Notes under the pieces: model-generated
The model's database searches: none
Seen by the model: only the letters and a program-made list of their open reading frames with translations
What the model was told of the DNA's origin: nothing
Assembly: GCA_900317845.1 (NCBI GenBank)
Contig: ONII01000005.1
Location: 1 to 64,000 of the forward strand
Origin: an uncultured Bacteroidales bacterium
GTDB taxonomy: Bacteria; Bacteroidota; Bacteroidia; Bacteroidales; UBA932
Direction of reading: 5' to 3'
DNA length: 64,000 nt
In this document: one piece after another, positions 1 through 64,000 of the stretch
Layout of the letters: every line of letters begins with the position of its first letter
Position numbering within the stretch: the stretch's first letter is position 1
Translations under genes and position numbers: made by a program

Positions 1-1
1 T

Positions 2-163
2 ATTCAGAATTGTTTTGCCCTTTGCCCGCGGCAGGCGCTGCATGCCCGCACGCTGGGCTTCACCCACCCCGTTACCGGGCAGCGCCTCCACTTTGAGGCG
101 CCCCTCCCCGCCGATATGGCCGCGCTCATTGAAAAATGGAGACTGTACACAGCCTCCATGTAG
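2..163 (+). CDS. C-terminal fragment of an RluD-type 23S rRNA pseudouridine synthase (truncated by window edge)
   Basis: Reading from base 2, the last 53 codons include [11 protein letters not shown], then THPVTG and EAPLPADM, and end in a TAG stop at 161-163. This is the typical C-terminal tail of RluA/RluD-family pseudouridine synthases, which modify uridines in 23S rRNA. The catalytic domain lies outside the window, so the exact member (RluD versus a paralogue) cannot be fixed. The stop codon overlaps the start of a short palindromic repeat. The next gene is convergent. Confidence 0.75.
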
Positions 164-188
164 ATTCTTCGCTTCACTCAGAATGACA
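162..188. repeat. Dispersed palindromic repeat between convergent genes
   Basis: A sequence starting AGATTCTTCGCTTCACT and ending AGAATGACA shows ATTCT/AGAAT dyad symmetry. It belongs to the broad class of GTCATnCnGAGCGAAGCGA-like interspersed palindromes seen again at 21000, 26085, 43763 and 51371. It fills the whole gap between the pseudouridine synthase stop and the barrel gene stop, and may act as a transcript 3' end. Confidence 0.55.
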
Positions 189-190
189 AG

Positions 191-3187
191 CTAGAACGGA
201 CGGCGGCCGCCACCAGGACCGCCGGGACCGCCCTGGCCCATGCGGGCGCGCATTTGCTTGCCGGCCTCACCGAAGTTCCCGAAGCGGTAGGTGAAGGAAA
301 GCATGATGTAACGGCCCAGGGTGTTGTTCAGCACCTCCTGGTGATAGTTGGCGGTGTCGCTCACCATGAGGTTCTTGGCGCGGTTCAGGATGTCGTAGGC
401 CTTTAAGGCCAGCGTGGCGCGGCGCTTGAACAGCGGCGTGGAAACACTGGCGTTCCAGATGAACTGTGCCGGCGGAGCGGAGGTGTAACCGTTGTACCAG
501 TTGTAGCTGGCATCGGTAGAGAGTTCTACCCCGCTGCGGCCAATCGTCCACTTGAAGGAACCCTCCACCTGGTTGTTCCAGGTGGCGGCCACGGCGTTTT
601 GCACCGTGTACCAAGGCTTGTTGAAGCGGGTGCGGCCACTCACAATCACCTCAAGGAAGTCGTTCCGGTACGTGGCGCGGAGACGCTCCGTAATGCTGAG
701 CGAACGGGTGTCGTTGGACAGGAAGTCCTTGGCCCACTGCTCGGTGTTGTCCACAAAATAATGCTGGTGGAACTTGGCATAGTTGAAGTCTTCGCCATCC
801 CAATAGCCGGTCATGTCCAACTGCGACGCGCCAATGTAGCTGCCGCTCTTGGAATAGCTGGCGTTGGTCATGTTGGAGATGGAGAAGCCGCTCTTGGCAA
901 TAGGGGCGTTAATCATGAGCCGCACATTGGCATTGTACGAATTCCGGCCATTCACGGGGAACGAATACTGGCGGCCGGTGACATCGTACCACATGGCGTT
1001 CACGATGGGATTCTGCACGGCGCCACCTTCCAGGTGCACACGGGCGGTAAAGAAGGTTTTCTTGTTGGAGAACTCAATGTCCGAACGCAGGCTGTGGCTG
1101 AAGTACGGCGTCAGGTACGGGTTACCCAGGGCCATGCTCAGCGGATTGGAATTGTCCAGCACCGGCATGAGCTGGCTGGTGGAAGGCTGTGCGCTCCGTC
1201 CCCAATAGAACAGGCGGATGTTGGAATTGTCCGTGAAGTCGTAGAACAGCATGGCGCGCGGCGAGAAGTTCCAGCGCTTGTCCGTATACGTTTTGCCGTT
1301 GGTATAATTATAGGTATTGGTAGGAATGGCCGCTGCACCTAACTGTGCACGCAACTTGTCGTTCTGGTACATCACCGCCGCGCCGATGTTCTGCGTGAGG
1401 CTGCGGTTGGTGATTTGGTTGCTGTAACTGGGGTCCTTCCATTCCAGGTCCGTGTCGCCGGTGATGGGATTGATGGCCGACGGCTGGTAGTTCATGAAAA
1501 TGGTGCTGAGGGTGGGAATCCCCTGCCAGTAGTCGAACGGATTGGCGCTGTTGTACACATCCTTTACGGTCTCGCTCTGGGACCAGCGGATGTTGTAACT
1601 GCCTTCCAGATAGAAGTTAGCGCCCAGGGGCTCCGTGTACACCAGCCGGCCGCCTACGCTGCGGTTCTTGGAGCTCTGGTCGATGCGCTGGTTTACAATT
1701 TCCGTCACGCCAGGCTCGTCATCCACATAATTGGAATTGGTGAGCGACTGGTTGTAGCCCCACAGGCTGTTGTTGGAGATGTTCCAGTCCACATTGGCGC
1801 TGATGGTACGGCCGGGCATGCCCAGACGCTGGCGGAACAGGAGGAAACCGCGGGTCTGGAAGTTCCGGTTGTTACCGGAATTGTTGGTAAAACCGTTGTT
1901 GGTGCGATTGCTCTTGACATCTTTCCAGGTGTCGAACACCGACTGCTCCAGGTAGCTGCCCCTGCCGAAGTTGAACTGCGGCTGGAACAGGATGGAAGTG
2001 TTCTCGCTGAACTTGTGCTCCAGGCGCACGCCAAAGCGGTGGCCGTCCGTGAAGCGGTGACTCTTGCCGTCCGTGTCCGAGTACAGCGTACTGCCATCGG
2101 TCAGATAGGTTTCTTTATAGGCATCCTGCGTCACGTCCACGATGGAGCCGTTGTACAGGTAGTTGCCGCCCAGGTCCATTTTCTTGTCCAAGAGGTCCCA
2201 GTTGCCGTTCACACCGCCCATCCAGGAGGTGGTGATACCGTTGGAGCGGCCCCAGCCACCGCCACCCATACGGCCCATGCCGCCACCGCCGCCCATCATG
2301 GAGTTCATCATGGAGCCGGAGAGGTCGTTGAACCCACGGTTGTTGGTGTTGTTGCCATTGAGGATGACGCTGATTTGGCTGTCCTCCGCAAAGCGGCCGC
2401 CCATGGCCGCCGCCTGCCAGCGGGGTGCATACGTACCACCGGCTGCGGGCAGGTCCACGCCGCCGCCCACCATGGCATTGCCAAACAGGCCGTTCATCAT
2501 GCCCCTTTTCACGGAAAGGTCGATGACGGTTTCTTCTTCGCCGTCGTCAATGCCCGTAAACTCTGCCTGCTCGCTCTTTTTCTTCACCACTTTCACCTTC
2601 TCGATGAGTTTGGCGGGGATGTTCTGCGAAGCCAGCTGAGGGTCGTCTAGGAAGAAGGTTTTACCGGCAATGGTAATCTTGGAGATGGTTTCTCCGTTGG
2701 AGGTGATGGTGCCGTCCTCGGACACCTCGATGCCCGGGAGCTTCTTCAGCAGGTCCACCAGCATGTTATCGTCGCTGATTTTGAAGGACGATGCGTTGTA
2801 CTCCACGGTGTCCTTCTTGATAACCACAGGGTTGCCCACGGCGCTCACCGAGGCGGCATCCAGCACCTGCTGGTCCTGTTCCAGCTTGACGATGCCGAGG
2901 TTCAGGTCGGCCTTTACCTCCAGCGCCTTGACATAGGTCTTGTAGCCCATGATTTCCGCCTTGAGGGTGTATTTGCCGCTTTTCACCTTCTCCAGGAGGG
3001 CATGGCCGTCCCCGTCCGACAGCGTATATTTGGGCTGTCCCTTTTCCGGGGTAAGCGAAACGGTGGCGAAACCAACAGGTTCCGCATTGGTGGCATCCTG
3101 CAACTGGAGGGTAATCTTGTAATTCTGCGCGCTCAACGCAAAGGCCACAAACAGGCCGGCGAGGGCCGCAACAAATTTTCTAACCAT
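191..3187 (-). CDS. TonB-linked outer-membrane beta-barrel protein (OMP_b-brl_3 type)
   Basis: The 998-residue product starts with a Sec signal peptide (about residues 1-20). A carboxypeptidase-regulatory-like beta-sandwich follows (about 22-95, with the SDGDG and KSGKYTLKAEIMGYKTY segments). Next are a plug-like region (about 110-235, containing KKLPGIEVSEDG) and a long barrel reaching the C-terminus. This is the layout of the large outer-membrane proteins common in Bacteroidota, related to TonB receptors but distinct from SusC. A Met/Gly-rich loop occurs near residues 290-315, and the end is a Gly/Pro/Arg-rich tail after the predicted last strand, which is unusual for a barrel. The substrate is unknown. 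The gene lies 54 bp downstream of ruvC on the same strand and may be cotranscribed with it; I saw no good promoter of its own. Confidence 0.85.
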   Translation of the reverse strand: MVRKFVAALAGLFVAFALSAQNYKITLQLQDATNAEPVGFATVSLTPEKGQPKYTLSDGDGHALLEKVKSGKYTLKAEIMGYKTYVKALEVKADLNLGIVKLEQDQQVLDAASVSAVGNPVVIKKDTVEYNASSFKISDDNMLVDLLKKLPGIEVSEDGTITSNGETISKITIAGKTFFLDDPQLASQNIPAKLIEKVKVVKKKSEQAEFTGIDDGEEETVIDLSVKRGMMNGLFGNAMVGGGVDLPAAGGTYAPRWQAAAMGGRFAEDSQISVILNGNNTNNRGFNDLSGSMMNSMMGGGGGMGRMGGGGWGRSNGITTSWMGGVNGNWDLLDKKMDLGGNYLYNGSIVDVTQDAYKETYLTDGSTLYSDTDGKSHRFTDGHRFGVRLEHKFSENTSILFQPQFNFGRGSYLEQSVFDTWKDVKSNRTNNGFTNNSGNNRNFQTRGFLLFRQRLGMPGRTISANVDWNISNNSLWGYNQSLTNSNYVDDEPGVTEIVNQRIDQSSKNRSVGGRLVYTEPLGANFYLEGSYNIRWSQSETVKDVYNSANPFDYWQGIPTLSTIFMNYQPSAINPITGDTDLEWKDPSYSNQITNRSLTQNIGAAVMYQNDKLRAQLGAAAIPTNTYNYTNGKTYTDKRWNFSPRAMLFYDFTDNSNIRLFYWGRSAQPSTSQLMPVLDNSNPLSMALGNPYLTPYFSHSLRSDIEFSNKKTFFTARVHLEGGAVQNPIVNAMWYDVTGRQYSFPVNGRNSYNANVRLMINAPIAKSGFSISNMTNASYSKSGSYIGASQLDMTGYWDGEDFNYAKFHQHYFVDNTEQWAKDFLSNDTRSLSITERLRATYRNDFLEVIVSGRTRFNKPWYTVQNAVAATWNNQVEGSFKWTIGRSGVELSTDASYNWYNGYTSAPPAQFIWNASVSTPLFKRRATLALKAYDILNRAKNLMVSDTANYHQEVLNNTLGRYIMLSFTYRFGNFGEAGKQMRARMGQGGPGGPGGGRRPF

Positions 3188-3241
3188 AAGTTCTTTTATA
3201 CTAACCTTCTTTTGACACCTTCCCGGCGTTCAAGTTTAATC

Positions 3242-3796
3242 CTATTTGGAAATTCTTTCCGGATGTTCTTTCAGGAACTGTTCCCAGCCGCCCTTGCCTT
3301 TGGGAACGGCAACGGGACGGGAAGTCTCGAAGTGATGACACAGGGCGATGGCCAGGGCATCCGTGGCATCCAGGTGCCGGCTTTCCAGCTTGACGCCCAG
3401 CGTTTTTTCCAGCATGAGCTGCACCTGCTCCTTGGAGGCGGCGCCGTTCCCCACAATGGCCTCTTTGGCCTTTCGGGGGGCGTACTCGGTGACACTTCCC
3501 ACGCCATACTCCTTGGCGGCCAGGATGGCGGCTCCCTGCGCGCGGCCCAGTTTGAGGACCACCTGCGCATTTTTTCCGTAGAAGGGGCTCTCGATGGCCA
3601 GCTCCGTGGGGTGGTAGTTGCGGCACACCTCGCTGATGCATTCGTAGATGGACTGGAGCTTGGTGTACGCATCCGGATCTTTCCGCAAATCCAGCACGCC
3701 CATGTCCACGTAGGAGGCCTTTTTGCCCTCTACGCGGATGATGCCAAAACCCAAAAGCTGGGTTCCCGGGTCTATGCCAAGAATGACGCGTTCCAT
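3242..3796 (-). CDS. ruvC: Holliday junction resolvase RuvC
   Basis: RuvC is the homodimeric endonuclease that resolves Holliday junctions with the RuvAB helicase during recombinational repair. The product begins MERVILGIDPGT, which carries the first catalytic aspartate (D8). It continues with the IESPFYGKNAQ segment bearing the second acidic residue and ends in the LDATDALAIALCHH motif with the last catalytic acids. Length (184 aa) is normal. A longer reading would start at a TTG four codons upstream, but the ATG at 3796 gives the family's standard N-terminus. A promoter -7 box lies only 9 bases upstream, so the mRNA should have almost no leader. ruvA and ruvB are not in the window. Confidence 0.95.
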   Translation of the reverse strand: MERVILGIDPGTQLLGFGIIRVEGKKASYVDMGVLDLRKDPDAYTKLQSIYECISEVCRNYHPTELAIESPFYGKNAQVVLKLGRAQGAAILAAKEYGVGSVTEYAPRKAKEAIVGNGAASKEQVQLMLEKTLGVKLESRHLDATDALAIALCHHFETSRPVAVPKGKGGWEQFLKEHPERISK

Positions 3797-3805
3797 AAAG
3801 CGGCA

Positions 3806-3836
3806 CAAAGATACGATTTTGCGCGCGGATTCGCAA
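3806..3836 (-). promoter_or_regulatory. Bacteroidota-type promoter for ruvC
   Basis: On the minus strand, TTG (3836-3834) is followed after 20 bases by TATCTTTG (3813-3806), a full match to the TAnnTTTG -7 consensus. Nine bases separate the box from the ruvC ATG, which puts transcription start at or just before the start codon. Confidence 0.7.
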
Positions 3837-3869
3837 GGGACTGATTATCCGTGCATATCCTGCAAAAAA

Positions 3870-3907
3870 TGTTGCAATGAAACATCTGTTGCATCAAATG
3901 AAACATC
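3870..3907 (+). promoter_or_regulatory. Tandem repeat, candidate operator of the fructan-locus regulator
   Basis: TGTTGCA occurs at 3870-3876 and 3887-3893, and ATGAAACATC at 3877-3886 and 3898-3907. Together they form two imperfect copies of a composite motif ending 29 bases before the -7 box of the SusC promoter. AraC-type output domains of hybrid two-component systems bind direct repeats just upstream of the core promoter, so this is the obvious candidate target for the regulator at 15666-18260. That assignment is inferred. Confidence 0.5.
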
Positions 3908-3936
3908 CCTCGCTGGGGGTTGCCAGAATTACACCT

Positions 3937-3944
3937 TATATTTG
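3937..3944 (+). promoter_or_regulatory. -7 box of the fructan utilisation operon promoter
   Basis: TATATTTG matches TAnnTTTG exactly. No TTTG lies 19-21 bases upstream, as expected for a promoter that depends on an activator. Transcription would start near 3950, leaving a leader of about 45 bases before the SusC ATG at 3996. Confidence 0.6.
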
Positions 3945-3995
3945 CGAGCGCAAAAACCACTGCACCCGGACACGGAACTACTTAACCACTATTAT

Positions 3996-6900
3996 ATGTT
4001 CAAACTAAAGTCAATTTTACTTTCGGTCCTCCTGCTGGCCGGCTTTACCGCCTTCGCCCAGCAGATTACGGTTACCGGTGTGGTAACCTCTTCGACCGAC
4101 GGCTACGGTGTCATTGGCGCCGCAGTCATGGAAAAGGGTACCACCAACGGTACGACAACGGACTTTGACGGCAACTTCACCCTCACGGTGAAAGAAGGAG
4201 CCGTCCTGGTCTTCTCCTCTATCGGTTACACCACGCTGGAACTCCCCGCCCAGGCGCAGATGTCTGTGGTGATGGATGAAGACTCCCAGCTTCTGAATGA
4301 AGTGGTGGTCACCGGTTATACCGTTCAGCGCAAGGCCGACCTCACCGGCGCCATCTCCACCGTGAATACGGAAGACCTGGCCAAGCAGAACGAGAACAAC
4401 CCCGTGAAAGCCCTCCAGGGACGTGTCCCGGGCATGAACATCACGGCCGACGGTTCCCCTTCCGGTGCAGCCACCGTGCGCATCCGTGGTATCGGCACCC
4501 TGAACGACAACGACCCGCTGTACATCATCGACGGTGTACCAACCAAGGCCGGCATGCATGAACTCAACGGTAACGATATTGAGAGCATCCAGGTGCTGAA
4601 AGACGCCGCCTCCGCTTCCATTTACGGTAGCCGCGCCGCCAACGGTGTGATCATCATCACCACCAAGCGGGGCAAGGACGGCAAGGTAAAAGTGGACTTC
4701 GACGCCAGCGTCGCTGCACAAACCTACATGAACCGCATGCAGGTGCTCAACGCCGAGGAATTCGGCCGTGTGATGTGGCAGGGCTATGTGAATGACGGCC
4801 TGAACCCCAACATGAACGCCCTGGGTTATGTGTACGACTGGGGCTACGATGTCAGCGGCAATCCGTCCCTGAACAGCGTGAAAATGAACAAATACCTGGA
4901 TGCCGCCGGCAAAACGCCCGCCAGCGACACCGACTGGTTCAAGGAAACCACCCGCACCGGTATCATCCAGCAGTACAACCTCTCGCTGAGCAACGGTTCC
5001 GAACGCGGAAACTCCTTCTTCTCCCTGGGTTACTATAAGAACGACGGTATTATCAAATACTCCGACTTCTCCCGTCTGAGCGCCCGTATCAACACGGACT
5101 ACAAGCTCCTGAAAATTGGCGACCGTCACATTGTGACCATCGGCGAACACTTCACCGTGAACCGCACCTCCGAAGTGCAGGCTCCCGGCGGATTCCTGGA
5201 GAACGTGCTCCAGTTCAACCCGTCCATCCCCGTTTACACCACCGACGGTGAGTTCGCCGGTCCTGTAGGCGGCTACGCCGACCGCGAGAACCCCCTCGCC
5301 CGCCTCAAACGCAACTCCGACAACCGTTACTCCTACTGGAGAATGTTTGGTGACGCTTTCCTGAACATCAACCCGTTCAAAGGCTTCAACATCAAGACCA
5401 CCTTTGGTATCGACTATGCCCAGAAAGAGCAGCGCATCTTCACCTATCCCGTAACGGAAGGTACCGTGGCCAACCCTACCAATGCCGTGGAAGGCAAGCA
5501 GGAGCACTGGCTCAAGTGGATGTGGAATGCCGTCGCTACCTATAATATGGAGATTGGCAAGCACCGCGCCGACTTCCTCCTGGGTACGGAAATCAACCGT
5601 GAAAAGGATACCTGGTTCAGCGGCAAGGCCTACGACTTCGCCGTCCTGAATCCCGACTACATGTGGCCCAGCGCTGCTGTAGGCGAGGCAGAAGCCTATG
5701 GAGGCGGCGGTGGATTCACCCTGGTTTCCTTCTTCGGAAAAGCCAACTACAACTTCGCAGACCGCTATCTGGCCAGCGTAACAGTCCGTTACGACGGTTC
5801 CAGCCGCTTCGGCCGTAACAACCGCTTCGGTCTGTTCCCTTCCGTCTCCCTGGGTTGGAGAATTGACAAAGAGTCCTTCATGGAAGACGCCACCTGGCTG
5901 GAGAACCTGAAAATCCGCGCAAGCTGGGGTCAGACCGGTAACCAGGAAATTTCCAACATTGCCCGTTACACCCTGTATGAGAGTAACTACGGCGAAGCCG
6001 GTTTCGGCGGACAGAGCTATGGTACCAGCTACGACATTGAAGGCACCAACGGCGGCAAGACGCTGCCCAGCGGCTTCAAGCGCAACCAGCTGGGCAACGA
6101 CAACCTGAAGTGGGAAACCACCACGCAGACCAACGTCGGTTTGGACTTTGCCATGTTCAAGAGCGCCCTCTACGGTTCCTTCGAAGCTTACTACAAGAAG
6201 ACCACCGACATTCTGGTGTACATGCCCGGTATCGGTGTCATGGGTGAAGGCGCCTCCCAGTGGATCAACGCCGGCGCCATGGACAACAAAGGTCTGGAAT
6301 TCAACATTGGCTACCGCGGTGAGGTAGGCGACTTCCAGTACGACCTTGCCGGCAATATCGGCACCTATGACAATAAGGTAACCAAACTGCCCGACACCAT
6401 TGCCGCTGCCGGTACCTTCGGCGGAAATGGCGTGGAAAGCGTTGTGGGCCACCCGATGGGTGCACAGGTCGGTTATGTGTACGACGGCATCTTCAAGAGC
6501 CAGGAAGAAATTGACAATCATGCCCTTCAGAATGGCGCAGGCCTGGGCCGCATCCGCTGGAAAGACCTCAACGGCGACGGCATCATCAACGAAAAGGACC
6601 AGAAGTGGATTTACTCCCCTGTTCCGGCCTTCACCTGGGGTCTGAATATCTACCTGCAGTACAAGAATTTTGACCTCACCATGTTCTGGCAGGGTGTCCA
6701 GGGCGTAGATGTAATCAGCGACTTCAAGAAGCAGACCGACATCTGGAGCGGCCTGAACATCTCCAACCTGAACAAGGGCCGCCGCATCCTGGATGCCTGG
6801 AGCCCCTCCAACATGGCTTCCAACATCCCGGCCGTAAGCACCATGGACAACAACAACGAAAAGCGCGTGTCTTCCTACTTTGTGGAAGACGGCTCCTTTG

Positions 6901-7106
6901 CCAAACTGCGCAACATCCAGGTGGGCTACAACTTCTCCAAACGCGTGTGCGAAACCCTGCACATGAGCCGCCTGAGAGTGTACGTATCGGCCCAGAACCT
7001 GCTCACCATCAGAAGCAGCAAGTTCACCGGCGTAGATCCCGAGAACCCGAACTTCGGCTATCCTATCCCTACCAACGTGACGATGGGTCTCAATGTTTCC
7101 TTCTAA
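3996..7106 (+). CDS. SusC-like TonB-dependent transporter, probably for fructan oligosaccharides
   Basis: The 1036-residue product has a signal peptide ending near AFAQQ, a carboxypeptidase-regulatory-like domain, the TonB box region LLNEVVVTGY, and a plug with GRVPGMNI and the RIRGIGTLNDNDPLYIIDG signature. A 22-strand-type barrel follows, ending in MGLNVSF. With its SusD partner it imports oligosaccharides across the outer membrane using TonB energy. Fructan specificity is inferred from the downstream GH32 enzymes, sugar permease and fructokinase. The reading frame is open from 3723, but only the ATG at 3996 precedes the signal peptide and follows the -7 box. SusD starts 13 bases after the stop. 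Confidence 0.93.
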   Translation: MFKLKSILLSVLLLAGFTAFAQQITVTGVVTSSTDGYGVIGAAVMEKGTTNGTTTDFDGNFTLTVKEGAVLVFSSIGYTTLELPAQAQMSVVMDEDSQLLNEVVVTGYTVQRKADLTGAISTVNTEDLAKQNENNPVKALQGRVPGMNITADGSPSGAATVRIRGIGTLNDNDPLYIIDGVPTKAGMHELNGNDIESIQVLKDAASASIYGSRAANGVIIITTKRGKDGKVKVDFDASVAAQTYMNRMQVLNAEEFGRVMWQGYVNDGLNPNMNALGYVYDWGYDVSGNPSLNSVKMNKYLDAAGKTPASDTDWFKETTRTGIIQQYNLSLSNGSERGNSFFSLGYYKNDGIIKYSDFSRLSARINTDYKLLKIGDRHIVTIGEHFTVNRTSEVQAPGGFLENVLQFNPSIPVYTTDGEFAGPVGGYADRENPLARLKRNSDNRYSYWRMFGDAFLNINPFKGFNIKTTFGIDYAQKEQRIFTYPVTEGTVANPTNAVEGKQEHWLKWMWNAVATYNMEIGKHRADFLLGTEINREKDTWFSGKAYDFAVLNPDYMWPSAAVGEAEAYGGGGGFTLVSFFGKANYNFADRYLASVTVRYDGSSRFGRNNRFGLFPSVSLGWRIDKESFMEDATWLENLKIRASWGQTGNQEISNIARYTLYESNYGEAGFGGQSYGTSYDIEGTNGGKTLPSGFKRNQLGNDNLKWETTTQTNVGLDFAMFKSALYGSFEAYYKKTTDILVYMPGIGVMGEGASQWINAGAMDNKGLEFNIGYRGEVGDFQYDLAGNIGTYDNKVTKLPDTIAAAGTFGGNGVESVVGHPMGAQVGYVYDGIFKSQEEIDNHALQNGAGLGRIRWKDLNGDGIINEKDQKWIYSPVPAFTWGLNIYLQYKNFDLTMFWQGVQGVDVISDFKKQTDIWSGLNISNLNKGRRILDAWSPSNMASNIPAVSTMDNNNEKRVSSYFVEDGSFAKLRNIQVGYNFSKRVCETLHMSRLRVYVSAQNLLTIRSSKFTGVDPENPNFGYPIPTNVTMGLNVSF

Positions 7107-7119
7107 TGCACTATCGACT

Positions 7120-8844
7120 ATGAGAAAGTATATTTCCATCCTATATATGGGCCTGGCTTGCTGCATGATTCTCTCCTGCAACAAAATGCTCTCCGAGCAG
7201 GTTCCCCAGGCGACGCTGAGCGATGAGCAGGTCAAGGACCCTGCCAACGCGGAAGGCATGGTGATAGCCGCCTACGCCGTCTTCACCTCGGCCGAGGATA
7301 TCAACTCCTCCTTCTCCATGTGGAACTTCGACGTACGTTCCGATGACGCTTACAAGGGCGGCAACGGCACCAGCGACGGCGACGTCTTCCACCAACTGGA
7401 AATCCAGCAGGGTGTCCTCACCACCAACTGGAACATCAACGACATGTGGGTCCGCCTGTACAACGCTCTTTCCCGCGTAAACAGCGCCATCGCCCTCCTG
7501 AACGAGTGCGACGACAGTTTCGCGATGAAGCAGCAGCGCCTGGCGGAGATGAAATTCCTTCGCGGTTACGGTCACTTCCTTCTCAAACGCCTGTACAAGA
7601 ACATCCCGTTCGTGACCAACCCCAGCCTCACGTATGACGAGTACAACGCCCTGTCCAACACCGAATATACCAACGACCAGGGCTGGCAGGTGATTATTGA
7701 CGATGTGAAAGCCGCCTACGATGTGCTGCCGGAAGTGCAGGCCGAAAAAGGCCGTCCTACCAAAGCTGCCGCCGCCGCTTTCCTTGCCAAGCTCTACCTG
7801 TACAAGGCGTATCGTCAGGATGACGCCCAGTCCAACAAGGTGACTTCCATCAATACGGAAGACCTGAACAAGGTGATTGAATACACCAATCCGTCCCTCT
7901 ACGCCAACTACGGCCTGGAAGAGGATATCCACAACAACTTCCGTCCGGAGGAGATGTACGAAAACGGCAAGGAGAGCATCTGGGCCATCCAGTACTCCCG
8001 CAACGACGGCTCCACCTACGGCAACCTGAACTGGAGCTACGGCCTCATCGGTCCCAGCATCGACAATGTTACCGACGGCGCCTGCGACTTCTACAAACCC
8101 AGCCAGAACCTGGTGAACGCCTTCCGTACCGGTGCCGACGGCCTGCCGCTCCTGGACACCTTCAACGAGAAGAATTACACCTTCGCCGACAACGCAGACC
8201 CGCGTCTGTTCCTCACCGTGGGCATGCCCGGTCTCCCCTACCTGTTCAACAAGAACTTCATCCAGGATGAATCCAAGCAGTGGAGCCGCGGTAACGGCCT
8301 GTACGGCTACTACATCAGCCTCAAACAGAACGTAGATCCCGCCCTTGTGGGTGAATACCTCATCAAGGGTTCCTACTGGGCCTCTTCCATGAACCGCATC
8401 GTCTTCCGCTACGCCGACGTTCTTCTGGAGCGCGCCGAAGCCTATGCCCAACTGGGTGAAAGCGGCAAGGCCATCGAACTGGTGAACCAGATTCGCAAAC
8501 GCGCAGCCGGTTCCATCCAGATGTTCTCCGACTATCCTACCCGTTACGGGGTAAAGATTTATGCCACCCAGTATAACGGAAGCTATGACAAGAATGCCGC
8601 CATCAAGATTGTGAAGATGGAGCGCCGTCTGGAAATGGGTATGGAGAGCGAGCGTTTCTTCGACCTGGTCCGCTGGGGCGATGCCGCTACCGTCCTGAAC
8701 AAATACTTCGCAGAGGAGGCTTCCAGCTGCACCATTTACAGGGACGCCCACTTCACGGCCGACAAGGACGAATATCTTCCGATTCCGGCCTCGCAGATTG
8801 CCGCATCCAACGGCCATTATACGCAGAACATTGGTAACTGGTGA
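7120..8844 (+). CDS. SusD/RagB-like surface glycan-binding lipoprotein
   Basis: SusD-like proteins sit as a lid on the SusC barrel and deliver glycan to it. The 574-residue product has a lipoprotein signal with Cys20 in the MILSC lipobox, helical TPR-type repeats through the middle, and the RagB C-terminal signatures RRLEMGMESERFFDLVRWG and EYLPIPASQIAAS. The ATG at 7120 is preferred over an in-frame one at 7093, which lies inside the susC end and lacks a signal peptide. The gene is second in the fructan operon and belongs with the SusC upstream. Confidence 0.93.
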   Translation: MRKYISILYMGLACCMILSCNKMLSEQVPQATLSDEQVKDPANAEGMVIAAYAVFTSAEDINSSFSMWNFDVRSDDAYKGGNGTSDGDVFHQLEIQQGVLTTNWNINDMWVRLYNALSRVNSAIALLNECDDSFAMKQQRLAEMKFLRGYGHFLLKRLYKNIPFVTNPSLTYDEYNALSNTEYTNDQGWQVIIDDVKAAYDVLPEVQAEKGRPTKAAAAAFLAKLYLYKAYRQDDAQSNKVTSINTEDLNKVIEYTNPSLYANYGLEEDIHNNFRPEEMYENGKESIWAIQYSRNDGSTYGNLNWSYGLIGPSIDNVTDGACDFYKPSQNLVNAFRTGADGLPLLDTFNEKNYTFADNADPRLFLTVGMPGLPYLFNKNFIQDESKQWSRGNGLYGYYISLKQNVDPALVGEYLIKGSYWASSMNRIVFRYADVLLERAEAYAQLGESGKAIELVNQIRKRAAGSIQMFSDYPTRYGVKIYATQYNGSYDKNAAIKIVKMERRLEMGMESERFFDLVRWGDAATVLNKYFAEEASSCTIYRDAHFTADKDEYLPIPASQIAASNGHYTQNIGNW

Positions 8845-8859
8845 TAATCAATGCATACC

Positions 8860-10248
8860 ATGAAACATAAATTATTCTATATTGCAGCTGCCTTGCTTTG
8901 CCTTGCCGGCTGCGCCAAGAAAAACGTGAGCAACCTCAAACTGAGCGGCGACTGCCTGGTTCAGTCCATCTCGCTGGACAATTTCGCCGGAATTGTAGAT
9001 CTGCCCACCCGCACCATTGTGGTACGTCTTCCGGAAGTCTACGCCACTTCCGAGATGGAAATCACGGAACTCACCCTGTCCAAGGAGGCCACCTGCAATG
9101 TCACCAAGGGTCAGGTACTGAATATGGACGCTCCCAAAGGCCTCCATGTTGTCAACGGCGACGCCGCCATTGACTGGACGCTGAGCGTCCTGCACGACGA
9201 AGCCCGCATCCTGCACTTTGTCCTGAACGACATTTATACTGGCACCATCGACCAGGAAGCCAAGACCATTTCCGCCTTCGTTCCCAAGTCGGAAGGGATT
9301 AACGCACTGGTCCCGACCATCGTCATCAGCCAGAACGCCACCATCACGCCGCTTTCCGGCGTGCCGCAGGACTTCACCGAGCCCGTGCAGTACACCGTGA
9401 CCAACAACTCCGCCAAGAGCGTGTACACGGTGAATGTGACGGCCATCGACAAGCCCAAGGCCCTGTTCATCGGCGAGCCCGCCAACATGAACGACCTGGA
9501 TCCCGAGGCCGGCGCAGCCTGCCAGTGGATGCTGTCCAACGTGCCCGGCGCCCTGTACACCAGCTTCGCCGACCTCCAGGCCGGCACGGTTGAGCTGGAT
9601 GAGTGCAAGATTATCTGGTGGCACTACCACATGGACGGCGGGGTTGACGGTCACGACAACTTTGTAGCCAAGGCGCCTTATGCCCTGGATGCCAAGAACC
9701 AGCTCCGCGCCTACTATGAGAACGGCGGTGCGTTCCTGCTCACCCGCTACGCGACCAACCTTCCTTCCTTCATCGGCACAACCGGTGACGACGAGTGGAC
9801 CACCCCGAACAACTGCTGGGGCCAGAACGAAGACAGCGCCGAGCGCTGCTGGGGTCCTTGGGACTTCAATATCTTTGGTGGCCAGAACGAGCATCCGCTC
9901 TATGCAGGCCTCATCGCCGGCGACGATCCGAACAAGGTCTATTGCACCGACAACGGCTACCACATCACCAACTCTACAGCCCAGTACCACATCGGTACCG
10001 ACTGGGGCGGCTATGACGACCACGCAGCCTGGGAGGCCCGCACCGGCGGCAAGATCCTGGGTGTGGGCGGTGACGGCGCCGTTGTGGCCTGGGAGTATCC
10101 GGCCAAGGACGGCAAGGGCGGCATCATCTGCATCGGCTCCGGCTGCTACGACTGGTATTCCTACATGTTCGAGCCCGAATATGAGGAGCACTTCCACAAG
10201 AACATCGCCACCATGACGCAGAACGCTATCAACTATCTGACCAAGTAG
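8860..10248 (+). CDS. DUF4960-type surface lipoprotein, probable fructan-binding SGBP
   Basis: The 462-residue product starts with a lipoprotein signal (LLCLAGC lipobox). Two Ig-like beta-sandwich segments follow (to about residue 195). The C-terminal region begins KALFIGEPANMNDLDPEAG and contains IIWWHYHMDGG and GGAFLLTRYATNLPSF, which I recognise as DUF4960-like. In the levan locus of B. thetaiotaomicron the gene at this position (BT1761, from memory) encodes a surface glycan-binding protein. The order SusC-SusD-this-GH32 is the same here. Two nearby ATGs exist (8851, 8860); the second gives the usual MKHK-type start. Carbohydrate binding is inferred. Confidence 0.8.
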   Translation: MKHKLFYIAAALLCLAGCAKKNVSNLKLSGDCLVQSISLDNFAGIVDLPTRTIVVRLPEVYATSEMEITELTLSKEATCNVTKGQVLNMDAPKGLHVVNGDAAIDWTLSVLHDEARILHFVLNDIYTGTIDQEAKTISAFVPKSEGINALVPTIVISQNATITPLSGVPQDFTEPVQYTVTNNSAKSVYTVNVTAIDKPKALFIGEPANMNDLDPEAGAACQWMLSNVPGALYTSFADLQAGTVELDECKIIWWHYHMDGGVDGHDNFVAKAPYALDAKNQLRAYYENGGAFLLTRYATNLPSFIGTTGDDEWTTPNNCWGQNEDSAERCWGPWDFNIFGGQNEHPLYAGLIAGDDPNKVYCTDNGYHITNSTAQYHIGTDWGGYDDHAAWEARTGGKILGVGGDGAVVAWEYPAKDGKGGIICIGSGCYDWYSYMFEPEYEEHFHKNIATMTQNAINYLTK

Positions 10249-10253
10249 AAGTT

Positions 10254-11855
10254 ATGAATACAATTTTCCACTATATCACTTTAGCCGGCGTGGCCCTTGC
10301 GGCCACCCTGGCTTGCACCAAGGAAAACTATGGTGACGCGCCCAAAGCCTGGGACGAGACCGGCGAGTACTTCGCATCGGCCGACGAAAAAGGCTTCAGC
10401 ACTTACTACACTCCCGCCATCGGCCGCGTAGGCGACCCCATGCCTTTCTATGACACCAAGGCCGGCGAATTCAAAGTGCTGTATCTGCAGGAGTTCGACA
10501 ACAACGCCACCTATAACTTCCACCCCATCTGGGGCGTGAGCACCAAGGATGGTGCCTCCTACACCTCCCTGGGCGAAGTCCTTCCCTTCGGCGCTTCCAT
10601 CTGGGAGCAGGACGCCGCCATCGGAACCGGCTGCTGCATTTACAACGACGCCGACCAGCTGTACTACCTGTATTACACCGGCCACAACGGCAACTGCACC
10701 AACCGTGAAGTGGTGCTGCGCGCCACCTCCCCGGACTTCAAGACCTGGACCAAGGATTACCTCTGGGCCCTGAAGGGCGACGATTTTGGCTTTGCTAAGG
10801 ACGACTTCCGCGATCCGCAGATTTTCAAGGCCGACGACGGCAAATGGCACATGGTTATTTCCAGTAACCTGCGCTTCGCCGACTTCGTTTCCAACGACCT
10901 GAAAGACTGGACCCTTGTGGGCGGATTCAACATGGTTTGGGACCGCATGTGCGAATGCCCGGACGTGTTCAAGATGGGCGACTGGTGGTACTTCATCTAC
11001 AGTGAAGGCTACCGCGCTCCCTGGAGCCGCAAGGTCAAATACATGATGGCCGACTCCTGGGAAGGCCTGAAGAACTGCTTTGGCGATCCGGGCGCCCACT
11101 GGCCACAGGATATGCACGAGGGCGTGCTGGACAGCCGCGCATTCTATGCGGGCAAAACCGCATCGGACGGCGAAGACCGTTATATCTGGGGCTGGTGCCC
11201 TACCCGTACCGGTGCCACCATCTTTGACCGGAACGTCAATGTTGGCGCCGCCAGCGAACCCAACTGGTCCGGAGCCCTTGTCTGCCACAAGATTCTCCAG
11301 AAGGCAGACGGCACCCTCACCCTGGGTGAAGTGCCCGCTATCGCCGACAAGTACAACCAGACCAAGACGCTGAAAGTGATGGCTTCCAATGGCTTCACGC
11401 CCGCCAATGGCACGGACGGCAAACTCTCCGGCGACGATGCCTATGTGCTGTACAACCGCCTGGGCGCCCACAACCACATTGCCTTCACGGTGACAACTTC
11501 CAACAAATGGGACAAGTTCGGCATCTCCCTGGTACGCGGAACCGACTCCAAGAAGTACTACACCATGGTGCTCAATCCCGAATGGGATGAGGCGGTTGCC
11601 CGCAAGGTGAACTTCGAGGAAGAAGGTGAAGAAGGCAAAGGCTTCGTTGAAGGCATCGACGGCTACATTTTCGCCCGCCCGGAGGACAATGTGTACAACA
11701 TCGACATTTACACTGACAACTCCGTCGTTGTCATGTACATTAACGATGTATGCGCCTATACCCAGCGTATTTACGGTATCCAGAAGAACTGCTGGAGCAT
11801 CAATAACTACGGTGGCAACATCACGGTATCCGATTTGGAAGTTACCCAGTATTAA
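10254..11855 (+). CDS. GH32-family lipoprotein, candidate surface endo-levanase
   Basis: GH32 enzymes hydrolyse fructans. The catalytic triad can be placed: D61 in the divergent nucleophile motif GRVGDPMPFYD (normally WMNDPNG), D187 in FRDPQIF, and E234 in MCECPDVF. Residues from about 370 form a C-terminal beta-sandwich. The lipobox is LAATLAC (Cys21), and the following TKEN resembles a surface-export signal. This points to a cell-surface enzyme, which fits an endo-acting levanase such as BT1760 at the equivalent position. Endo activity and levan preference are inferred. The gene lies 5 bp after the preceding stop. Confidence 0.82.
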   Translation: MNTIFHYITLAGVALAATLACTKENYGDAPKAWDETGEYFASADEKGFSTYYTPAIGRVGDPMPFYDTKAGEFKVLYLQEFDNNATYNFHPIWGVSTKDGASYTSLGEVLPFGASIWEQDAAIGTGCCIYNDADQLYYLYYTGHNGNCTNREVVLRATSPDFKTWTKDYLWALKGDDFGFAKDDFRDPQIFKADDGKWHMVISSNLRFADFVSNDLKDWTLVGGFNMVWDRMCECPDVFKMGDWWYFIYSEGYRAPWSRKVKYMMADSWEGLKNCFGDPGAHWPQDMHEGVLDSRAFYAGKTASDGEDRYIWGWCPTRTGATIFDRNVNVGAASEPNWSGALVCHKILQKADGTLTLGEVPAIADKYNQTKTLKVMASNGFTPANGTDGKLSGDDAYVLYNRLGAHNHIAFTVTTSNKWDKFGISLVRGTDSKKYYTMVLNPEWDEAVARKVNFEEEGEEGKGFVEGIDGYIFARPEDNVYNIDIYTDNSVVVMYINDVCAYTQRIYGIQKNCWSINNYGGNITVSDLEVTQY

Positions 11856-11872
11856 TTCCGGAGTTTTTTAGC

Positions 11873-11880
11873 TAACTTTG
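11873..11880 (+). promoter_or_regulatory. Possible internal promoter (-7 box) before the second GH32 gene
   Basis: TAACTTTG matches TAnnTTTG and ends 4 bases before the ATG at 11885. I found no good -33 element at the expected distance, so this may be weak or fortuitous. If used, it would give a leaderless transcript for the enzyme, permease, kinase and regulator genes independent of the operon promoter. Confidence 0.4.
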
Positions 11881-11884
11881 AAGC

Positions 11885-13645
11885 ATGAAAAGACTCTTAA
11901 CGCTTTTGGCTCTGTTGCTCCCGGTGGTTGCCGGGGCACAGGGCCTTACCATTACCCATCTGAGTGAAACCCACAGTATGGTGCAGGTGAGCGGTCACAA
12001 CCGCTACATCCTGCTCCCCGTGCAGGAAACGGCCCAAGAGGCTGTTGTAAAGGTGTTGTCTAACGGGACAGTTGTCCTCAAGGCCAATGTTTCCCTGGCT
12101 ATTGACAAAACCGACTACCTGGTTCCGCTGGACCTGGGTGAGTGGAACGGCAGCAGCATCCTGCTGGACATCACCATGCGTCAGGGCCGCGGCGTGCGCC
12201 GGGATCCTTCGGACGATGTGTGCTGGAGCGAGATGACCACAGCCTCCGCTTTCAACTTTGCCAACAAGGAGAAGAAATACCGTCCTACTTACCACTTCTC
12301 TCCCGACTGGGGCTGGATGAACGACCCCAACGGCATGGTGTACAAGGACGGAGAATGGCATCTTTTCTTCCAGTACAACCCGTACGGCAGCTTCTGGGGC
12401 AACATGCACTGGGGACACGCCGTTTCCAAGGATCTGGTGCACTGGGAGAATCTGGGCATTGCCCTGGCTCCGGACGATTTGGGCGCCATTTTCAGCGGCA
12501 GCGCCATTGTGGACAAAGAGAATGTGGCAGGTTTCGGCCGCAATGCCATCATTGCCATGTACACCTCCGACGGCGACAGCCAGACCCAGAGTATTGCTTA
12601 CAGTAACGACAATGGCCGCAGCTTCACCAAATATGCCGGCAACCCGGTAATTATGGCGGAAGACACCCGGGATTTCCGCGATCCCAAGCTGTTCTGGGAC
12701 CCCCAGAGCAAGCAGTGGAAGGTGATTCTGGCCGCCGGACAGGAAGTGCAGTTCTACAGCTCCGACAACCTCAAGGACTGGACCTACGACAGCAGTTTTG
12801 GCCTTGCCTATGGCAACCACAACGGCGTTTGGGAGTGCCCGGACCTGGTTCGCCTGCCCTTCGAGGGCAAGGACAAGTACGTGCTCATCCTCAACATCAA
12901 TCCCGGCGGTCCCTTCGGCGGCAGCGCAACGCAGTATTTCGTGGGCAGCTACGACGGCAAGACCTTCAAGTGCGACGACCTTCCCACCGTTACCCGCTGG
13001 ATGGACTATGGCAAGGACCACTACGCCACGGTTACCTGGAGCAACGCCCCGGATAACAGGACCGTAGCCATTGCCTGGATGAGCAACTGGCAGTATGCCA
13101 ATTCCGTCCCCACCACCCAGTTCCGCAGCGCCAACTCCGTCCCGCGTGACCTGAGCCTCATCCGCAGGGGCAAGGAAGTCCTCCTGAAGAGCACCCCTTC
13201 CCCGGAAATGGAAGCCCTGCGCGGCACGCCCGTTCAGTATAGCCTCTCCACCGCCCCGGTAGAGCTGTTCGACACACCGCAGCGTGCCTATGAGCTGGTG
13301 ATCCGCTTCAATCTTCCCAAGAAGGAGGATGTCACCTTCGTCCTGTCCAACGAGACCGGCGAGCAAGTGGTCTTTTCCTATAACGCCGCGGTGCAGACCT
13401 TCTCCATGGACCGTCGCGGCAGCGGCACCGTGAAGTTCTCCAAGTCCTTTGCAGCGGTTACTACCGCTCCCACCACCGTGGGCGGCAAGATGGAGCTCCG
13501 TCTCCTGGTGGACAGCGCCAGCATCGAGGCCTTTGGCGAAGACTTCTGCATGACCAACCTGGTGTTCCCCGCCTCCCCTTATAACATCCTTAAAATGTAC
13601 GGCAACACCAAGGCCGACGTAACCCTTTATCCGATTGCAAAATGA
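11885..13645 (+). CDS. Periplasmic GH32 fructanase (exo-levanase/inulinase/invertase type)
   Basis: The 586-residue product has a Sec signal peptide with a VAGAQ cleavage region and no lipobox, so it should be periplasmic. An N-terminal domain of about 110 residues precedes the GH32 five-bladed propeller. The propeller holds the canonical GWMNDPNG nucleophile motif (D147), FSGSA, FRDPKLFW (D266) and WECPDL (E318). The C-terminal beta-sandwich ends with the SIEAFG segment typical of GH32. It probably releases fructose from oligosaccharides delivered by SusCD. The 3' end overlaps the permease ATG by 4 bases, indicating translational coupling. Confidence 0.93.
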   Translation: MKRLLTLLALLLPVVAGAQGLTITHLSETHSMVQVSGHNRYILLPVQETAQEAVVKVLSNGTVVLKANVSLAIDKTDYLVPLDLGEWNGSSILLDITMRQGRGVRRDPSDDVCWSEMTTASAFNFANKEKKYRPTYHFSPDWGWMNDPNGMVYKDGEWHLFFQYNPYGSFWGNMHWGHAVSKDLVHWENLGIALAPDDLGAIFSGSAIVDKENVAGFGRNAIIAMYTSDGDSQTQSIAYSNDNGRSFTKYAGNPVIMAEDTRDFRDPKLFWDPQSKQWKVILAAGQEVQFYSSDNLKDWTYDSSFGLAYGNHNGVWECPDLVRLPFEGKDKYVLILNINPGGPFGGSATQYFVGSYDGKTFKCDDLPTVTRWMDYGKDHYATVTWSNAPDNRTVAIAWMSNWQYANSVPTTQFRSANSVPRDLSLIRRGKEVLLKSTPSPEMEALRGTPVQYSLSTAPVELFDTPQRAYELVIRFNLPKKEDVTFVLSNETGEQVVFSYNAAVQTFSMDRRGSGTVKFSKSFAAVTTAPTTVGGKMELRLLVDSASIEAFGEDFCMTNLVFPASPYNILKMYGNTKADVTLYPIAK

Positions 13646-14793
13646 ACAAGAAACTGCAACTGATACCGGTGATGCTCTGCTTCTTTGCCATGGGGTTCGT
13701 GGACCTCGTGGGCATCGCCTCCAACTATGTGCAGCAGGATCTGAACCTGTCAGACTCCGCCGCCAATATCTTCCCGTCGCTGGTCTTCTTCTGGTTCCTC
13801 ATCTTCTCCGTTCCCACGGGCATCCTGATGAACCGCATCGGCCGTAAAAACACCGTGCTCCTGAGCCTGGTGGTAACGGTGATTTCCCTTATCCTGCCCA
13901 TCTTTGGTGAGAGCTACGGCCTCATGCTGGCCGCTTTCTCCCTGCTGGGCATCGGCAACGCCCTCATGCAAACCTCGCTGAACCCGCTCATCACCAATAT
14001 CATCAAAGGGGATAAGCTGGCCAGCACCATGACCTTCGGTCAGTTTGTGAAGGCCATTGCTTCCTTCATGGCTCCGTACATTGCCATGTGGGGCGCCACT
14101 GCCGCCATGCCGTCCTTCGGCCTGGGTTGGCGGGTGCTGTTCCCGGTGTATGGCATTATCGGCATCCTTGCGGCCCTGTTCCTGTCCCTCTCCCCCATCG
14201 AGCGGGAGCAGGTGGCAGACAAGGCTTCCGGCTTTGTGGCTTGCTTCAAGCTCCTGGGGAAACCCATCGTCCTTCTGAGTTTCCTGGGCATCATGTGCCA
14301 TGTGGGCATTGACGTGGGCACCAATACCACGGCTCCCAAGCTCCTGATGGAACGCGTGGGCATGACCCTCACGGAAGCCGGTTTTGCTACCAGCCTGTAC
14401 TTTATTTTCCGTACCATCGGCTGTCTGAGCGGCTCGTTCATCCTGTCCAAGTTCAGCCACCGGAAGTTCTTCCTCTTCAGCGTGGTCCTCATGGCCCTGT
14501 CCATGTGCGGCATGTTCTTTGGCACCACCAAAGCCGTCCTGTATGTGGCCATCGCCCTGGTAGGTTTCGGTAACTCCAACATCTTCTCCATCGTGTTCTC
14601 GCAGGCCCTGCTGGCCGTTCCCGAGAAACAGAACGAGGTGAGCGGCCTCATGATCATGGGCCTGTTCGGCGGTACCGTATTCCCGCTCCTGATGGGCTTT
14701 GCTTCCGATGCTGTCGGTCAGGCCGGCGCCATCGCCGTAATGGCCGTAGGTGTTGTGTATCTGTTCACTTATCTGAGTAAAGTTGGTAAATAA
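13642..14793 (+). CDS. Major facilitator superfamily sugar permease, probably fructose
   Basis: The 383-residue polytopic protein has about 12 hydrophobic helices. The MFS loop motif between helices 2 and 3 reads MNRIGRKNT. It resembles the FucP/glucose-galactose symporter branch. Its place between the periplasmic fructanase and the fructokinase indicates uptake of free fructose across the inner membrane, as proposed for the permease in the B. thetaiotaomicron levan locus. The start codon overlaps the GH32 stop by 4 bases, and the kinase begins 2 bases after its end. Confidence 0.85.
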   Translation: MNKKLQLIPVMLCFFAMGFVDLVGIASNYVQQDLNLSDSAANIFPSLVFFWFLIFSVPTGILMNRIGRKNTVLLSLVVTVISLILPIFGESYGLMLAAFSLLGIGNALMQTSLNPLITNIIKGDKLASTMTFGQFVKAIASFMAPYIAMWGATAAMPSFGLGWRVLFPVYGIIGILAALFLSLSPIEREQVADKASGFVACFKLLGKPIVLLSFLGIMCHVGIDVGTNTTAPKLLMERVGMTLTEAGFATSLYFIFRTIGCLSGSFILSKFSHRKFFLFSVVLMALSMCGMFFGTTKAVLYVAIALVGFGNSNIFSIVFSQALLAVPEKQNEVSGLMIMGLFGGTVFPLLMGFASDAVGQAGAIAVMAVGVVYLFTYLSKVGK

Positions 14794-14795
14794 TT

Positions 14796-15665
14796 ATGAG
14801 TAAATTCGTTATAGGTATCGGGGAAGCGCTGTGGGATATGCTTCCCGAGGGAAAGAAGCTGGGGGGCGCACCCGCCAACTTCGCTTATCATGCCAGCCAG
14901 TTCGGCCTGGAAGGTCTTGCCGTGAGTGCTATCGGCCAGGACAAGCTGGGCGAGGAAATTGTGGAAGCCCTGGAGGAGCATCATCTGCCCTACCACCTGG
15001 ACCGCGTGGAATACCCTACCGGCACCGTGCAGGTAAGCCTGGACAGCCGCGGCGTTCCGCAGTACGAGATTAAAACAGGCGTTGCCTGGGACAACATCCC
15101 GTACACCAAGGAACTGGCAGAACTGGCCAAACAGTGCCAGGCCGTTTGCTTTGGTTCCCTGGCCCAGCGCAGTCCGGTCTCGCGGGAGAGCATCGGCCTG
15201 TTCCTGGATGCCGTACCGGAAGATTGCCTCAAGGTGTTTGACATCAACCTGCGCCAGGACTTTTACAGCAAGGAAGTGCTGGAGGCCTCTTTCCGCCGTT
15301 GTGACATCCTGAAAATCAACGACGAAGAGCTGGTGGTGATGGCCCGGCTGTTCAATCTGCCCGGCCTGGCCCTGGAAGAGAAATGCCGTTACCTGATCAA
15401 GGAATATCAACTCAAAATGCTCATCCTCACCTGCGGCGTGAATGGCAGCTACGTCTTCTACGAAGGCGGCATGTCGTTCCTGGACACCCCTAAGGTGCAG
15501 GTGGCGGACACCGTTGGTGCAGGCGACTCCTTCACCGGTGCGTTCGTTGGCTCCCTCCTCACGGGAAAACCCGTCACGGAAGCCCACGAGACTGCCGTCA
15601 AGGTATCGGCCTTTGTATGTACCCAAAGCGGTGCCATGCCCATCGTTCCGGATAATCTCAAGTAA
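14796..15665 (+). CDS. Fructokinase, PfkB/ribokinase family
   Basis: The enzyme phosphorylates cytoplasmic fructose with ATP. The 289-residue product opens with VIGIGEALWDMLPEG and GGAPANFAYHASQFG, the sugar-binding signature of PfkB fructokinases. It carries the catalytic-base/anion-hole motif GAGDSFTGAFVG near the C-terminus. Length is typical. It lies in the fructan operon directly between the sugar permease and the hybrid regulator, whose ATG follows its stop without a gap. Whether phosphate goes to C6 or C1 cannot be read from sequence; C6 is usual for this branch. Confidence 0.9.
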   Translation: MSKFVIGIGEALWDMLPEGKKLGGAPANFAYHASQFGLEGLAVSAIGQDKLGEEIVEALEEHHLPYHLDRVEYPTGTVQVSLDSRGVPQYEIKTGVAWDNIPYTKELAELAKQCQAVCFGSLAQRSPVSRESIGLFLDAVPEDCLKVFDINLRQDFYSKEVLEASFRRCDILKINDEELVVMARLFNLPGLALEEKCRYLIKEYQLKMLILTCGVNGSYVFYEGGMSFLDTPKVQVADTVGAGDSFTGAFVGSLLTGKPVTEAHETAVKVSAFVCTQSGAMPIVPDNLK

Positions 15666-18260
15666 ATGAATAAAAAGCTTTTCCTCCTCATATCAGTGGT
15701 ACTTCTTCTCACCGGTTGTTCCGGTGGGAAGAAGTCGCTGGTTATAGGCGTATCCCAGTGCAGCGACGATATCTGGCGCACTAAACTGAACGATGAACTT
15801 TCGCTCGCAGCCCGTGTGGAGGGCGTGACGCTGCGTTTTTCATCGGCCGATGACGACAGCCAGAAGCAGATGGCCCAGATCCGCCGCTTTGTGGCGGAAG
15901 GCGTGGACCTTCTCATCATCTCGCCCAACCAGACGCACACCATTACCCCTGCCGTAGAAGAAGCTTTTGACGCCGGTATCCCGGTCATCCTGTTCGACCG
16001 GAAAATCGACTCGCACAAATACACCGCCTTCATTGGCGCCGACAATGTGGAAATCGGGCGCATCATGGGGCATTATATGGCCGATTTCCTGGGCAAGAAG
16101 GGCCATGTGGTAGAGATTCCGGGGCTGGAGGGTTCCTCCCCTGCCGATGACCGCCACAAAGGCTTTGCAGAGGCACTGGCGCAGTATCCCGGCATGACGC
16201 TCACCGTGGCGCCGTACGGCGGCTGGCTCAAGGAAGGCGGCTACGATGCCATGGAAGAAGTGATGGCCCGCGGTATCCGGCCCAACGCCGTCTTTGGCCA
16301 GAACGACCGCATGGCGCGGGGTGCCCGGGAAGCGCTGGGCAACCCTGCCGATATAGCCTTCTTCGGGGTGGATGCCCTGCCGGAAGCCGGCCTGCAGGAA
16401 GTGATTGACGGAGAGCTCACCGCCTCCTACCTGTACCCCACCCGCGGCGACCTGGTGATGGAACTGGCCCTGAATATTCTTCGCGGAGCGCCCTTCCAGC
16501 GGGAGAACCTGCTGGAAAGCGCCCTGGTAGACAGCCGCAACGCCCGCATCCTCAAGATGCAGGAAGCGGAAGTGGCCAATCAGCGGGCCCATGTGGAGAA
16601 CATCAACGCCCGGCTGGACACCTTTCTGATGGAATACAACACCCAGCGCATCATTATGTGGCTGGTGATTGCCTTTGCCCTTCTGGTGGTCCTCATTGCC
16701 GCCCAGTCCTACTGGGGCTACATACGCACCCGGGAGCTCAAACAGAAAGTGGAGGAAAGCACCGCCGCCAAGCTGCGCTTCTTCACTCAGGTGAGCCACG
16801 ACCTCCGGACGCCGCTCACCCTGGTGGCCGGTCCGCTGGAGCATGTCCTGGAAGGCCCGCTGTCAGCGGACCAGCAGCAAACGCTCCTGATGGCGCGCCG
16901 CAATGTGACCGTTCTCCAGCAACTGGTGAATAACATCCTGGATTTCAGAAGGATAGAGAGCGGAAACCGTCCGCTTAACGCCTCCCGCTTTGACCTCCCC
17001 GCCGCCGTGCAGGAATGGATGGGCGGGTTCAGCGGCACCTCCCAAAGCCTTACCTACGAAGGCCTCCCGGCCCTTACCGTCGAGGCCGATATGCGCCTTG
17101 TGGAGCGGGTGCTGTTCAACCTCCTGGGCAACGCCATCAAGCACACCCGGCCGGACGGGCACATCACTGTTTCCGTGAAGCAGGAAGGAGCATCGGCCCT
17201 CCTTTCCGTTGCCGATGACGGAGAGGGCATCCCGCCGGAAAAACTGCCGTATATCTTCGAGGAATTCTACAAAGCCAATGAGTCCAGTAACGGTACCGGC
17301 ATTGGCCTGGCCCTGATTAAAGCCGTAGCGGAGCTGCACAAGGGCAGCGTGAGCGTGGAAAGCACGCTGGGCAAGGGCTCCACCTTTACCCTGCGCCTTC
17401 CGCTGGTGCAAAAAGGCGCCAGCGTGAGCGAAGGCAAAGCGGCATCGGCCTATACGGAGCGCTACGAGGAGACCTATCTCCGCGAGGACAGCCACAAGCA
17501 GGAGGCCGCCAGCCGGGTGAGCGAAAGCGACCGTCCCACCATCCTGGTGGTGGACGACAACGCAGACCTTCGCCGCTTCATTGGCACACTGCTGGAAGGC
17601 GAATACCGCATTCTGAGCGCCTGCGACGGCCGGGAGGCCTTGGAAAAAGCCACGCGCGAACTGCCGGACCTGGTGGTATCGGACGTGATGATGCCCGTCA
17701 TGGACGGCCTGGAACTTTGCAAGGCGCTCAAGGGGCAGCTGGCCACCAGCCACATCCCCGTCATCCTTCTTACCGCCAAATCGCTGGAAGACCAGCGCGC
17801 GGAGGGCTACGATTCCGGTGCCGATGCCTACATTTCCAAGCCCTTCAGCGAACGGGTGCTGCTTTCGCGTATCGGCAACCTGCTCAAGAGCCGCATCCTG
17901 CTCAAGGAGCATTACCTGGAAACCGGCGAAAGCGCCGCCCGGCCGCAGGAGAATGACTTCCTTTCCCGCTTCCGTGCGCTGGTCCGCGAGCATCTGGGAG
18001 ACGAAAACCTGAGCGTGGAGCAGCTGGGGTCCGACCTGGGACTCTCGCGCGTGCAACTATATAGGAAAGTGAAAGCCCTTACCGGCTACTCCCCCGTTGA
18101 GCTGGTGCGCATTACGCGCCTGAAAGCGGCGGAACAGCTGCTCAAGACCACGGACAAAACCGTAGCGGAGGTCGCCTATGCCGTTGGCTTCGGGACACCG
18201 TCTTACTTCAGCAAATGCTACAAGGAACTCTTCGGCCATGTCCCGGGAGAAGAACGCTAG
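15666..18260 (+). CDS. Hybrid two-component system regulator with periplasmic sugar-binding sensor
   Basis: The 864-residue chain contains, in order: a periplasmic binding protein-like sensor (about 25-300), a membrane helix (about 329-349), HisKA with H378 in VSHDLRTP, an HATPase (N489; G-box GTGIGL 543-548), a receiver with D673 in SDVMMPVMDG and K725 in SKPF, and an AraC-type DNA-binding domain (about 770-860). This is the fused sensor/regulator used by Bacteroidota to switch on glycan loci. A type-I binding-protein sensor is the form that binds fructose in BT1754 of B. thetaiotaomicron. The N-terminus looks like a lipoprotein signal (LLLTGC, Cys18) rather than a plain membrane anchor. Confidence 0.93.
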   Translation: MNKKLFLLISVVLLLTGCSGGKKSLVIGVSQCSDDIWRTKLNDELSLAARVEGVTLRFSSADDDSQKQMAQIRRFVAEGVDLLIISPNQTHTITPAVEEAFDAGIPVILFDRKIDSHKYTAFIGADNVEIGRIMGHYMADFLGKKGHVVEIPGLEGSSPADDRHKGFAEALAQYPGMTLTVAPYGGWLKEGGYDAMEEVMARGIRPNAVFGQNDRMARGAREALGNPADIAFFGVDALPEAGLQEVIDGELTASYLYPTRGDLVMELALNILRGAPFQRENLLESALVDSRNARILKMQEAEVANQRAHVENINARLDTFLMEYNTQRIIMWLVIAFALLVVLIAAQSYWGYIRTRELKQKVEESTAAKLRFFTQVSHDLRTPLTLVAGPLEHVLEGPLSADQQQTLLMARRNVTVLQQLVNNILDFRRIESGNRPLNASRFDLPAAVQEWMGGFSGTSQSLTYEGLPALTVEADMRLVERVLFNLLGNAIKHTRPDGHITVSVKQEGASALLSVADDGEGIPPEKLPYIFEEFYKANESSNGTGIGLALIKAVAELHKGSVSVESTLGKGSTFTLRLPLVQKGASVSEGKAASAYTERYEETYLREDSHKQEAASRVSESDRPTILVVDDNADLRRFIGTLLEGEYRILSACDGREALEKATRELPDLVVSDVMMPVMDGLELCKALKGQLATSHIPVILLTAKSLEDQRAEGYDSGADAYISKPFSERVLLSRIGNLLKSRILLKEHYLETGESAARPQENDFLSRFRALVREHLGDENLSVEQLGSDLGLSRVQLYRKVKALTGYSPVELVRITRLKAAEQLLKTTDKTVAEVAYAVGFGTPSYFSKCYKELFGHVPGEER

Positions 18261-18278
18261 GTTTTTGCTGCGGAAAAA

Positions 18279-18309
18279 TTTGTGATTCTGAGAATTATTC
18301 GTATCTTTG
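18279..18309 (+). promoter_or_regulatory. Promoter of the rplU-rpmA(-serS) operon
   Basis: TTTG (18279-18282), 19 bases, then TATCTTTG (18302-18309): a full match to the Bacteroidota housekeeping promoter. The leader to the rplU ATG is about 90 bases. It contains a GC-rich hairpin (GCCC/GGGC, around 18351-18363), a possible site of ribosomal-protein autoregulation. Confidence 0.8.
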
Positions 18310-18402
18310 CAGTCCATTTTTTGAGATGACCGCTAAGCTCTAGCAAGACCCGCCCGCGAGGGGCAGGCGCTTACGGCCCAAACTTTAACAAGTTTTTGTA
18401 CA

Positions 18403-18714
18403 ATGTACGCAATCGTAGACATTGCAAGCCAGCAGTTTAAAGTAGAGGCTGGCATGGATATCTTCGTGAACCGCCTGCAGGCCAAGAACGGAGAATCCGT
18501 CGAGTTCGACAAAGTGCTCCTCGTAGACAATGAGGGCAAAGTGCAAGTGGGTACTCCCTATGTAAAGGGTGCCAAGGTTACCGCCACCGTGCTGGACGAC
18601 GACGCCAAGGCAAAGAAAGTGCTCGTGTTCAAGAAAATCCGTCGCAAGGGTTTCCAGACGCTCAATGGCCATCGCCAGAAGCTCACCAAAATCCACATCG
18701 ACGCTATCGCTTAA
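18403..18714 (+). CDS. rplU: 50S ribosomal protein L21
   Basis: The 103-residue basic protein begins MYAIVDIASQQFKVEAG, the standard bL21 N-terminus, and ends with KIRRKGFQTLNGHRQK and LTKIHIDAI. bL21 binds 23S rRNA in the large subunit. It is followed by rpmA in the near-universal rplU-rpmA order, with a 21-base gap holding an SD-like AAGGAG. It is driven by the strong promoter at 18279-18309. Confidence 0.97.
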   Translation: MYAIVDIASQQFKVEAGMDIFVNRLQAKNGESVEFDKVLLVDNEGKVQVGTPYVKGAKVTATVLDDDAKAKKVLVFKKIRRKGFQTLNGHRQKLTKIHIDAIA

Positions 18715-18735
18715 CTTTTAAAGGAGAAACAGATT

Positions 18736-18996
18736 ATGGCACACAAGAAAGGTCAATCCAGTTCCAAGAACGGCCGTGAGTCGCATTCCAAACGCCTTGG
18801 TATCAAGAAGTTCGGCGAAGAAGTCGTAAAGGCCGGCAACATTATCGTGCGTCAGCGCGGTACTGCACACAACCCGGGTCTGAACGTGGGTATGGGTAAA
18901 GATCACACCCTGTACGCCCTTATTGACGGCACCGTCAAGTTCACCCGCAAGCGTGAAAACAAATCTTATGTTTCCGTACTTCCCTTGGAGAACTAA
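18736..18996 (+). CDS. rpmA: 50S ribosomal protein L27
   Basis: The 86-residue product begins [20 protein letters not shown], the bL27 N-terminus whose tail reaches the peptidyl-transferase centre. It also has the [19 protein letters not shown] core. There is no N-terminal cleavage extension of the Firmicutes type. AAGGAG at 18721-18726 lies 9 bases before the ATG, an SD-like element that is uncommon in this phylum. serS follows after 3 bases. Confidence 0.97.
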
Positions 18997-18999
18997 GAC

Positions 19000-20271
19000 A
19001 TGTTAACCCTGAAACTTTTACGCGAGTCTCCGGATTTTGTAATCCGGAGACTTGCTGTTAAAAACTTCGATGCCAAAGACATCGTAGCACAGGTTATCGC
19101 CCTGGACGACAAACGCAAAGCTCTCCAGACAGAGAGCGATGCCCTCCTGGCAGAACAGAAGAAAGCTGCGGCCGCCATTGGCCAGCTCATGAAAGAAGGC
19201 AAAAAGGAAGAGGCCGCTGCCGCCAAGGAAGAGGTCGCCAACCTCAAAGCCCGTTCCACGGAGCTGCTCAAAGAGGCCGACGAAACCATCGAGGCCCTGC
19301 AAAGCCAGCTCGTCCTCCTTCCCAACCTCCCCTATGAGCTGGTACCGGAAGGAAAAGGCGCAGAAGACAACCTGGTCGTGAAGATGGGCGGTCCGGAGGT
19401 GAATCTTCCGGAAGGTGCCCTCCCCCACTGGGAACTTGCCAAAAAGTACGACATCATCGACTTCGACCTGGGCGTCAAAATCACCGGCGCCGGTTTCCCT
19501 GTATACAAAGGCAAGGGAGCCCGCCTGCAGCGCGCCCTCATCAACTTCTTCCTGGACCGCAACACGGCGGCCGGGTACAAGGAGGTGGAGCCGCCCGTAA
19601 TGGTGAATGCCGCTTCCGGCTTTGGTACCGGCCAGCTGCCGGACAAAGAAGGCCAGATGTACTTTGCCAATCTGGACGGGTTCTACATGGTTCCCACCGC
19701 AGAGGTTCCCGTCACCAATATCTTCCGTGACGTGATTCTTCAGGAGGACCAGTTCCCCCAGAAGCTGACGGCCTACACGCCCTGCTTCCGCCGGGAAGCC
19801 GGTTCCTACGGCAAAGATGTGCGCGGCCTCAACCGCCTGCACCAGTTCGACAAAGTGGAAATTGTCCGCATCGAGAAGCCGGAGAACAGCTACGCTGCCC
19901 TGGACGAAATGATTGCCCACGTGGAAAGCCTGGTGAATGCGCTGGGCCTTAAGTACCGCATCCTGCGCCTCTGCGGCGGCGACATGAGCTTCACCAGCGC
20001 CATCACCTATGACTTTGAGCTGTGGAGCGCAGCCCAGGGCCGCTGGCTGGAGATTTCCTCCGTATCCAACTTCGAGAGTTACCAGGCCAACCGCCTCAAG
20101 TGCCGCTACAAGGACAAGGACGGAAAAACGCAGCTGGTTCACACGCTGAACGGCAGTTCCTTGGCCCTTCCCCGCGTAGTGGCCGCCCTGCTGGAAGACA
20201 ACCAGAAAGACGGGTACATCGAAATCCCGGAGGTCCTGAGGCCCTACACCGGCTTCGACCGCATCGACTAA
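19000..20271 (+). CDS. serS: Seryl-tRNA synthetase
   Basis: Charges tRNA-Ser (and tRNA-Sec where present). The 423-residue product has the N-terminal antiparallel coiled coil that binds the tRNA long arm (about residues 25-105). The class II catalytic core follows, with motif 2 in CFRREAGSYGKDVRGLNRLH and motif 3 in NGSSLALPRVVAALLEDNQ. Length is typical. It sits 3 bases after rpmA, so it is probably cotranscribed with the L21/L27 genes. It ends at a strong hairpin terminator shared with the convergent sirtuin gene. Confidence 0.97.
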   Translation: MLTLKLLRESPDFVIRRLAVKNFDAKDIVAQVIALDDKRKALQTESDALLAEQKKAAAAIGQLMKEGKKEEAAAAKEEVANLKARSTELLKEADETIEALQSQLVLLPNLPYELVPEGKGAEDNLVVKMGGPEVNLPEGALPHWELAKKYDIIDFDLGVKITGAGFPVYKGKGARLQRALINFFLDRNTAAGYKEVEPPVMVNAASGFGTGQLPDKEGQMYFANLDGFYMVPTAEVPVTNIFRDVILQEDQFPQKLTAYTPCFRREAGSYGKDVRGLNRLHQFDKVEIVRIEKPENSYAALDEMIAHVESLVNALGLKYRILRLCGGDMSFTSAITYDFELWSAAQGRWLEISSVSNFESYQANRLKCRYKDKDGKTQLVHTLNGSSLALPRVVAALLEDNQKDGYIEIPEVLRPYTGFDRID

Positions 20272-20276
20272 AAAAT

Positions 20277-20307
20277 AGTCTCGGAAATTACTCCGAGACT
20301 TTTTTTG
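20277..20307. terminator. Bidirectional intrinsic terminator between serS and the sirtuin gene
   Basis: AGTCTCGGA (20277-20285), a 6-base loop, TCCGAGACT (20292-20300), then seven T. On the minus strand the same stem overlaps the last codons of the sirtuin gene and is followed by a short U-rich run (from the A tract at 20271-20275). Confidence 0.85.
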
Positions 20308-20992
20308 TGAAGATTTCCATGCCCTTGGTGGCGACATCCTGGATGAAGGTGACCCGCGGGTCTGCAAGCGGCACCGGTTTAGGGTCGATCACGTAGATGG
20401 GACATTCGCCAGGTGCGTAACGATACAGCCCGGCTGCCGGATATACCTGCAGGGACGAGCCCACGATCAGGAGGATATCGGCACTTTCCACCAGATTGAT
20501 GGCTTTTTCAATGTTGGGAACGGCCTCACCGAAGAAGACGATATGCGGGCGCAGCTGGCTGCCGTTCGGCGCCAGGTCCCCCAGATGAACGGCGCTGTAG
20601 CCCACGTCCACGACCTCGGCCTCGGAGGCCGTACGGTCATAGATGCCGTTCTCCGGACGCATCTTGGTGAGTTCCCCGTGCAAGTGCAGCACGTAGGAAG
20701 AACCCGCGCGCTCGTGCAGGTTGTCCACATTCTGGGTAATCACCGACACCTTGTACTGCTTTTCCAGCTCCGCAATGGCCACATGGGCCGCATTGGGCTT
20801 GGCATCCTTGAGCTGCGCCCGGCGCTGGTTGTAAAAATCCAGCACCAGCTTCCGGTTGCGGTACCAGCCCTCGATGGAAGCTACATCGTTCACATTATAC
20901 TGCTCCCACAGGCCTCCCGTATCCCGGAAGGTAGCAAATCCACTCTCGGCCGACACCCCAGCCCCTGTTAATACAACAATGTGTTTTTTCAT
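20288..20992 (-). CDS. NAD-dependent protein deacylase (sirtuin), apparently zinc-less
   Basis: Sirtuins remove acyl groups from lysines using NAD. The 234-residue product has the Rossmann signature VLTGAGVSAESGFATFRD, the QNVDNLHERAG NAD motif, and catalytic His in YVLHLHGEL. The DFYNQRRAQ segment supplies the Tyr-x-x-Arg pair associated with desuccinylase-type (class III) sirtuins. The two Cys-x-x-Cys zinc pairs expected after the catalytic His are absent; the only cysteine is in PGECPIY. The ATG at 20992 is preferred. An in-frame start 15 codons upstream would translate a dispersed palindromic repeat. The last codons form part of a terminator stem. Confidence 0.9.
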   Translation of the reverse strand: MKKHIVVLTGAGVSAESGFATFRDTGGLWEQYNVNDVASIEGWYRNRKLVLDFYNQRRAQLKDAKPNAAHVAIAELEKQYKVSVITQNVDNLHERAGSSYVLHLHGELTKMRPENGIYDRTASEAEVVDVGYSAVHLGDLAPNGSQLRPHIVFFGEAVPNIEKAINLVESADILLIVGSSLQVYPAAGLYRYAPGECPIYVIDPKPVPLADPRVTFIQDVATKGMEIFTKKVSE

Positions 20993-20999
20993 AAGTTTT

Positions 21000-21036
21000 G
21001 AGATTTCTCGACTCGCTTCGCTCGCTCGAAATGACA
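21000..21036. repeat. Dispersed palindromic repeat upstream of the sirtuin gene
   Basis: The + strand reads GAGATTTCTCGACTCG, then CTTCGCTCGCTCGAAATGACA. Its complement carries the TGTCATTTCGAGCGAGCGAAGCGA-type core. The copy inside dnaX at 26085-26113 has the same two ends (TGTCATTTCGAGC and GAGAAATCTC). Here it is intergenic. Confidence 0.65.
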
Positions 21037-21054
21037 AAGTAGTGCTCTTTCCGA

Positions 21055-21107
21055 GCCGACAAAACTTTTTCGCTCCCCTTTATGGGGTAGAAAAAGTTTT
21101 CGTCGGC
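21055..21107 (-). terminator. Long hairpin after the ATPase gene
   Basis: GCCGACAAAACTTTTTC (21055-21071) pairs with GAAAAAGTTTTCGTCGGC (21090-21107) with one bulged base. An inner CCCC/GGGG stem (TTTAT loop) lies inside. It starts 7 bases beyond the ATPase stop. The stem itself is A/T-tract rich, but there is no classical U run after it. It may be a 3'-end stabiliser or terminator, or another mobile palindrome next to the repeat at 21000. Confidence 0.5.
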
Positions 21108-21113
21108 GAGGAT

Positions 21114-22262
21114 TTACGCAGGTAATTCAAAATAGTACTTCTTCACCCAATACTCGAACAGCGGGTCTTCCAGAGACGGGACATCGTTCTCGTCAAAGGT
21201 CAGAACCTCCTTCTTCATGAGGGCGTCCTTTACCCGCTTCACGTTGGCCGACGAGTTAAGTCCGTACTTGCGGATGATATCGGCCGAACTAAAACGGATG
21301 CTGCCCTCTATGGTGGCCCGTAACAAACTGATTTGATGGGTGGTAAGATTGCTGACAATACTCACGAACTGCGGTTCGTGGATGGCGATGAGGCAGTTCA
21401 GGGCATCTACCAGCATGGGCTCCATGATGTAACCGCGGCTCATGGTGTCACAGATGGAGGCGAACTGGTTGATGTACCAGACATTCCCTTTGAACAGACG
21501 GCACGTCCCCACAACAAGGTCCTGGTTTAATACTTTGCCACTGGAGAGAAAACCACGCTGCACGTGGTCCACAATCTCGTGCTCGTCTATCGGCGAAAGC
21601 CGTACACGTGCCACCACCCTGCTAAACAGACGACTGCCCTCGAAGAGGGTTTTCATCGCATTCACCGCAGAGCCGCAGAAAACAAAACTGAAGAGCTTCC
21701 GTGCTTGTTCCTCTCGAAGAACCGCATCCAGCGGGCGCAGGACCACATCCGGATCGTCCAGATAGCTAAGGCACTGGAAATCGTCCAAAATCATAATCAT
21801 GCGGTCTCCACGGTCTGCCGCCACGCGGAACGGCAGGCGCAGCATGGCCAGTACATCCTCTCCATCCAGTTCCCAGTTCAGGGAAATCACCTGATTGCGC
21901 TCGGAATAGGCTACCGGGTCGAACACGAAATGCGTGCCCGCCAGATAACGCTGAACCAGGTTCCGGATTTCATCGGTGGTAAAAGCCACCATCTTGAGCA
22001 CCGTGGCACCCAGGCGCAGCAGGAAGTCTTCCGGCGTGCGGATATTCAGGGCCGAAAACTGCCCCACCGTAAAGGCCCTGCCCCCCAACCGCATGGTGTA
22101 CAGTGCTTGCTGGATGAGCGAGGTTTTCCCGGATTTGGGCGGTTCATAAATGGCCACGTGCTCCCCCTGGGAAAGCAAGTTTCCCAGGAGAGTCACGTCT
22201 GCCTTCCGGCCAATGAAATGCTTGCCGGTTACGTATTGGGCATATGGAAAAGGCGTGTCCAT
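21114..22262 (-). CDS. P-loop ATPase of the archaeal-type (ATPase_2-like) family
   Basis: The 382-residue product has a Walker A motif in IYEPPKSGKTSLIQQ and a Walker B in RMIMILDDFQCL, followed by a sensor-like FVFCGSAVNAM segment. The C-terminal 100 residues look like a winged-helix region (THQISLLRATIEGSIRFSSADIIRKYG). This arrangement fits STAND-type/ATPase_2 proteins, whose targets are mostly unknown. The start ATG overlaps the stop of the upstream EF-hand membrane protein gene (TAATG), so the two are translationally coupled and probably act together. Confidence 0.75.
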   Translation of the reverse strand: MDTPFPYAQYVTGKHFIGRKADVTLLGNLLSQGEHVAIYEPPKSGKTSLIQQALYTMRLGGRAFTVGQFSALNIRTPEDFLLRLGATVLKMVAFTTDEIRNLVQRYLAGTHFVFDPVAYSERNQVISLNWELDGEDVLAMLRLPFRVAADRGDRMIMILDDFQCLSYLDDPDVVLRPLDAVLREEQARKLFSFVFCGSAVNAMKTLFEGSRLFSRVVARVRLSPIDEHEIVDHVQRGFLSSGKVLNQDLVVGTCRLFKGNVWYINQFASICDTMSRGYIMEPMLVDALNCLIAIHEPQFVSIVSNLTTHQISLLRATIEGSIRFSSADIIRKYGLNSSANVKRVKDALMKKEVLTFDENDVPSLEDPLFEYWVKKYYFELPA

Positions 22263-24472
22263 TATTGGGCAGGAACTTCTTCAGCGGCAGCGGATTCGGC
22301 CTCCGCGGGAACGGCTTCTGCAGCAGGCGCCTCTTCAACGGCTTCCACAGCCTCTTTGTAGCAGGAGAGCGGGCTACCCATGCCGATAGGAGCCAGCACA
22401 TTGCACAGCCATAGGGCTACGCAGGCCACCACGACAAGGCCACAGAAGCAGCCCCAGAATTTGCGGACATTCGCCTTCTTGCGGGCCTCGGGATCCACAG
22501 CGGTGAGCTTGGGGAACTGAGCCAGCGAAGTGAGTGTTTTGCCAAACTTGGCACGTACCAGTGCAGCGGCGTTAATGGCCCAGCCATTGGCATTGAGCAC
22601 CGGACCCAGGTCGCGGCGGCGGATCTTGCGCCAGGCGATGAACATGGACGGGCCGCTGATAAGGAGCATCAGGACACCCAGAATCAGCAGAATCTGCCAG
22701 AAGGTGATGCCCTTGAGGGCACTTACGACACCGGCCAATGCAGCACCGACAAGGCCGACAGCCATACCGATGGCGGCAAAGATACCGGCAAATTTACCAA
22801 TGTCGAACGGAACGGCCGGCGCCTTTCCTTCCGTAGCGGTATCGGCAGCGGAGGTGAGACCGGACATGGATTTCTCGTTCTTTTCCGCCGCTTTTTTGTC
22901 TATGCGGTCGTTGATCATACGGGCCAGCTTGCGGTAAGGCGTCCAGAAGGCCTGGCGGATGGAGATGGGGTTATCGACAATAGCGACCACCTTGGCGGTA
23001 TAGTCGTTGCCGTCGCGGTCGTAGAACACGGCGTTTTTCCCTTCGCGGAGGCCGTCTACGTCACCGTCCGTGAGCACGGCGGCAATGTTGAAGCTCTTGC
23101 CCAGTTTTTCGCTGGTGCAGGCGCAGTACAGGATGTACATGCCGCTGAGCGAGGAAATCTCCGGAGCGGGGCCTGCCACCTTGACGCACAGGTCCGTGCT
23201 GCGCTGGTCAATGTACAGGCGGCCGGCCTGGAAGATGGCTTTGCGCTCAGGATCGTAGAAATCGGCCAGAACCACATAGTTGTTCAGGAAGCGGTAGAAG
23301 TGCTTGTTCAGGCGAAGCACTTTGTCCACTTCCTCGATGGAAAGGGCGTTGGCTTCCTCGGCCTTGTCCTTTTCCAGGAGTGCCAGCAACGCGGCTTTTT
23401 TGTCTTCCTTGAGAATAGCATTCACGCACTCCAGGCCCAGGGCCTCCACCTCTGCACCCTTCTTGGCGTCCATCCAGGCCACGTACGGGGCGAAAGTGCC
23501 CAGAATAGCAGCCCATTCGGCCTCGTCAAGGGCCTCATTCTTAATGCCCACCAGGCTTACAACAGCGTCGATGGCGCCCTTCCAGGCGGGGTTCACGGCC
23601 TTCAGGACCAGTTTCCCGTCTGCGGCGGGCTTGGCCAGCGGCTGCAGGGCAATCTGGTCCGTCGCGGCGGCCAGGTTCCCTTCGATGGCGGCAATCTTGG
23701 CTACGCTCACGTCCACAGCCTCTGCCGATGCGGCATCGAAGCCGATGAGCTTGCAACGCATGAAATAGTCCGCTACCTTATCTTTGATGGCGTTCACCGC
23801 GGCAAGGGCGTCCGCCGTTTTGTCTCCGTAGGGGAATACGTCCTTGGTGCCGGCGGCCATCCAGGCCTGGAAGTCTGCACAGGCGGCGTAGAAGGCCTCC
23901 ACATGCTCTGCCGTGATGCCCGGCACACCGCTGCGGTCTATGGCCGATGCTATGCCGGCGATGGTCTCGATGAGTTTGGCCGTAGCTTCGTCCGGGGCAC
24001 TGGCGGGCGTGATGATGCCGTCCCCGTTGAACTGCGTCTGGGCAAAAATCTTCACATTGTCCGCTGTGTCTTCCAGCGAGATGCTGTCCTTTTCCAGTTG
24101 GAGGTTCTTCAGGATTTGCCGGGCCGATGCCTGCAGGCGGGCGCCGTCCGGGTCCTCCGTGTTGAAGCCGTCCAGGGGCAGGCTGTCGTTCTCCTTCAGG
24201 AGGTCATCGGCATTCTTGAGGATACGCGTGAGCCACTGGGCGGTTTTAATGACTTCGTCTACACGGATTTTTCCGTCTTTATCCACGTCAATGAGCTTGA
24301 GCGTGGTTTCGTCGAATTCCAGGCCGCTGGTGGGGCAGCTCAGGACGGTCCACAGTTTGCGGTCCAGCTCTCCCAGATGGCGGATGTCTTCCCCGCTCTG
24401 GATGTTAACGCGGACCGTTCCGCCCACAGAGGCGAACTTCCAAGGATAGGAGGTGTTGGCAGGTTTTTTCAT
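22262..24472 (-). CDS. EF-hand-containing membrane protein of unknown function
   Basis: The 736-residue product lacks a signal peptide. A canonical EF-hand loop (D62-x-D64-x-D66-G...E73 in DVDKDGKIRVDE) lies near the N-terminus, with a second degenerate one near residue 153 (NGDGIITPAS). A long, mostly helical region follows. Hydrophobic segments occur around 595-645 (AGIFAAIGMAVGLVGAALAG and WQILLILGVLMLLISGPSMF) and 685-710. The C-terminus is Ala/Glu/Pro rich. I do not recognise a function. The ATPase gene overlaps its stop, suggesting a two-component membrane complex, possibly calcium-responsive. Its promoter overlaps the divergent rpsU promoter. Confidence 0.75.
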   Translation of the reverse strand: MKKPANTSYPWKFASVGGTVRVNIQSGEDIRHLGELDRKLWTVLSCPTSGLEFDETTLKLIDVDKDGKIRVDEVIKTAQWLTRILKNADDLLKENDSLPLDGFNTEDPDGARLQASARQILKNLQLEKDSISLEDTADNVKIFAQTQFNGDGIITPASAPDEATAKLIETIAGIASAIDRSGVPGITAEHVEAFYAACADFQAWMAAGTKDVFPYGDKTADALAAVNAIKDKVADYFMRCKLIGFDAASAEAVDVSVAKIAAIEGNLAAATDQIALQPLAKPAADGKLVLKAVNPAWKGAIDAVVSLVGIKNEALDEAEWAAILGTFAPYVAWMDAKKGAEVEALGLECVNAILKEDKKAALLALLEKDKAEEANALSIEEVDKVLRLNKHFYRFLNNYVVLADFYDPERKAIFQAGRLYIDQRSTDLCVKVAGPAPEISSLSGMYILYCACTSEKLGKSFNIAAVLTDGDVDGLREGKNAVFYDRDGNDYTAKVVAIVDNPISIRQAFWTPYRKLARMINDRIDKKAAEKNEKSMSGLTSAADTATEGKAPAVPFDIGKFAGIFAAIGMAVGLVGAALAGVVSALKGITFWQILLILGVLMLLISGPSMFIAWRKIRRRDLGPVLNANGWAINAAALVRAKFGKTLTSLAQFPKLTAVDPEARKKANVRKFWGCFCGLVVVACVALWLCNVLAPIGMGSPLSCYKEAVEAVEEAPAAEAVPAEAESAAAEEVPAQ

Positions 24473-24505
24473 ACGTATAGATTTAAGATAACATTCTTGT
24501 TACCA

Positions 24506-24537
24506 CAAATATAATAAATAATTTTGTGCATTTCCAA
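24506..24537 (-). promoter_or_regulatory. Promoter of the EF-hand/ATPase pair
   Basis: On the minus strand TTG (24537-24535), 21 bases, TATATTTG (24513-24506). It faces away from and overlaps the rpsU promoter at 24523-24553, so the two may compete for polymerase. Predicted leader is about 30 bases. Confidence 0.55.
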
Positions 24538-24553
24538 TTTTTTTCTACCTTTG
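24523..24553 (+). promoter_or_regulatory. Promoter of rpsU
   Basis: TTTG (24523-24526), 19 bases, TACCTTTG (24546-24553): full consensus. Predicted leader is about 35 bases and ends in a strong Shine-Dalgarno sequence. Confidence 0.8.
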
Positions 24554-24578
24554 CAGTCCATTTGAAAAAGAGAAAACA

Positions 24579-24588
24579 AAAGGAGGTG
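24579..24588 (+). promoter_or_regulatory. Strong Shine-Dalgarno sequence of rpsU
   Basis: AAAGGAGGTG lies 7 bases before the rpsU ATG and could pair over its whole length with the 16S rRNA 3' end. Most genes in this window have no SD. In Bacteroidota ribosomes bS21 itself helps bury the anti-SD, so an SD on its own mRNA is a natural feedback device: ribosomes lacking bS21 would translate it best. Confidence 0.8.
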
Positions 24589-24595
24589 TAAAAGC

Positions 24596-24790
24596 ATGAT
24601 CATCGTACCCATCAAAGAAGGCGAAAACATCGAGAGAGCCCTGAAGAAATTCAAGCGCAAATTCGAAAAGACCGGAGCCGTCCGCGAGATGCGTTCCCGC
24701 AAGAACTTCGAGAAGCCTTCCGTGAAAAAGCGCATGGCGCTTCAAAAGGCTATCTATGTTCAGCAGCTTCGTCTCAAAGAGGAGCAGTAA
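24596..24790 (+). CDS. rpsU: 30S ribosomal protein S21
   Basis: The 64-residue, strongly basic product starts MIIVPIKEGENIERALKKFK and has the RSRKNFEKPSVKKR segment of bS21. It binds the small subunit near the mRNA exit and anti-SD. It is a single-gene unit with its own consensus promoter, an unusually good SD sequence and an intrinsic terminator just after the stop. Confidence 0.97.
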   Translation: MIIVPIKEGENIERALKKFKRKFEKTGAVREMRSRKNFEKPSVKKRMALQKAIYVQQLRLKEEQ

Positions 24791-24815
24791 TTGCCTTTCC
24801 CCCTTTTTTCAATAA

Positions 24816-24846
24816 CCGGAACCCCGCAGGGCTCCGGTTTTTTCGT
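24816..24846 (+). terminator. Intrinsic terminator of rpsU
   Basis: AACCGGA (24816-24822) pairs with TCCGGTT (24835-24841), with an inner CCC/GGG stem, followed by T residues. It lies 25 bases past the rpsU stop. Confidence 0.85.
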
Positions 24847-24933
24847 GCCTCTCCCCTTTTGTCAAAGGTTGGCGTGCGGAAAGCGGAGCCGCAATCATTG
24901 ACAGGGATGGGCGGAAATGTTGGGAGAAATTAT

Positions 24934-24941
24934 TATCTTTG
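24934..24941 (+). promoter_or_regulatory. -7 box of dnaX
   Basis: TATCTTTG matches the consensus and ends 6 bases before the dnaX ATG. No convincing -33 element is visible. The mRNA would have essentially no leader. Confidence 0.55.
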
Positions 24942-24947
24942 TATGCT

Positions 24948-26621
24948 ATGAGCGAATACATTGTGTCGGCCCGGAAATATCGGCCGGATTCTTTCGAAAG
25001 CCTGATTGGCCAGGATACCATTGCCAGAACGCTGTCCAACTCCATCCGGAGGGGGCAACTGGCCCATGCATACCTTTTCTGCGGCCCGCGTGGCGTGGGG
25101 AAAACCACCACGGCGCGCATTTTCGCCAAAATGATCAACTGCGCCAATCCGGGGCCGGACATGCAGCCCTGCGGGGAATGCGAATCCTGCGTAAGCTTCC
25201 AGGAGGGCCGATCCTACTGCATCCATGAGCTGGATGCCGCCTCCAACAACTCCGTAGAGGATATCAAAACCCTCATGGAGCAGGTGCAGGTGCCGCCGCA
25301 GGTAGGAAAGTACAGCGTGTACATCATCGACGAGGTTCACATGCTCTCCCAGGCCGCCTTCAATGCCTTCCTCAAAACCCTGGAGGAGCCGCCGGCACAC
25401 GCCATCTTCATCCTGGCCACCACGGAGAAGCACAAGATCCTGCCCACCATCCTGAGCCGCTGCCAAACCTACGACTTCAACCGGATCAGCATTCCGGACA
25501 TGGTGCGGAACCTCCGTGGCATCGCCCAAAAAGAAGGGGTGAACATTGACGATGAATCCCTGCACGTGATCGCCTCCAAGGCAGACGGCGCCATGCGCGA
25601 CGCCCTCACCATTTTTGACCAGACGGTGGCTTTCTGCGGCACGGATGTCAAGTATGAAGACGTCATCCGCAACCTCAATGTCCTGGACTACGAATACAGC
25701 TTCAAACTGGTGGACGCCTTCCTCGGCGGGGACTATGCCACCGCCTTCCTGGTGCTGGACGAGATTCTTGCCAAAGGGTTCAACGCCCTGCACTTTGTGG
25801 GTTCGCTATCCAGCCACCTCCGCAACCTGGTGGTGGCCAAAACCGGCGGACTGGAGCCGCTGCTGGAGCTTCCGGAGTCGCTGAAAAAACGCTATGCAGA
25901 GCAAGCCGGCCGCTGCTCGCACCAGTTCCTGTACGATGCTCTGGGCATCACCACCTCCTGCGAGAGCGGCTACAAGGCAGCCGTGAACCCGCGCCTGCAC
26001 ATTGAGTTCGCCCTCATGCGGCTGAGTTACCTGGTGGCAAAGCCCGCCGCACAGAGCACCGCCGTATCCCCGAGCCCCGCGCCTGTCATTTCGAGCGCAG
26101 CCGAGAAATCTCCTGCCACTACACCGGCAGCTGCTGCGCCGCGCCGGCGGGCGGCCAAGAGCGGCTCCGCCCTGTCCATGAGCGCGCTGCTGGAGGAAAA
26201 GCCGGAGGAAGCGGCTCCTGCAGAGGCCGCGGCACAAGATGTCGCCCTCCCGGCCGATGAAACCGTCCGCCTGCAGTGGAAGGAACTCGCCAAGCAGTAT
26301 GAGAACCGTCCGCGCCTTGCCAGTATGCTGGCGAGCGGCACGATAGACGTCCGCGAAGAAAATGGCGTCAAACTCATCGACTTCCTGGTCCTCAACGACG
26401 CCCAGAAGCAGTGGGTGGAAGAAAAGCTCCTGCGAGACCTGGAAAGCCGGGTTCGCGACCTTCTCTCCTGCCCCAAGATCAACATCCTGGTGTCGGTGAA
26501 GCCCATGGACGAGTCGGCAGAAAAAGTACCCTATATGCCGGAGGAAAAAGCCAAGGACCTCATGGAAAAGAACCCGGACGTCCGCGCTTTTGTGGCCGAT
26601 TTGGGCCTGGACACTAAATAG
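24948..26621 (+). CDS. dnaX: DNA polymerase III clamp-loader subunit gamma/tau
   Basis: DnaX is the AAA+ motor of the clamp loader. The product (557 aa from the ATG at 24948) has Walker [17 protein letters not shown] and a four-Cys zinc module in [17 protein letters not shown]. Walker B/DEVH lies in [20 protein letters not shown], and the SRC sensor in [12 protein letters not shown] Pro/Ala-rich linker at about 360-425 precedes the C-terminal domain. That linker contains a dispersed palindromic repeat read as [11 protein letters not shown]. An in-frame TTG at 24939 is inside the -7 box and is unlikely to be the start. lptB follows after 10 bases. Confidence 0.95.
26085..26113. repeat. Dispersed palindromic repeat inside dnaX linker
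   Basis: TGTCATTTCGAGC, then GCAGCCGAGAAATCTC. It has the same ends as the intergenic copy at 21000-21036 and is translated in frame as part of the disordered linker (about residues 380-389). Confidence 0.65.
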
Positions 26622-26631
26622 AGTAATAGGC

Positions 26632-27435
26632 ATGAAACTCAGAGCAGAAAAGCTTGTCAAAAAATACGGCGTCCGCACAGTGGTGAAGGGCGTTTCCATG
26701 GAAGTTGAACAAGGAGAGATTGTGGGCTTCCTGGGACCTAACGGCGCCGGGAAAACCACCAGTTTCTACATGATTACCGGGCAAATCAAGCCCAATGGCG
26801 GCCGTATTTTCCTGGACGACGACGAAGGCAATACCGTGGAAATCACGGAACTGCCCATGTACCAGCGTTCCCAAAAAGGCATTGGCTACCTCCCGCAGGA
26901 GGCTTCCGTGTTCCGGAAAATGTCAGTAGAGGACAACATCCTCTCCGTCATGGAAATGTCCAAGAGCACGGCAAACATGACCAAGGCGGAGCGCCTGGCC
27001 CGCATGGAGCAGCTCATTGACGAATTCAACCTGTCCAAAGTGCGAAAGTCCCTGGGCATCCAGCTCTCCGGTGGCGAGCGCCGCCGCTGCGAAATTGCCC
27101 GCGCCCTGGCTGTGGATCCCAAGTTCATCCTCCTGGACGAGCCCTTTGCCGGTGTGGACCCCATCGCCGTGGAAGACATTCAGTACATCATTGCCAAACT
27201 CAAATACCGCAACATCGGCGTCATCATCACGGACCACAATGTGGGTGAAACCCTGGCCATCACCGACCGCGCCTACCTGCTCTATGAGGGCGTTATCCTG
27301 CAGGCCGGCACCCCGGAGGAACTGGCCGCCGACGAAGATGTACGCACCAAATACCTGGGCTCCGGCTTTGTACTCAAGCGCTCCAAATCCGTGGAACGCG
27401 CGCGCCGGGAAGTAGAAAACGAGCACCACGTTTAA
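26632..27435 (+). CDS. lptB: LPS transport ABC ATPase LptB
   Basis: LptB powers extraction of lipopolysaccharide from the inner membrane with LptFG. The product (267 aa) has Walker [11 protein letters not shown]-loop YLPQEASVF, signature [15 protein letters not shown], Walker [14 protein letters not shown] and the switch His in IITDHNV. The frame extends upstream into dnaX, but the ATG at 26632 gives the family N-terminus [13 protein letters not shown]. About 30 extra C-terminal residues ([17 protein letters not shown]) are mostly charged. It is probably cotranscribed with dnaX. Confidence 0.95.
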
Positions 27436-27507
27436 GTTTGGCACAGCACTTGCATTAAGCTAAACCGGTTAATAGTTGGTTTAGTTAATAAATAGGTAAA
27501 AGAAAAA

Positions 27508-27537
27508 CCGGAGCCCTTCTCAGGACTCCGGCTTTTC
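27508..27537. terminator. Bidirectional terminator between lptB and the lipoprotein gene
   Basis: CCGGAG (27508-27513) and CTCCGG (27526-27531), with an inner CCT/AGG pair, form a hairpin. It is flanked by an A-rich run on the left and CTTTTC on the right, so it can serve both convergent transcripts. Confidence 0.8.
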
Positions 27538-27554
27538 ATTCTGTGCACGCAGGC

Positions 27555-30500
27555 TTAGCGGGCGCTACGCACCTTAGCAGCTGCACGCTGTGCAGGGGCC
27601 ACCTTGCCATTGACCGCGGCATTGTTGCCGGACTGGGCACGCTGGCCGCCAGCCTTGGCCTTGAAGATGTTCACCTGCTTCTGGACCTTGGCCGGTTTCA
27701 CGGCCTTGGCAGCCTTAATCGCCTTCTGGCCCGCCTTCACATTGTTCTTCTGCAGGGCCTTCTTGATGGCGATGTCGGCAGCTTCCGGTGTAGGATAGAC
27801 GGCAGAATCCACCAGCAGGATAGAGCGCAGGGAGAACAGGCTGCCTATCTTATTATCACCATTATAGATGGGGAACGAGATACCATCGAAGGTAATGCCA
27901 TACTTTTCAATGTAGCTGCCGTACGGAGCCAGAGCCACAATGCCATCGGACACCCAGGAGCCTATCAGGCAATAATTTACATTGTCGTAGGAATCGCCAT
28001 TCGTGGTCAGGTAGTCTACCTTCATGACACAACCGGCAAGGTCCCCGTCCGTAATTTCGCGTTCAACCGTGTGGCTGTAGATATAGCCATTGTACAGGTC
28101 GAAGACAACGGCATCGTTCACCTCATATAATTCCCCAAAGATATAGGACAGGCCGGAAATCTCCAGGAGGTCTTCTCCATCGGCGTCTTCCGTATCCTTT
28201 ACAGTGAGCGGGCCAAAGTACTGGCGCTCGGTGAGCCACTCCTGGGTTTCATAATCCTGCAACAGAGCATAACCGTCCCAATTGGTACCGGTAAGCTGAT
28301 CCATGGTAAGTTCTGCAGTGAAGTCGTCGTCCGTATAAGGAAGTTGCAGCGGATCAAGCTCCGTGCCGGGCTCTAACCAGGTCAGGATGTCCGGGATAGT
28401 GGATACCGCGCTATTGGTAACATAATCACCGTTTGCCAGGGTAATGAAAGTGAACATGACAAAGAGCGACTTCCCGTTATTTCCGGGCTTCACATTGAGC
28501 TGACCATTGGCAACTTCCGCCTTGAAGATGGCTGCAGGGCTGGACTCGCTGAGCGGGTAGAACTTGTAATCGCTGTCGATACCCTGAAGGACGATACCGT
28601 CGGTAGCCGTGCCGGCAACCACCTGCTCAGGGAGAACCAGGCGGCCCTTCTCGAAGTTGGCCACAACGTTGTAGCCTTCTTCCTGACCGGCAATGCCTGT
28701 AATGGCATAGGTCTTCCCGTTCTCTTTTTCGGAAACGGTGTACACCTTTGCGCCCATCTGCCACTGGCCAAGGTAATCGGCATAGGCAGCGTTATAGTCT
28801 TCCTCTACAACGGCCCCCTTCTGGATGGTGCTGCCGGAGAACCACACAGCCGCGTCATAGTTGTACTCCTCGAGGTCTTCGTTGTAGTAAACATAGGCAA
28901 ATCCCTCAAGCGGACCATACTCATCGGATTCGGGACGGAGATCTGCCGTGCCATCCTCATAGAAGCCCAGCGTAGCGATGAGCGGAGTCTCCATGAACTC
29001 GCTGTTGTCATAGAAGCCGCCGAACATGCTTGTGTACACAGCCACAAAGTAATCCTGATAGGTGACGCCTTCATTGGTCCACTGGGAAAGTACCTGGTTG
29101 GAGAAGGTAACTTTACCGGTTTCCGCGTTGTACTCGGCAACGGCCAACTGATCGCCGTACGGGTCGATTCCGCTGATATTCTCTACGCTATAGCTTACGC
29201 CGGCTTCTTTCTCCACGAAGTTCCAGATTTCAGAGATACCGCTCTCACTTGTGAAAGTCCACTCGCCCAGGAAGTCTGCGTAGGCGGCTTTCTTGTGCGG
29301 ATCCTCCTTTACGAACTCCTTCATATAAGCCTTTCCGGTGAAGTTGGCATATTCATCCAGGCCTACCGCAATGATGTAATAGCGGCCATAGTCCAGTTCG
29401 GCAAAATAGGACTCAAAGTTGCCGGTATAGGTGACATTGGCATAAACCGAATCATACGATCTGCCATAGATAAGCATGTACTGGGAGATGGTGTACTGGG
29501 CGTAGTTGGCCTGATAGTCACCCGCCCAGGCATAGAGGGCTTCCTTGCTGCTGAAATCCGCATCCAGTTTATCTGCAGAGAAGACATTGAAGGTATAGCG
29601 GCCGGGGTCGGCCGTCTTCATACCCACAATCTCGGGATAACCTTCTGCGGCATAGGGAGAGTTGCTACCACCGTAGTACAGTTCCCAATCCGTGGCTTCC
29701 GACATGCTGAATTCGGTCACGCTTTCCACCAGGACGTTGACCACGGTGCTGTTATCTTCCTGCGGAATGTTGTTGATGGCCCAGCCCGTGAAGCTGACAT
29801 ACTTGCCTTCCAGGCTTTCCAGCTTAAGGCTCTCTGCCGGTTCCACAGGAACGAACGTGCGCGGGAAATCAGCGATACCTTCAATGACATAGGCGCCATC
29901 CACAGCCTTCACCACGCCGAAGTTGGAGGTGAAATAGTTGTAGTCGCCCCAGTCGTACCAGGAGTAGTGCTCCTTGGGATCCACCACGGCGGGAGCAACA
30001 GCTGTGTTCGCGATAACGTTTTCTGCAAGCAGTTTATTGAGCCCATAACCGGTCTCGCCGATGATACCGGTGATGTCGTACACCTTGCCAGGCTCTACGG
30101 CAATGCCGTCCATATTCATCTTGAACGTACCGTCCGTGATAATGGCCGTTTGACCGGAAGCAGCCACAACGGTGATGCCGTACACGGTCACCTCCGTACC
30201 CTGCGGCGTATAGTAGGCCGACTCAAGGTCTGTCGTGCCCGTGGAGACCGGTGCCTGAACAATGAGCAGGCTCTTGATATCTTCGCCTGTAGCCTCGTCC
30301 TTGATGGAAATGAGGGCCGAACGATACGCGTTGGCTTCATTGGGCTTTACGATAAACGACACATAGTCCTCGAACAGGGCCTTGGTGGCAGGATCCACGC
30401 TCACCCACTCCTGGGCTTCTTCTTCAATCTCAATCTTGTAGGCCACGTTGGAAGCGATGAATGCGCCGATGGTTCCGCCTTCTACCGGCACCACGCTACC

Positions 30501-31394
30501 GTCCAGGGCGGCAAGAAGGGTGGTAGAGGAGAACACCAGACCGCGGATGTCGGTCTTGCCCTTGCCATTGGAGGCAAATACCAGAATCTTATAGGTTTCG
30601 TTGCCGTTGGCGCTCACGTTTTCAATGGCGATGACGCCTTCGTTATAGTCTTCCTCAATGAGACGGGCCTCGAAGCCGGGCGTTACCGAAAGAAGACCCA
30701 CTTCGATGTTATCTCCGGGCTGCGCGCCCACAATCGTGTACTCGATGTAGGCGGTGTCGCCCATCAGGATTTCCAGGCCTTCTTCGGGCAGAGCGAACTG
30801 CAGATAGAAGGGGTTTTCCTTGGCCAGGACGATGGTAGAGCCGTCGGCCAGTTTGATGGTAACGGTGTCAAAGGTCTCTTCCAGGGCGAAAGCGGGTACA
30901 TACTCGCCGCTCACCGGAACAGCCACCCAATTGCTGCCATCGTAGGAGACATACCACAGGCCGTCTTCGATCTTGAAGGCGGGGCTGATGCCCACCACCG
31001 GGTACGGAACGCCGGCTGCATCCTTGGCCACCTCTCCGTTGATGGTCCACACATAGGTACCTTCCACTTCTGCGATACCCACAACGGGAGCAACGGCATC
31101 CTTACCATTGGTAAGCGTTGCCTGCTTTCCGTCGGAGAAGGTAATGACATATCCGTCTGCCGTGGTAGTGACGGAATTCACGTACACCTTGCCCTGCAGG
31201 GCAGTAATGAGGGTCTGCAGGCCGGGAACAGTCTCATCGTTGAGTTTTTTCACGGCCTCTTCCAGCTTGGCGACGCGGGAACTGAGGTCCTCCACCTTCT
31301 CCTTGAGGGAAGACAGATCCTGTTCCTTGGCGCAACCAACCGCCAACAGGGCTACCAGCACCGTTGACGCAAGAATCCATAATGCTTTTTTCAT
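27555..31394 (-). CDS. Large DUF4988-type lipoprotein with basic C-terminal tail
   Basis: The 1279-residue product has a lipobox (LLAVGC, Cys21). A short coiled coil follows (about 25-55, SLKEKVEDLSSRVAKLEEAV). Next is the SVTTTADGYVITFSDGKQATLTNGKD module that I recognise as DUF4988-like. BACON/Ig-like beta segments follow (for example VSFIVKPNEANAYRSALISI near 365), and the rest is a long repetitive beta-rich region. The last 75 or so residues change sharply to Lys/Ala/Arg/Gln-rich sequence (AGQKAIKAAKAVKPAKVQKQ). Location is probably the cell surface; ligand unknown. It is a paralogue of the gene at 31675-35028. Together they form a lipoprotein pair next to a recombinase. Confidence 0.8.
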   Translation of the reverse strand: MKKALWILASTVLVALLAVGCAKEQDLSSLKEKVEDLSSRVAKLEEAVKKLNDETVPGLQTLITALQGKVYVNSVTTTADGYVITFSDGKQATLTNGKDAVAPVVGIAEVEGTYVWTINGEVAKDAAGVPYPVVGISPAFKIEDGLWYVSYDGSNWVAVPVSGEYVPAFALEETFDTVTIKLADGSTIVLAKENPFYLQFALPEEGLEILMGDTAYIEYTIVGAQPGDNIEVGLLSVTPGFEARLIEEDYNEGVIAIENVSANGNETYKILVFASNGKGKTDIRGLVFSSTTLLAALDGSVVPVEGGTIGAFIASNVAYKIEIEEEAQEWVSVDPATKALFEDYVSFIVKPNEANAYRSALISIKDEATGEDIKSLLIVQAPVSTGTTDLESAYYTPQGTEVTVYGITVVAASGQTAIITDGTFKMNMDGIAVEPGKVYDITGIIGETGYGLNKLLAENVIANTAVAPAVVDPKEHYSWYDWGDYNYFTSNFGVVKAVDGAYVIEGIADFPRTFVPVEPAESLKLESLEGKYVSFTGWAINNIPQEDNSTVVNVLVESVTEFSMSEATDWELYYGGSNSPYAAEGYPEIVGMKTADPGRYTFNVFSADKLDADFSSKEALYAWAGDYQANYAQYTISQYMLIYGRSYDSVYANVTYTGNFESYFAELDYGRYYIIAVGLDEYANFTGKAYMKEFVKEDPHKKAAYADFLGEWTFTSESGISEIWNFVEKEAGVSYSVENISGIDPYGDQLAVAEYNAETGKVTFSNQVLSQWTNEGVTYQDYFVAVYTSMFGGFYDNSEFMETPLIATLGFYEDGTADLRPESDEYGPLEGFAYVYYNEDLEEYNYDAAVWFSGSTIQKGAVVEEDYNAAYADYLGQWQMGAKVYTVSEKENGKTYAITGIAGQEEGYNVVANFEKGRLVLPEQVVAGTATDGIVLQGIDSDYKFYPLSESSPAAIFKAEVANGQLNVKPGNNGKSLFVMFTFITLANGDYVTNSAVSTIPDILTWLEPGTELDPLQLPYTDDDFTAELTMDQLTGTNWDGYALLQDYETQEWLTERQYFGPLTVKDTEDADGEDLLEISGLSYIFGELYEVNDAVVFDLYNGYIYSHTVEREITDGDLAGCVMKVDYLTTNGDSYDNVNYCLIGSWVSDGIVALAPYGSYIEKYGITFDGISFPIYNGDNKIGSLFSLRSILLVDSAVYPTPEAADIAIKKALQKNNVKAGQKAIKAAKAVKPAKVQKQVNIFKAKAGGQRAQSGNNAAVNGKVAPAQRAAAKVRSAR

Positions 31395-31449
31395 ATTATA
31401 ATAAAGAATAATACATTACTAACCCGGGTCCATGCGGAGACAAACGGTA

Positions 31450-31480
31450 CAATTTTAAGAAGATTTTTTTTAAAATCAAA
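31450..31480 (-). promoter_or_regulatory. Probable promoter of the 27555-31394 lipoprotein gene
   Basis: On the minus strand TTTG (31480-31477), 19 bases, TAAAATTG (31457-31450): one mismatch to TAnnTTTG. Leader about 50 bases. The 280-base gap 31395-31674 otherwise holds only the terminator of the upstream gene and AT-rich sequence. Confidence 0.5.
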
Positions 31481-31624
31481 ACAGTACCCTACCAGATGAA
31501 ATCAGCTTTTAACGCAGTAAAATGGCACATTCTTTGGCTTTTATAATTTCCGCCTTGAGTTTCACTTACAGATTGTAAGGAAGTCGGGCACGATTTCCAT
31601 AAATCAAAAGTGCCGAACAAAAAT

Positions 31625-31648
31625 GAGGCTGACTCGAAAGTCAGCCTC
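31625..31648 (-). terminator. Terminator of the collagen-like lipoprotein gene
   Basis: GAGGCTGACT and AGTCAGCCTC form a perfect 10-bp stem with a CGAA loop. On the minus strand it is followed by a U-rich run (ATTTTTGTT). It lies 26 bases beyond the stop at 31675. Confidence 0.85.
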
Positions 31649-31674
31649 AAAAAGAGAAGGTAAATTCGCTTCGA

Positions 31675-34600
31675 TTACTTGGCCAACCGGGCACGGAACT
31701 CTTTTAGAGTGATGATCCTGGCGTCCTTGGCGGGAGCTTCTACCTCCTGCATGGATTTCAGTTCCACCTTGTTCATCTTCTTGGGAGCAGCAGCGGGGGC
31801 ATTTGCCTTTTCAAGGGTATTGGGCAGATCAAATACAATGGCATCATCTCCTTCCCAATCCCAGATATCGGTATAGTTACCCACCAGACCGAACTTGGCG
31901 TAGAGCGTCTCGTTGTCATAAGAACACGTGCCGGGCACTACAGAGTAGGTACCGTCTTCGTTCTTAACAAAGGAGGCCAGCTTGTCATCAGTAATCCATT
32001 CTACACCTTCTTCGGCAGGCTTACCTACCAGATAGTAGCGATACTTGTGGCCGTCATTGGTATAATCTTTACCACAATTCTGATAGCCGTAGATATCCAC
32101 ATTGCCCTTAGCCATGTCATAGTAGGCATATAGAGTAATATCCAGGGTGGGATGCAAACCGGTGATGGTGTATTCACGGTCGCTGTTCTCTACAGGGGTG
32201 ATGGTGATCACACTGTCTCCCAGTTTCCAGCTGCCACCCCAAGCCAGATAGGCCTCGGAAGGATCGGTGCGGGTACCATAGCCAACATAGTACCAGTTAT
32301 TCACTTCATTAAATTCGCCAGTTTCCACTTTAAAGGTATTAAGTGCCAGGTACCAGTATCCCTCATAACCTTCAGCAACATTCAGGGGAGTAAAACGGAA
32401 TCTGTCATTATTCATTAACTGAATACTGCCGATGTCCTGTCCGACTTGTTCATAACTGACTTCAACTTCTACACCTCCATTTTGCTTCCAGTAACCATTC
32501 ATGTTATCTAGAACCTGGACATAATAGCCATCTTCCCGTTGTTCGGGTGTATACATATCCTGGCTGGGAATAATCACAAGACCCTTCTTCTCGTCGTACT
32601 TGAATTCAAGTTCGGCATTCCAATCCCAGAAAAGACCGCGGGCGGTATAAGTCTGGCCGGCTTCTTTCTGTTCAAGTTTAATTACGCCATTATAAGTCTG
32701 CCAGTATCCCAGATAATTCTCATACGGCACAGGCTCGCGCTTGAAGTTCTGGAGGAGATACTTGCCGGTAGGGAAGCCGTTCTCGCCCAGTTCAATGGCC
32801 AAGACAGCCAGATTATTGGCAAGGTCTGCGTTGTAGAAACTATACTTCCGTTCGCCGGTAAAGGAGTACCAGCTCAAAATGTCTTCCATGGTGTAATATC
32901 CGACATTAGAAAGGACATTATAGACAACCATATCGTCCATCATGGATTGTACATCCTCGGGAGTGACTTCTTTTTCCTGGTCAAATGCCCAGTACCAATA
33001 ATGCAGGTTTTCCGGAGCAGTAACAGTTGCCGTCCAATACTTGTCGTTTTCGTAGCTGATGGTAGGATTGGCATCCAATTCCATCACCTGGACATGCGTG
33101 GCGATAACATGAATGGCATATACCTCAGGATCCGTTTCATCCTGGATATAATACAGCTTGTATGAAGGCATGAGGACGTTCTTGCCCACCAACTCATCCA
33201 GAGCGAAGGCAGCATCGTCAATGACGAAGGTATACTTCTCGTTGAGAGGACTCACAATGAAGAATTCCTCACCTTCTTTCTGCAGTTTACCATAAAGGAT
33301 AGTAGGTCTTCTGTTCTGATATTGACTCATCTGCTGGTACCTCGACTGATAATTGTATGCCACAGGTTCTACTTCAGAAGAAGCATCCTGCACAGTTACA
33401 TCAGTAAGCCATACATCATTATAACCGCCTTTACTTACAGCAAGTTTTTTACCGACAAAACTGTAAACCTTACCAGCCTCCACCTCTTTGTCCAGCTTAT
33501 CAAGAACGAGGATATGAGAGCCTGAAGTCGTATTCTCCGCGTCAATCACAACAGCCATATTCTTACTGGCAGCGATGACGGTAAGGTTGTTGGCCTTTAC
33601 ACCTTCTGTAACGTCTGCGAAATTATACTTAACATTGTATATGGCGGTAGCTTTGTCGGTAGCCGGCTCCTGGAGGACGTAGAATTCCTTGGCCACTCCA
33701 CCCCAATCGTCGTAGATTACCCGTACAAAGCCATCGCGGTATACATTGGTCTCATTGGGCGCGATGGTGATGGTACCAGTCCACTCGTAGTTGGCCTTGG
33801 TTTTTGCAGCCGTAATCCAGTCCACGGTGGTTACCACGGTAAACGGATCGTTGGACTTTACTTCGAAGGCATATTCGCCACCCGCTGCAGCTTCCAGGGC
33901 TACGTCAAATACGGCGTCGATGGTCTTGGAGGTAACAACAATCACCTTGGTGTCCGTCTTGCCCTTGCCATTGGCGGCATGAATGAAAATCTTATATTGG
34001 CCATCGCCCCAGTTGCTGGATGTGATTTCAATCACACCCTTAGTAGCATCGGCCTCATCGGGAACCACCTTTGATTGCTCGAAGGCCCAATAATTCGGCG
34101 TAATATTCAGGATATCTACCAGGAGCTCATCTTCTGCAGAGGCGCCCTTGACGACATAGTCGAATTTGAGGGTTTCCCCGGAGTAAATATCCGTCGTTTC
34201 CTGCTGGGGAGTAATGACCAGGCAGAAGACCTGCTCCTTAGGGATGACGATGGTGGATTCATCGGCGAAGGTGAATACATAGGCGACCTCGGTTTCGGTG
34301 ATGATCACATACTCCGGAACAGAGCCAGTTACAGGAACTGCAGCCCAGGTGGTACCGCCGTCTACGGAAACCTCCCAAACACCATCGGTGATACGGAACT
34401 GCGGGGCTACGGCACCGGCACCGTCTTTACCATCTTTACCGTCGGCACCATCCTTGCCGTCCTTACCGTCGACACCGTCCTTGCCGTCCTTACCGTCTTT
34501 ACCGTTGGCGCCGGTGACAGGGATGGGCTTCTGGTTGGCATCCAGGAGGAGTTCGCCGTTCACGGTCCAGCAGTAAACACCGTCTACGAGCTTGACACCG

Positions 34601-35028
34601 ATAACGGGAGTCTGGCCGTCGGCACCGTCTTTACCATCTTTACCATCGGTACCATTGGCGCCATCCTTGCCGTCTTTGCCATCGGCACCGTTGACACCGT
34701 CTTTACCGTCCTGGCCGTCCTTACCGTCGACACCGTCCTTGCCGTTGGTGAGGGTGGCTTTGGTTCCGTCGGAGAAGGAAATTACATAACCGTCGGCCGT
34801 AGGGGTGACGGAAGAAATGCTCACCTGCTTCTGCAGCGCTTCAATGAGGCTCTTCAGACCAGGAATGGTGGTGTTGTTCAAGTCCTGAACGGCTTTCTCC
34901 AAAGCGGTTACACGCGTGTCCAGGCCATCAATTTTTTTGTTGAGAGCAGTATCGTCATACTTCTCGCAACCCCATGCAAACAGACCGACAACAGCGGCTG
35001 CAAGCAAAGCTTTAATTGATTTACTCAT
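31675..35028 (-). CDS. Surface lipoprotein with DUF4988-type N-terminus and collagen-like repeats
   Basis: The 1117-residue product has a lipobox (FAWGC, Cys21), a coiled coil (about 28-55), and the same SVTPTADGYVISFSDGTKATLTNGKDG module as its neighbour. Two blocks of Gly-x-y collagen-like triplets follow (residues 96-139 and 173-205, mostly GKDG, GADG and GVDG). BACON/Ig-like domains and a long beta-rich region complete it. Collagen-like blocks may form trimeric stalks projecting the protein from the surface. The C-terminus is mildly basic (KDARIITLKEFRARLAK). I found no TAnnTTTG box between its ATG and the inverted repeat at 35116. A promoter inside the adjacent recombinase segment would face it only after inversion. 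Confidence 0.82.
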   Translation of the reverse strand: MSKSIKALLAAAVVGLFAWGCEKYDDTALNKKIDGLDTRVTALEKAVQDLNNTTIPGLKSLIEALQKQVSISSVTPTADGYVISFSDGTKATLTNGKDGVDGKDGQDGKDGVNGADGKDGKDGANGTDGKDGKDGADGQTPVIGVKLVDGVYCWTVNGELLLDANQKPIPVTGANGKDGKDGKDGVDGKDGKDGADGKDGKDGAGAVAPQFRITDGVWEVSVDGGTTWAAVPVTGSVPEYVIITETEVAYVFTFADESTIVIPKEQVFCLVITPQQETTDIYSGETLKFDYVVKGASAEDELLVDILNITPNYWAFEQSKVVPDEADATKGVIEITSSNWGDGQYKIFIHAANGKGKTDTKVIVVTSKTIDAVFDVALEAAAGGEYAFEVKSNDPFTVVTTVDWITAAKTKANYEWTGTITIAPNETNVYRDGFVRVIYDDWGGVAKEFYVLQEPATDKATAIYNVKYNFADVTEGVKANNLTVIAASKNMAVVIDAENTTSGSHILVLDKLDKEVEAGKVYSFVGKKLAVSKGGYNDVWLTDVTVQDASSEVEPVAYNYQSRYQQMSQYQNRRPTILYGKLQKEGEEFFIVSPLNEKYTFVIDDAAFALDELVGKNVLMPSYKLYYIQDETDPEVYAIHVIATHVQVMELDANPTISYENDKYWTATVTAPENLHYWYWAFDQEKEVTPEDVQSMMDDMVVYNVLSNVGYYTMEDILSWYSFTGERKYSFYNADLANNLAVLAIELGENGFPTGKYLLQNFKREPVPYENYLGYWQTYNGVIKLEQKEAGQTYTARGLFWDWNAELEFKYDEKKGLVIIPSQDMYTPEQREDGYYVQVLDNMNGYWKQNGGVEVEVSYEQVGQDIGSIQLMNNDRFRFTPLNVAEGYEGYWYLALNTFKVETGEFNEVNNWYYVGYGTRTDPSEAYLAWGGSWKLGDSVITITPVENSDREYTITGLHPTLDITLYAYYDMAKGNVDIYGYQNCGKDYTNDGHKYRYYLVGKPAEEGVEWITDDKLASFVKNEDGTYSVVPGTCSYDNETLYAKFGLVGNYTDIWDWEGDDAIVFDLPNTLEKANAPAAAPKKMNKVELKSMQEVEAPAKDARIITLKEFRARLAK
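34414..34512 (-). repeat. Collagen-like coding repeat, second block
   Basis: Degenerate 9-base units encode Gly-Lys-Asp and Gly-x-Asp triplets (residues 173-205). Codon choice varies between units, but the nucleotide identity is high enough for slippage or unequal exchange with the first block. Confidence 0.8.
34612..34743 (-). repeat. Collagen-like coding repeat, first block
   Basis: Encodes Gly-x-y triplets of residues 96-139 (GKDG, GQDG, GVNG, GADG, GTDG). It is separated from the second block by a WTVNGE-containing module of about 33 residues. Confidence 0.8.
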
Positions 35029-35089
35029 GCGAATAATTTAGTTAGTGGTTAATGATTGGCAGTTTTCCGATCTCGGAGTGGACCATTTT

Positions 35090-35121
35090 TTTGTATATAA
35101 ACTTCTTATTTACTATTTTAA
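35090..35121 (+). promoter_or_regulatory. Probable promoter of the serine recombinase
   Basis: TTTG (35090-35093), 20 bases, TATTTTAA (35114-35121), one mismatch from TAnnTTTG. The -7 box overlaps the left inverted repeat (35116-35126), so bound recombinase could block its own promoter. Confidence 0.5.
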
Positions 35122-35126
35122 GGGTC
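35116..35126 (+). repeat. Left inverted repeat flanking the recombinase segment
   Basis: TTTTAAGGGTC is the exact reverse complement of GACCCTTAAAA at 35816-35826. It lies 40 bases before the recombinase ATG. Confidence 0.7.
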
Positions 35127-35127
35127 A

Positions 35128-35138
35128 TTAAAACGATA
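35128..35138 (+). repeat. Left copy of an 11-bp direct repeat flanking the recombinase
   Basis: TTAAAACGATA, identical to 35821-35831. With the preceding CTATTTTAA it forms an imperfect palindrome, like a two-half-site serine recombinase target. Confidence 0.65.
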
Positions 35139-35165
35139 GCACGAATGCGGACCGCTAGAAGCAAA

Positions 35166-35777
35166 ATGAAAAACTATGGGTATATCCGTGTCAGCACTGA
35201 TAAACAGACGGTTGAAAACCAGCGGTACGAGATTAGCCAGTTCTGCAAACAGCAAAATTTGGACATAGACGGATGGATTGAGGAGACCATTTCAGGCACC
35301 AAGTCCTATGATAAGAGGGCCTTGGGAAAACTGTTGAGGAAGGTCAAGTCCGGCGACCTGATTATCTGCTCCGAATTGTCCCGGCTGGGACGAAACCTGT
35401 TCATGATCATGGAAATTCTGAGCGTCTGTATGAAAAAGGGCTGCCGCGTGTGGACCGTAAAAGACGGATACCGGCTGGGAGACGATATCCAGTCCAAGGT
35501 GCTGGCCTTTGCCTTTGGCCTCTCGGCCGAGATTGAAAGGAACCTCATCAGCCTTCGGACAAAAGAAGCACTGATGAGGTTAAAGGAGGAAGGCGTAAGC
35601 CTGGGAAGGCCTCCGGGAGCGCATAACAAGGACTACCGCCTGGATAAAAAAGCGGCCTATATTACCCGTATGCTGGAAAATGGCGTCAGTAAAAGGGAGA
35701 TTGCAAAGCGCTGCGGCGTGTCACCCAGCACATTATATCGTTGGCTGAACCAGCATAAAGAGCAAAAAATTTTGTGA
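35166..35777 (+). CDS. Serine recombinase / DNA invertase (Mpi/Hin-like)
   Basis: The 203-residue product has the resolvase/invertase catalytic domain: YGYIRVSTDKQT with the nucleophile Ser9, the SRLGRN arginine motif near 70, and the long E-helix (FAFGLSAEIERNLISLRTKEAL). A C-terminal helix-turn-helix follows (NGVSKREIAKRCGVSPSTLYRW). Length and layout match small invertases such as Mpi of Bacteroides fragilis, which flips surface-antigen promoters. The frame is open from 35052, but the ATG at 35166 gives the family start. Codons are more AT-rich than in the flanking housekeeping genes. Short inverted and direct repeats bracket it, with a rightward promoter right after the stop. Confidence 0.9.
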   Translation: MKNYGYIRVSTDKQTVENQRYEISQFCKQQNLDIDGWIEETISGTKSYDKRALGKLLRKVKSGDLIICSELSRLGRNLFMIMEILSVCMKKGCRVWTVKDGYRLGDDIQSKVLAFAFGLSAEIERNLISLRTKEALMRLKEEGVSLGRPPGAHNKDYRLDKKAAYITRMLENGVSKREIAKRCGVSPSTLYRWLNQHKEQKIL

Positions 35778-35801
35778 TTTGTAATTTTTTGCGTATGTTT
35801 G
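35771..35801 (+). promoter_or_regulatory. Rightward consensus promoter at the inner edge of the right inverted repeat
   Basis: TTTG (35771-35774), 19 bases, TATGTTTG (35794-35801): full consensus. The -33 lies on the recombinase stop region and the -7 is 14 bases from the repeat at 35816. In this orientation it drives only the short stretch up to the hairpin at 35857. Inversion between the repeats would put it at about 35141-35171 on the minus strand, facing the collagen-like lipoprotein gene. Confidence 0.75.
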
Positions 35802-35815
35802 TGTGTGACTATATC

Positions 35816-35826
35816 GACCCTTAAAA
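35816..35826 (+). repeat. Right inverted repeat flanking the recombinase segment
   Basis: GACCCTTAAAA, exact reverse complement of 35116-35126. The surrounding sequence TATCG ... CGATA (35812-35831) adds outer dyad symmetry. Confidence 0.7.
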
Positions 35827-35831
35827 CGATA
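35821..35831 (+). repeat. Right copy of the 11-bp direct repeat
   Basis: TTAAAACGATA, identical to 35128-35138 and overlapping the right inverted repeat. The two copies are 693 bp apart. Confidence 0.65.
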
Positions 35832-35856
35832 CACCTGCGTACTCCGCATCACTAAG

Positions 35857-35880
35857 AAAGCCTGGTTTCCCAGGCTTTTT
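35857..35880. terminator. Terminator between the recombinase segment and the S41 protease
   Basis: AAAGCCTGG (35857-35865) pairs with CCAGGCTTT (35870-35878), then T residues. It ends rightward transcripts from 35771 and probably also the protease operon coming from the right. Confidence 0.8.
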
Positions 35881-35885
35881 GTTCT

Positions 35886-37463
35886 TTATAAGATTTCTTG
35901 AACTGTGTTGTCTACCGGTAAATAATACTTGTAGAAGGCATTTTCTCCCAATTTGGAATAGCGGGCGATGAGCGCCTGAAGCTGCGGCACCAGGTAAGAC
36001 GCACTCTGGTCCCACTCCGCCTCCGTACAGGCAATGCCGTCCTGCCGCTTGGCATAGGCCGGGAATTCCACCTTTAAGTTGAGCCCGGACAGGAAACGGT
36101 CCATGGCGGGATACGAGTCTATCTCCCGGAGCCGGGAAGCGTACTTGTCAAAGACATAGGAGGCATAGCGCATCTGGGTGGCTTTTCGGTTGCAGGCCAG
36201 ATAGAAAGCCGTGGCCCGCGTCGTGTCCATAGGCACAAAGATATCCGGCATGATGCCGCCACCGCCATAGACCTTGCGTCCCTTACGGGTGTAATGGACG
36301 TCCGAAGTGTCCAGTTTTACGCTGTCTGCGCTGAACACTTCTCCGTCTGCATAACGGTTGTAAATGTCATAGGCATAGTCCCTTTCGCTGGAGTAGGGCT
36401 TCTGGATACAGCGGCCGCTGGGGGTGTAATAGCGCGCCACGGTGAGCCGCACGCCGGAATTGTCGTTGAAGAAGAACGGCTCCTGCACCAGGCCCTTGCC
36501 AAAGGAGCGGCGCCCCACCACAGTTCCGCGGTCGTTGTCCTGGATGGCTCCCGCAAAGATTTCGCTGGCCGATGCCGAATTTTCGCTGATAAGGACCGTA
36601 AGGCCCATGCTCTGGAACATGCCCCGGCCGTCGGCCTTATATACTTCGCGCGCGCGATGGAGGCCTTCGATATACACGATGGTATCCCCGGGCGAGAGGA
36701 AGTCGTTGGACAGCAGCAGTGCCTGGTCCATGTAGCCGCCGGTGTTGTCACGGACGTCAAAAATCAGGTGCGTCATCCCTTGCTCCATGAGTTGGAGCGT
36801 GGCCTCGTGGCACTCCTTGAAGGTGGTGCGGGAGAATTTTCCCAGCCTCAGGTAGCCAATGGAGTCCCGGATGATGAAGGCGGCATCTACGCTGTGTACG
36901 GGTATTTTTCCGCGGGTAATCTCGAAGGGAATCTCCTCCGTGCCCCGCTTGACCGTAACGGTGACCTTGGTCCCTGCAGGGCCTTTCATGCGTCGCACCA
37001 TGCTGTCCTGCGGGAACTTGACGCCGGCAATCACTTTATCGTCCACCTTCAATAGGCGGTCGCCCATCTGCAGGCCCACCTTTTCCGACGGACCGCCGGC
37101 AATCACTTCCAGCACAATGGCGGTGTCGTTGGGCACATTGAACTGAATGCCGATACCGTCGAAATTGCCCGCAAGCTCCTCCTCCGAATCACTGAGCTGC
37201 TGGGGCGGCAGGTACACCGAATGCGGATCCAGCTTGGAGAGGGCCGCCACGATGGCGGCATCCGTCATCCCCTCCCGGTTGAGGGTGTCCACATAGTTCT
37301 TTTCCACCATGTCCAGCACCAGATTGAGCTTGCGCCAATCTGCATACTTGGTGCGCAGCAGATGCTGGGCTTCCCGGTAGCGGACAATCCACAGTGTAAT
37401 AAGGGCACCGATGACGATGCCCAGAATCACTTGTACCAGTTGAATGAGGGTTTGTTTTTTCAT
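35886..37463 (-). CDS. C-terminal processing (S41) peptidase with PDZ domain
   Basis: The 525-residue product starts MKKQTLIQLVQVILGIVIGA, an N-terminal membrane anchor. A PDZ domain follows (about 85-170, DGIGIQFNVPNDT). The S41 protease domain has DVRDNTGGYMDQALLLS and the catalytic SENSASASEIFAGAIQDN with nucleophile Ser, and the Lys in RRSFGKGLVQ. A C-terminal extension continues to the end. It cleaves periplasmic protein C-termini in the CtpA/Prc manner; the substrate is unknown. The frame is open upstream to 37580, but that part overlaps the deaminase gene. The ATG at 37463 overlaps the deaminase stop by 4 bases and is the natural start. Confidence 0.93.
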   Translation of the reverse strand: MKKQTLIQLVQVILGIVIGALITLWIVRYREAQHLLRTKYADWRKLNLVLDMVEKNYVDTLNREGMTDAAIVAALSKLDPHSVYLPPQQLSDSEEELAGNFDGIGIQFNVPNDTAIVLEVIAGGPSEKVGLQMGDRLLKVDDKVIAGVKFPQDSMVRRMKGPAGTKVTVTVKRGTEEIPFEITRGKIPVHSVDAAFIIRDSIGYLRLGKFSRTTFKECHEATLQLMEQGMTHLIFDVRDNTGGYMDQALLLSNDFLSPGDTIVYIEGLHRAREVYKADGRGMFQSMGLTVLISENSASASEIFAGAIQDNDRGTVVGRRSFGKGLVQEPFFFNDNSGVRLTVARYYTPSGRCIQKPYSSERDYAYDIYNRYADGEVFSADSVKLDTSDVHYTRKGRKVYGGGGIMPDIFVPMDTTRATAFYLACNRKATQMRYASYVFDKYASRLREIDSYPAMDRFLSGLNLKVEFPAYAKRQDGIACTEAEWDQSASYLVPQLQALIARYSKLGENAFYKYYLPVDNTVQEIL

Positions 37464-37861
37464 TGCGCCTGTTCCACTTGAATGCCGGCCCGCTTGAGGA
37501 GGTCTATCCCGTCTGTGAGACGGTATGCATCCCGATAGACCACCCGCGAAATGCCGGCCTGGATAATGAGTTTGGCACACTCCGCACAGGGCGAAGCCGT
37601 CACGAACAAGGTAGCGCCTTCGCTGCTGTTGCCGCTCTTGGCCACCTTGGTGATGGCATTGGCCTCCGCGTGCAGCACGTAGGGCTTGGTAACGCCGTTT
37701 TCGTCCTCGCAGATGTTCTCAAAGCCCGAAGGCGTGCCGTTGTAGCCATCCGAGATAATGGTGCGGTCTTTCACCAGCAGGGCACCCACCTTCCTGCGTT
37801 TGCAGTAGGAGTTCTGGGCCCAGATTTCGGCCATGGCCAGATAGGAATGATCGAATTTCAT
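37460..37861 (-). CDS. Deoxycytidylate deaminase-family protein (ComEB/dCMP deaminase type)
   Basis: The 133-residue product carries the zinc deaminase signature HAEANAITK (His and proton-shuttle Glu) and SPCAECAKLIIQAG (two zinc Cys), plus the GYNGTPSG loop typical of dCMP deaminases. The expected reaction is dCMP to dUMP, feeding dTMP synthesis. It overlaps the ligase stop upstream by one base (TAATG) and the protease start downstream by 4 bases, so it is in the middle of a coupled operon with functionally unrelated neighbours. Confidence 0.9.
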   Translation of the reverse strand: MKFDHSYLAMAEIWAQNSYCKRRKVGALLVKDRTIISDGYNGTPSGFENICEDENGVTKPYVLHAEANAITKVAKSGNSSEGATLFVTASPCAECAKLIIQAGISRVVYRDAYRLTDGIDLLKRAGIQVEQAQ

Positions 37862-39513
37862 TAGCGCTGATACAAATAGCGTTTGATACTCTTCTTGGGG
37901 GTGCGTTCAAAGTCTTCGGGCATGAGCTCGATTTTCTTGATTTGCGCGTAATTGGGCAGTTCCTGATTGATGGCCGGGAGCATGTCCGTAATGCGCTTTT
38001 TGAATTCGCTGCGGGTCATGCCGTCCAGTTCTCCCTGGTGCCAGTCCGGATAGATAAGGGCGGTGAGGCCACCGTCATCCTCTACGACCAGGGAATCCAC
38101 CACATAGGTGAAGTTGTTGATGGTAGCCTCCAGTTCCTCCGGATAGATGTTCTGGCCGGAAGGGCCCAGCACCATGCACTTGGAGCGGCCGCGCAGGAAC
38201 AGGTAGCCGTCCTGGTCCAGGATGCCCATGTCTCCGGTGCGGAACCAACCGTCTTCCGTAAAGGAATCGCGTGTGGCGTCCGGATTTTTGTAATAGCCCA
38301 GGCACACGTTGGGGCCCTTCACCTGTACCTCCCCGGGGATATTCCGCGGATCCGGAGAACTGATGCGGATTTCCATATTGAGCGCTGCGCGGCCGGCACT
38401 GCCCACCTTCACCTTATCCCAATGGGCATAGCCGATGATGGGGGCACATTCCGTCATGCCATAGCCCACCGTATAGTGGAAGCCGATGGAATGGAGGAAC
38501 TTTTCCACTTCCGGATTGAAGGCTGCTCCGCCCAAAATCACTTCTTCAAACTGACCGCCAAAAGCATTGGTAAGTTCATTGCAGAACTTTTTCTTGATTT
38601 CTGCCCCCAAAATAGGAATACGGCGATAGTATTTGGTTTTGTCCACAAGGGGCTTGAGCTTGTTCTTGTACACCTTCTCAATCACCAGCGGAACGGCGAT
38701 GATAATATCCGGATGGATTTCGCTGAACGCCTGCATAATGATTTTGGGCGAAGGAACACGGCTGAGGAAATGTACATGCATGCCGATGGTCATCTCGAAG
38801 AGGAACTCGAACATCATGCCGTACATGTGGGCCGTGGGCAGCATGGACACTACGTTCATGCCGGCCTTTAGCATGGGGCAGGCATCCTCCCGGGCAAACT
38901 GGATGTTGGAATACAGGGCACGATAAGGAATCATGACGCCCTTGGAGAAGCCCGATGTGCCGGAAGTGTAGTTGATGATGGCCAGTTCTTCCGAGCTGTC
39001 CTCGTAGTAATTGACGTGCTCCGGCTCAAAGTTATCCGGATAGCGGTGGCCGAATTCCTCGTTCAGGTGTTCGCGCACCTGGGCAAGGTCTGCCGATGCC
39101 GCATACAGGAACTTGAAGTTGTTGATTTGGACCACAACGGCCAAATCCGGCATTTCGTCAATGACCAGCCCTTCCCAAATAACCTCGTCCACAAACAGGA
39201 CGCGCGCCTCCGAGTGGTTTACCAGATAGTGTATGTTGCCGGGTTTGAATTCGTGCAGGATGGGGACGGCGACGGCGCCATAGGTGAGCGCCGCCAGAAA
39301 ACTCACGCCCCAGTTGGCCTGGTTGCGGGAGCAGATGGCCACTTTATCTCCCTTCCGGAGACCGCACTGCTCAAAGGCTATATGCAATTTGGCGATACGC
39401 CGGGCCACGTCCCTGTACGCCAGGGTCATGCCCTGGTAGTTGGTGAGCGCAGCCCTGTCCCAGTTGCGAACAAAGCTCTCTTGCAGAATTTTGTTAACGG
39501 ATTTAAATTCCAT
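37861..39513 (-). CDS. AMP-dependent acyl-CoA synthetase (long-chain fatty acid ligase type)
   Basis: The 550-residue adenylate-forming enzyme has the P-loop YTSGTSGFSKGVM, the YGMTECAPIIGY motif, WFRTGDMG, and the hinge/C-terminal lysine region GRSKCMVLGPSGQNIYPEE ending FERTPKKSIKRYLY. It activates a carboxylic acid with ATP and transfers it to CoA (or another acceptor). Sequence style is that of the long-chain ligases common in Bacteroidales, but chain length cannot be read. It lies 16 bases after the upstream unknown gene and shares TAATG with the deaminase downstream. Confidence 0.9.
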   Translation of the reverse strand: MEFKSVNKILQESFVRNWDRAALTNYQGMTLAYRDVARRIAKLHIAFEQCGLRKGDKVAICSRNQANWGVSFLAALTYGAVAVPILHEFKPGNIHYLVNHSEARVLFVDEVIWEGLVIDEMPDLAVVVQINNFKFLYAASADLAQVREHLNEEFGHRYPDNFEPEHVNYYEDSSEELAIINYTSGTSGFSKGVMIPYRALYSNIQFAREDACPMLKAGMNVVSMLPTAHMYGMMFEFLFEMTIGMHVHFLSRVPSPKIIMQAFSEIHPDIIIAVPLVIEKVYKNKLKPLVDKTKYYRRIPILGAEIKKKFCNELTNAFGGQFEEVILGGAAFNPEVEKFLHSIGFHYTVGYGMTECAPIIGYAHWDKVKVGSAGRAALNMEIRISSPDPRNIPGEVQVKGPNVCLGYYKNPDATRDSFTEDGWFRTGDMGILDQDGYLFLRGRSKCMVLGPSGQNIYPEELEATINNFTYVVDSLVVEDDGGLTALIYPDWHQGELDGMTRSEFKKRITDMLPAINQELPNYAQIKKIELMPEDFERTPKKSIKRYLYQR

Positions 39514-39529
39514 ATTCGTTGAGTAGGTT

Positions 39530-41650
39530 TTAGTTCAGTTTGAAATCCCGGGTGCGGCCGTCGTAGCATTCTGCCGATACGCCCTTGGAAGTGGGGGTGA
39601 GCACGGCGTCCGGTTTAATCATTTTGCCGCCATCATCCTTATTGAGCGCATCCCCTCCCTCGAACGGGTAGATGAGCGTGCGCACCGACGTACGGACTGC
39701 CCAGAAGCGTTTGCCTTTTACTTCCAGCAGCTCCGGCAGGTTCTTGACGGTTTCCGGGGCCTTGATACCCAGCCAGCCTTCCGGTTTTTGACCGTGCAGG
39801 TTGTAGCGTTCCAGCGTATTGTCCGTATGGAGCACCATGACAGTGTAGCCGCCGGCACCGGTAAAGTCATAGGCGTCCGGACCCAGCAGCACCGGTTTGG
39901 GAAGATTTACCGGGAACCCGTTCACCCAATGGCCCAGGCGGTCCAGCAGGAACAGTTTGGAGCCACCACAGAACAGGAACTGGATTTTTTTATTGTTGTA
40001 ATAGTCTATGCTTTGCACACGTCCGCAGAGGGTTTCCTTGAAGGGAATGCCCCAGACTCCCTTGCCGTTTTCGTCGTTCAGGCAAATGGAGCCGTGCGTA
40101 TTCTGATACAGGTAATTGGTTTGGCCCGTGGTATAATTCACTACCGGGAACAACCCCGTGGGGATTACCACAACGGTATCCCGTTCCAGCACTTGCACCT
40201 TGGTACCCTTAAGAGCACGTGTATCTACACGCAAACGGAAGGTAGGCCTCTCTCCGGACAAATCCAACGATGCCGTGGCAGGAGCGAACCCCGCGCCGCG
40301 GACAAAGTTTTGCAGCGGCGTGGCCAGGTTGGCCGCAAAAAGCTGTGCGGCCACCTCCGGAGCGTCCGAGAAGGAAGCGTAACACACAAAACCTTCCGGA
40401 AGGTCTACCGAGGCGTCTGACAGCCGGTCTTTCAAGTTGTAATCCAGGAACGACTTGTCCTGGAATAAACGCACGGTGGGAAGGTCCGAATATACCGTCC
40501 AGCGGGAGTTGATGGAGGCGCAGGTGGTATCCACCGCCTCAAATTCCTCGCCGAGCAGGAGGGCCAGACAACCCCGATACGGGTTGGAACGCTCCTTGCC
40601 CAGTTTTTGGTCCTTGGCCGAACGGACCAGCAAGACCTCCCGCTGAACCCCGTCCTCCCCCATGAACGAAGCGCTCACCACTTCCCTGGGCTGCAGCGCC
40701 TGGAACCAGGCTTCCGGCGTGAGCGGACGCCCCTCCTTGGACTTGAGGCTCTTGTTGTATTTGGCCAGGCGGCCGCAACCGTCCTCAAAGCTGCGACGGG
40801 ATGCGAGCAGGGCATCGGCATCTGTCACCGGAATGGAAACGGCGGTGCGGGTATAATACGGAAGTATGTCCGGGAATTCCGGGCGGGCCACCGGCGTGTT
40901 TTGATAGGCCCGGAAGAAACTGCCGGGAGCCTCCCCGGAAAGGGCGGCACCCTTAAGCAGCACATGGTCTTTGTCTGCCTCCTGAAAACTCCAGGCGCTC
41001 CAGGCGGTTAGGTCTTTTACAAACGTGGTATGAGGCCGATACGCTGTTCCGCCATAGGTTTGCACCAGTTTGCCGGCCTGTGCATGAGAAAGGAAAACGA
41101 CCGCCGGCCCTGAAACACTGCGTACCAGATCCTGCAGGTGACGTACCCCCAGGATGGACGTCTCTTCATCCATATGGCGCACGGCGGCGTTGATGAAGGT
41201 CTCTGAGCGGGAGGCCAGGAGGAAGCCGTCTTTCTCTACCGTTTTTAGGCCGGCCTTAGCAGCAAGGGCCAGGACGATGGAATCGGCCGGAAGGGCCTCT
41301 GCCGCCACCAGCGGGACCAGCGAGCCGCTGTTATGCAGGGAAACGGCTACACGCTTGCGACCCAGGGACGACAAAAAATTCATGAATTCCTTGTTGCCGG
41401 GTGCCAGAAAGCCCTGAACAAAGCCGGTGGAGTCTGCCATGAGGCGTGCGGCCTTGGAAGAGCCGTCAAAGACCATGACGGCGTTGGCATCTGAGGGAAT
41501 GGCTTTGAGCACAGACCAGCCGGCCGGTGCAGGTGCCGTGGTAGAGACCTCACCCGGCGTGGTACGATACAAGCGCACCACGGCTAATACGATGCCGGAC
41601 AGCAAGAGTGCAAGGGCCACAACGGCCACAACGGTAGAACGTTTTCCCAT
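39530..41650 (-). CDS. Membrane-anchored protein of unknown function
   Basis: The 706-residue product begins MGKRSTVVAVVALALLLSG, a single N-terminal anchor, so most of it should be periplasmic. The first 500 residues resemble DUF3352-like proteins only loosely (SVLKAIPSDANAVMVFDG opening). The last 200 residues read like beta-propeller blades (GSICLNDENGKGVWGIPF, FCGGSKLFLLDRLGHWVNG). I do not recognise a specific family. It heads the operon with the acyl-CoA ligase, deaminase and S41 protease. The ATG at 41650 is chosen; a -7 box ends 6 bases upstream of it. Confidence 0.7.
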   Translation of the reverse strand: MGKRSTVVAVVALALLLSGIVLAVVRLYRTTPGEVSTTAPAPAGWSVLKAIPSDANAVMVFDGSSKAARLMADSTGFVQGFLAPGNKEFMNFLSSLGRKRVAVSLHNSGSLVPLVAAEALPADSIVLALAAKAGLKTVEKDGFLLASRSETFINAAVRHMDEETSILGVRHLQDLVRSVSGPAVVFLSHAQAGKLVQTYGGTAYRPHTTFVKDLTAWSAWSFQEADKDHVLLKGAALSGEAPGSFFRAYQNTPVARPEFPDILPYYTRTAVSIPVTDADALLASRRSFEDGCGRLAKYNKSLKSKEGRPLTPEAWFQALQPREVVSASFMGEDGVQREVLLVRSAKDQKLGKERSNPYRGCLALLLGEEFEAVDTTCASINSRWTVYSDLPTVRLFQDKSFLDYNLKDRLSDASVDLPEGFVCYASFSDAPEVAAQLFAANLATPLQNFVRGAGFAPATASLDLSGERPTFRLRVDTRALKGTKVQVLERDTVVVIPTGLFPVVNYTTGQTNYLYQNTHGSICLNDENGKGVWGIPFKETLCGRVQSIDYYNNKKIQFLFCGGSKLFLLDRLGHWVNGFPVNLPKPVLLGPDAYDFTGAGGYTVMVLHTDNTLERYNLHGQKPEGWLGIKAPETVKNLPELLEVKGKRFWAVRTSVRTLIYPFEGGDALNKDDGGKMIKPDAVLTPTSKGVSAECYDGRTRDFKLN

Positions 41651-41656
41651 AGTATG

Positions 41657-41664
41657 CAAAGTTA
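41657..41664 (-). promoter_or_regulatory. -7 box heading the ligase/deaminase/protease operon
   Basis: Minus-strand TAACTTTG, full consensus, 6 bases from the ATG at 41650. No clear -33. It is back to back with the box at 41711. Confidence 0.55.
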
Positions 41665-41710
41665 AGGATAATTTATTAATTAGGAAGTATGTTTTTCATA
41701 AAATCTCTTG

Positions 41711-41718
41711 TAACTTTG
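41711..41718 (+). promoter_or_regulatory. -7 box of the secreted protein / M16 peptidase operon
   Basis: TAACTTTG matches TAnnTTTG. The ATG at 41743 is 24 bases downstream, so this transcript has a short leader. It is divergent from the promoter at 41657-41664. Confidence 0.6.
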
Positions 41719-41742
41719 CAGTGTTGTTTAGAAGAAGAAAAG

Positions 41743-42597
41743 ATGAGCAAGAAAGTAGTTACCTTATTGTGTGCGGCACTGACCTGCCTGTGTGTTTGGG
41801 GCCAGGGAAAAGTGAACACCCGCAAGTATATCCTCAGCGATTTTCCCGACAAAATAACCCAAGTGGTTCTGAGCGGCAACGAGGTCCTGGACAGCGGCCT
41901 GCGCCAGGAAATTGTCAATTACTGGACCCTCTCCCCGTACGAATTCTGTTCCTTGGAAGAATTTGAGGAGCGTAAAACCCAGGATTTGTATTACTTCCTC
42001 ATTCCGGCCGAGAGCCGTTTCAAGGGGGAAGAGGAACCCGGCGTGCTGTTCCTCACCCTGGTCAAGGGCGGGCCGGAAGCCGCGGAAGGCATCAAGGAAA
42101 TGCACGAGATCATTTCCCTGCCGCTGATGGCCGCCATGGGAGGCAGCGGACGGGAACTGGTCTATCTGGGGCCCATTATTCAGGCCATCCTGGAATTCAC
42201 CCAGAATGCCATGCAAAGCGAGAAAATCGCCTATAGCATGGAGTCCTGGTTCAACCGGAATTACCTCAAAGAGGCCAAGATGAAACAGATTTACCTGGCC
42301 AAGGAGGACTTGTCGGAAAGCGTGACGGAAAAAGACCTCCAGCGCTATCTGGACCAGGACATCCACCTGTGCTCGGACCAGGAGGCGGACGAGATGTTCC
42401 TCAAAGGCCGGTACCACACCCTTGTAAGTTATACGGTGGCCCCCTTCCTGCCGGAGGAAAAGGCATCCTACTGTTACAAGATGCTCTTCGACGCAGAATC
42501 CCACCGCCTATTCTACTTCCACAAACATAAAATCACGAGTAAAACCGGCGTTGGCTTCCTGACGGCGGACCTCAAGCGTCTGGCTGTTACCCGATGA
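41743..42597 (+). CDS. Secreted protein of unknown function upstream of M16 peptidase
   Basis: The 284-residue product has a Sec signal peptide (TLLCAALTCLCVWGQGK, cleavage near residue 20) and no lipobox. The mature part has no motif I recognise. It is rich in Glu and Lys with segments such as YYFLIPAESRFKGEEEPG. The frame is open upstream to 41689, but only the ATG at 41743 precedes the signal peptide and follows the promoter. Its end overlaps the M16 gene start by 4 bases (ATGA), so a functional link to that peptidase is likely. Confidence 0.7.
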   Translation: MSKKVVTLLCAALTCLCVWGQGKVNTRKYILSDFPDKITQVVLSGNEVLDSGLRQEIVNYWTLSPYEFCSLEEFEERKTQDLYYFLIPAESRFKGEEEPGVLFLTLVKGGPEAAEGIKEMHEIISLPLMAAMGGSGRELVYLGPIIQAILEFTQNAMQSEKIAYSMESWFNRNYLKEAKMKQIYLAKEDLSESVTEKDLQRYLDQDIHLCSDQEADEMFLKGRYHTLVSYTVAPFLPEEKASYCYKMLFDAESHRLFYFHKHKITSKTGVGFLTADLKRLAVTR

Positions 42598-43229
42598 AAA
42601 GCGGAGTCAGTAAAGAAGGCATCCGCTATGCCGTCCGGCAAAGCGGACGGTCGGTGGCCTATTGCGCCCTCACCATCGGCTGCGGCACCCGCTACGAAGG
42701 CCGGTATCCCGCCGGCATCGCCCATTTCGTGGAACATACCCTGTTTCGCGGCACCTCTCGCAAAAGCGCGGCGGTCATCACCGGTTACCTGGACCGCCTG
42801 GGCGGGGAACTCAATGCCTATACCACCAAGGAAGAGATTGTCCTGCATGCCACCGTGCTCAAGGAAGACCTGGGCAAGGCCGCCCGCCTGCTGTTTGAGC
42901 TGGCCACAGAAGCCACGTTCCCGGACAAGGAGATTCAGACGGAACGCGGCGTGGTGCTGGACGAGATTATCTCCTACAAGGACAACCCCGCAGAGGACGT
43001 ATACGACCGCTTCGAGGAGCTCCTTTTTGCCGGCTCTCCCCTGCAGACACCCATCCTGGGAACCACCGCATCGGTCAAAAAGATAACGCCCCAGATGCTT
43101 CGGAGCTTTGTCCGGGAGCAGTTCATCCCGGAAAAGATGGTCTTTACGGTGGTTGCCGATATCGACGAAGCCAAACTGGAAAAACGCGTACTAAAAATCA
43201 TCGACTATGTCTTTTCACAAAGTCATTGA
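42594..43229 (+). CDS. M16-family zinc metallopeptidase, N-terminal half (split gene)
   Basis: M16B peptidases are usually single chains of about 400-430 residues with two homologous halves. This 211-residue product has the inverted zinc motif HFVEH (H44, E47, H48) and the downstream acidic segment ERGVVLDEIISYKDNP, which are the catalytic half. It stops after KIIDYVFSQSH, where a full-length enzyme would continue through a linker. The second half is encoded in the +1 frame from 43207, overlapping by 23 bases. This may be true gene fission with coupled translation, a frameshift plus small deletion, or an assembly error. Confidence 0.85.
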   Translation: MKSGVSKEGIRYAVRQSGRSVAYCALTIGCGTRYEGRYPAGIAHFVEHTLFRGTSRKSAAVITGYLDRLGGELNAYTTKEEIVLHATVLKEDLGKAARLLFELATEATFPDKEIQTERGVVLDEIISYKDNPAEDVYDRFEELLFAGSPLQTPILGTTASVKKITPQMLRSFVREQFIPEKMVFTVVADIDEAKLEKRVLKIIDYVFSQSH

Positions 43230-43761
43230 CAAGCGGCACCATGAGGTGAATGCAGTAATCGGGTGCAAGGCGCCGTCGCTGTACCAGACGCCCGACCGGC
43301 TGGTGTGCGCCATGCTTGCCGGCATTCTGGGCGGTCCGGCCTCCAACTCCCTGCTAAACAAGGAGTTGCGAGAAAAACGAGGCTGGGTGTACGGCATTGA
43401 ATGCTCCTACACGCAGTATGCCGATTCCGGCGTTCTGGCCATCACTTTCGGCTGCGACAAGCCCAATCTGGACGCCTGCCTGGAAGCCATCCGGAAAATC
43501 CTGGCGCGGCTGTGCGAAGTCCCGTTCACGGACACTCAGCTCAAGGCCTACCGGAAACAGCTTCTGGGCCAGCTGGCCATCAGCTCCGAATCCGGGGAGG
43601 CCCAATGCCTGTCCATGGGAAAAAGCATGCTCTCCTGGGGAGAGGTACTGTCGTCCCTGGAGACGCGTAAACTGCTGGAAGCCATTACGCCCGCGCAAAT
43701 ACAGGAAATGGCCCAAAGGCTTTTTGCCCCGGACCATTTGTCCTCCCTGATTTATCTGTAA
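43207..43761 (+). CDS. M16-family peptidase, C-terminal half (split gene)
   Basis: The 184-residue product begins MSFHKVIDKRHHEVNAVIG and has the LGGPASNSLLNKELREKRGWVYGIE motif (first residues of each segment match the M16 C-terminal domain signature with the conserved Arg-Tyr-type loop). It lacks a zinc site, as expected for the non-catalytic half, which should assemble with the product of 42594-43229. Its ATG is inside the 3' end of that gene. No signal peptide is visible, so both halves should be cytoplasmic. Confidence 0.8.
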   Translation: MSFHKVIDKRHHEVNAVIGCKAPSLYQTPDRLVCAMLAGILGGPASNSLLNKELREKRGWVYGIECSYTQYADSGVLAITFGCDKPNLDACLEAIRKILARLCEVPFTDTQLKAYRKQLLGQLAISSESGEAQCLSMGKSMLSWGEVLSSLETRKLLEAITPAQIQEMAQRLFAPDHLSSLIYL

Positions 43762-43762
43762 G

Positions 43763-43795
43763 GAGATACACTCGGCCTGCGGCCTCGGTATGACA
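43763..43795. repeat. Dispersed palindromic repeat between M16 and recQ
   Basis: GAGATACACTCGGCCTG, then CGGCCTCGGTATGACA. It is the same family as the copy inside metG at 51371-51401 in reverse orientation, with GCCTGCGGC replacing the usual centre. It occupies nearly the whole gap between two convergent genes. Confidence 0.65.
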
Positions 43796-43806
43796 AGCAG
43801 AAAAGG

Positions 43807-46008
<2,202 letters not shown>

Positions 46009-46101
46009 AGCTATTGCGTTTAGTGTTGCAGGCTCAATTTACGCATTATTTCCCGAACGGCCAAATAAAATTTAAAATTATGTTTTCTTAATTTTTATGC
46101 G

Positions 46102-46109
46102 TAAATTTG
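46102..46109 (+). promoter_or_regulatory. -7 box of the FKBP gene, with a leader hairpin
   Basis: TAAATTTG matches the consensus. The leader (about 50 bases) contains the small hairpin AAGCG-CAAA-CGCTT at 46117-46130, right at the expected transcription start, which may stabilise the 5' end. Confidence 0.55.
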
Positions 46110-46164
46110 CAGGATTAAGCGCAAACGCTTGTAAAAAAGAAACAACGTTAAAAAACAAAGTAAT

Positions 46165-46929
46165 ATGAAACTTGCAAAACTTTTTGCCGCCATTGCTACC
46201 GCTTCCGTGCTGGTAATGGCCTGCGACTCTCCCAAGGTGGAGGGTTCCAAAGAAGTGCGTGACCTGCTCCCTAGCAAGGGCCAGATTGACACCACCTCCT
46301 ATCTGCTGGGCGTAAACTTCGGTCTGGTCATCACCCAGAACGGCTTCGGCGACCTCAACATGTCCCAGGTGGAAAAGGGTATGAAAGACGCCCTCAACGC
46401 CAAGGAAGGCCAGCCCATGGACTCCGTGTTCGTAAAGCAGTTCAAGATTAACCCCGCGGACATGAACATGATCATCAACTCCTACCTCCAGAAGCGCACC
46501 GCCTACGAAGGCGCCCTGAACAAGGAGAAAGGTGACAAGTTCCGCAAGGAGTTCTACACCAAGAACAGCGCAGACTCCACCGCCTCCGGTATCGTTTACC
46601 TCATTGCCGATTCCGGCAGCGAAGTCCGTGCCACCAGCGACCGCGACACCGTGAAAGTGAACTACCGCGGCACCCTCATCGACGGTAAGGAATTCGACAA
46701 GAACGAAGGCATCACCTTCCCGCTCAACCGCGTGATCAAAGGCTGGACGGAAGGCATGAAGCTCGTGGGCGAAGGCGGCAAGATCACCCTTGTGATCCCT
46801 GCCAACCTGGCTTACGGCGAGCGTGGTCCCCGTGACATCGGTGCCAACTCCACCCTCATCTTCGACGTAGACCTCCTGGAGGTTCACCCGTACGTAGAGA
46901 AACCCGCCGAAACTCCCAAGAAGAAGTAA
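46165..46929 (+). CDS. FKBP-type peptidyl-prolyl isomerase lipoprotein
   Basis: The 254-residue product has a lipobox (LVMAC, Cys20) and an N-terminal helical dimerisation domain of the FkpA/Mip kind (about 30-135, DTTSYLLGVNFG). The FKBP domain follows (about 155-245) with VKVNYRGTLIDGKEFD, FPLNRVIKGWTEGMKLVGEG and IPANLAYGERG. It catalyses proline isomerisation and probably chaperones envelope proteins. The C-terminus is Lys-rich. It is followed after 3 bases by the DUF3127 gene. Confidence 0.93.
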   Translation: MKLAKLFAAIATASVLVMACDSPKVEGSKEVRDLLPSKGQIDTTSYLLGVNFGLVITQNGFGDLNMSQVEKGMKDALNAKEGQPMDSVFVKQFKINPADMNMIINSYLQKRTAYEGALNKEKGDKFRKEFYTKNSADSTASGIVYLIADSGSEVRATSDRDTVKVNYRGTLIDGKEFDKNEGITFPLNRVIKGWTEGMKLVGEGGKITLVIPANLAYGERGPRDIGANSTLIFDVDLLEVHPYVEKPAETPKKK

Positions 46930-46932
46930 GTC

Positions 46933-47370
46933 ATGGCACTGGAACTGGAAGGAACGCTTCGTCAGAAGCTGGGCGTACAGTCCGGCACGTCGGCCCGCGG
47001 CCAGTGGGCCAAGCAGGAATTCATCCTGGAATTCCCGGACGGCAATTTCACCGCTCAGGCCTGCTTCACCGCATGGGGACAGGACAAAGTGGCAGAGCTG
47101 GACAAATACCAGGTGGGAGATAAAATCAAGGTTGCGTTCAACCTGAAGGCCCGCGAATACAACGGCCGCTGGTACAACGACCTCCAAATCTGGCGCATCT
47201 CCCCTGCGGGAGCCGCCGCACCCACCGCACCGGCAGCGCCGTCATCCCCGGCCCCGGCTGCGCCGTCATTCCCGGCCCAGACCGGGAATTCCGCTCCCGC
47301 CTACGAGGCCCCGGCTCCCACCCTGGCAGACATGCCCGGTGAGTCGGAAACAGAAGACCTTCCGTTCTAA
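46933..47370 (+). CDS. DUF3127-type, OB-fold single-strand-binding-like protein
   Basis: The 145-residue product starts MALELEGTLRQKLGVQSG and has WAKQEFILEF, YQVGDKIKVAFNLKAREYNG and WYNDLQIWRI, the DUF3127 pattern, with an OB-like beta barrel of about 95 residues. A Pro/Ala-rich linker then leads to the acidic tip ETEDLPF, like the SSB tail that recruits replication proteins. DNA binding is inferred. The linker (about residues 102-119) is encoded by two dispersed palindromic repeat units. It is cotranscribed with the FKBP gene. Confidence 0.8.
   Translation: MALELEGTLRQKLGVQSGTSARGQWAKQEFILEFPDGNFTAQACFTAWGQDKVAELDKYQVGDKIKVAFNLKAREYNGRWYNDLQIWRISPAGAAAPTAPAAPSSPAPAAPSFPAQTGNSAPAYEAPAPTLADMPGESETEDLPF
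47238..47291. repeat. Two palindromic repeat units in the DUF3127 gene linker
   Basis: GCCGTCATCCCCGGCCCCG (47238 on) and GCCGTCATTCCCGGCCCAG, then ACCGGGAATTC (to 47291). The second unit has the CATTCCCGG ... CCGGGAAT dyad typical of a widespread class of bacterial interspersed palindromes. They are read in frame as SSPAPAAPSFPAQTGNS. Confidence 0.6.
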
Positions 47371-47390
47371 AAATGCACACATCCTTGAAA

Positions 47391-47418
47391 AACCTTCGGT
47401 GAAAGCCGGAGGTTTTTT
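47391..47418 (+). terminator. Terminator after the DUF3127 gene
   Basis: AACCTTCGG (47391-47399) pairs with CCGGAGGTT (47406-47414) with one G-U pair, followed by a T run. The next promoter's -7 box begins 2 bases further on, so termination and initiation are packed together. Confidence 0.85.
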
Positions 47419-47419
47419 G

Positions 47420-47427
47420 TATATTTG
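47420..47427 (+). promoter_or_regulatory. -7 box of the dnaG-metG operon
   Basis: TATATTTG, full consensus, 6 bases before the ATG at 47434. The -33 position falls in the preceding terminator stem, with no TTTG visible. Confidence 0.55.
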
Positions 47428-47433
47428 TAGGCT

Positions 47434-47733
47434 ATGATAAATTTAAGATATAACAACCGCTGGGTCCGGCTCATCAAAGACTTCCTCTTTGTGGCGCTTT
47501 GCTGCTGGATCCTCACCCGCAAGAGCGTCCTGGCCGTCATTGTAGGCGCCATGGGCCTGGTGTGGTATGGCCGGGATGCCTGGTATCAGGCCAAGGCCCT
47601 CTGGCAGGAAAAAACGTACAAGGCGCCACCCCGTCCGCAGGAGGACGGCCCCATCACCCAGGCCCCCGCAGACGACAAAATCACCGTCACCGACCTCACG
47701 GATGCCAAAGAGGTAGATTTTGAAAAGGAATAG
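47434..47733 (+). CDS. Small membrane protein of unknown function upstream of dnaG
   Basis: The 99-residue product has two hydrophobic segments (LIKDFLFVALCCWILT and VLAVIVGAMGLVWYG, about residues 13-28 and 33-47). A soluble, acidic, Pro-rich C-terminal half follows. I do not recognise the family. It heads the operon, with dnaG starting 3 bases after its stop and a -7 box 6 bases before its ATG. The link to dnaG may be positional only. Confidence 0.65.
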   Translation: MINLRYNNRWVRLIKDFLFVALCCWILTRKSVLAVIVGAMGLVWYGRDAWYQAKALWQEKTYKAPPRPQEDGPITQAPADDKITVTDLTDAKEVDFEKE

Positions 47734-47736
47734 TCC

Positions 47737-49749
47737 ATGATTCCTAAGGAGACAGTAGACCTTATCCTGGACACCGCCCGCGTAGAAGAGGTGGTGGGAG
47801 ATTTCGTGACGCTCAAGCGCCGCGGCTCCAGTTATGTGGCCTGCTGCCCCTTCCACAACGAAAAAACGCCTTCCTTCCATGTAACCCCCTCCAAAGGCAT
47901 CTACAAATGCTTCGGCTGCGGCAAAGCCGGCAGCGCGGTGGGTTTTGTGATGGAATACGAGCACATGACCTACCCGGAAGCCCTGCGCTACCTGGCCCGG
48001 AAGTATAATATAGAGGTGAAGGAAGAGGAAGAGAGCGCCGAGCAAATCGCCGCCCGCCAGCGCAGCGAGAGCCTCATGGCCGTGAGCGAGTTTGCCCGCC
48101 AGTTCTTCTCGGACCAGCTGCAAAGCCCGGAAGGCAAAGCCGTGGGGTACCGCTATTACCGCAACCGCGGTATTGAGGACACCACCATCCGGCAGTGGAG
48201 CCTGGGCTGGGCCCCCTCGGGCAAAACCGCCCTGGTGGATGCCGCCCGCGCAGCCGGGTATAAAGACGAATATTTGGTTGCCGCCGGCCTGGCCATCCAG
48301 CAGGACAACGGGAGCCTGGTAGACAAATTCCGCGAACGGGTGATGTTCCCCATCCACTCCGTGAGCGGACGCGTCATTGCCTACAGCGGCCGTACGCTCA
48401 AGGCCGACAATCCGGCCAAATATGTAAACTCCCCGGAAACGGAAATTTACATCAAGAGCCGTAACCTGCTGGGCATTTACTTCGCCAAGAGCGAAATTGC
48501 CAAGGCAGACCGATGCATCCTGGTGGAGGGCAACGTGGACGTCGTGATGATGCACCAGATGGGCATCACCAACGTGGTAGCCTCCTGCGGCACCTCGCTC
48601 ACGGAGGAGCAAATCCGGCTCATCGGCAAGTTCACCCAGAACATCACCATCATGTACGACGGTGACAAAGCTGGTCTTCATGCCGCCATCCGCGCCATCA
48701 GCCTCATCCTCAGGGAAGGCATGAATCCGCGCGTGGTGTTCCTCCCGGACGGGGACGACCCAGACTCCTTCTCCCGTAAGCACACGCTGGAGGAAATCCA
48801 GGCGTTCATTGCGGAACACGAGCAAGACGGCATCGTGTTCAAGACGGACCTTATGCTGTCGGAGGCCGGGGACGATCCCCTCAAAAAGGCCAATCTGATC
48901 AATGAGATTGCGGATACCGTAGCAGAGATTCCGGACGCCATCAAGCGCCAGGTCTATGTGGAAACCGTAGCCCGCCGCTTTGAGATTGAGACGGACATCA
49001 TCCAGGAACGCGTGCGCAAGACGCGGGAAAAGCTGCGCAAGGAGATGCCCGGTCGCAGCAGGCAACAGATGCCCGGTCAAGCCGGCCATGACGGGACGCA
49101 AGCCGGGCATGACGGCGGAGCGCAGGACGGGCAAGACCCTACGTCACTACCGGCCACGACCGGCAATCTCTCCCGGCAGTTCCAGAAGCGGGAACGCATC
49201 CTGGAGCCCTCGGAGCGGGAGCTCCTGCGCTTCATCCTGCAGTACGGCCGCACTCCCCTGCAGTTTGAATCAGACTCGGACTTTTACGACGAAGAAGGCA
49301 CCCAGACGGTGGCGGAATTCATCGATGCCGCGCTGGGAACGGATGATATCCACTTTGCCAATACGGCCTATGAAGCCACCTATCAGGCCTATTTCCAGGA
49401 TTATGACCAGGGGCTGGAGCAGGACGCGATTGTCCGGAACCTCCTGAACGGTGAAAACCGGGAAATCGCCGGCGTTGCAGCAGACCTGGCCACGGAAAAA
49501 TACGAACTCACCGTACACAACTTCTCCGAAGCCCTCACCACCACGGACTCCTGGCTGGTAAACTATGTACCTAAAGCCATCCTGGTATACCACGACAAAC
49601 GCATCAGCGCCCAGCAGCAGGAGCTCAAGCAAAAGCTGAACACCCCCGGCCTTTCACAGGAGGACATGGTATCCCTGCTGGGCCAGCTTACCAAACTGAA
49701 CGAGATTAAGAAAACCATCAATATCAAACTTGGAAGAATAAAGAAATGA
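47737..49749 (+). CDS. dnaG: DNA primase
   Basis: DnaG makes RNA primers for replication. The 670-residue product has the CHC2 zinc finger ([14 protein letters not shown], then [10 protein letters not shown]). The primase core follows, with toprim motifs [17 protein letters not shown] and [17 protein letters not shown]. The C-terminal helicase-interaction region is long. Between core and C-terminal domain, about residues 436-460, a low-complexity insert reads [16 protein letters not shown] and is made of palindromic repeats. The 3' end overlaps metG by 4 bases. Confidence 0.95.
49042..49117. repeat. Palindromic repeat array inside dnaG linker
   Basis: GATGCCCGGTCAAGCCGGCC, then ATGACGGG (49068-49095), is followed by a partial copy (GCAAGCCGGGCATGACGGCG, 49098-49117) and preceded by a degenerate GATGCCCGGTCGCAGCAGG. 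It stays in frame and has no stop. Confidence 0.6.
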
Positions 49750-51932
49750 GTTACAAAAGAACCCTTGTGACCTGCGCACTTCCCTACGCCAACGGTCCCG
49801 TCCATATCGGCCACCTGGCCGGCGCTTACATTCCCGGAGACATCTATGTCCGCTACCTGCGCATGCGCGGGGAGGATGTGGTGTTCATCTGCGGCAGCGA
49901 CGAACACGGCGTGCCCATCACCATCAAGGCCCGCAAACAGGGCGTAACTCCGCAAGATATTGTGGACCAGTACCATAAGGTAATGAAAGATGCCTTCACG
50001 GGCCTGGGCATCAACTACGACATCTACTCCCGCACCACCTCCAAGGTGCACGAGAAAAATGCCTCGGAGTTCTTCCGCAAGCTCTACGACGACGACAAAT
50101 TCATCACCAAGGAGAGCGAGCAGTACTATGACGAGGAAGCCAAAACCTTCCTGGCAGACCGCTACATCACCGGCACCTGCCCCAAGTGCGGCAATCCGCA
50201 TGCGTACGGAGACCAGTGCGAAAAGTGCGGTTCCACGCTAAGCCCGGAGGAACTCATCGACCCCAAGAGCGCCCTTTCCGGCGCCACGCCCAAAAAGGTG
50301 AAGACCAAGCACTGGTATCTCCCGCTGGACCAGTATGAGCCCTGGCTCCGGGACTGGATCCTGGAACAGCACAAGGAATGGAAAACCAATGTGTACGGCC
50401 AGTGCAAAAGCTGGCTGGACGGCGGCCTGCAGCCCCGCGCCGTATCCCGTGACCTGGACTGGGGCGTGCCCGTTCCGGTGGATGGCGCAGAGGGCAAGGT
50501 GCTCTATGTGTGGTTCGACGCCCCTATCGGCTATATCTCCAATACGCAGGAGTTGCTGCCCCAGAGCTGGGAGAAGTGGTGGAAAGATCCTGAAACGCGC
50601 CTCGTGCATTTTATCGGCAAGGACAACATTGTGTTCCACTGCATTGTGTTCCCCTCCATGCTCAAGGCCTATGGCGACTATATCCTGCCGGACAATGTGC
50701 CGTCCAATGAATTTCTTAACCTGGAGGGCGACAAAATTTCCACTTCCCGCAACTGGGCGGTGTGGGTGAACGAATACGAGCGGGATTTCCCCGGACAGGA
50801 AGACGTGCTGCGCTATGTGCTCACCGCCAATGCGCCGGAGACCAAGGACAACGACTTCACCTGGAAGGATTTCCAGAGCCGCAACAACAGTGAGCTGGTG
50901 GCCATCTTCGGTAACTTCGTAAACCGCGCCGTGGTGCTCACGCACAAGTATTTCGGCGGTGCCGTGCCGGCCAACCTGAAGCCGGAGGCCATTGACGCAG
51001 AAACACTTGCCGCCGTTAAGCCCTGCCGGGAGGCCCTGGAGAAATACGTGGAAACCTTCCACTTCCGCGAGGCCCTCAAGGAGGCCATGAACATTGCCCG
51101 TATCGGCAACAAATACATTTCCGACATGGAGCCCTGGAAGGTGGCCAAGGAAGACATGGACCGCACGGCCAGCATCCTGTACACCTGCCTGCAGCTCTGC
51201 GCAGACCTTGCCATTGCCTTTGAGCCGTTCACTCCGTTCAGCGCGGAAAAACTGCGCGGCATCCTTCGCGTGGGCATTAACGCCGGTACGGACCACCGCG
51301 CCGGCGAAGGTACGCCTACGGAGAACTTCTACAAGCCCGGGGAGGGCAAGGCCCTGCACACGACGCCTTCTGTCATACCGAGCGAAGCGAGTGTATCTCT
51401 CACCCTTGACTGGTCCATGCTGGGCGCAGCGGAGCTCCTGCCCGCCGGCCATCAGTTGGGAGAGGCCGTCCTGCTGTTCCAGAAAATTGAGGACAGCGTG
51501 ATCGACGCCCAGATTGCCCGCCTGGAGGCCATCAAGGCGGAGCGCGAAGCCGCAGAGGCCGCCCGCGCCGCAGAAGAAGCCGCCAAGAAGGTAGAGGCCC
51601 AAAAACCGGAAGTGACCTTTGAGCAGTTTGGTGCCATGGACATCCGCACGGCCACCGTCCTGGCGGCAGAACGGGTTCCCAAGACCGATAAACTGCTGAA
51701 ACTCACCATCGACACCGGGATCGACCAGCGCACCATCGTCTCCGGCATTGCAGAATACTACAGCCCGGAAGACATGCTGGGCAAGCAGATTTGCATCCTG
51801 GCAAATCTGGCGCCGCGCACCATCCGCGGCATCGAGTCCAAGGGCATGATTCTCATGGCCAAGCAGGGGGACGGAAAAATGCGTTTCATCACTCCGCAGG
51901 AGGCCGTAACCAACGGAGCACAAATCGGTTAA
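49746..51932 (+). CDS. metG: Methionyl-tRNA synthetase with C-terminal tRNA-binding domain
   Basis: The 728-residue class I synthetase has the HIGH motif in [11 protein letters not shown] (about 20), zinc-binding [18 protein letters not shown], and KISTS in [11 protein letters not shown] (about 330). The anticodon-binding helices follow, and an EMAPII-like tRNA-binding/dimerisation domain runs from about residue 624 ([16 protein letters not shown]). Between the anticodon-binding region and LLPAGHQLG there are about 30 extra residues (about 522-553). Part of this insert ([15 protein letters not shown]) is a translated palindromic repeat. The start overlaps dnaG by 4 bases. Confidence 0.96.
51371..51401. 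repeat. Dispersed palindromic repeat inside metG
   Basis: TGTCATACCGAGCGAAGC, then GAGTGTATCTCTC. It is the reverse-complement sibling of the intergenic copy at 43763-43795 (shared TGTCATACCGAG and TGTATCTC arms) and is translated in frame as [10 protein letters not shown]. Confidence 0.7.
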
Positions 51933-51937
51933 CAACT

Positions 51938-52945
51938 ATGGATACGAATCAAGAAGGCCATGGCCTCTCCTTCCTGGAGAGCATGAGCCAGGACAAAATC
52001 CGGCACGACATGCTGGAAGCCAGCACCCACGGGCACCCGTCGCTGAATGCGCACCTGGATGTTTCGCCAGAAGTGGCTGCTGCGCTGGCGGTCGGCAGGC
52101 CGGTTGTGGCGCTGGAGAGCACCATCATCTCCCACGGCATGCCGTATCCGCAGAACGTGGAAACGGCGCTTCGGGTAGAGGCCGCCATCCGTGCCTGCGG
52201 GGCGGTTCCGGCTACCATCGCCGTTCTGGGCGGACGCCTCAAGGCCGGGTTATCGGCCAGTGAAATTGAACACCTGGGCGCCATGGGACGGTCGGTGGCC
52301 AAGGCTTCGCGCCGGGACCTGGCCCTGCTGGTGGCCCGTAAGGAGGACGGCGCCTGCACCGTTGCCACCACCATGATTATTGCGGCGATGGCCGGCATCA
52401 AGGTGTTCGCAACGGGCGGTATCGGCGGTGTGCACCGAGGCGCCGCAGAGACTTTCGACATCTCCGCAGACCTGGAGGAACTCGCCCGCACGCCCGTCAT
52501 GGTGATTTGTGCCGGAGCCAAAGCCATTCTGGACCTTCGACTCACTCTGGAATACCTGGAAACCAAGGGGGTTCCGGTCATTGGTTATGGTACTTCCGAG
52601 CTGCCGGCGTTCTATACGCGCACCAGCGGACTGTCCGTGGACTATCGCGTCGATTCTCCGGAGGAGCTTGCGGCCGCGTTCCGCACCCAGTGCGACCTGG
52701 GCCTGGGCGGCATGCTGGTGTGCAACCCCATCCCGGAGCAGTATGCCATGGACCCGTCCCGCGTGCAAACGGCTATCGACACAGCCCTCTCGGACTGCCG
52801 GGCGCAAGGCATTCACGGGAAGGAGATTACACCTTTCCTGCTTGCCCGCGTATGCGAACTCACCGGCGGGGATTCCCTCGCCGCCAACATTGAACTGGTT
52901 CTGAATAACGTCCGGCTGGCCGCCCGCACGGCCGCCTGCCTGTAG
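51938..52945 (+). CDS. psuG: Pseudouridine-5'-phosphate glycosidase
   Basis: PsuG splits pseudouridine 5'-phosphate into uracil and ribose 5-phosphate. The product has VALESTIISHGMPYPQNVETA, with the catalytic Lys expected in GGRLKAGLS, and the metal/phosphate-binding VFATGGIGGVHRGA. NPIPEQYAMDP lies near the C-terminus. From the ATG at 51938 it is 335 aa, with about 30 more N-terminal residues than usual. Later in-frame ATGs (51983, 52010) are possible starts. The frame also extends back into metG, which is not credible. No psuK kinase gene is adjacent. Confidence 0.92.
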   Translation: MDTNQEGHGLSFLESMSQDKIRHDMLEASTHGHPSLNAHLDVSPEVAAALAVGRPVVALESTIISHGMPYPQNVETALRVEAAIRACGAVPATIAVLGGRLKAGLSASEIEHLGAMGRSVAKASRRDLALLVARKEDGACTVATTMIIAAMAGIKVFATGGIGGVHRGAAETFDISADLEELARTPVMVICAGAKAILDLRLTLEYLETKGVPVIGYGTSELPAFYTRTSGLSVDYRVDSPEELAAAFRTQCDLGLGGMLVCNPIPEQYAMDPSRVQTAIDTALSDCRAQGIHGKEITPFLLARVCELTGGDSLAANIELVLNNVRLAARTAACL

Positions 52946-52987
52946 CCAGTGATCGGTAATCGGCTGATATTCAGACATTTACAATAT

Positions 52988-53016
52988 AATCCTCGTTCAG
53001 TTTTTGAACGAGGATT
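52988..53016. terminator. Perfect hairpin between psuG and the band-7 gene
   Basis: AATCCTCGTTCA (52988-52999) pairs perfectly with TGAACGAGGATT (53005-53016) across a GTTTT loop. It lacks a strong U run on either strand but sits between two convergent genes, so a shared 3'-end element is likely. Confidence 0.6.
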
Positions 53017-53057
53017 AGTATATAAGTAGCTGTATTATAGACGATTAACTGTCACGG

Positions 53058-53900
53058 CTATTTGCTCAGATTGATGAACGGGAGGGCGTTGGAGCCGTTG
53101 TAGGTGGGCAGTTTGCCGTCCCACTTCTCAATGGCGTACTGCTGGACAATCAGGGCGTTGAGGGAAGCGGCCACAACACGGTTATAGTAGGCCTCACCGT
53201 CACCCTGGATCCGCTGCGCTTCCGCCTCACCTTTGGCCTTGGCAATGGCAATCTTGGCCTCTGCCTCCGCCTCCTTCACCTTGTTCTCTGCCTTGAGGGC
53301 ATTCTGCACGGCCTCGTTCTTGGCATTGATGGCTGCGGTAAGCGATGCCGGCGGGTCAATCTTGGTGGTGAATTCCCGGACGATAAACCCTTCCTGGTTC
53401 ATGGATTCGTCCAGGCGGGCGCGGACCTCGCTCTCGAACTTGGCGCGGTTGGCCATGAGTTCGTCCGAGGTGTAATTGTTGGCGCAGGTACGATAGGCCT
53501 CAAAGATACAGGTGTTGATGTAGCCCATCTCCAGTTCCCGCACCGGTTTACGGTATTTCACAAAAATATCTACTGCTTTGGACTCGTCTATCTGGTAGGC
53601 CAGAGTAGGCGTCATGGAGAAGATGGCGGCATCCTTGGGGTTCACCGTAAAAGGTTCATAGGTAACCCGCTGAATGTATGTGGGATACTCAAAAATACTC
53701 TCCGTAATGGGGTTGTACCATACCCAGCCCCGGCAGGTGCCTTCCACACCGCCGCGCAGCTGCGCATTGGAGCTCCATTTCTTGAATTTGATGCCCACCG
53801 AAGCAGAGTCGATGGTGGTGCAGCAGGACGCCATTACAAAAACCACCAGCACAGTGGAGAGGAGGGCGATCCAGGACGATTTGGCAAGTTTGCTTTTCAT
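53058..53900 (-). CDS. Band-7/SPFH (prohibitin-like) lipoprotein
   Basis: The 280-residue product begins MKSKLAKSSWIALLSTVLVV with a lipobox-like MASC. An SPFH domain (about 25-190) has VGIKFKKW and a conserved YIQRVTYEPFTVNPKD strand. A helical Glu/Ala/Lys coiled coil follows (about 190-240, EAEAEAKIAIAKAKGEAEA). SPFH proteins form large membrane-attached rings that affect protease or lipid organisation. The ATG at 53900 is chosen over a longer reading at 53927, because only it gives a typical signal sequence. The following genes on this strand are separate units or lie upstream (C92 lipoprotein). Confidence 0.88.
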   Translation of the reverse strand: MKSKLAKSSWIALLSTVLVVFVMASCCTTIDSASVGIKFKKWSSNAQLRGGVEGTCRGWVWYNPITESIFEYPTYIQRVTYEPFTVNPKDAAIFSMTPTLAYQIDESKAVDIFVKYRKPVRELEMGYINTCIFEAYRTCANNYTSDELMANRAKFESEVRARLDESMNQEGFIVREFTTKIDPPASLTAAINAKNEAVQNALKAENKVKEAEAEAKIAIAKAKGEAEAQRIQGDGEAYYNRVVAASLNALIVQQYAIEKWDGKLPTYNGSNALPFINLSK

Positions 53901-53946
53901 AACACGGAATTTTATACGAATATACAAAAATTAGTAACACAATACA

Positions 53947-54546
53947 CTACCACTCCACGGGAACTGGGGTAAGGAGCGGGCTGCGGGAGAGGTCGTTGGG
54001 GTTGGTGCCGGGCTCCCCTTCCGGGATGGCTACGCCCAGGGCGGCATAGTGCGACACCCAGTACGGAACCATGGCTCCGTCCGCCCCCTTGAAAGTCATG
54101 GGGATGGTGGTGAACAGGGGCGCACCGGTGGAGTCCCGGTAACACTCGTATACCAGCTCGCTGCAGTACAAGGCCTCGTTTCCGGGCCGGAAAGTTTGGT
54201 CGTACGGACGCCCCTTCAAGGCCTTTAAGTGGAGCAGCACATCCTCCCAGTTGCAAGCCACACGATACACCCGCACATACGGTTTACCGTCGCTGTCCAG
54301 GGCCGATTCGTCCAGAAACTGCTGCAGGGGAACGTTCCGCACCCCTTCCTCGGGGACAGACTCCCACACATCCTCCAGGGTTTCTCCCAGAATGCCCACA
54401 TGGGAAAAGACACCGCCCGTGGCCGATTCAATGGCCATGGGCATGCCGCCCTCCCCTACCTGGAACAGCAGGTCTCCGGGCTGCAAAGGATTCCGGGCGC
54501 AGCCAACTAGCAGCATTAGCCCCAAAACAAAAGAGAAGTATCTCAT
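53947..54546 (-). CDS. YiiX/YebB-like (peptidase C92, permuted NlpC/P60-type) lipoprotein
   Basis: The 199-residue product has a lipobox (MLLVGC, Cys16). The permuted papain-like fold is marked by GDLLFQVGEGG, the His motif GGVFSHVGIL (H49) and the Cys motif EALYCSELVYECY (C128). These are the expected catalytic residues of peptidase C92/DUF830-type enzymes, thought to act on envelope peptides or lipids. It starts 2 bases after the truA stop and so is cotranscribed with it. The substrate is unknown. Confidence 0.83.
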   Translation of the reverse strand: MRYFSFVLGLMLLVGCARNPLQPGDLLFQVGEGGMPMAIESATGGVFSHVGILGETLEDVWESVPEEGVRNVPLQQFLDESALDSDGKPYVRVYRVACNWEDVLLHLKALKGRPYDQTFRPGNEALYCSELVYECYRDSTGAPLFTTIPMTFKGADGAMVPYWVSHYAALGVAIPEGEPGTNPNDLSRSPLLTPVPVEW

Positions 54547-54548
54547 AG

Positions 54549-55511
54549 TCAGTATAATACTTTATTCAAGAACAGGGCATGGCCCGGAACCGATTCACCG
54601 GCGTCCCCACGGGTTCCGGAGGCGATGAGCTCCGCCACCCACTCCGGGCTATGCTTTCCCCGCCCCACCTCGATGAGCGTTCCCACCGTGGCCCGCACCA
54701 TGTTCCGCAGGAACCGGTCTGCCGCAATCCGGAAGTACCAATAATTACCCACGGAGAAGGGTATGGTATCGCAAACCGCCTCCGCTTCGCTCCGGCCCCT
54801 CCCAACTCGCAACGCGTCTGACGACGCGACTGTGGGCCCCTCCCGTCCCGGGAGAGATTTTCCCCCTATAATCCCCGAGGGGATATCTGCCCTTGCGGGG
54901 CACGGCCGAGGGTGGCCATGGGTTTGCGACACCATACCCTCCTCCGTATAATTCAGCACCTGCACATGGAAAGGGGTGTAGGGGGCCCAGAAGGCGTCGA
55001 AGACGGTGCAGATGGAGGTTTTGTTGTCGCCGCCGGTTTTTTCGAAGCAGGAAAAGTCGTGCGTGCCCAGAAGGAACTGACAGGCGGCGTTCATGGCGTC
55101 AAAATCCAGTGAGGGATAGCCGCAGAGCCAGGAGGTGCTGCGCAGAAACGGGTCTTTTTGCCTGTGAATGAAATAGGTATATTCCCGCCGACGGGCGCTG
55201 AACCGCGCGTGGAAATCGTCCGGGACAACTGACACCGAATGAACCACCACTTCGCGGGGCAGCATGGCATTTAATTTGTAGGTAAAGTCGGATGCCTCGA
55301 AGGGAAGCATTCCGTCGTAATCGAAGTGGGCAATATACCCCACGGCATGTACGCCGGTATCGGTACGGCCCGCCCCGGTAACGGGAACCTTCCGCCCCAG
55401 CAGGCGGGACAACACCCCCTCCAGGCACGCCTGAACCGACGGTGAGGAAGGCTGGATTTGCCAGCCGCAGAACGCCGAACCGTCGTAAGAAAGGCACAAA
55501 GAATAACGCAT
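54549..55511 (-). CDS. truA: tRNA pseudouridine synthase A carrying an in-frame 179-bp insertion
   Basis: TruA makes pseudouridines 38-40 in tRNA anticodon arms. The product has GWQIQPSSPSVQACLEG and the catalytic GAGRTDTGVHAVGY. Later come FEKTGGDNKTSICTV and FRIAADRFLRNMVRATVGT. From the ATG at 55511 it is 320 aa, while family members in this phylum run about 245-265. The excess is a segment at about residues 192-251 (between YTEEGM and PFSVGNYWYFRI) that matches the mobile palindromic element at 54760-54938. A longer start at 55517 would be a TTG inside the -7 box. Activity with the insertion is uncertain, but the frame is intact. Confidence 0.93.
   Translation of the reverse strand: MRYSLCLSYDGSAFCGWQIQPSSPSVQACLEGVLSRLLGRKVPVTGAGRTDTGVHAVGYIAHFDYDGMLPFEASDFTYKLNAMLPREVVVHSVSVVPDDFHARFSARRREYTYFIHRQKDPFLRSTSWLCGYPSLDFDAMNAACQFLLGTHDFSCFEKTGGDNKTSICTVFDAFWAPYTPFHVQVLNYTEEGMVSQTHGHPRPCPARADIPSGIIGGKSLPGREGPTVASSDALRVGRGRSEAEAVCDTIPFSVGNYWYFRIAADRFLRNMVRATVGTLIEVGRGKHSPEWVAELIASGTRGDAGESVPGHALFLNKVLY
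54760..54938. mobile_element. MITE-like element with 18-bp terminal inverted repeats inside truA
   Basis: The ends are GGTATGGTATCGCAAACC (54760-54777) and GGTTTGCGACACCATACC (54921-54938), reverse complements with one mismatch. Inside are further hairpins: CGCGTC/GACGCG, ATCCCC/GGGGAT, CTCCC/GGGAG and GCCC/GGGC. No stop codon falls in the truA frame. At 179 bp it encodes no transposase and would have to be moved in trans. Confidence 0.75.
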
Positions 55512-55514
55512 ATG

Positions 55515-55522
55515 CAAAATTA
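55515..55522 (-). promoter_or_regulatory. -7 box of truA
   Basis: Minus-strand TAATTTTG matches TAnnTTTG and ends 3 bases before the truA ATG. This is the tightest spacing in the window. No clear -33 is visible. Confidence 0.45.
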
Positions 55523-55531
55523 ATAAAATAT

Positions 55532-56524
55532 ATGGAATCCGTTAACATCCGTGAATTAAACGAGCGAATCCAAAAAGAGAGTTCCTTCGTGGACCTGCTC
55601 ACCCTGGAAATGGGCAAAGTGATTGTAGGACAGAAACACCTGGTGGATAACCTCCTGATTGGCCTGCTGAGCGGCGGCCACATCCTGCTGGAAGGCGTAC
55701 CGGGCCTGGCCAAAACCCTGGCCATCAATACCTTGTCCAAGGCGGTAGACGCCAAATTCAGCCGTATCCAGTTCACCCCGGACCTGCTTCCCGCAGACGT
55801 TGTGGGTACGCTCATCTACTCCCAGAAAAACGAAAGCTTCGAGGTCCACAAAGGCCCCATCTTCGCCAACTTTATCCTGGCCGATGAAATCAACCGTTCC
55901 CCGGCCAAAGTCCAAAGCGCCCTGCTGGAAGCCATGCAGGAGCACCAGGTCACCATTGGCGAGAATACCTTCAAACTGCCGGAACCGTTCCTGGTGATGG
56001 CCACCCAGAACCCCATTGAGCAGGAAGGCACCTATCCCCTGCCGGAAGCCCAGGTGGACCGTTTTATGCTCAAGGTAGTGGTTTCCTACCCCCAGAAGGA
56101 GGAGGAACGCCAGATTATCCGCATGAACAACGCCGGCACCTTCCCCCAGGCCCAGGCCGTGGTAAAACCGGAAGACATCATCCGCGCCCGCGAGGTGGTG
56201 AAAGACGTTTACATGGACGAGAAAATCGAGCGGTACATTGTGGATATCGTCAATGCCACCCGTACCCCCGGCGAGTACGGCCTCAAGGAACTGGACAGCT
56301 TCATTTCCTACGGCGGCTCCCCGCGTGCCAGCATTTCCCTGGCCATGGCGTCCAAGGCCTATGCCTTCATCAAGCGCCGCGGCTACGTGATTCCGGAAGA
56401 CGTCCGGGCCGTCTGCAATGAGGTCCTTCGTCACCGTATCGGCCTCACGTATGAAGCCGAGGCAGAAAATGTTACGCCCGAGCAAATTATCGAGAAGATT
56501 ATCAACGCGGTGATCGTTCCGTAA
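55532..56524 (+). CDS. MoxR-family AAA+ ATPase
   Basis: The 330-residue product has Walker A in GVPGLAKT, Walker B in ILADEINRSPAKVQSALLEAM, the sensor region MATQNPIEQEGTYPLPEAQ, and a C-terminal lid with SPRASISLAMASKAYAF. MoxR ATPases act as chaperones maturing the VWA proteins encoded next to them. The ATG at 55532 is chosen; the frame is open further upstream only through the truA 5' end. It is the first gene of the Bat operon, and its stop overlaps the next ATG (TAATG). Confidence 0.93.
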   Translation: MESVNIRELNERIQKESSFVDLLTLEMGKVIVGQKHLVDNLLIGLLSGGHILLEGVPGLAKTLAINTLSKAVDAKFSRIQFTPDLLPADVVGTLIYSQKNESFEVHKGPIFANFILADEINRSPAKVQSALLEAMQEHQVTIGENTFKLPEPFLVMATQNPIEQEGTYPLPEAQVDRFMLKVVVSYPQKEEERQIIRMNNAGTFPQAQAVVKPEDIIRAREVVKDVYMDEKIERYIVDIVNATRTPGEYGLKELDSFISYGGSPRASISLAMASKAYAFIKRRGYVIPEDVRAVCNEVLRHRIGLTYEAEAENVTPEQIIEKIINAVIVP

Positions 56525-57405
56525 TGACACCAGAAGAGTTAATAAAGAAAGTCCGCAAGATTGAGATTCGGACCAAAGCGCTGAGCCACCAGATTTTTGC
56601 CGGTGAGTACCATTCTGCGTTCAAGGGACGCGGCATGGCCTTCAGCGAGGTACGCGAATATCAGTACGGGGACGATGTCCGCAACATGGACTGGAACGTC
56701 ACGGCCCGCATGAGCGCCCCGTACGTGAAGGTCTTTGAGGAGGAACGCGAGCTCACCGTGGTACTGCTGGTGGATATTTCCCGCAGCGGCCTTTTTGGCA
56801 CGCAGGGCAAGACCAAACGCGAGCAAATTGCGGAAATTGCCGCTACGCTCTCGTTCAGCGCCATCCTCAACAACGACAAAGTGGGCTGCATCCTGTTCAG
56901 CGACCGCGTAGAAAAGTTCATCCCGCCGGCAAAGGGCCGCACGCATTTCCTGCATATTATCCGCGAAATGCTGGAATACCAGCCCCAGCACGACGGCACG
57001 GACATTGGCGAAGCCCTGCGCTACCTGACCAATGCCATCAAGAAAAAGTGCACCGCCTTTGTGCTCAGCGACATGCTGGATACCCGCTCCGATGGCACCC
57101 CGCGCTACGAAGATGCCCTGAAGGTGGCCGTAAACCGCCACGACGTCTCCGTCATCCGCGTGAGCGACCCGCGGGAAAAATGCATCCCCAACGTGGGCCT
57201 CGTGCATGCCAAAGATGCAGAAACCGGTGCCTCCCGCTGGATCAACACCAGCTCGCGCAGCGTCCGCTCGGCCTATGAGAACTGGTTCCGCACCGCAACG
57301 GGCGCAGCAGACCGCCTGCTGCTCAAATACCAGGTAGACCATGTGGATGTGAGCACCAACGAAGATTACGTGCGCAGCCTCATGGCATTATTCCACAGAA
57401 GATGA
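56524..57405 (+). CDS. DUF58 protein with VWA-like domain
   Basis: The 293-residue product has the DUF58 signature REYQYGDDVRNMDWNVTAR, followed by a VWA-like fold with the metal site VVLLVDISRSG (D-x-S-x-S). DUF58 proteins are constant partners of MoxR ATPases and are thought to be their clients. The start overlaps the moxR stop by one base. The end overlaps the next gene by 4 bases, so the operon is tightly coupled. Confidence 0.92.
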   Translation: MTPEELIKKVRKIEIRTKALSHQIFAGEYHSAFKGRGMAFSEVREYQYGDDVRNMDWNVTARMSAPYVKVFEEERELTVVLLVDISRSGLFGTQGKTKREQIAEIAATLSFSAILNNDKVGCILFSDRVEKFIPPAKGRTHFLHIIREMLEYQPQHDGTDIGEALRYLTNAIKKKCTAFVLSDMLDTRSDGTPRYEDALKVAVNRHDVSVIRVSDPREKCIPNVGLVHAKDAETGASRWINTSSRSVRSAYENWFRTATGAADRLLLKYQVDHVDVSTNEDYVRSLMALFHRR

Positions 57406-58376
57406 TGAAAACTACTAGACGCATCATACCTCTCCTACTGCTCGTCGGAAGCCTTACAGCCGGCGCGGAAGGTCTCCGCAAAGAAGGCGGGGAAGCCTTC
57501 CTGGAGCCGCTGCAAAAACGGGACTCCGTGCTGGTGGCAGACCAGTTCCGCTATGGCGTAGAGCTCAAGGACGTAGCGGAAGGCACTCCCCTCGCCCTCC
57601 CGGAAATCCAGACAGAGAAAGACAGCCCCATCGAGTTTGTGGGAGACTGGCAGCTGGATTCCGTCAAGGTGAAAAAGACGGGCCTATATACCATCAAAGC
57701 CTCCCGCATCCTCACCGCCTGGTGGGGCGGCAGCTATGAGCTTCCGGACATTCCGGTGCTCTTCGGCGGCGACACCCTTGTGTTCAAGGCGCCCGCAGAG
57801 CCCCTGGTGGTCAATGAGTTACCCGTCGACATGGAAAGCTTCCAGGCCCACGACATCAAGGACCAGGTGAAGTTCCCCTACACCTTCAAGGAGGTGGCGC
57901 CCTGGGTACTGGGGGCGCTGGTAGTCATCGGCCTTATTTACCTGTTCATCCAATGGCTGCTTCACAGAAGGAAGGCCGTACGGGAAAAGGAAGACGCAGA
58001 GCCCGCCCACATCAAGGCCCTGCGCAAGCTGGACCGCTACCGGGGCGACAAATACTGGAAACCGGACCAGCAAAAGCTCTTCTATTCCGGCGTTACGGAC
58101 GCCCTGCGGGAATACATCGTATCCCGTTATGGGGTGAGCGCCATGGAAATGACCACGGCCGAGATTTTTGCCGATCTGAAAGGCAGCGACATCCCGCCGG
58201 AGCTCTATCAGGAGATGAAGGCGCTCTTTGAGCGGGCAGACTTTGTGAAGTTTGCCAAGTACACCGCCACGGAAGAAGAAAACGCCCAGGTGCTGCCGCA
58301 GGCAATCGGCTTTGTAACAGCCACTTACCAGCAGGAGATTGCCGGCGAGGCCGGCAAGGACGAAAAGGAGGCATAA
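57402..58376 (+). CDS. Bat-operon membrane protein of unknown function
   Basis: The 324-residue product has a signal peptide (LLLLVGSLTAGAEG) and a periplasmic beta domain of about 140 residues. A membrane helix (about 165-187, VLGALVVIGLIYLFIQWLL) and a cytoplasmic helical tail (HIKALRKLDRYRGDKYW) follow. This layout resembles DUF4381-like or BatD-related proteins found between DUF58 and BatA in Bacteroidota Bat operons. Function is unknown. It overlaps the DUF58 gene by 4 bases and precedes batA by 3. Confidence 0.8.
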   Translation: MMKTTRRIIPLLLLVGSLTAGAEGLRKEGGEAFLEPLQKRDSVLVADQFRYGVELKDVAEGTPLALPEIQTEKDSPIEFVGDWQLDSVKVKKTGLYTIKASRILTAWWGGSYELPDIPVLFGGDTLVFKAPAEPLVVNELPVDMESFQAHDIKDQVKFPYTFKEVAPWVLGALVVIGLIYLFIQWLLHRRKAVREKEDAEPAHIKALRKLDRYRGDKYWKPDQQKLFYSGVTDALREYIVSRYGVSAMEMTTAEIFADLKGSDIPPELYQEMKALFERADFVKFAKYTATEEENAQVLPQAIGFVTATYQQEIAGEAGKDEKEA

Positions 58377-58379
58377 GCT

Positions 58380-59363
58380 ATGTATTTTGAGTATCCCTAC
58401 CTCCTGTTCCTCCTGGCCATTCCGGTGCTGCTGGTGCTTCGTTACCTGTACATCGAACTCAGGAACCGCCGCGTGCACCTCAGGGTTTCCAAACTGGATG
58501 CCTGGACCGCCGGCGGGCGCTCCGTTTTCGAGCTTCTCCGCCACCTTCCCTTCGTACTGCGCATCGCCGCGCTCAGCCTCATCATTGTGGCCATCGCCCG
58601 GCCCCGCTCTTCCACGCAGGTGGAAAAGGTGGATACGGAGGGCATCGACATCATGTTCACGATGGATGTAAGTACCTCCATGCTGGCCCGCGACTTTACG
58701 CCGGACCGCCTGAGCGCCGCCAAAGACATTGCCATTGAGTTCATTGCACAGCGCCCCAGCGACCGCATGGGCATCGCGGTCTTTGCCGGAGAAAGCTACA
58801 CCCAGTGCCCGCTCACCACGGACCGCGCCACCCTGATCAACCTCATGAAGGAAGTGCAGACAGACCTTATTGAGGACGGCACGGCCATCGGCAACGGCCT
58901 GGCCACGGCGGTTGCGCGCCTGAAGGATTCCGACGCCAAGAGCCGCGTGGTCATTCTCCTGACGGACGGTGTAAACAACATGGGCGAGATTGACCCGTCC
59001 ATGGCCACGGAAATTGCAAAGACTTATGGCATAAGGGTTTATACTATAGGCGTGGGCGCCAACGGCACCGCTCCCTACCCTGTGCAGACGCCCTGGGGCA
59101 TTGAGCTGCAGAACATCCCCGTAGAGATTGACGAGGCCCTGCTGCAAAACATTGCCGACGGCACCGGTGGACGCTATTTCCGCGCCACCGACAACACCAA
59201 GCTGGCCGAGATTTACGCAGAAATCGGCCAGATGGAAAAGACCCGCACATCGGTGGATTCCTTCCCCGTTTACAAAGATTTGTTCACCAACTACGCGCTG
59301 GCAGCGCTCGTGTGCCTGTTATTGGAAGTGCTGCTGCTTGCCATCATGAGGAGGTTACCGTAA
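58380..59363 (+). CDS. batA: BatA, membrane-anchored VWA-domain protein
   Basis: The 327-residue product has an N-terminal membrane region (about 5-25 and 58-75) and a VWA domain with the metal site MFTMDVSTSMLARDF (D-x-S-x-S) and VVILLTDGVNNMG. A C-terminal membrane helix follows (about 303-322, YALAALVCLLLEVLLLAIM). BatA and BatB are thought to form a periplasmic complex linked to aerotolerance or stress resistance. The stop overlaps the batB ATG (TAATG). Confidence 0.93.
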   Translation: MYFEYPYLLFLLAIPVLLVLRYLYIELRNRRVHLRVSKLDAWTAGGRSVFELLRHLPFVLRIAALSLIIVAIARPRSSTQVEKVDTEGIDIMFTMDVSTSMLARDFTPDRLSAAKDIAIEFIAQRPSDRMGIAVFAGESYTQCPLTTDRATLINLMKEVQTDLIEDGTAIGNGLATAVARLKDSDAKSRVVILLTDGVNNMGEIDPSMATEIAKTYGIRVYTIGVGANGTAPYPVQTPWGIELQNIPVEIDEALLQNIADGTGGRYFRATDNTKLAEIYAEIGQMEKTRTSVDSFPVYKDLFTNYALAALVCLLLEVLLLAIMRRLP

Positions 59364-60367
59364 TGTTAATGTTTGCCAATTACCAGTATCTGTATTTGCT
59401 GCTGCTCATTCCGGTATTCCTCGTGGGCTATGCCCTGCTGCGCTACCTCCGCGGCAAACGTGTGAAAGCCCTGGGAGACCCTGTGCTGGTGGAGGCCTTA
59501 ATGCCTTCCCGCTCCCGCAGCAAGGGATGGGTGCGCATGGGACTCTTCTGCCTGGCCTTCGCCTTCTTTGTGGTGGGCCTGGCCCGGCCGCGTACCGGCG
59601 CCCGCCTGGCAGAGCGCAAAACCAAAGGCGCAGAGATTATCGTGGCCCTGGACGTGTCCAATTCCATGCTGGCCCAGGATTACTCCCCCAACCGCCTGGA
59701 GCGCGCCAAGCTGGCCATTTCCCGCCTGACGGACCGCCTGCAGGAAGACCGGATCGGCCTGGTGATCTTTGCCGGAACGTCTTTTGTGCAACTGCCGGTC
59801 ACCACCGACTACGTAAGCGCCAAGATGTTCCTCGGGAGCATCGACACCGGTTCCATTCCCGTGCAGGGAACGGCCATCGGGGACGCTATTCGCCTGTGTA
59901 TCAAGAGCTTTAGCGCGCAGAGCGAAAAGAGCCGCGTCATTGTAGTCATCTCCGACGGTGAGAACCACGAGGACGACGCCGTAGGTGCGGCCAAGCAGGC
60001 GGCGGAACTGGGCATCAAGGTGTATACCATCGGCGTAGGTTCGGCGGAAGGCCAGCCCATCCCCATGGACGGCGGCCTGCTGCGGGACAAAGACGGCGAG
60101 ATTGTGGTCACCAAGCTCAACGAGCAAATGCTCCGGGATGTGGCCAAGGCCGGTAACGGAGCCTATATCCATGCGGGCGGCGAGGAATTCGGCCTGAATC
60201 CCATCGTCCAGGATATCCGCCGCATGGAGGACGAAGAATTTGGCAGCGTGGTGTTCGAGGAGTACGACGAGCAGTACATGTACTTCTTTGGCGTAGCCCT
60301 GCTGCTGTTTGTGATTCAGATGCTTATCGGCGAGCGCAAGCCCCGCCGCAAACTGTTCGAAGTATGA
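59363..60367 (+). CDS. batB: BatB, membrane-anchored VWA-domain protein
   Basis: The 334-residue paralogue of BatA has two N-terminal hydrophobic segments, a VWA metal site in IIVALDVSNSMLAQDY, VIVVISDGENHEDDA, and a final membrane helix near YMYFFGVALLLFVIQMLI. The ATG at 59363 is chosen because it overlaps the batA stop. An upstream in-frame start would lie inside batA, and a second ATG at 59369 is also possible. It overlaps batC by 4 bases. Confidence 0.93.
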   Translation: MLMFANYQYLYLLLLIPVFLVGYALLRYLRGKRVKALGDPVLVEALMPSRSRSKGWVRMGLFCLAFAFFVVGLARPRTGARLAERKTKGAEIIVALDVSNSMLAQDYSPNRLERAKLAISRLTDRLQEDRIGLVIFAGTSFVQLPVTTDYVSAKMFLGSIDTGSIPVQGTAIGDAIRLCIKSFSAQSEKSRVIVVISDGENHEDDAVGAAKQAAELGIKVYTIGVGSAEGQPIPMDGGLLRDKDGEIVVTKLNEQMLRDVAKAGNGAYIHAGGEEFGLNPIVQDIRRMEDEEFGSVVFEEYDEQYMYFFGVALLLFVIQMLIGERKPRRKLFEV

Positions 60368-61098
60368 GGAAGTTTTTGTGCATAACCCTGGCGCTGTGCT
60401 GCTCGGTGGCCGTTTTCGGTCAAAAGGCCGACCTTCGCAAGGGCAATCGGCAGTTCAAGAAGAAAGACTATGCCGCGGCCGATATCAGCTACCGCAAGGC
60501 CCTGATGCTGGACACCGCATCCGTGGCGGCGCACTATAACCTGGCCAACAACCTTTACAGGCAGGAAAACCTGGACGAAGCCGCCAAGCAGCTGGAGGCC
60601 GTGCAGCTCACCGCCGGTGAGGAACCCTTCGCCGCCGATTACTATTTCAACCGGGGCGATGTAGCCCTGGCCCAACAGGACTGGCAGACGGCCGTGAACA
60701 TGTTCAAGGAGAGCCTGCGCCGGCGTCCGGAAGATCTGGAGGCCAAGGAAAACTACATCTACGCCCGCAACAAGCTGATGGAACAGCAGCAGAACCAGGA
60801 TCAGAATCAGAACCAGGACCAGGACCAGAACCAGGACCAAAACCAAGACCAGAACCAGGACCAAAACCAGGACCAGAATCAAGACCAGAATAACGACAAG
60901 CAGGACCAGAATCAGGATCAAAACCAGAACCAGCAGCAGCAACAGCAGAGCCAGCAGGACCAGCAGCAACAACTGAGCCCTCAGCAGGCCCAGCAGCTGC
61001 TCCAGGCCATCCAGGACAAGGAAAAACAGACCCAGGAAAAGGTCGATGAGAAAAAGGCCCAGGCCCTGAAGTCCCGCCAGAAGGAAAAGAATTGGTAG
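60364..61098 (+). CDS. batC: BatC, TPR protein with Gln/Asn/Asp-rich tract
   Basis: The 244-residue product has a signal peptide (LCITLALCCSVAVFGQ), then TPR motifs (about 22-135, for example ADISYRKALMLDTASVAAHYNLANN). From residue 140 a tract of about 70 residues is built mainly of QNQD units, followed by QQQQ runs. The Lys/Glu/Gln-rich C-terminus suggests a coiled coil. BatC is thought to scaffold the BatA/B complex in the periplasm. The Gln-rich tract is encoded by near-identical CAGAACCAGGAC units and is probably length-variable. Confidence 0.88.
   Translation: MRKFLCITLALCCSVAVFGQKADLRKGNRQFKKKDYAAADISYRKALMLDTASVAAHYNLANNLYRQENLDEAAKQLEAVQLTAGEEPFAADYYFNRGDVALAQQDWQTAVNMFKESLRRRPEDLEAKENYIYARNKLMEQQQNQDQNQNQDQDQNQDQNQDQNQDQNQDQNQDQNNDKQDQNQDQNQNQQQQQQSQQDQQQQLSPQQAQQLLQAIQDKEKQTQEKVDEKKAQALKSRQKEKNW
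60781..60960 (+). repeat. Coding tandem repeat (QNQD) in batC
   Basis: About a dozen 12-base units, mostly CAGAACCAGGAC with synonymous changes (CAAAACCAAGAC, CAGAATCAGGAT), followed by CAGCAG runs. High unit identity makes slippage in multiples of 3 or 12 bases likely, changing length without breaking the frame. Confidence 0.8.
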
Positions 61099-61101
61099 AG
61101 T

Positions 61102-63714
61102 ATGAAACGAATCTTTGCAACAGCAACCGCCCTTTTTGTCGTGCTCACCGCATGGGCGCAGCCCAGCATGCGGGTAGAAGTGCACAACATTGTGGAGCAG
61201 GACGAACGCTTCAACGTGGTGTTCGTGGTAGAAGGAGAGCACGCCCCCTCGGATTTCCAGTGGGAAGCCGGTGACGATTTCACCGTGGTGTGGGGCCCGC
61301 AGAAAGGCTCTTCCACCAGCATCCAGATGATTAACGGCAAAACCACCCGTTCGTCCCAGACCTCCTATACCTATATCCTGCAGGCACGCAAAACCGGCAC
61401 CCTCACCATCCGGCCGGCCATCGCCAAGGTAAAAGGCACGCAGGTGCAGTCCAATCCCGTTTCCATCCAGGTGGTAGCCAGCGGAGCAGGCTCCTCCACG
61501 CAGCAGGCACAGCCCGCGCAAGGACAGAGCCAAGGCGCTCAGCAGCAGGCCCAGGCCGCCCGCGGAGAGAGCGACATCTTCATGCGCCTTTCCCTGAGCC
61601 GCAGTTCCGTGGTGGTGGGCGAACCCGTCACCGCCACCCTGAAAATCTACCATCGGGCCAACCTGGTGGGCTTCGAGAATGCCAAGTTCCCCGCCTTCAA
61701 GGGCTTCTGGAGCCAGGAGGTGGAAACCCCGTCCAACATTGAGTTCCAGCGGGAGCAGGTGGACGGCGTCATGTACAACGCCGCCGTCCTGCGAAAATGG
61801 GTGCTCATTCCGCAGAAGTCCGGCGACCAGCCCATCGACCCGGCAGAGATTGTTTGTCTGGTAAACGTACAGCGCCGCCGCCAAAGCACCGGTTCCATTT
61901 TTGACGATTTCTTTGGCAACGACTATGTGACCACCCGCCAGCGGGTATCCACCAAAGCCGCTACCCTGCATGTGCAGGCGCTTCCCGCCGGGGCTCCGGC
62001 CTCCTTTGGCGGGGGCGTGGGCGACTTCTCCGTCAAGGCCAGCCTGAGCAAGGATTCCCTGAAAACGCACGACGCCGCGTCGCTCCTTGTCACCATTTCC
62101 GGTAAGGGCAACATCGCCCTTCTGGAAGCCCCCAAGGTGAACTTCCCGCCGGACTTTGATGTGTACGACGTAAAGACCACCGTGAACACCGACAAAAGCG
62201 GCACCACGGGCAGCAAAACCTTTGAGTATCCGTTTATTCCGCGCAGCCACGGAGACTTTACCGTGGGTCCGCTCCACTATAGTTACTATGACGTGAAGCA
62301 GCGCCGCTACGAGACCGTCTCCACCCCGGCCTTGCCGCTCAAGGTTGCCCGTTCGGCCAATGCCGGCGCACCGGCCGCCAGCCAGGGGAACACGCTGGTA
62401 GTGGACCGCAAGGGCGTCAAGAACCTGGGCGAGGACATTCGCTTTATCCGCACCAAGACGCACCTTACGGAGCCCAAAGGCTTTGTAGTATATTCCAATG
62501 GCTGGTGGCTGAGTCTGTTAGCGCTTCTGTTTGCCGGCGCAGGCTGCTGGCTGGGCTTCCGCAAGGCCGCCGCCCGCCGGGCCGACGTAGCCGGAACGCG
62601 CAACCGCAAGGCCACCCGCATGGCGCTCAAGCGGCTTTCCACCGCCCGTGAATTCCTGCAGAAAGACCTGTACACGGCCTTCTATGAGGAGCTGCACCGC
62701 TCGCTGGTGGGCTTCATTGGGGACAAGCTGGCCATGGACATGGCCGACCAAAACCAGGAAAACATCCGCGCAGCGCTCCTTGCCGGCAGCGTACCGGAAG
62801 CTACGGCTACGGAATTTGTGGACCTTCTCGCCGCCTGCGAGGAAGCCCGTTACTCCCCTGCCGCCGGCCACGATGCCATGAACGCCCATTACGACCAGGC
62901 CGTAAAACTCATTACCGCCATTGACGCATCCATGAAGAAAACGCCCCTTAAGGCCACTGCACTGGCACTTTTGCTGCTTGCGGGCCTTCCTTTTGCCGCT
63001 CAGGCGCAAACCTCCTATCCGGATTCCCTGTGGAACGCCGGTGTCCAGGCCTATACGGATGGCAACTATGACCAGGCCCTGCAGGACTGGGAAGACGTCC
63101 GCGCTACGGGACTGATGTCCCGCGAACTGTACTACAACCTGGGCAACGCCTACTTCAAGACCGGAGAGCTTGCCCCGGCCATCCTCTGGTACGAACGCGC
63201 CCTGCGGCTGGACCCTTCCGATGCCGATGTGCGCTACAACCTGGAGTTTGCCAGGGCACAGACGCAGGATAAGATTGACGAAGTTCCGGAGATTTTCTTC
63301 GAGCAGTGGGGCCGCGCACTCTGTTACCTCCTGCCCTCGGACACCTGGGCCTGGCTGTGCGTGCTCTTCTTTGCGGCCACTGTGGGCCTGGTGCTGCTGT
63401 TCCTCATGGGACGCACCTCCGGGCAGCGCCGGCTGGGCTTTTTTGCCGCCATCGTCACGTTTATCCTGGCCTTCCTGGGCTGGGACTTCGCCCAGTGGCA
63501 AAAAACCGAGGCCGAGCGCCAGGACATGGCCATCGTGATGCGCCCCGTCTCCAGCGTAAAGAGTTCCCCCTCAGCGGATAGCGCCAAGGACCTGTTCATC
63601 CTCCACGAAGGCACCCGCGTGCGCATCCTGGACAATGTTTCCAGCTTCTCCAACATCGAGCTGGCCGACGGCCGCCAGGGCTGGATTGCCTCGGGTGATA
63701 TTGAGGTGATTTAA
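61102..63714 (+). CDS. BatD-BatE fusion protein
   Basis: Residues 1-605 match BatD: signal peptide (VVLTAWAQ), several beta-sandwich domains with a Gln/Ala-rich linker near 130-155, a membrane helix near 470-487 and a cytoplasmic helical tail. Residues from 611 match BatE. They start MKKTPLKATALALLLLAG, an intact signal peptide with AAQAQ cleavage site. TPR repeats, two membrane helices and an SH3-like C-terminal domain (RVRILDNVSSFSNIELADG) follow. The two are usually separate genes. The internal ATG at 62932 is in frame, so BatE may also be made alone. The stop overlaps the convergent glycosyltransferase stop. Confidence 0.88.
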   Translation: MKRIFATATALFVVLTAWAQPSMRVEVHNIVEQDERFNVVFVVEGEHAPSDFQWEAGDDFTVVWGPQKGSSTSIQMINGKTTRSSQTSYTYILQARKTGTLTIRPAIAKVKGTQVQSNPVSIQVVASGAGSSTQQAQPAQGQSQGAQQQAQAARGESDIFMRLSLSRSSVVVGEPVTATLKIYHRANLVGFENAKFPAFKGFWSQEVETPSNIEFQREQVDGVMYNAAVLRKWVLIPQKSGDQPIDPAEIVCLVNVQRRRQSTGSIFDDFFGNDYVTTRQRVSTKAATLHVQALPAGAPASFGGGVGDFSVKASLSKDSLKTHDAASLLVTISGKGNIALLEAPKVNFPPDFDVYDVKTTVNTDKSGTTGSKTFEYPFIPRSHGDFTVGPLHYSYYDVKQRRYETVSTPALPLKVARSANAGAPAASQGNTLVVDRKGVKNLGEDIRFIRTKTHLTEPKGFVVYSNGWWLSLLALLFAGAGCWLGFRKAAARRADVAGTRNRKATRMALKRLSTAREFLQKDLYTAFYEELHRSLVGFIGDKLAMDMADQNQENIRAALLAGSVPEATATEFVDLLAACEEARYSPAAGHDAMNAHYDQAVKLITAIDASMKKTPLKATALALLLLAGLPFAAQAQTSYPDSLWNAGVQAYTDGNYDQALQDWEDVRATGLMSRELYYNLGNAYFKTGELAPAILWYERALRLDPSDADVRYNLEFARAQTQDKIDEVPEIFFEQWGRALCYLLPSDTWAWLCVLFFAATVGLVLLFLMGRTSGQRRLGFFAAIVTFILAFLGWDFAQWQKTEAERQDMAIVMRPVSSVKSSPSADSAKDLFILHEGTRVRILDNVSSFSNIELADGRQGWIASGDIEVI

Positions 63715-64000
63715 GCCTGTCCGAGCAGCCGGAGATAATCCGAATAGACGTCGCGGACCACATCGTCCCAGGAGAGATAGAGGTCCCGGTGGGCAGCGGC
63801 ACAGACACGCGCGTAGCCGTCTTTATCGGCAAGGATGTCCAGGAGGGTGTGGGCGTAGGCTTCTTCAGTTGCGGGTGAGACATAACCGTTGACGCCGGGC
63901 GTAACGGTGGCGGCGGTGCGGGCACCTTCCAGGAAAACGGTGGGCGTGCCCTGGCAGGCGGCTTCTATCTGCACCAACGAATTGGCATCGTACAGGGACG
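63711..64000 (-). CDS. Glycosyltransferase (GT4-like), C-terminal part, truncated by window edge
   Basis: The minus-strand frame is open to the window edge. It reads SLYDANSLVQIEAACQGTP, then TVFLEGARTAATVTPGVNGY and EEAYAHTLLDILAD. This is the C-terminal nucleotide-sugar-binding half of GT-B glycosyltransferases (the E-x7-E type region followed by a GVNGY loop). Donor and acceptor cannot be inferred. Its stop overlaps the BatD-E stop. Confidence 0.75.
   Translation of the reverse strand, partial: SLYDANSLVQIEAACQGTPTVFLEGARTAATVTPGVNGYVSPATEEAYAHTLLDILADKDGYARVCAAAHRDLYLSWDDVVRDVYSDYLRLLGQA

Follow-up and report, generated by a model that had tools for sequence, protein, structure and literature searches.

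The window, by which we mean the whole 64-kb stretch of Bacteroidales DNA analysed here, probably contains a self-contained, Hin-like ON/OFF promoter switch built around an Mpi-family recombinase, which would control the gene of a DUF4988/collagen lipoprotein and would be OFF as sequenced. From comparison of sequences, we assign this reading a probability of about 0.83. The parts of the locus are present at the positions given below, they are conserved, and a homologous arrangement occurs in a relative. That Mpi acts on these sites, that the segment inverts in cells, and that transcription of the lipoprotein gene ensues, we infer. The features are as follows.

35166..35777, + strand: mpi, encoding an Mpi-family serine recombinase of 203 aa (NF009949, PF00239).
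35111..35138, - strand: left recombination site, TACTATTTTAA-GGGTCA-TTAAAACGATA when read on the + strand, with inverted core.
35804..35831, + strand: right recombination site, TGTGACTATAT-CGACCC-TTAAAACGATA.
35122..35820, no strand, about 700 bp: putative invertible segment, core to core (inverted core GGGTC/GACCC), containing mpi and the outward promoter.
35771..35801, + strand: outward promoter, TTTG-N19-TATGTTTG, matching the Bacteroidales consensus exactly, inside the segment near the right repeat and pointing right.
35855..35880, + strand: terminator-like hairpin (11-pair stem plus T-tract) facing the promoter in the present orientation.
31675..35028, - strand: DUF4988/collagen-repeat lipoprotein gene (PF16378 and PF01391), the proposed target.
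27555..31394, - strand: paralogous DUF4988 gene (PF16378) with a promoter-like site of its own.
31450..31480, - strand: promoter-like site of the paralogue, TTTG-N19-TAAAATTG, with one mismatch and with the spacing counted by eye.
27502..35901, no strand: 8.4-kb block holding both lipoprotein genes and the mpi switch, its borders being the ends of an alignment.

In the proposed mechanism, Mpi would recombine the sites at 35111-35138 and 35804-35831, which have the inverted cores GGGTC/GACCC, and would flip the segment of about 700 bp that carries mpi itself together with the outward promoter. In the sequenced, OFF state the promoter would fire into the terminator and the lipoprotein gene at 31675-35028 would be left without a promoter. 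In the flipped, ON state the order would become mpi, promoter, site, a leader of about 105 nt, and lipoprotein gene.

The mpi product scores 318.1 bits against NF009949 ("master DNA invertase Mpi family"), for which the curated cut-off is 272, and is thus a member of that family. It carries the Resolvase domain PF00239 and aligns with solved DNA invertases over most of its length. In the serine motif region YIRVST is aligned to YVRVST of 4m6f, and the serine of this motif is presumably the catalytic serine of the resolvase domain. Codon comparison with the locus of a sister species (L004) indicates that mpi is under purifying selection between the two (dN/dS 0.07, synonymous divergence 0.40). 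A longer protein, using the open frame upstream at 35052-35165, was considered and rejected; the ATG at 35166 is preferred as the start because dN/dS in that upstream frame is 0.77, on four changes. A second Mpi match was not found in the 2.4-Mb assembly from which the window derives. The first-pass annotation, made from the sequence of the window, had suggested that inversion would detach the recombinase from its own promoter; this suggestion gained no support, since upstream of mpi even the closest match to the promoter consensus has two mismatches at present and would have three in the flipped state.

The same annotation had described an exact inverted repeat bracketing the recombinase gene, and this was borne out: the 11-bp TTTTAAGGGTC lies at 35116-35126 and its reverse complement at 35816-35826. 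It had missed that a direct 11-mer, TTAAAACGATA, is also common to both sites (35128-35138 and 35821-35831) and has no further exact copy elsewhere in the assembly (39 contigs). The TTAAAACGATA halves are thus arranged directly and the cores are inverted, and both present sites are hybrids with differing half-sites. In the computed inversion a palindrome whose arms measure 11 bp, TATCGTTTTAA-TGACCC-TTAAAACGATA, arises at the right junction, and the remaining two half-sites are brought together at the left one. Of 20,000 dinucleotide shuffles of the flanks, 81 yielded an inverted repeat of 11 bp and 123 a direct repeat as long as TTAAAACGATA; with flanks of 500 bp the inverted repeat has p = 0.13 (60 shuffles). 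Taken alone, the 11-bp repeat is modest evidence and is not rare by itself, and for that reason the case for a switch rests on the comparison with relatives. Within the 2.4-Mb assembly, TAWCGACCCTTAAAA at no more than one mismatch occurs twice, both times at the mpi locus, a count that may leave diverged sites aside and that differs from the many genomic sites of a master invertase of the Bacteroides fragilis type. The 15-mer site is likewise present in this genome at the mpi locus only.

The outward promoter is an exact match to the full consensus, whose TAnnTTTG element is stated in the accessible text of PMC4747536, and its place just inside the right repeat agrees with what had been noted from the sequence at the outset. 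A TAnnTTTG-type promoter within inverted repeats, as in the invertible promoters of Bacteroidales, is therefore present at the locus. Exact consensus matches number three in the 64-kb window, against 0.43 expected from shuffles, the two others being at 18279-18309 and 24523-24553. The earlier claim that the promoter points into a terminator also held: the hairpin at 35855-35880 is one of three terminator-like sites found, against 1.2 in shuffles, and the stretch 35808-35890 folds with a z of -4.6.

The N-terminus of the lipoprotein encoded at 31675-35028 is lipobox-like, as judged by eye. On the strand of this gene, TTG does not occur within 35029-35115 and TAnnTTTG does not occur at one mismatch or fewer within 35029-35165; the first-pass annotation had maintained that both are lacking between the ATG and the left repeat. 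Matches to the whole promoter consensus with two mismatches occur further in, inside mpi. Computed core-to-core inversion of 35122-35820 brings the exact promoter to 35141-35171, facing the lipoprotein ATG at a distance of 112 bases. If transcription starts some 7 bases later, the leader would measure about 105 nt, and the position and leader length predicted previously are both reproduced. The gap between the two DUF4988 genes folds strongly (31560-31674, z -5.6).

An exact search for the extended site pattern TAWYGACCCTTAAAA covered 400 genomes of the genus, which had been taken from a larger set. The pattern was found in five, as inverted pairs in G000, G005, and G389 and singly in G343 and G417; one match was seen with the reversed pattern, which served as a control. 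An inverted pair lies at mpi in three of the five genomes, namely that of the window, that of the sister species (G005), and G389. The locus of G005 (L084) is 100% identical to L004, and G389 shares contig and coordinates with G061, the genome of L005/L183; L004 and L005 come from metagenome assemblies. The exact locus of the window was present in only two of the genomes searched, its own and that of the sister species, where the orientation is identical, with one genome compared per species. All 28 bases of the left site are unchanged between these two, the right site shows one difference in 28 bases (the edge base 35805), and the outward promoter is identical.

In L183, mpi (2885-3484) is followed on one strand by the site at 3694 (+), an OmpA-like gene (3887-5065), and a DUF4988/collagen gene (5172-8486). 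Two overlapping promoter-like sequences, each with one mismatch, lie between mpi and the site, and the one just before the site reads TTTG-N19-CATCTTTG. Flipping 35122-35820 would give the window this same succession of mpi, promoter, site, and surface gene. The second site of L183 is inverted and lies at 16587 (-), 12.9 kb from the first; adjoining it is a second cassette with an OmpA-like gene (15229-16407) and a DUF4988 gene (12174-15179), for which a promoter at up to two mismatches was not found in the 400 bases upstream. Here mpi and the promoter are outside the proposed invertible segment. The whole arrangement (L183:2885-16601) thus comprises a 12.9-kb segment with perfect inverted sites, at either end of which lies a cassette of an OmpA-like and a DUF4988/collagen gene; inversion of the segment would likely result in a two-way exchange of the surface cassettes behind a fixed promoter.

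In G343, a C-terminal fragment of mpi at a contig edge is followed by a promoter-like sequence with two mismatches, the site, an OmpA-like gene, and a DUF4988 gene. In L183, then, the core of the right site stands behind mpi and a promoter; in G343 the promoter-like sequence that precedes it is weaker. The single site of G417 has no close mpi beside it and was set aside as chance. Among the loci of the best 80 of 535 Mpi relatives, AACGACCCTTAAAA at one mismatch or fewer occurs only in L004 and L005, and the shorter GACCCTTAAAA at one mismatch occurs singly in four further Mpi loci. In a tree of the recombinases, for which 96 of 98 loci were kept after dropping the duplicates L084 (of L004) and L183 (of L005), the window enzyme groups with those of L004 and L005 in a single clade (support 0.85). 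By these comparisons, site and enzyme lineage go together.

An inverted copy was also sought in viral contigs, a collection that need not include this species, and the two inverted-junction patterns had no matches there; the 15-mer site gave 48 single matches, which were taken as chance. Since no inverted copy was found, we count inversion at this locus as inferred. Further points against the switch are the shortness of the exact repeat, the position of mpi outside the proposed segment in L183, the occurrence of the exact locus in only two of the genomes searched, and the four additional Mpi loci that carry GACCCTTAAAA singly at one mismatch. Alignment of homologous loci, which the first-pass annotation had proposed as a check, returned the same site in another species as an inverted pair near mpi and DUF4988/collagen genes, and in the sister species it returned the orientation already seen in the window. 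The proposal of an ON/OFF switch that is at present OFF is thereby supported in its parts, in its conserved sites, and in the layout of a relative, while the inversion itself was not seen. The reading as an invertible promoter is well supported because of the inverted pair in the relative, the conservation of the sites, and the promoter that the lipoprotein gene would gain on inversion.

The identical orientation in both species that have the locus, and the hybrid nature of the two sites with their differing half-sites, would also suit a relic: a switch that once flipped but has since become locked OFF, or inverts too seldom to matter, with mpi kept for another target. This is improbable, given that mpi has a dN/dS of only 0.07, that between the two species a single one of the 56 site bases has changed and the promoter is unaltered, and that the site, with one mismatch allowed, was found nowhere else in the genome. 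It is about equally improbable that Mpi serves as a master invertase in trans on other, diverged sites, with the local repeat as one target among them. The family is indeed named for the master invertase of B. fragilis, which acts on 13 regions (PMC4747536, accessible text), but in the present assembly the site motif occurs only at this locus, in a search that is blind to very different sites, and a second Mpi match was not detected.

A further alternative draws in part on the 8.4-kb block. At this position the block 27502-35901 is absent from the close relatives G063 and G064, in which its flanks are 58-87 bases apart. In G063 a relative of the lipoprotein is present elsewhere in the genome and there is no Mpi match; in G064 Mpi-family matches are found elsewhere, the best at 70%. 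This distribution fits gain or loss of the block as a unit. The missing block, together with the direct repeat TTAAAACGATA that also flanks the recombinase gene, might be taken to mean that the inverted repeats are due to chance and that the recombinase excises or resolves a small mobile cassette, with no phase switch involved. We regard this as very unlikely: the cores of the sites are in inverted and not in direct orientation, the unit that the repeats enclose is far smaller than the absent block, and L183 carries the site as two inverted copies that are separated by 12.9 kb and enclose surface genes. The invertible promoter switch is hence the reading that we retain in what follows.

Such a switch resembles that of Hin, the flagellar switch of Salmonella, in having the recombinase gene inside the inverted repeats, and in having an outward promoter inside the segment and a target outside it that shows no visible promoter. 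Recombinases are stated to lie occasionally within the invertible segment, with Hin named as a case (PMC5903667), and the orientation of the Hin segment is reported to govern the fljBA promoter (PMC9368917); Hin also has a recombinational enhancer bound by Fis (PMC3798978). The window differs from Hin in its family (Mpi), its site, its Bacteroidales promoter, and its lipoprotein target.

With the Mpi of B. fragilis the window protein shares the family NF009949, and it would share the inversion of promoters for surface structures. The B. fragilis enzyme inverts 13 regions (PMC4747536), or in the wording of PMC5903667 is the master of at least thirteen scattered regions, whereas in the window one local pair of sites was found, with mpi itself carried on the segment between them. 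Like the gene of the Bacteroides S-layer protein BT1927, which has an invertible promoter (PMC12548429), the lipoprotein gene would be a surface-protein gene under the control of such a promoter; its product is, however, a different protein, and the accessible text of PMC12548429 does not describe the BT1927 segment as containing a recombinase gene. DNA inversion at outer-membrane gene clusters is also described for the SusC/SusD shufflons of B. fragilis (Tsr0667; PMC4747536, accessible text). These employ another recombinase and have multiple exchange partners, unlike the single ON/OFF switch proposed here. A description of the present arrangement was not found in titles and the opening parts of abstracts. 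The locus would present a member of the Mpi family that apparently works locally, carried on the very segment that it would flip and beside DUF4988/collagen lipoprotein genes, in contrast to the distant master of many promoters described for B. fragilis in the sources just cited. It offers a directly testable pair of recombinase and site, and indicates at which places in other genomes comparable switches are to be expected.

More tentatively, the Mpi family in Bacteroidales might represent a repeated class of self-carried flip cassettes, placed between surface genes and provided with an outward promoter at the 3' side of mpi. In this scheme, one clade with one site would have two layouts, the ON/OFF flipping of the recombinase in the window and the 12.9-kb exchange past a fixed promoter in L183. 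Flips would moreover remake the sites of the window into a palindrome and another dyad, which could give unequal flipping rates; an effect of this remaking on switching rates is speculation. We consider this wider scheme possible, though on balance doubtful.

The loci bearing on it number 98, including at least two duplicates, and 80 of them have enough flank for a blastn repeat test. Inverted repeats across mpi (E < 0.01) were found at 13 of these 80; of 200 mismatched pairs used as controls, 6 gave such repeats. With its repeat of 11 bp, the window locus was flagged neither by this test nor by one that scored 73 loci for the best ungapped inverted repeat in their surroundings. In favour of the switch proposed for the window, its logic recurs with other genes in the same genus: in L093 and L274, mpi is placed between divergent genes that are SusC-like by their TonB plug domains and have inverted 5' regions. 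The one exact consensus promoter there lies 3' of mpi, and SusD-like partners were recognised by eye only. In L274 the arrangement of an mpi relative between divergent SusC-like genes extends over 1035-8402. A similar one, with the SusC-like genes assigned by eye and a promoter with one mismatch, occurs at L023:485-7872, where the -7 element is common to both arms and the -33 TTTG is found only on the mpi 3' side.

Among the loci with long repeats that were scanned for promoters, a promoter at no more than one mismatch lies 3' and not 5' of mpi in L023, L093, and L092, and this is not so in L044 and L022. In L092 the promoter is present and the arms are homologous in their coding parts only, which is weak evidence of a site. 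With a looser promoter pattern, a near-consensus match stands upstream, 5' of mpi, in L044 and L018, and in L094 and L007 such matches flank mpi on both sides. A general rule placing the promoter 3' of mpi was consequently trimmed, as L044, L022, L018, L094, and L007 deviate from it. Downstream of mpi in many Mpi relatives, among them L014, L024, L040, L042, and L074, and often near contig ends, lies a stretch encoding ...SPIEQSIKRKIE..GTPLKDWDI..., which we take to resemble the specificity regions of type IIG restriction-modification proteins; these stretches possibly reflect a shuffling of recognition domains.
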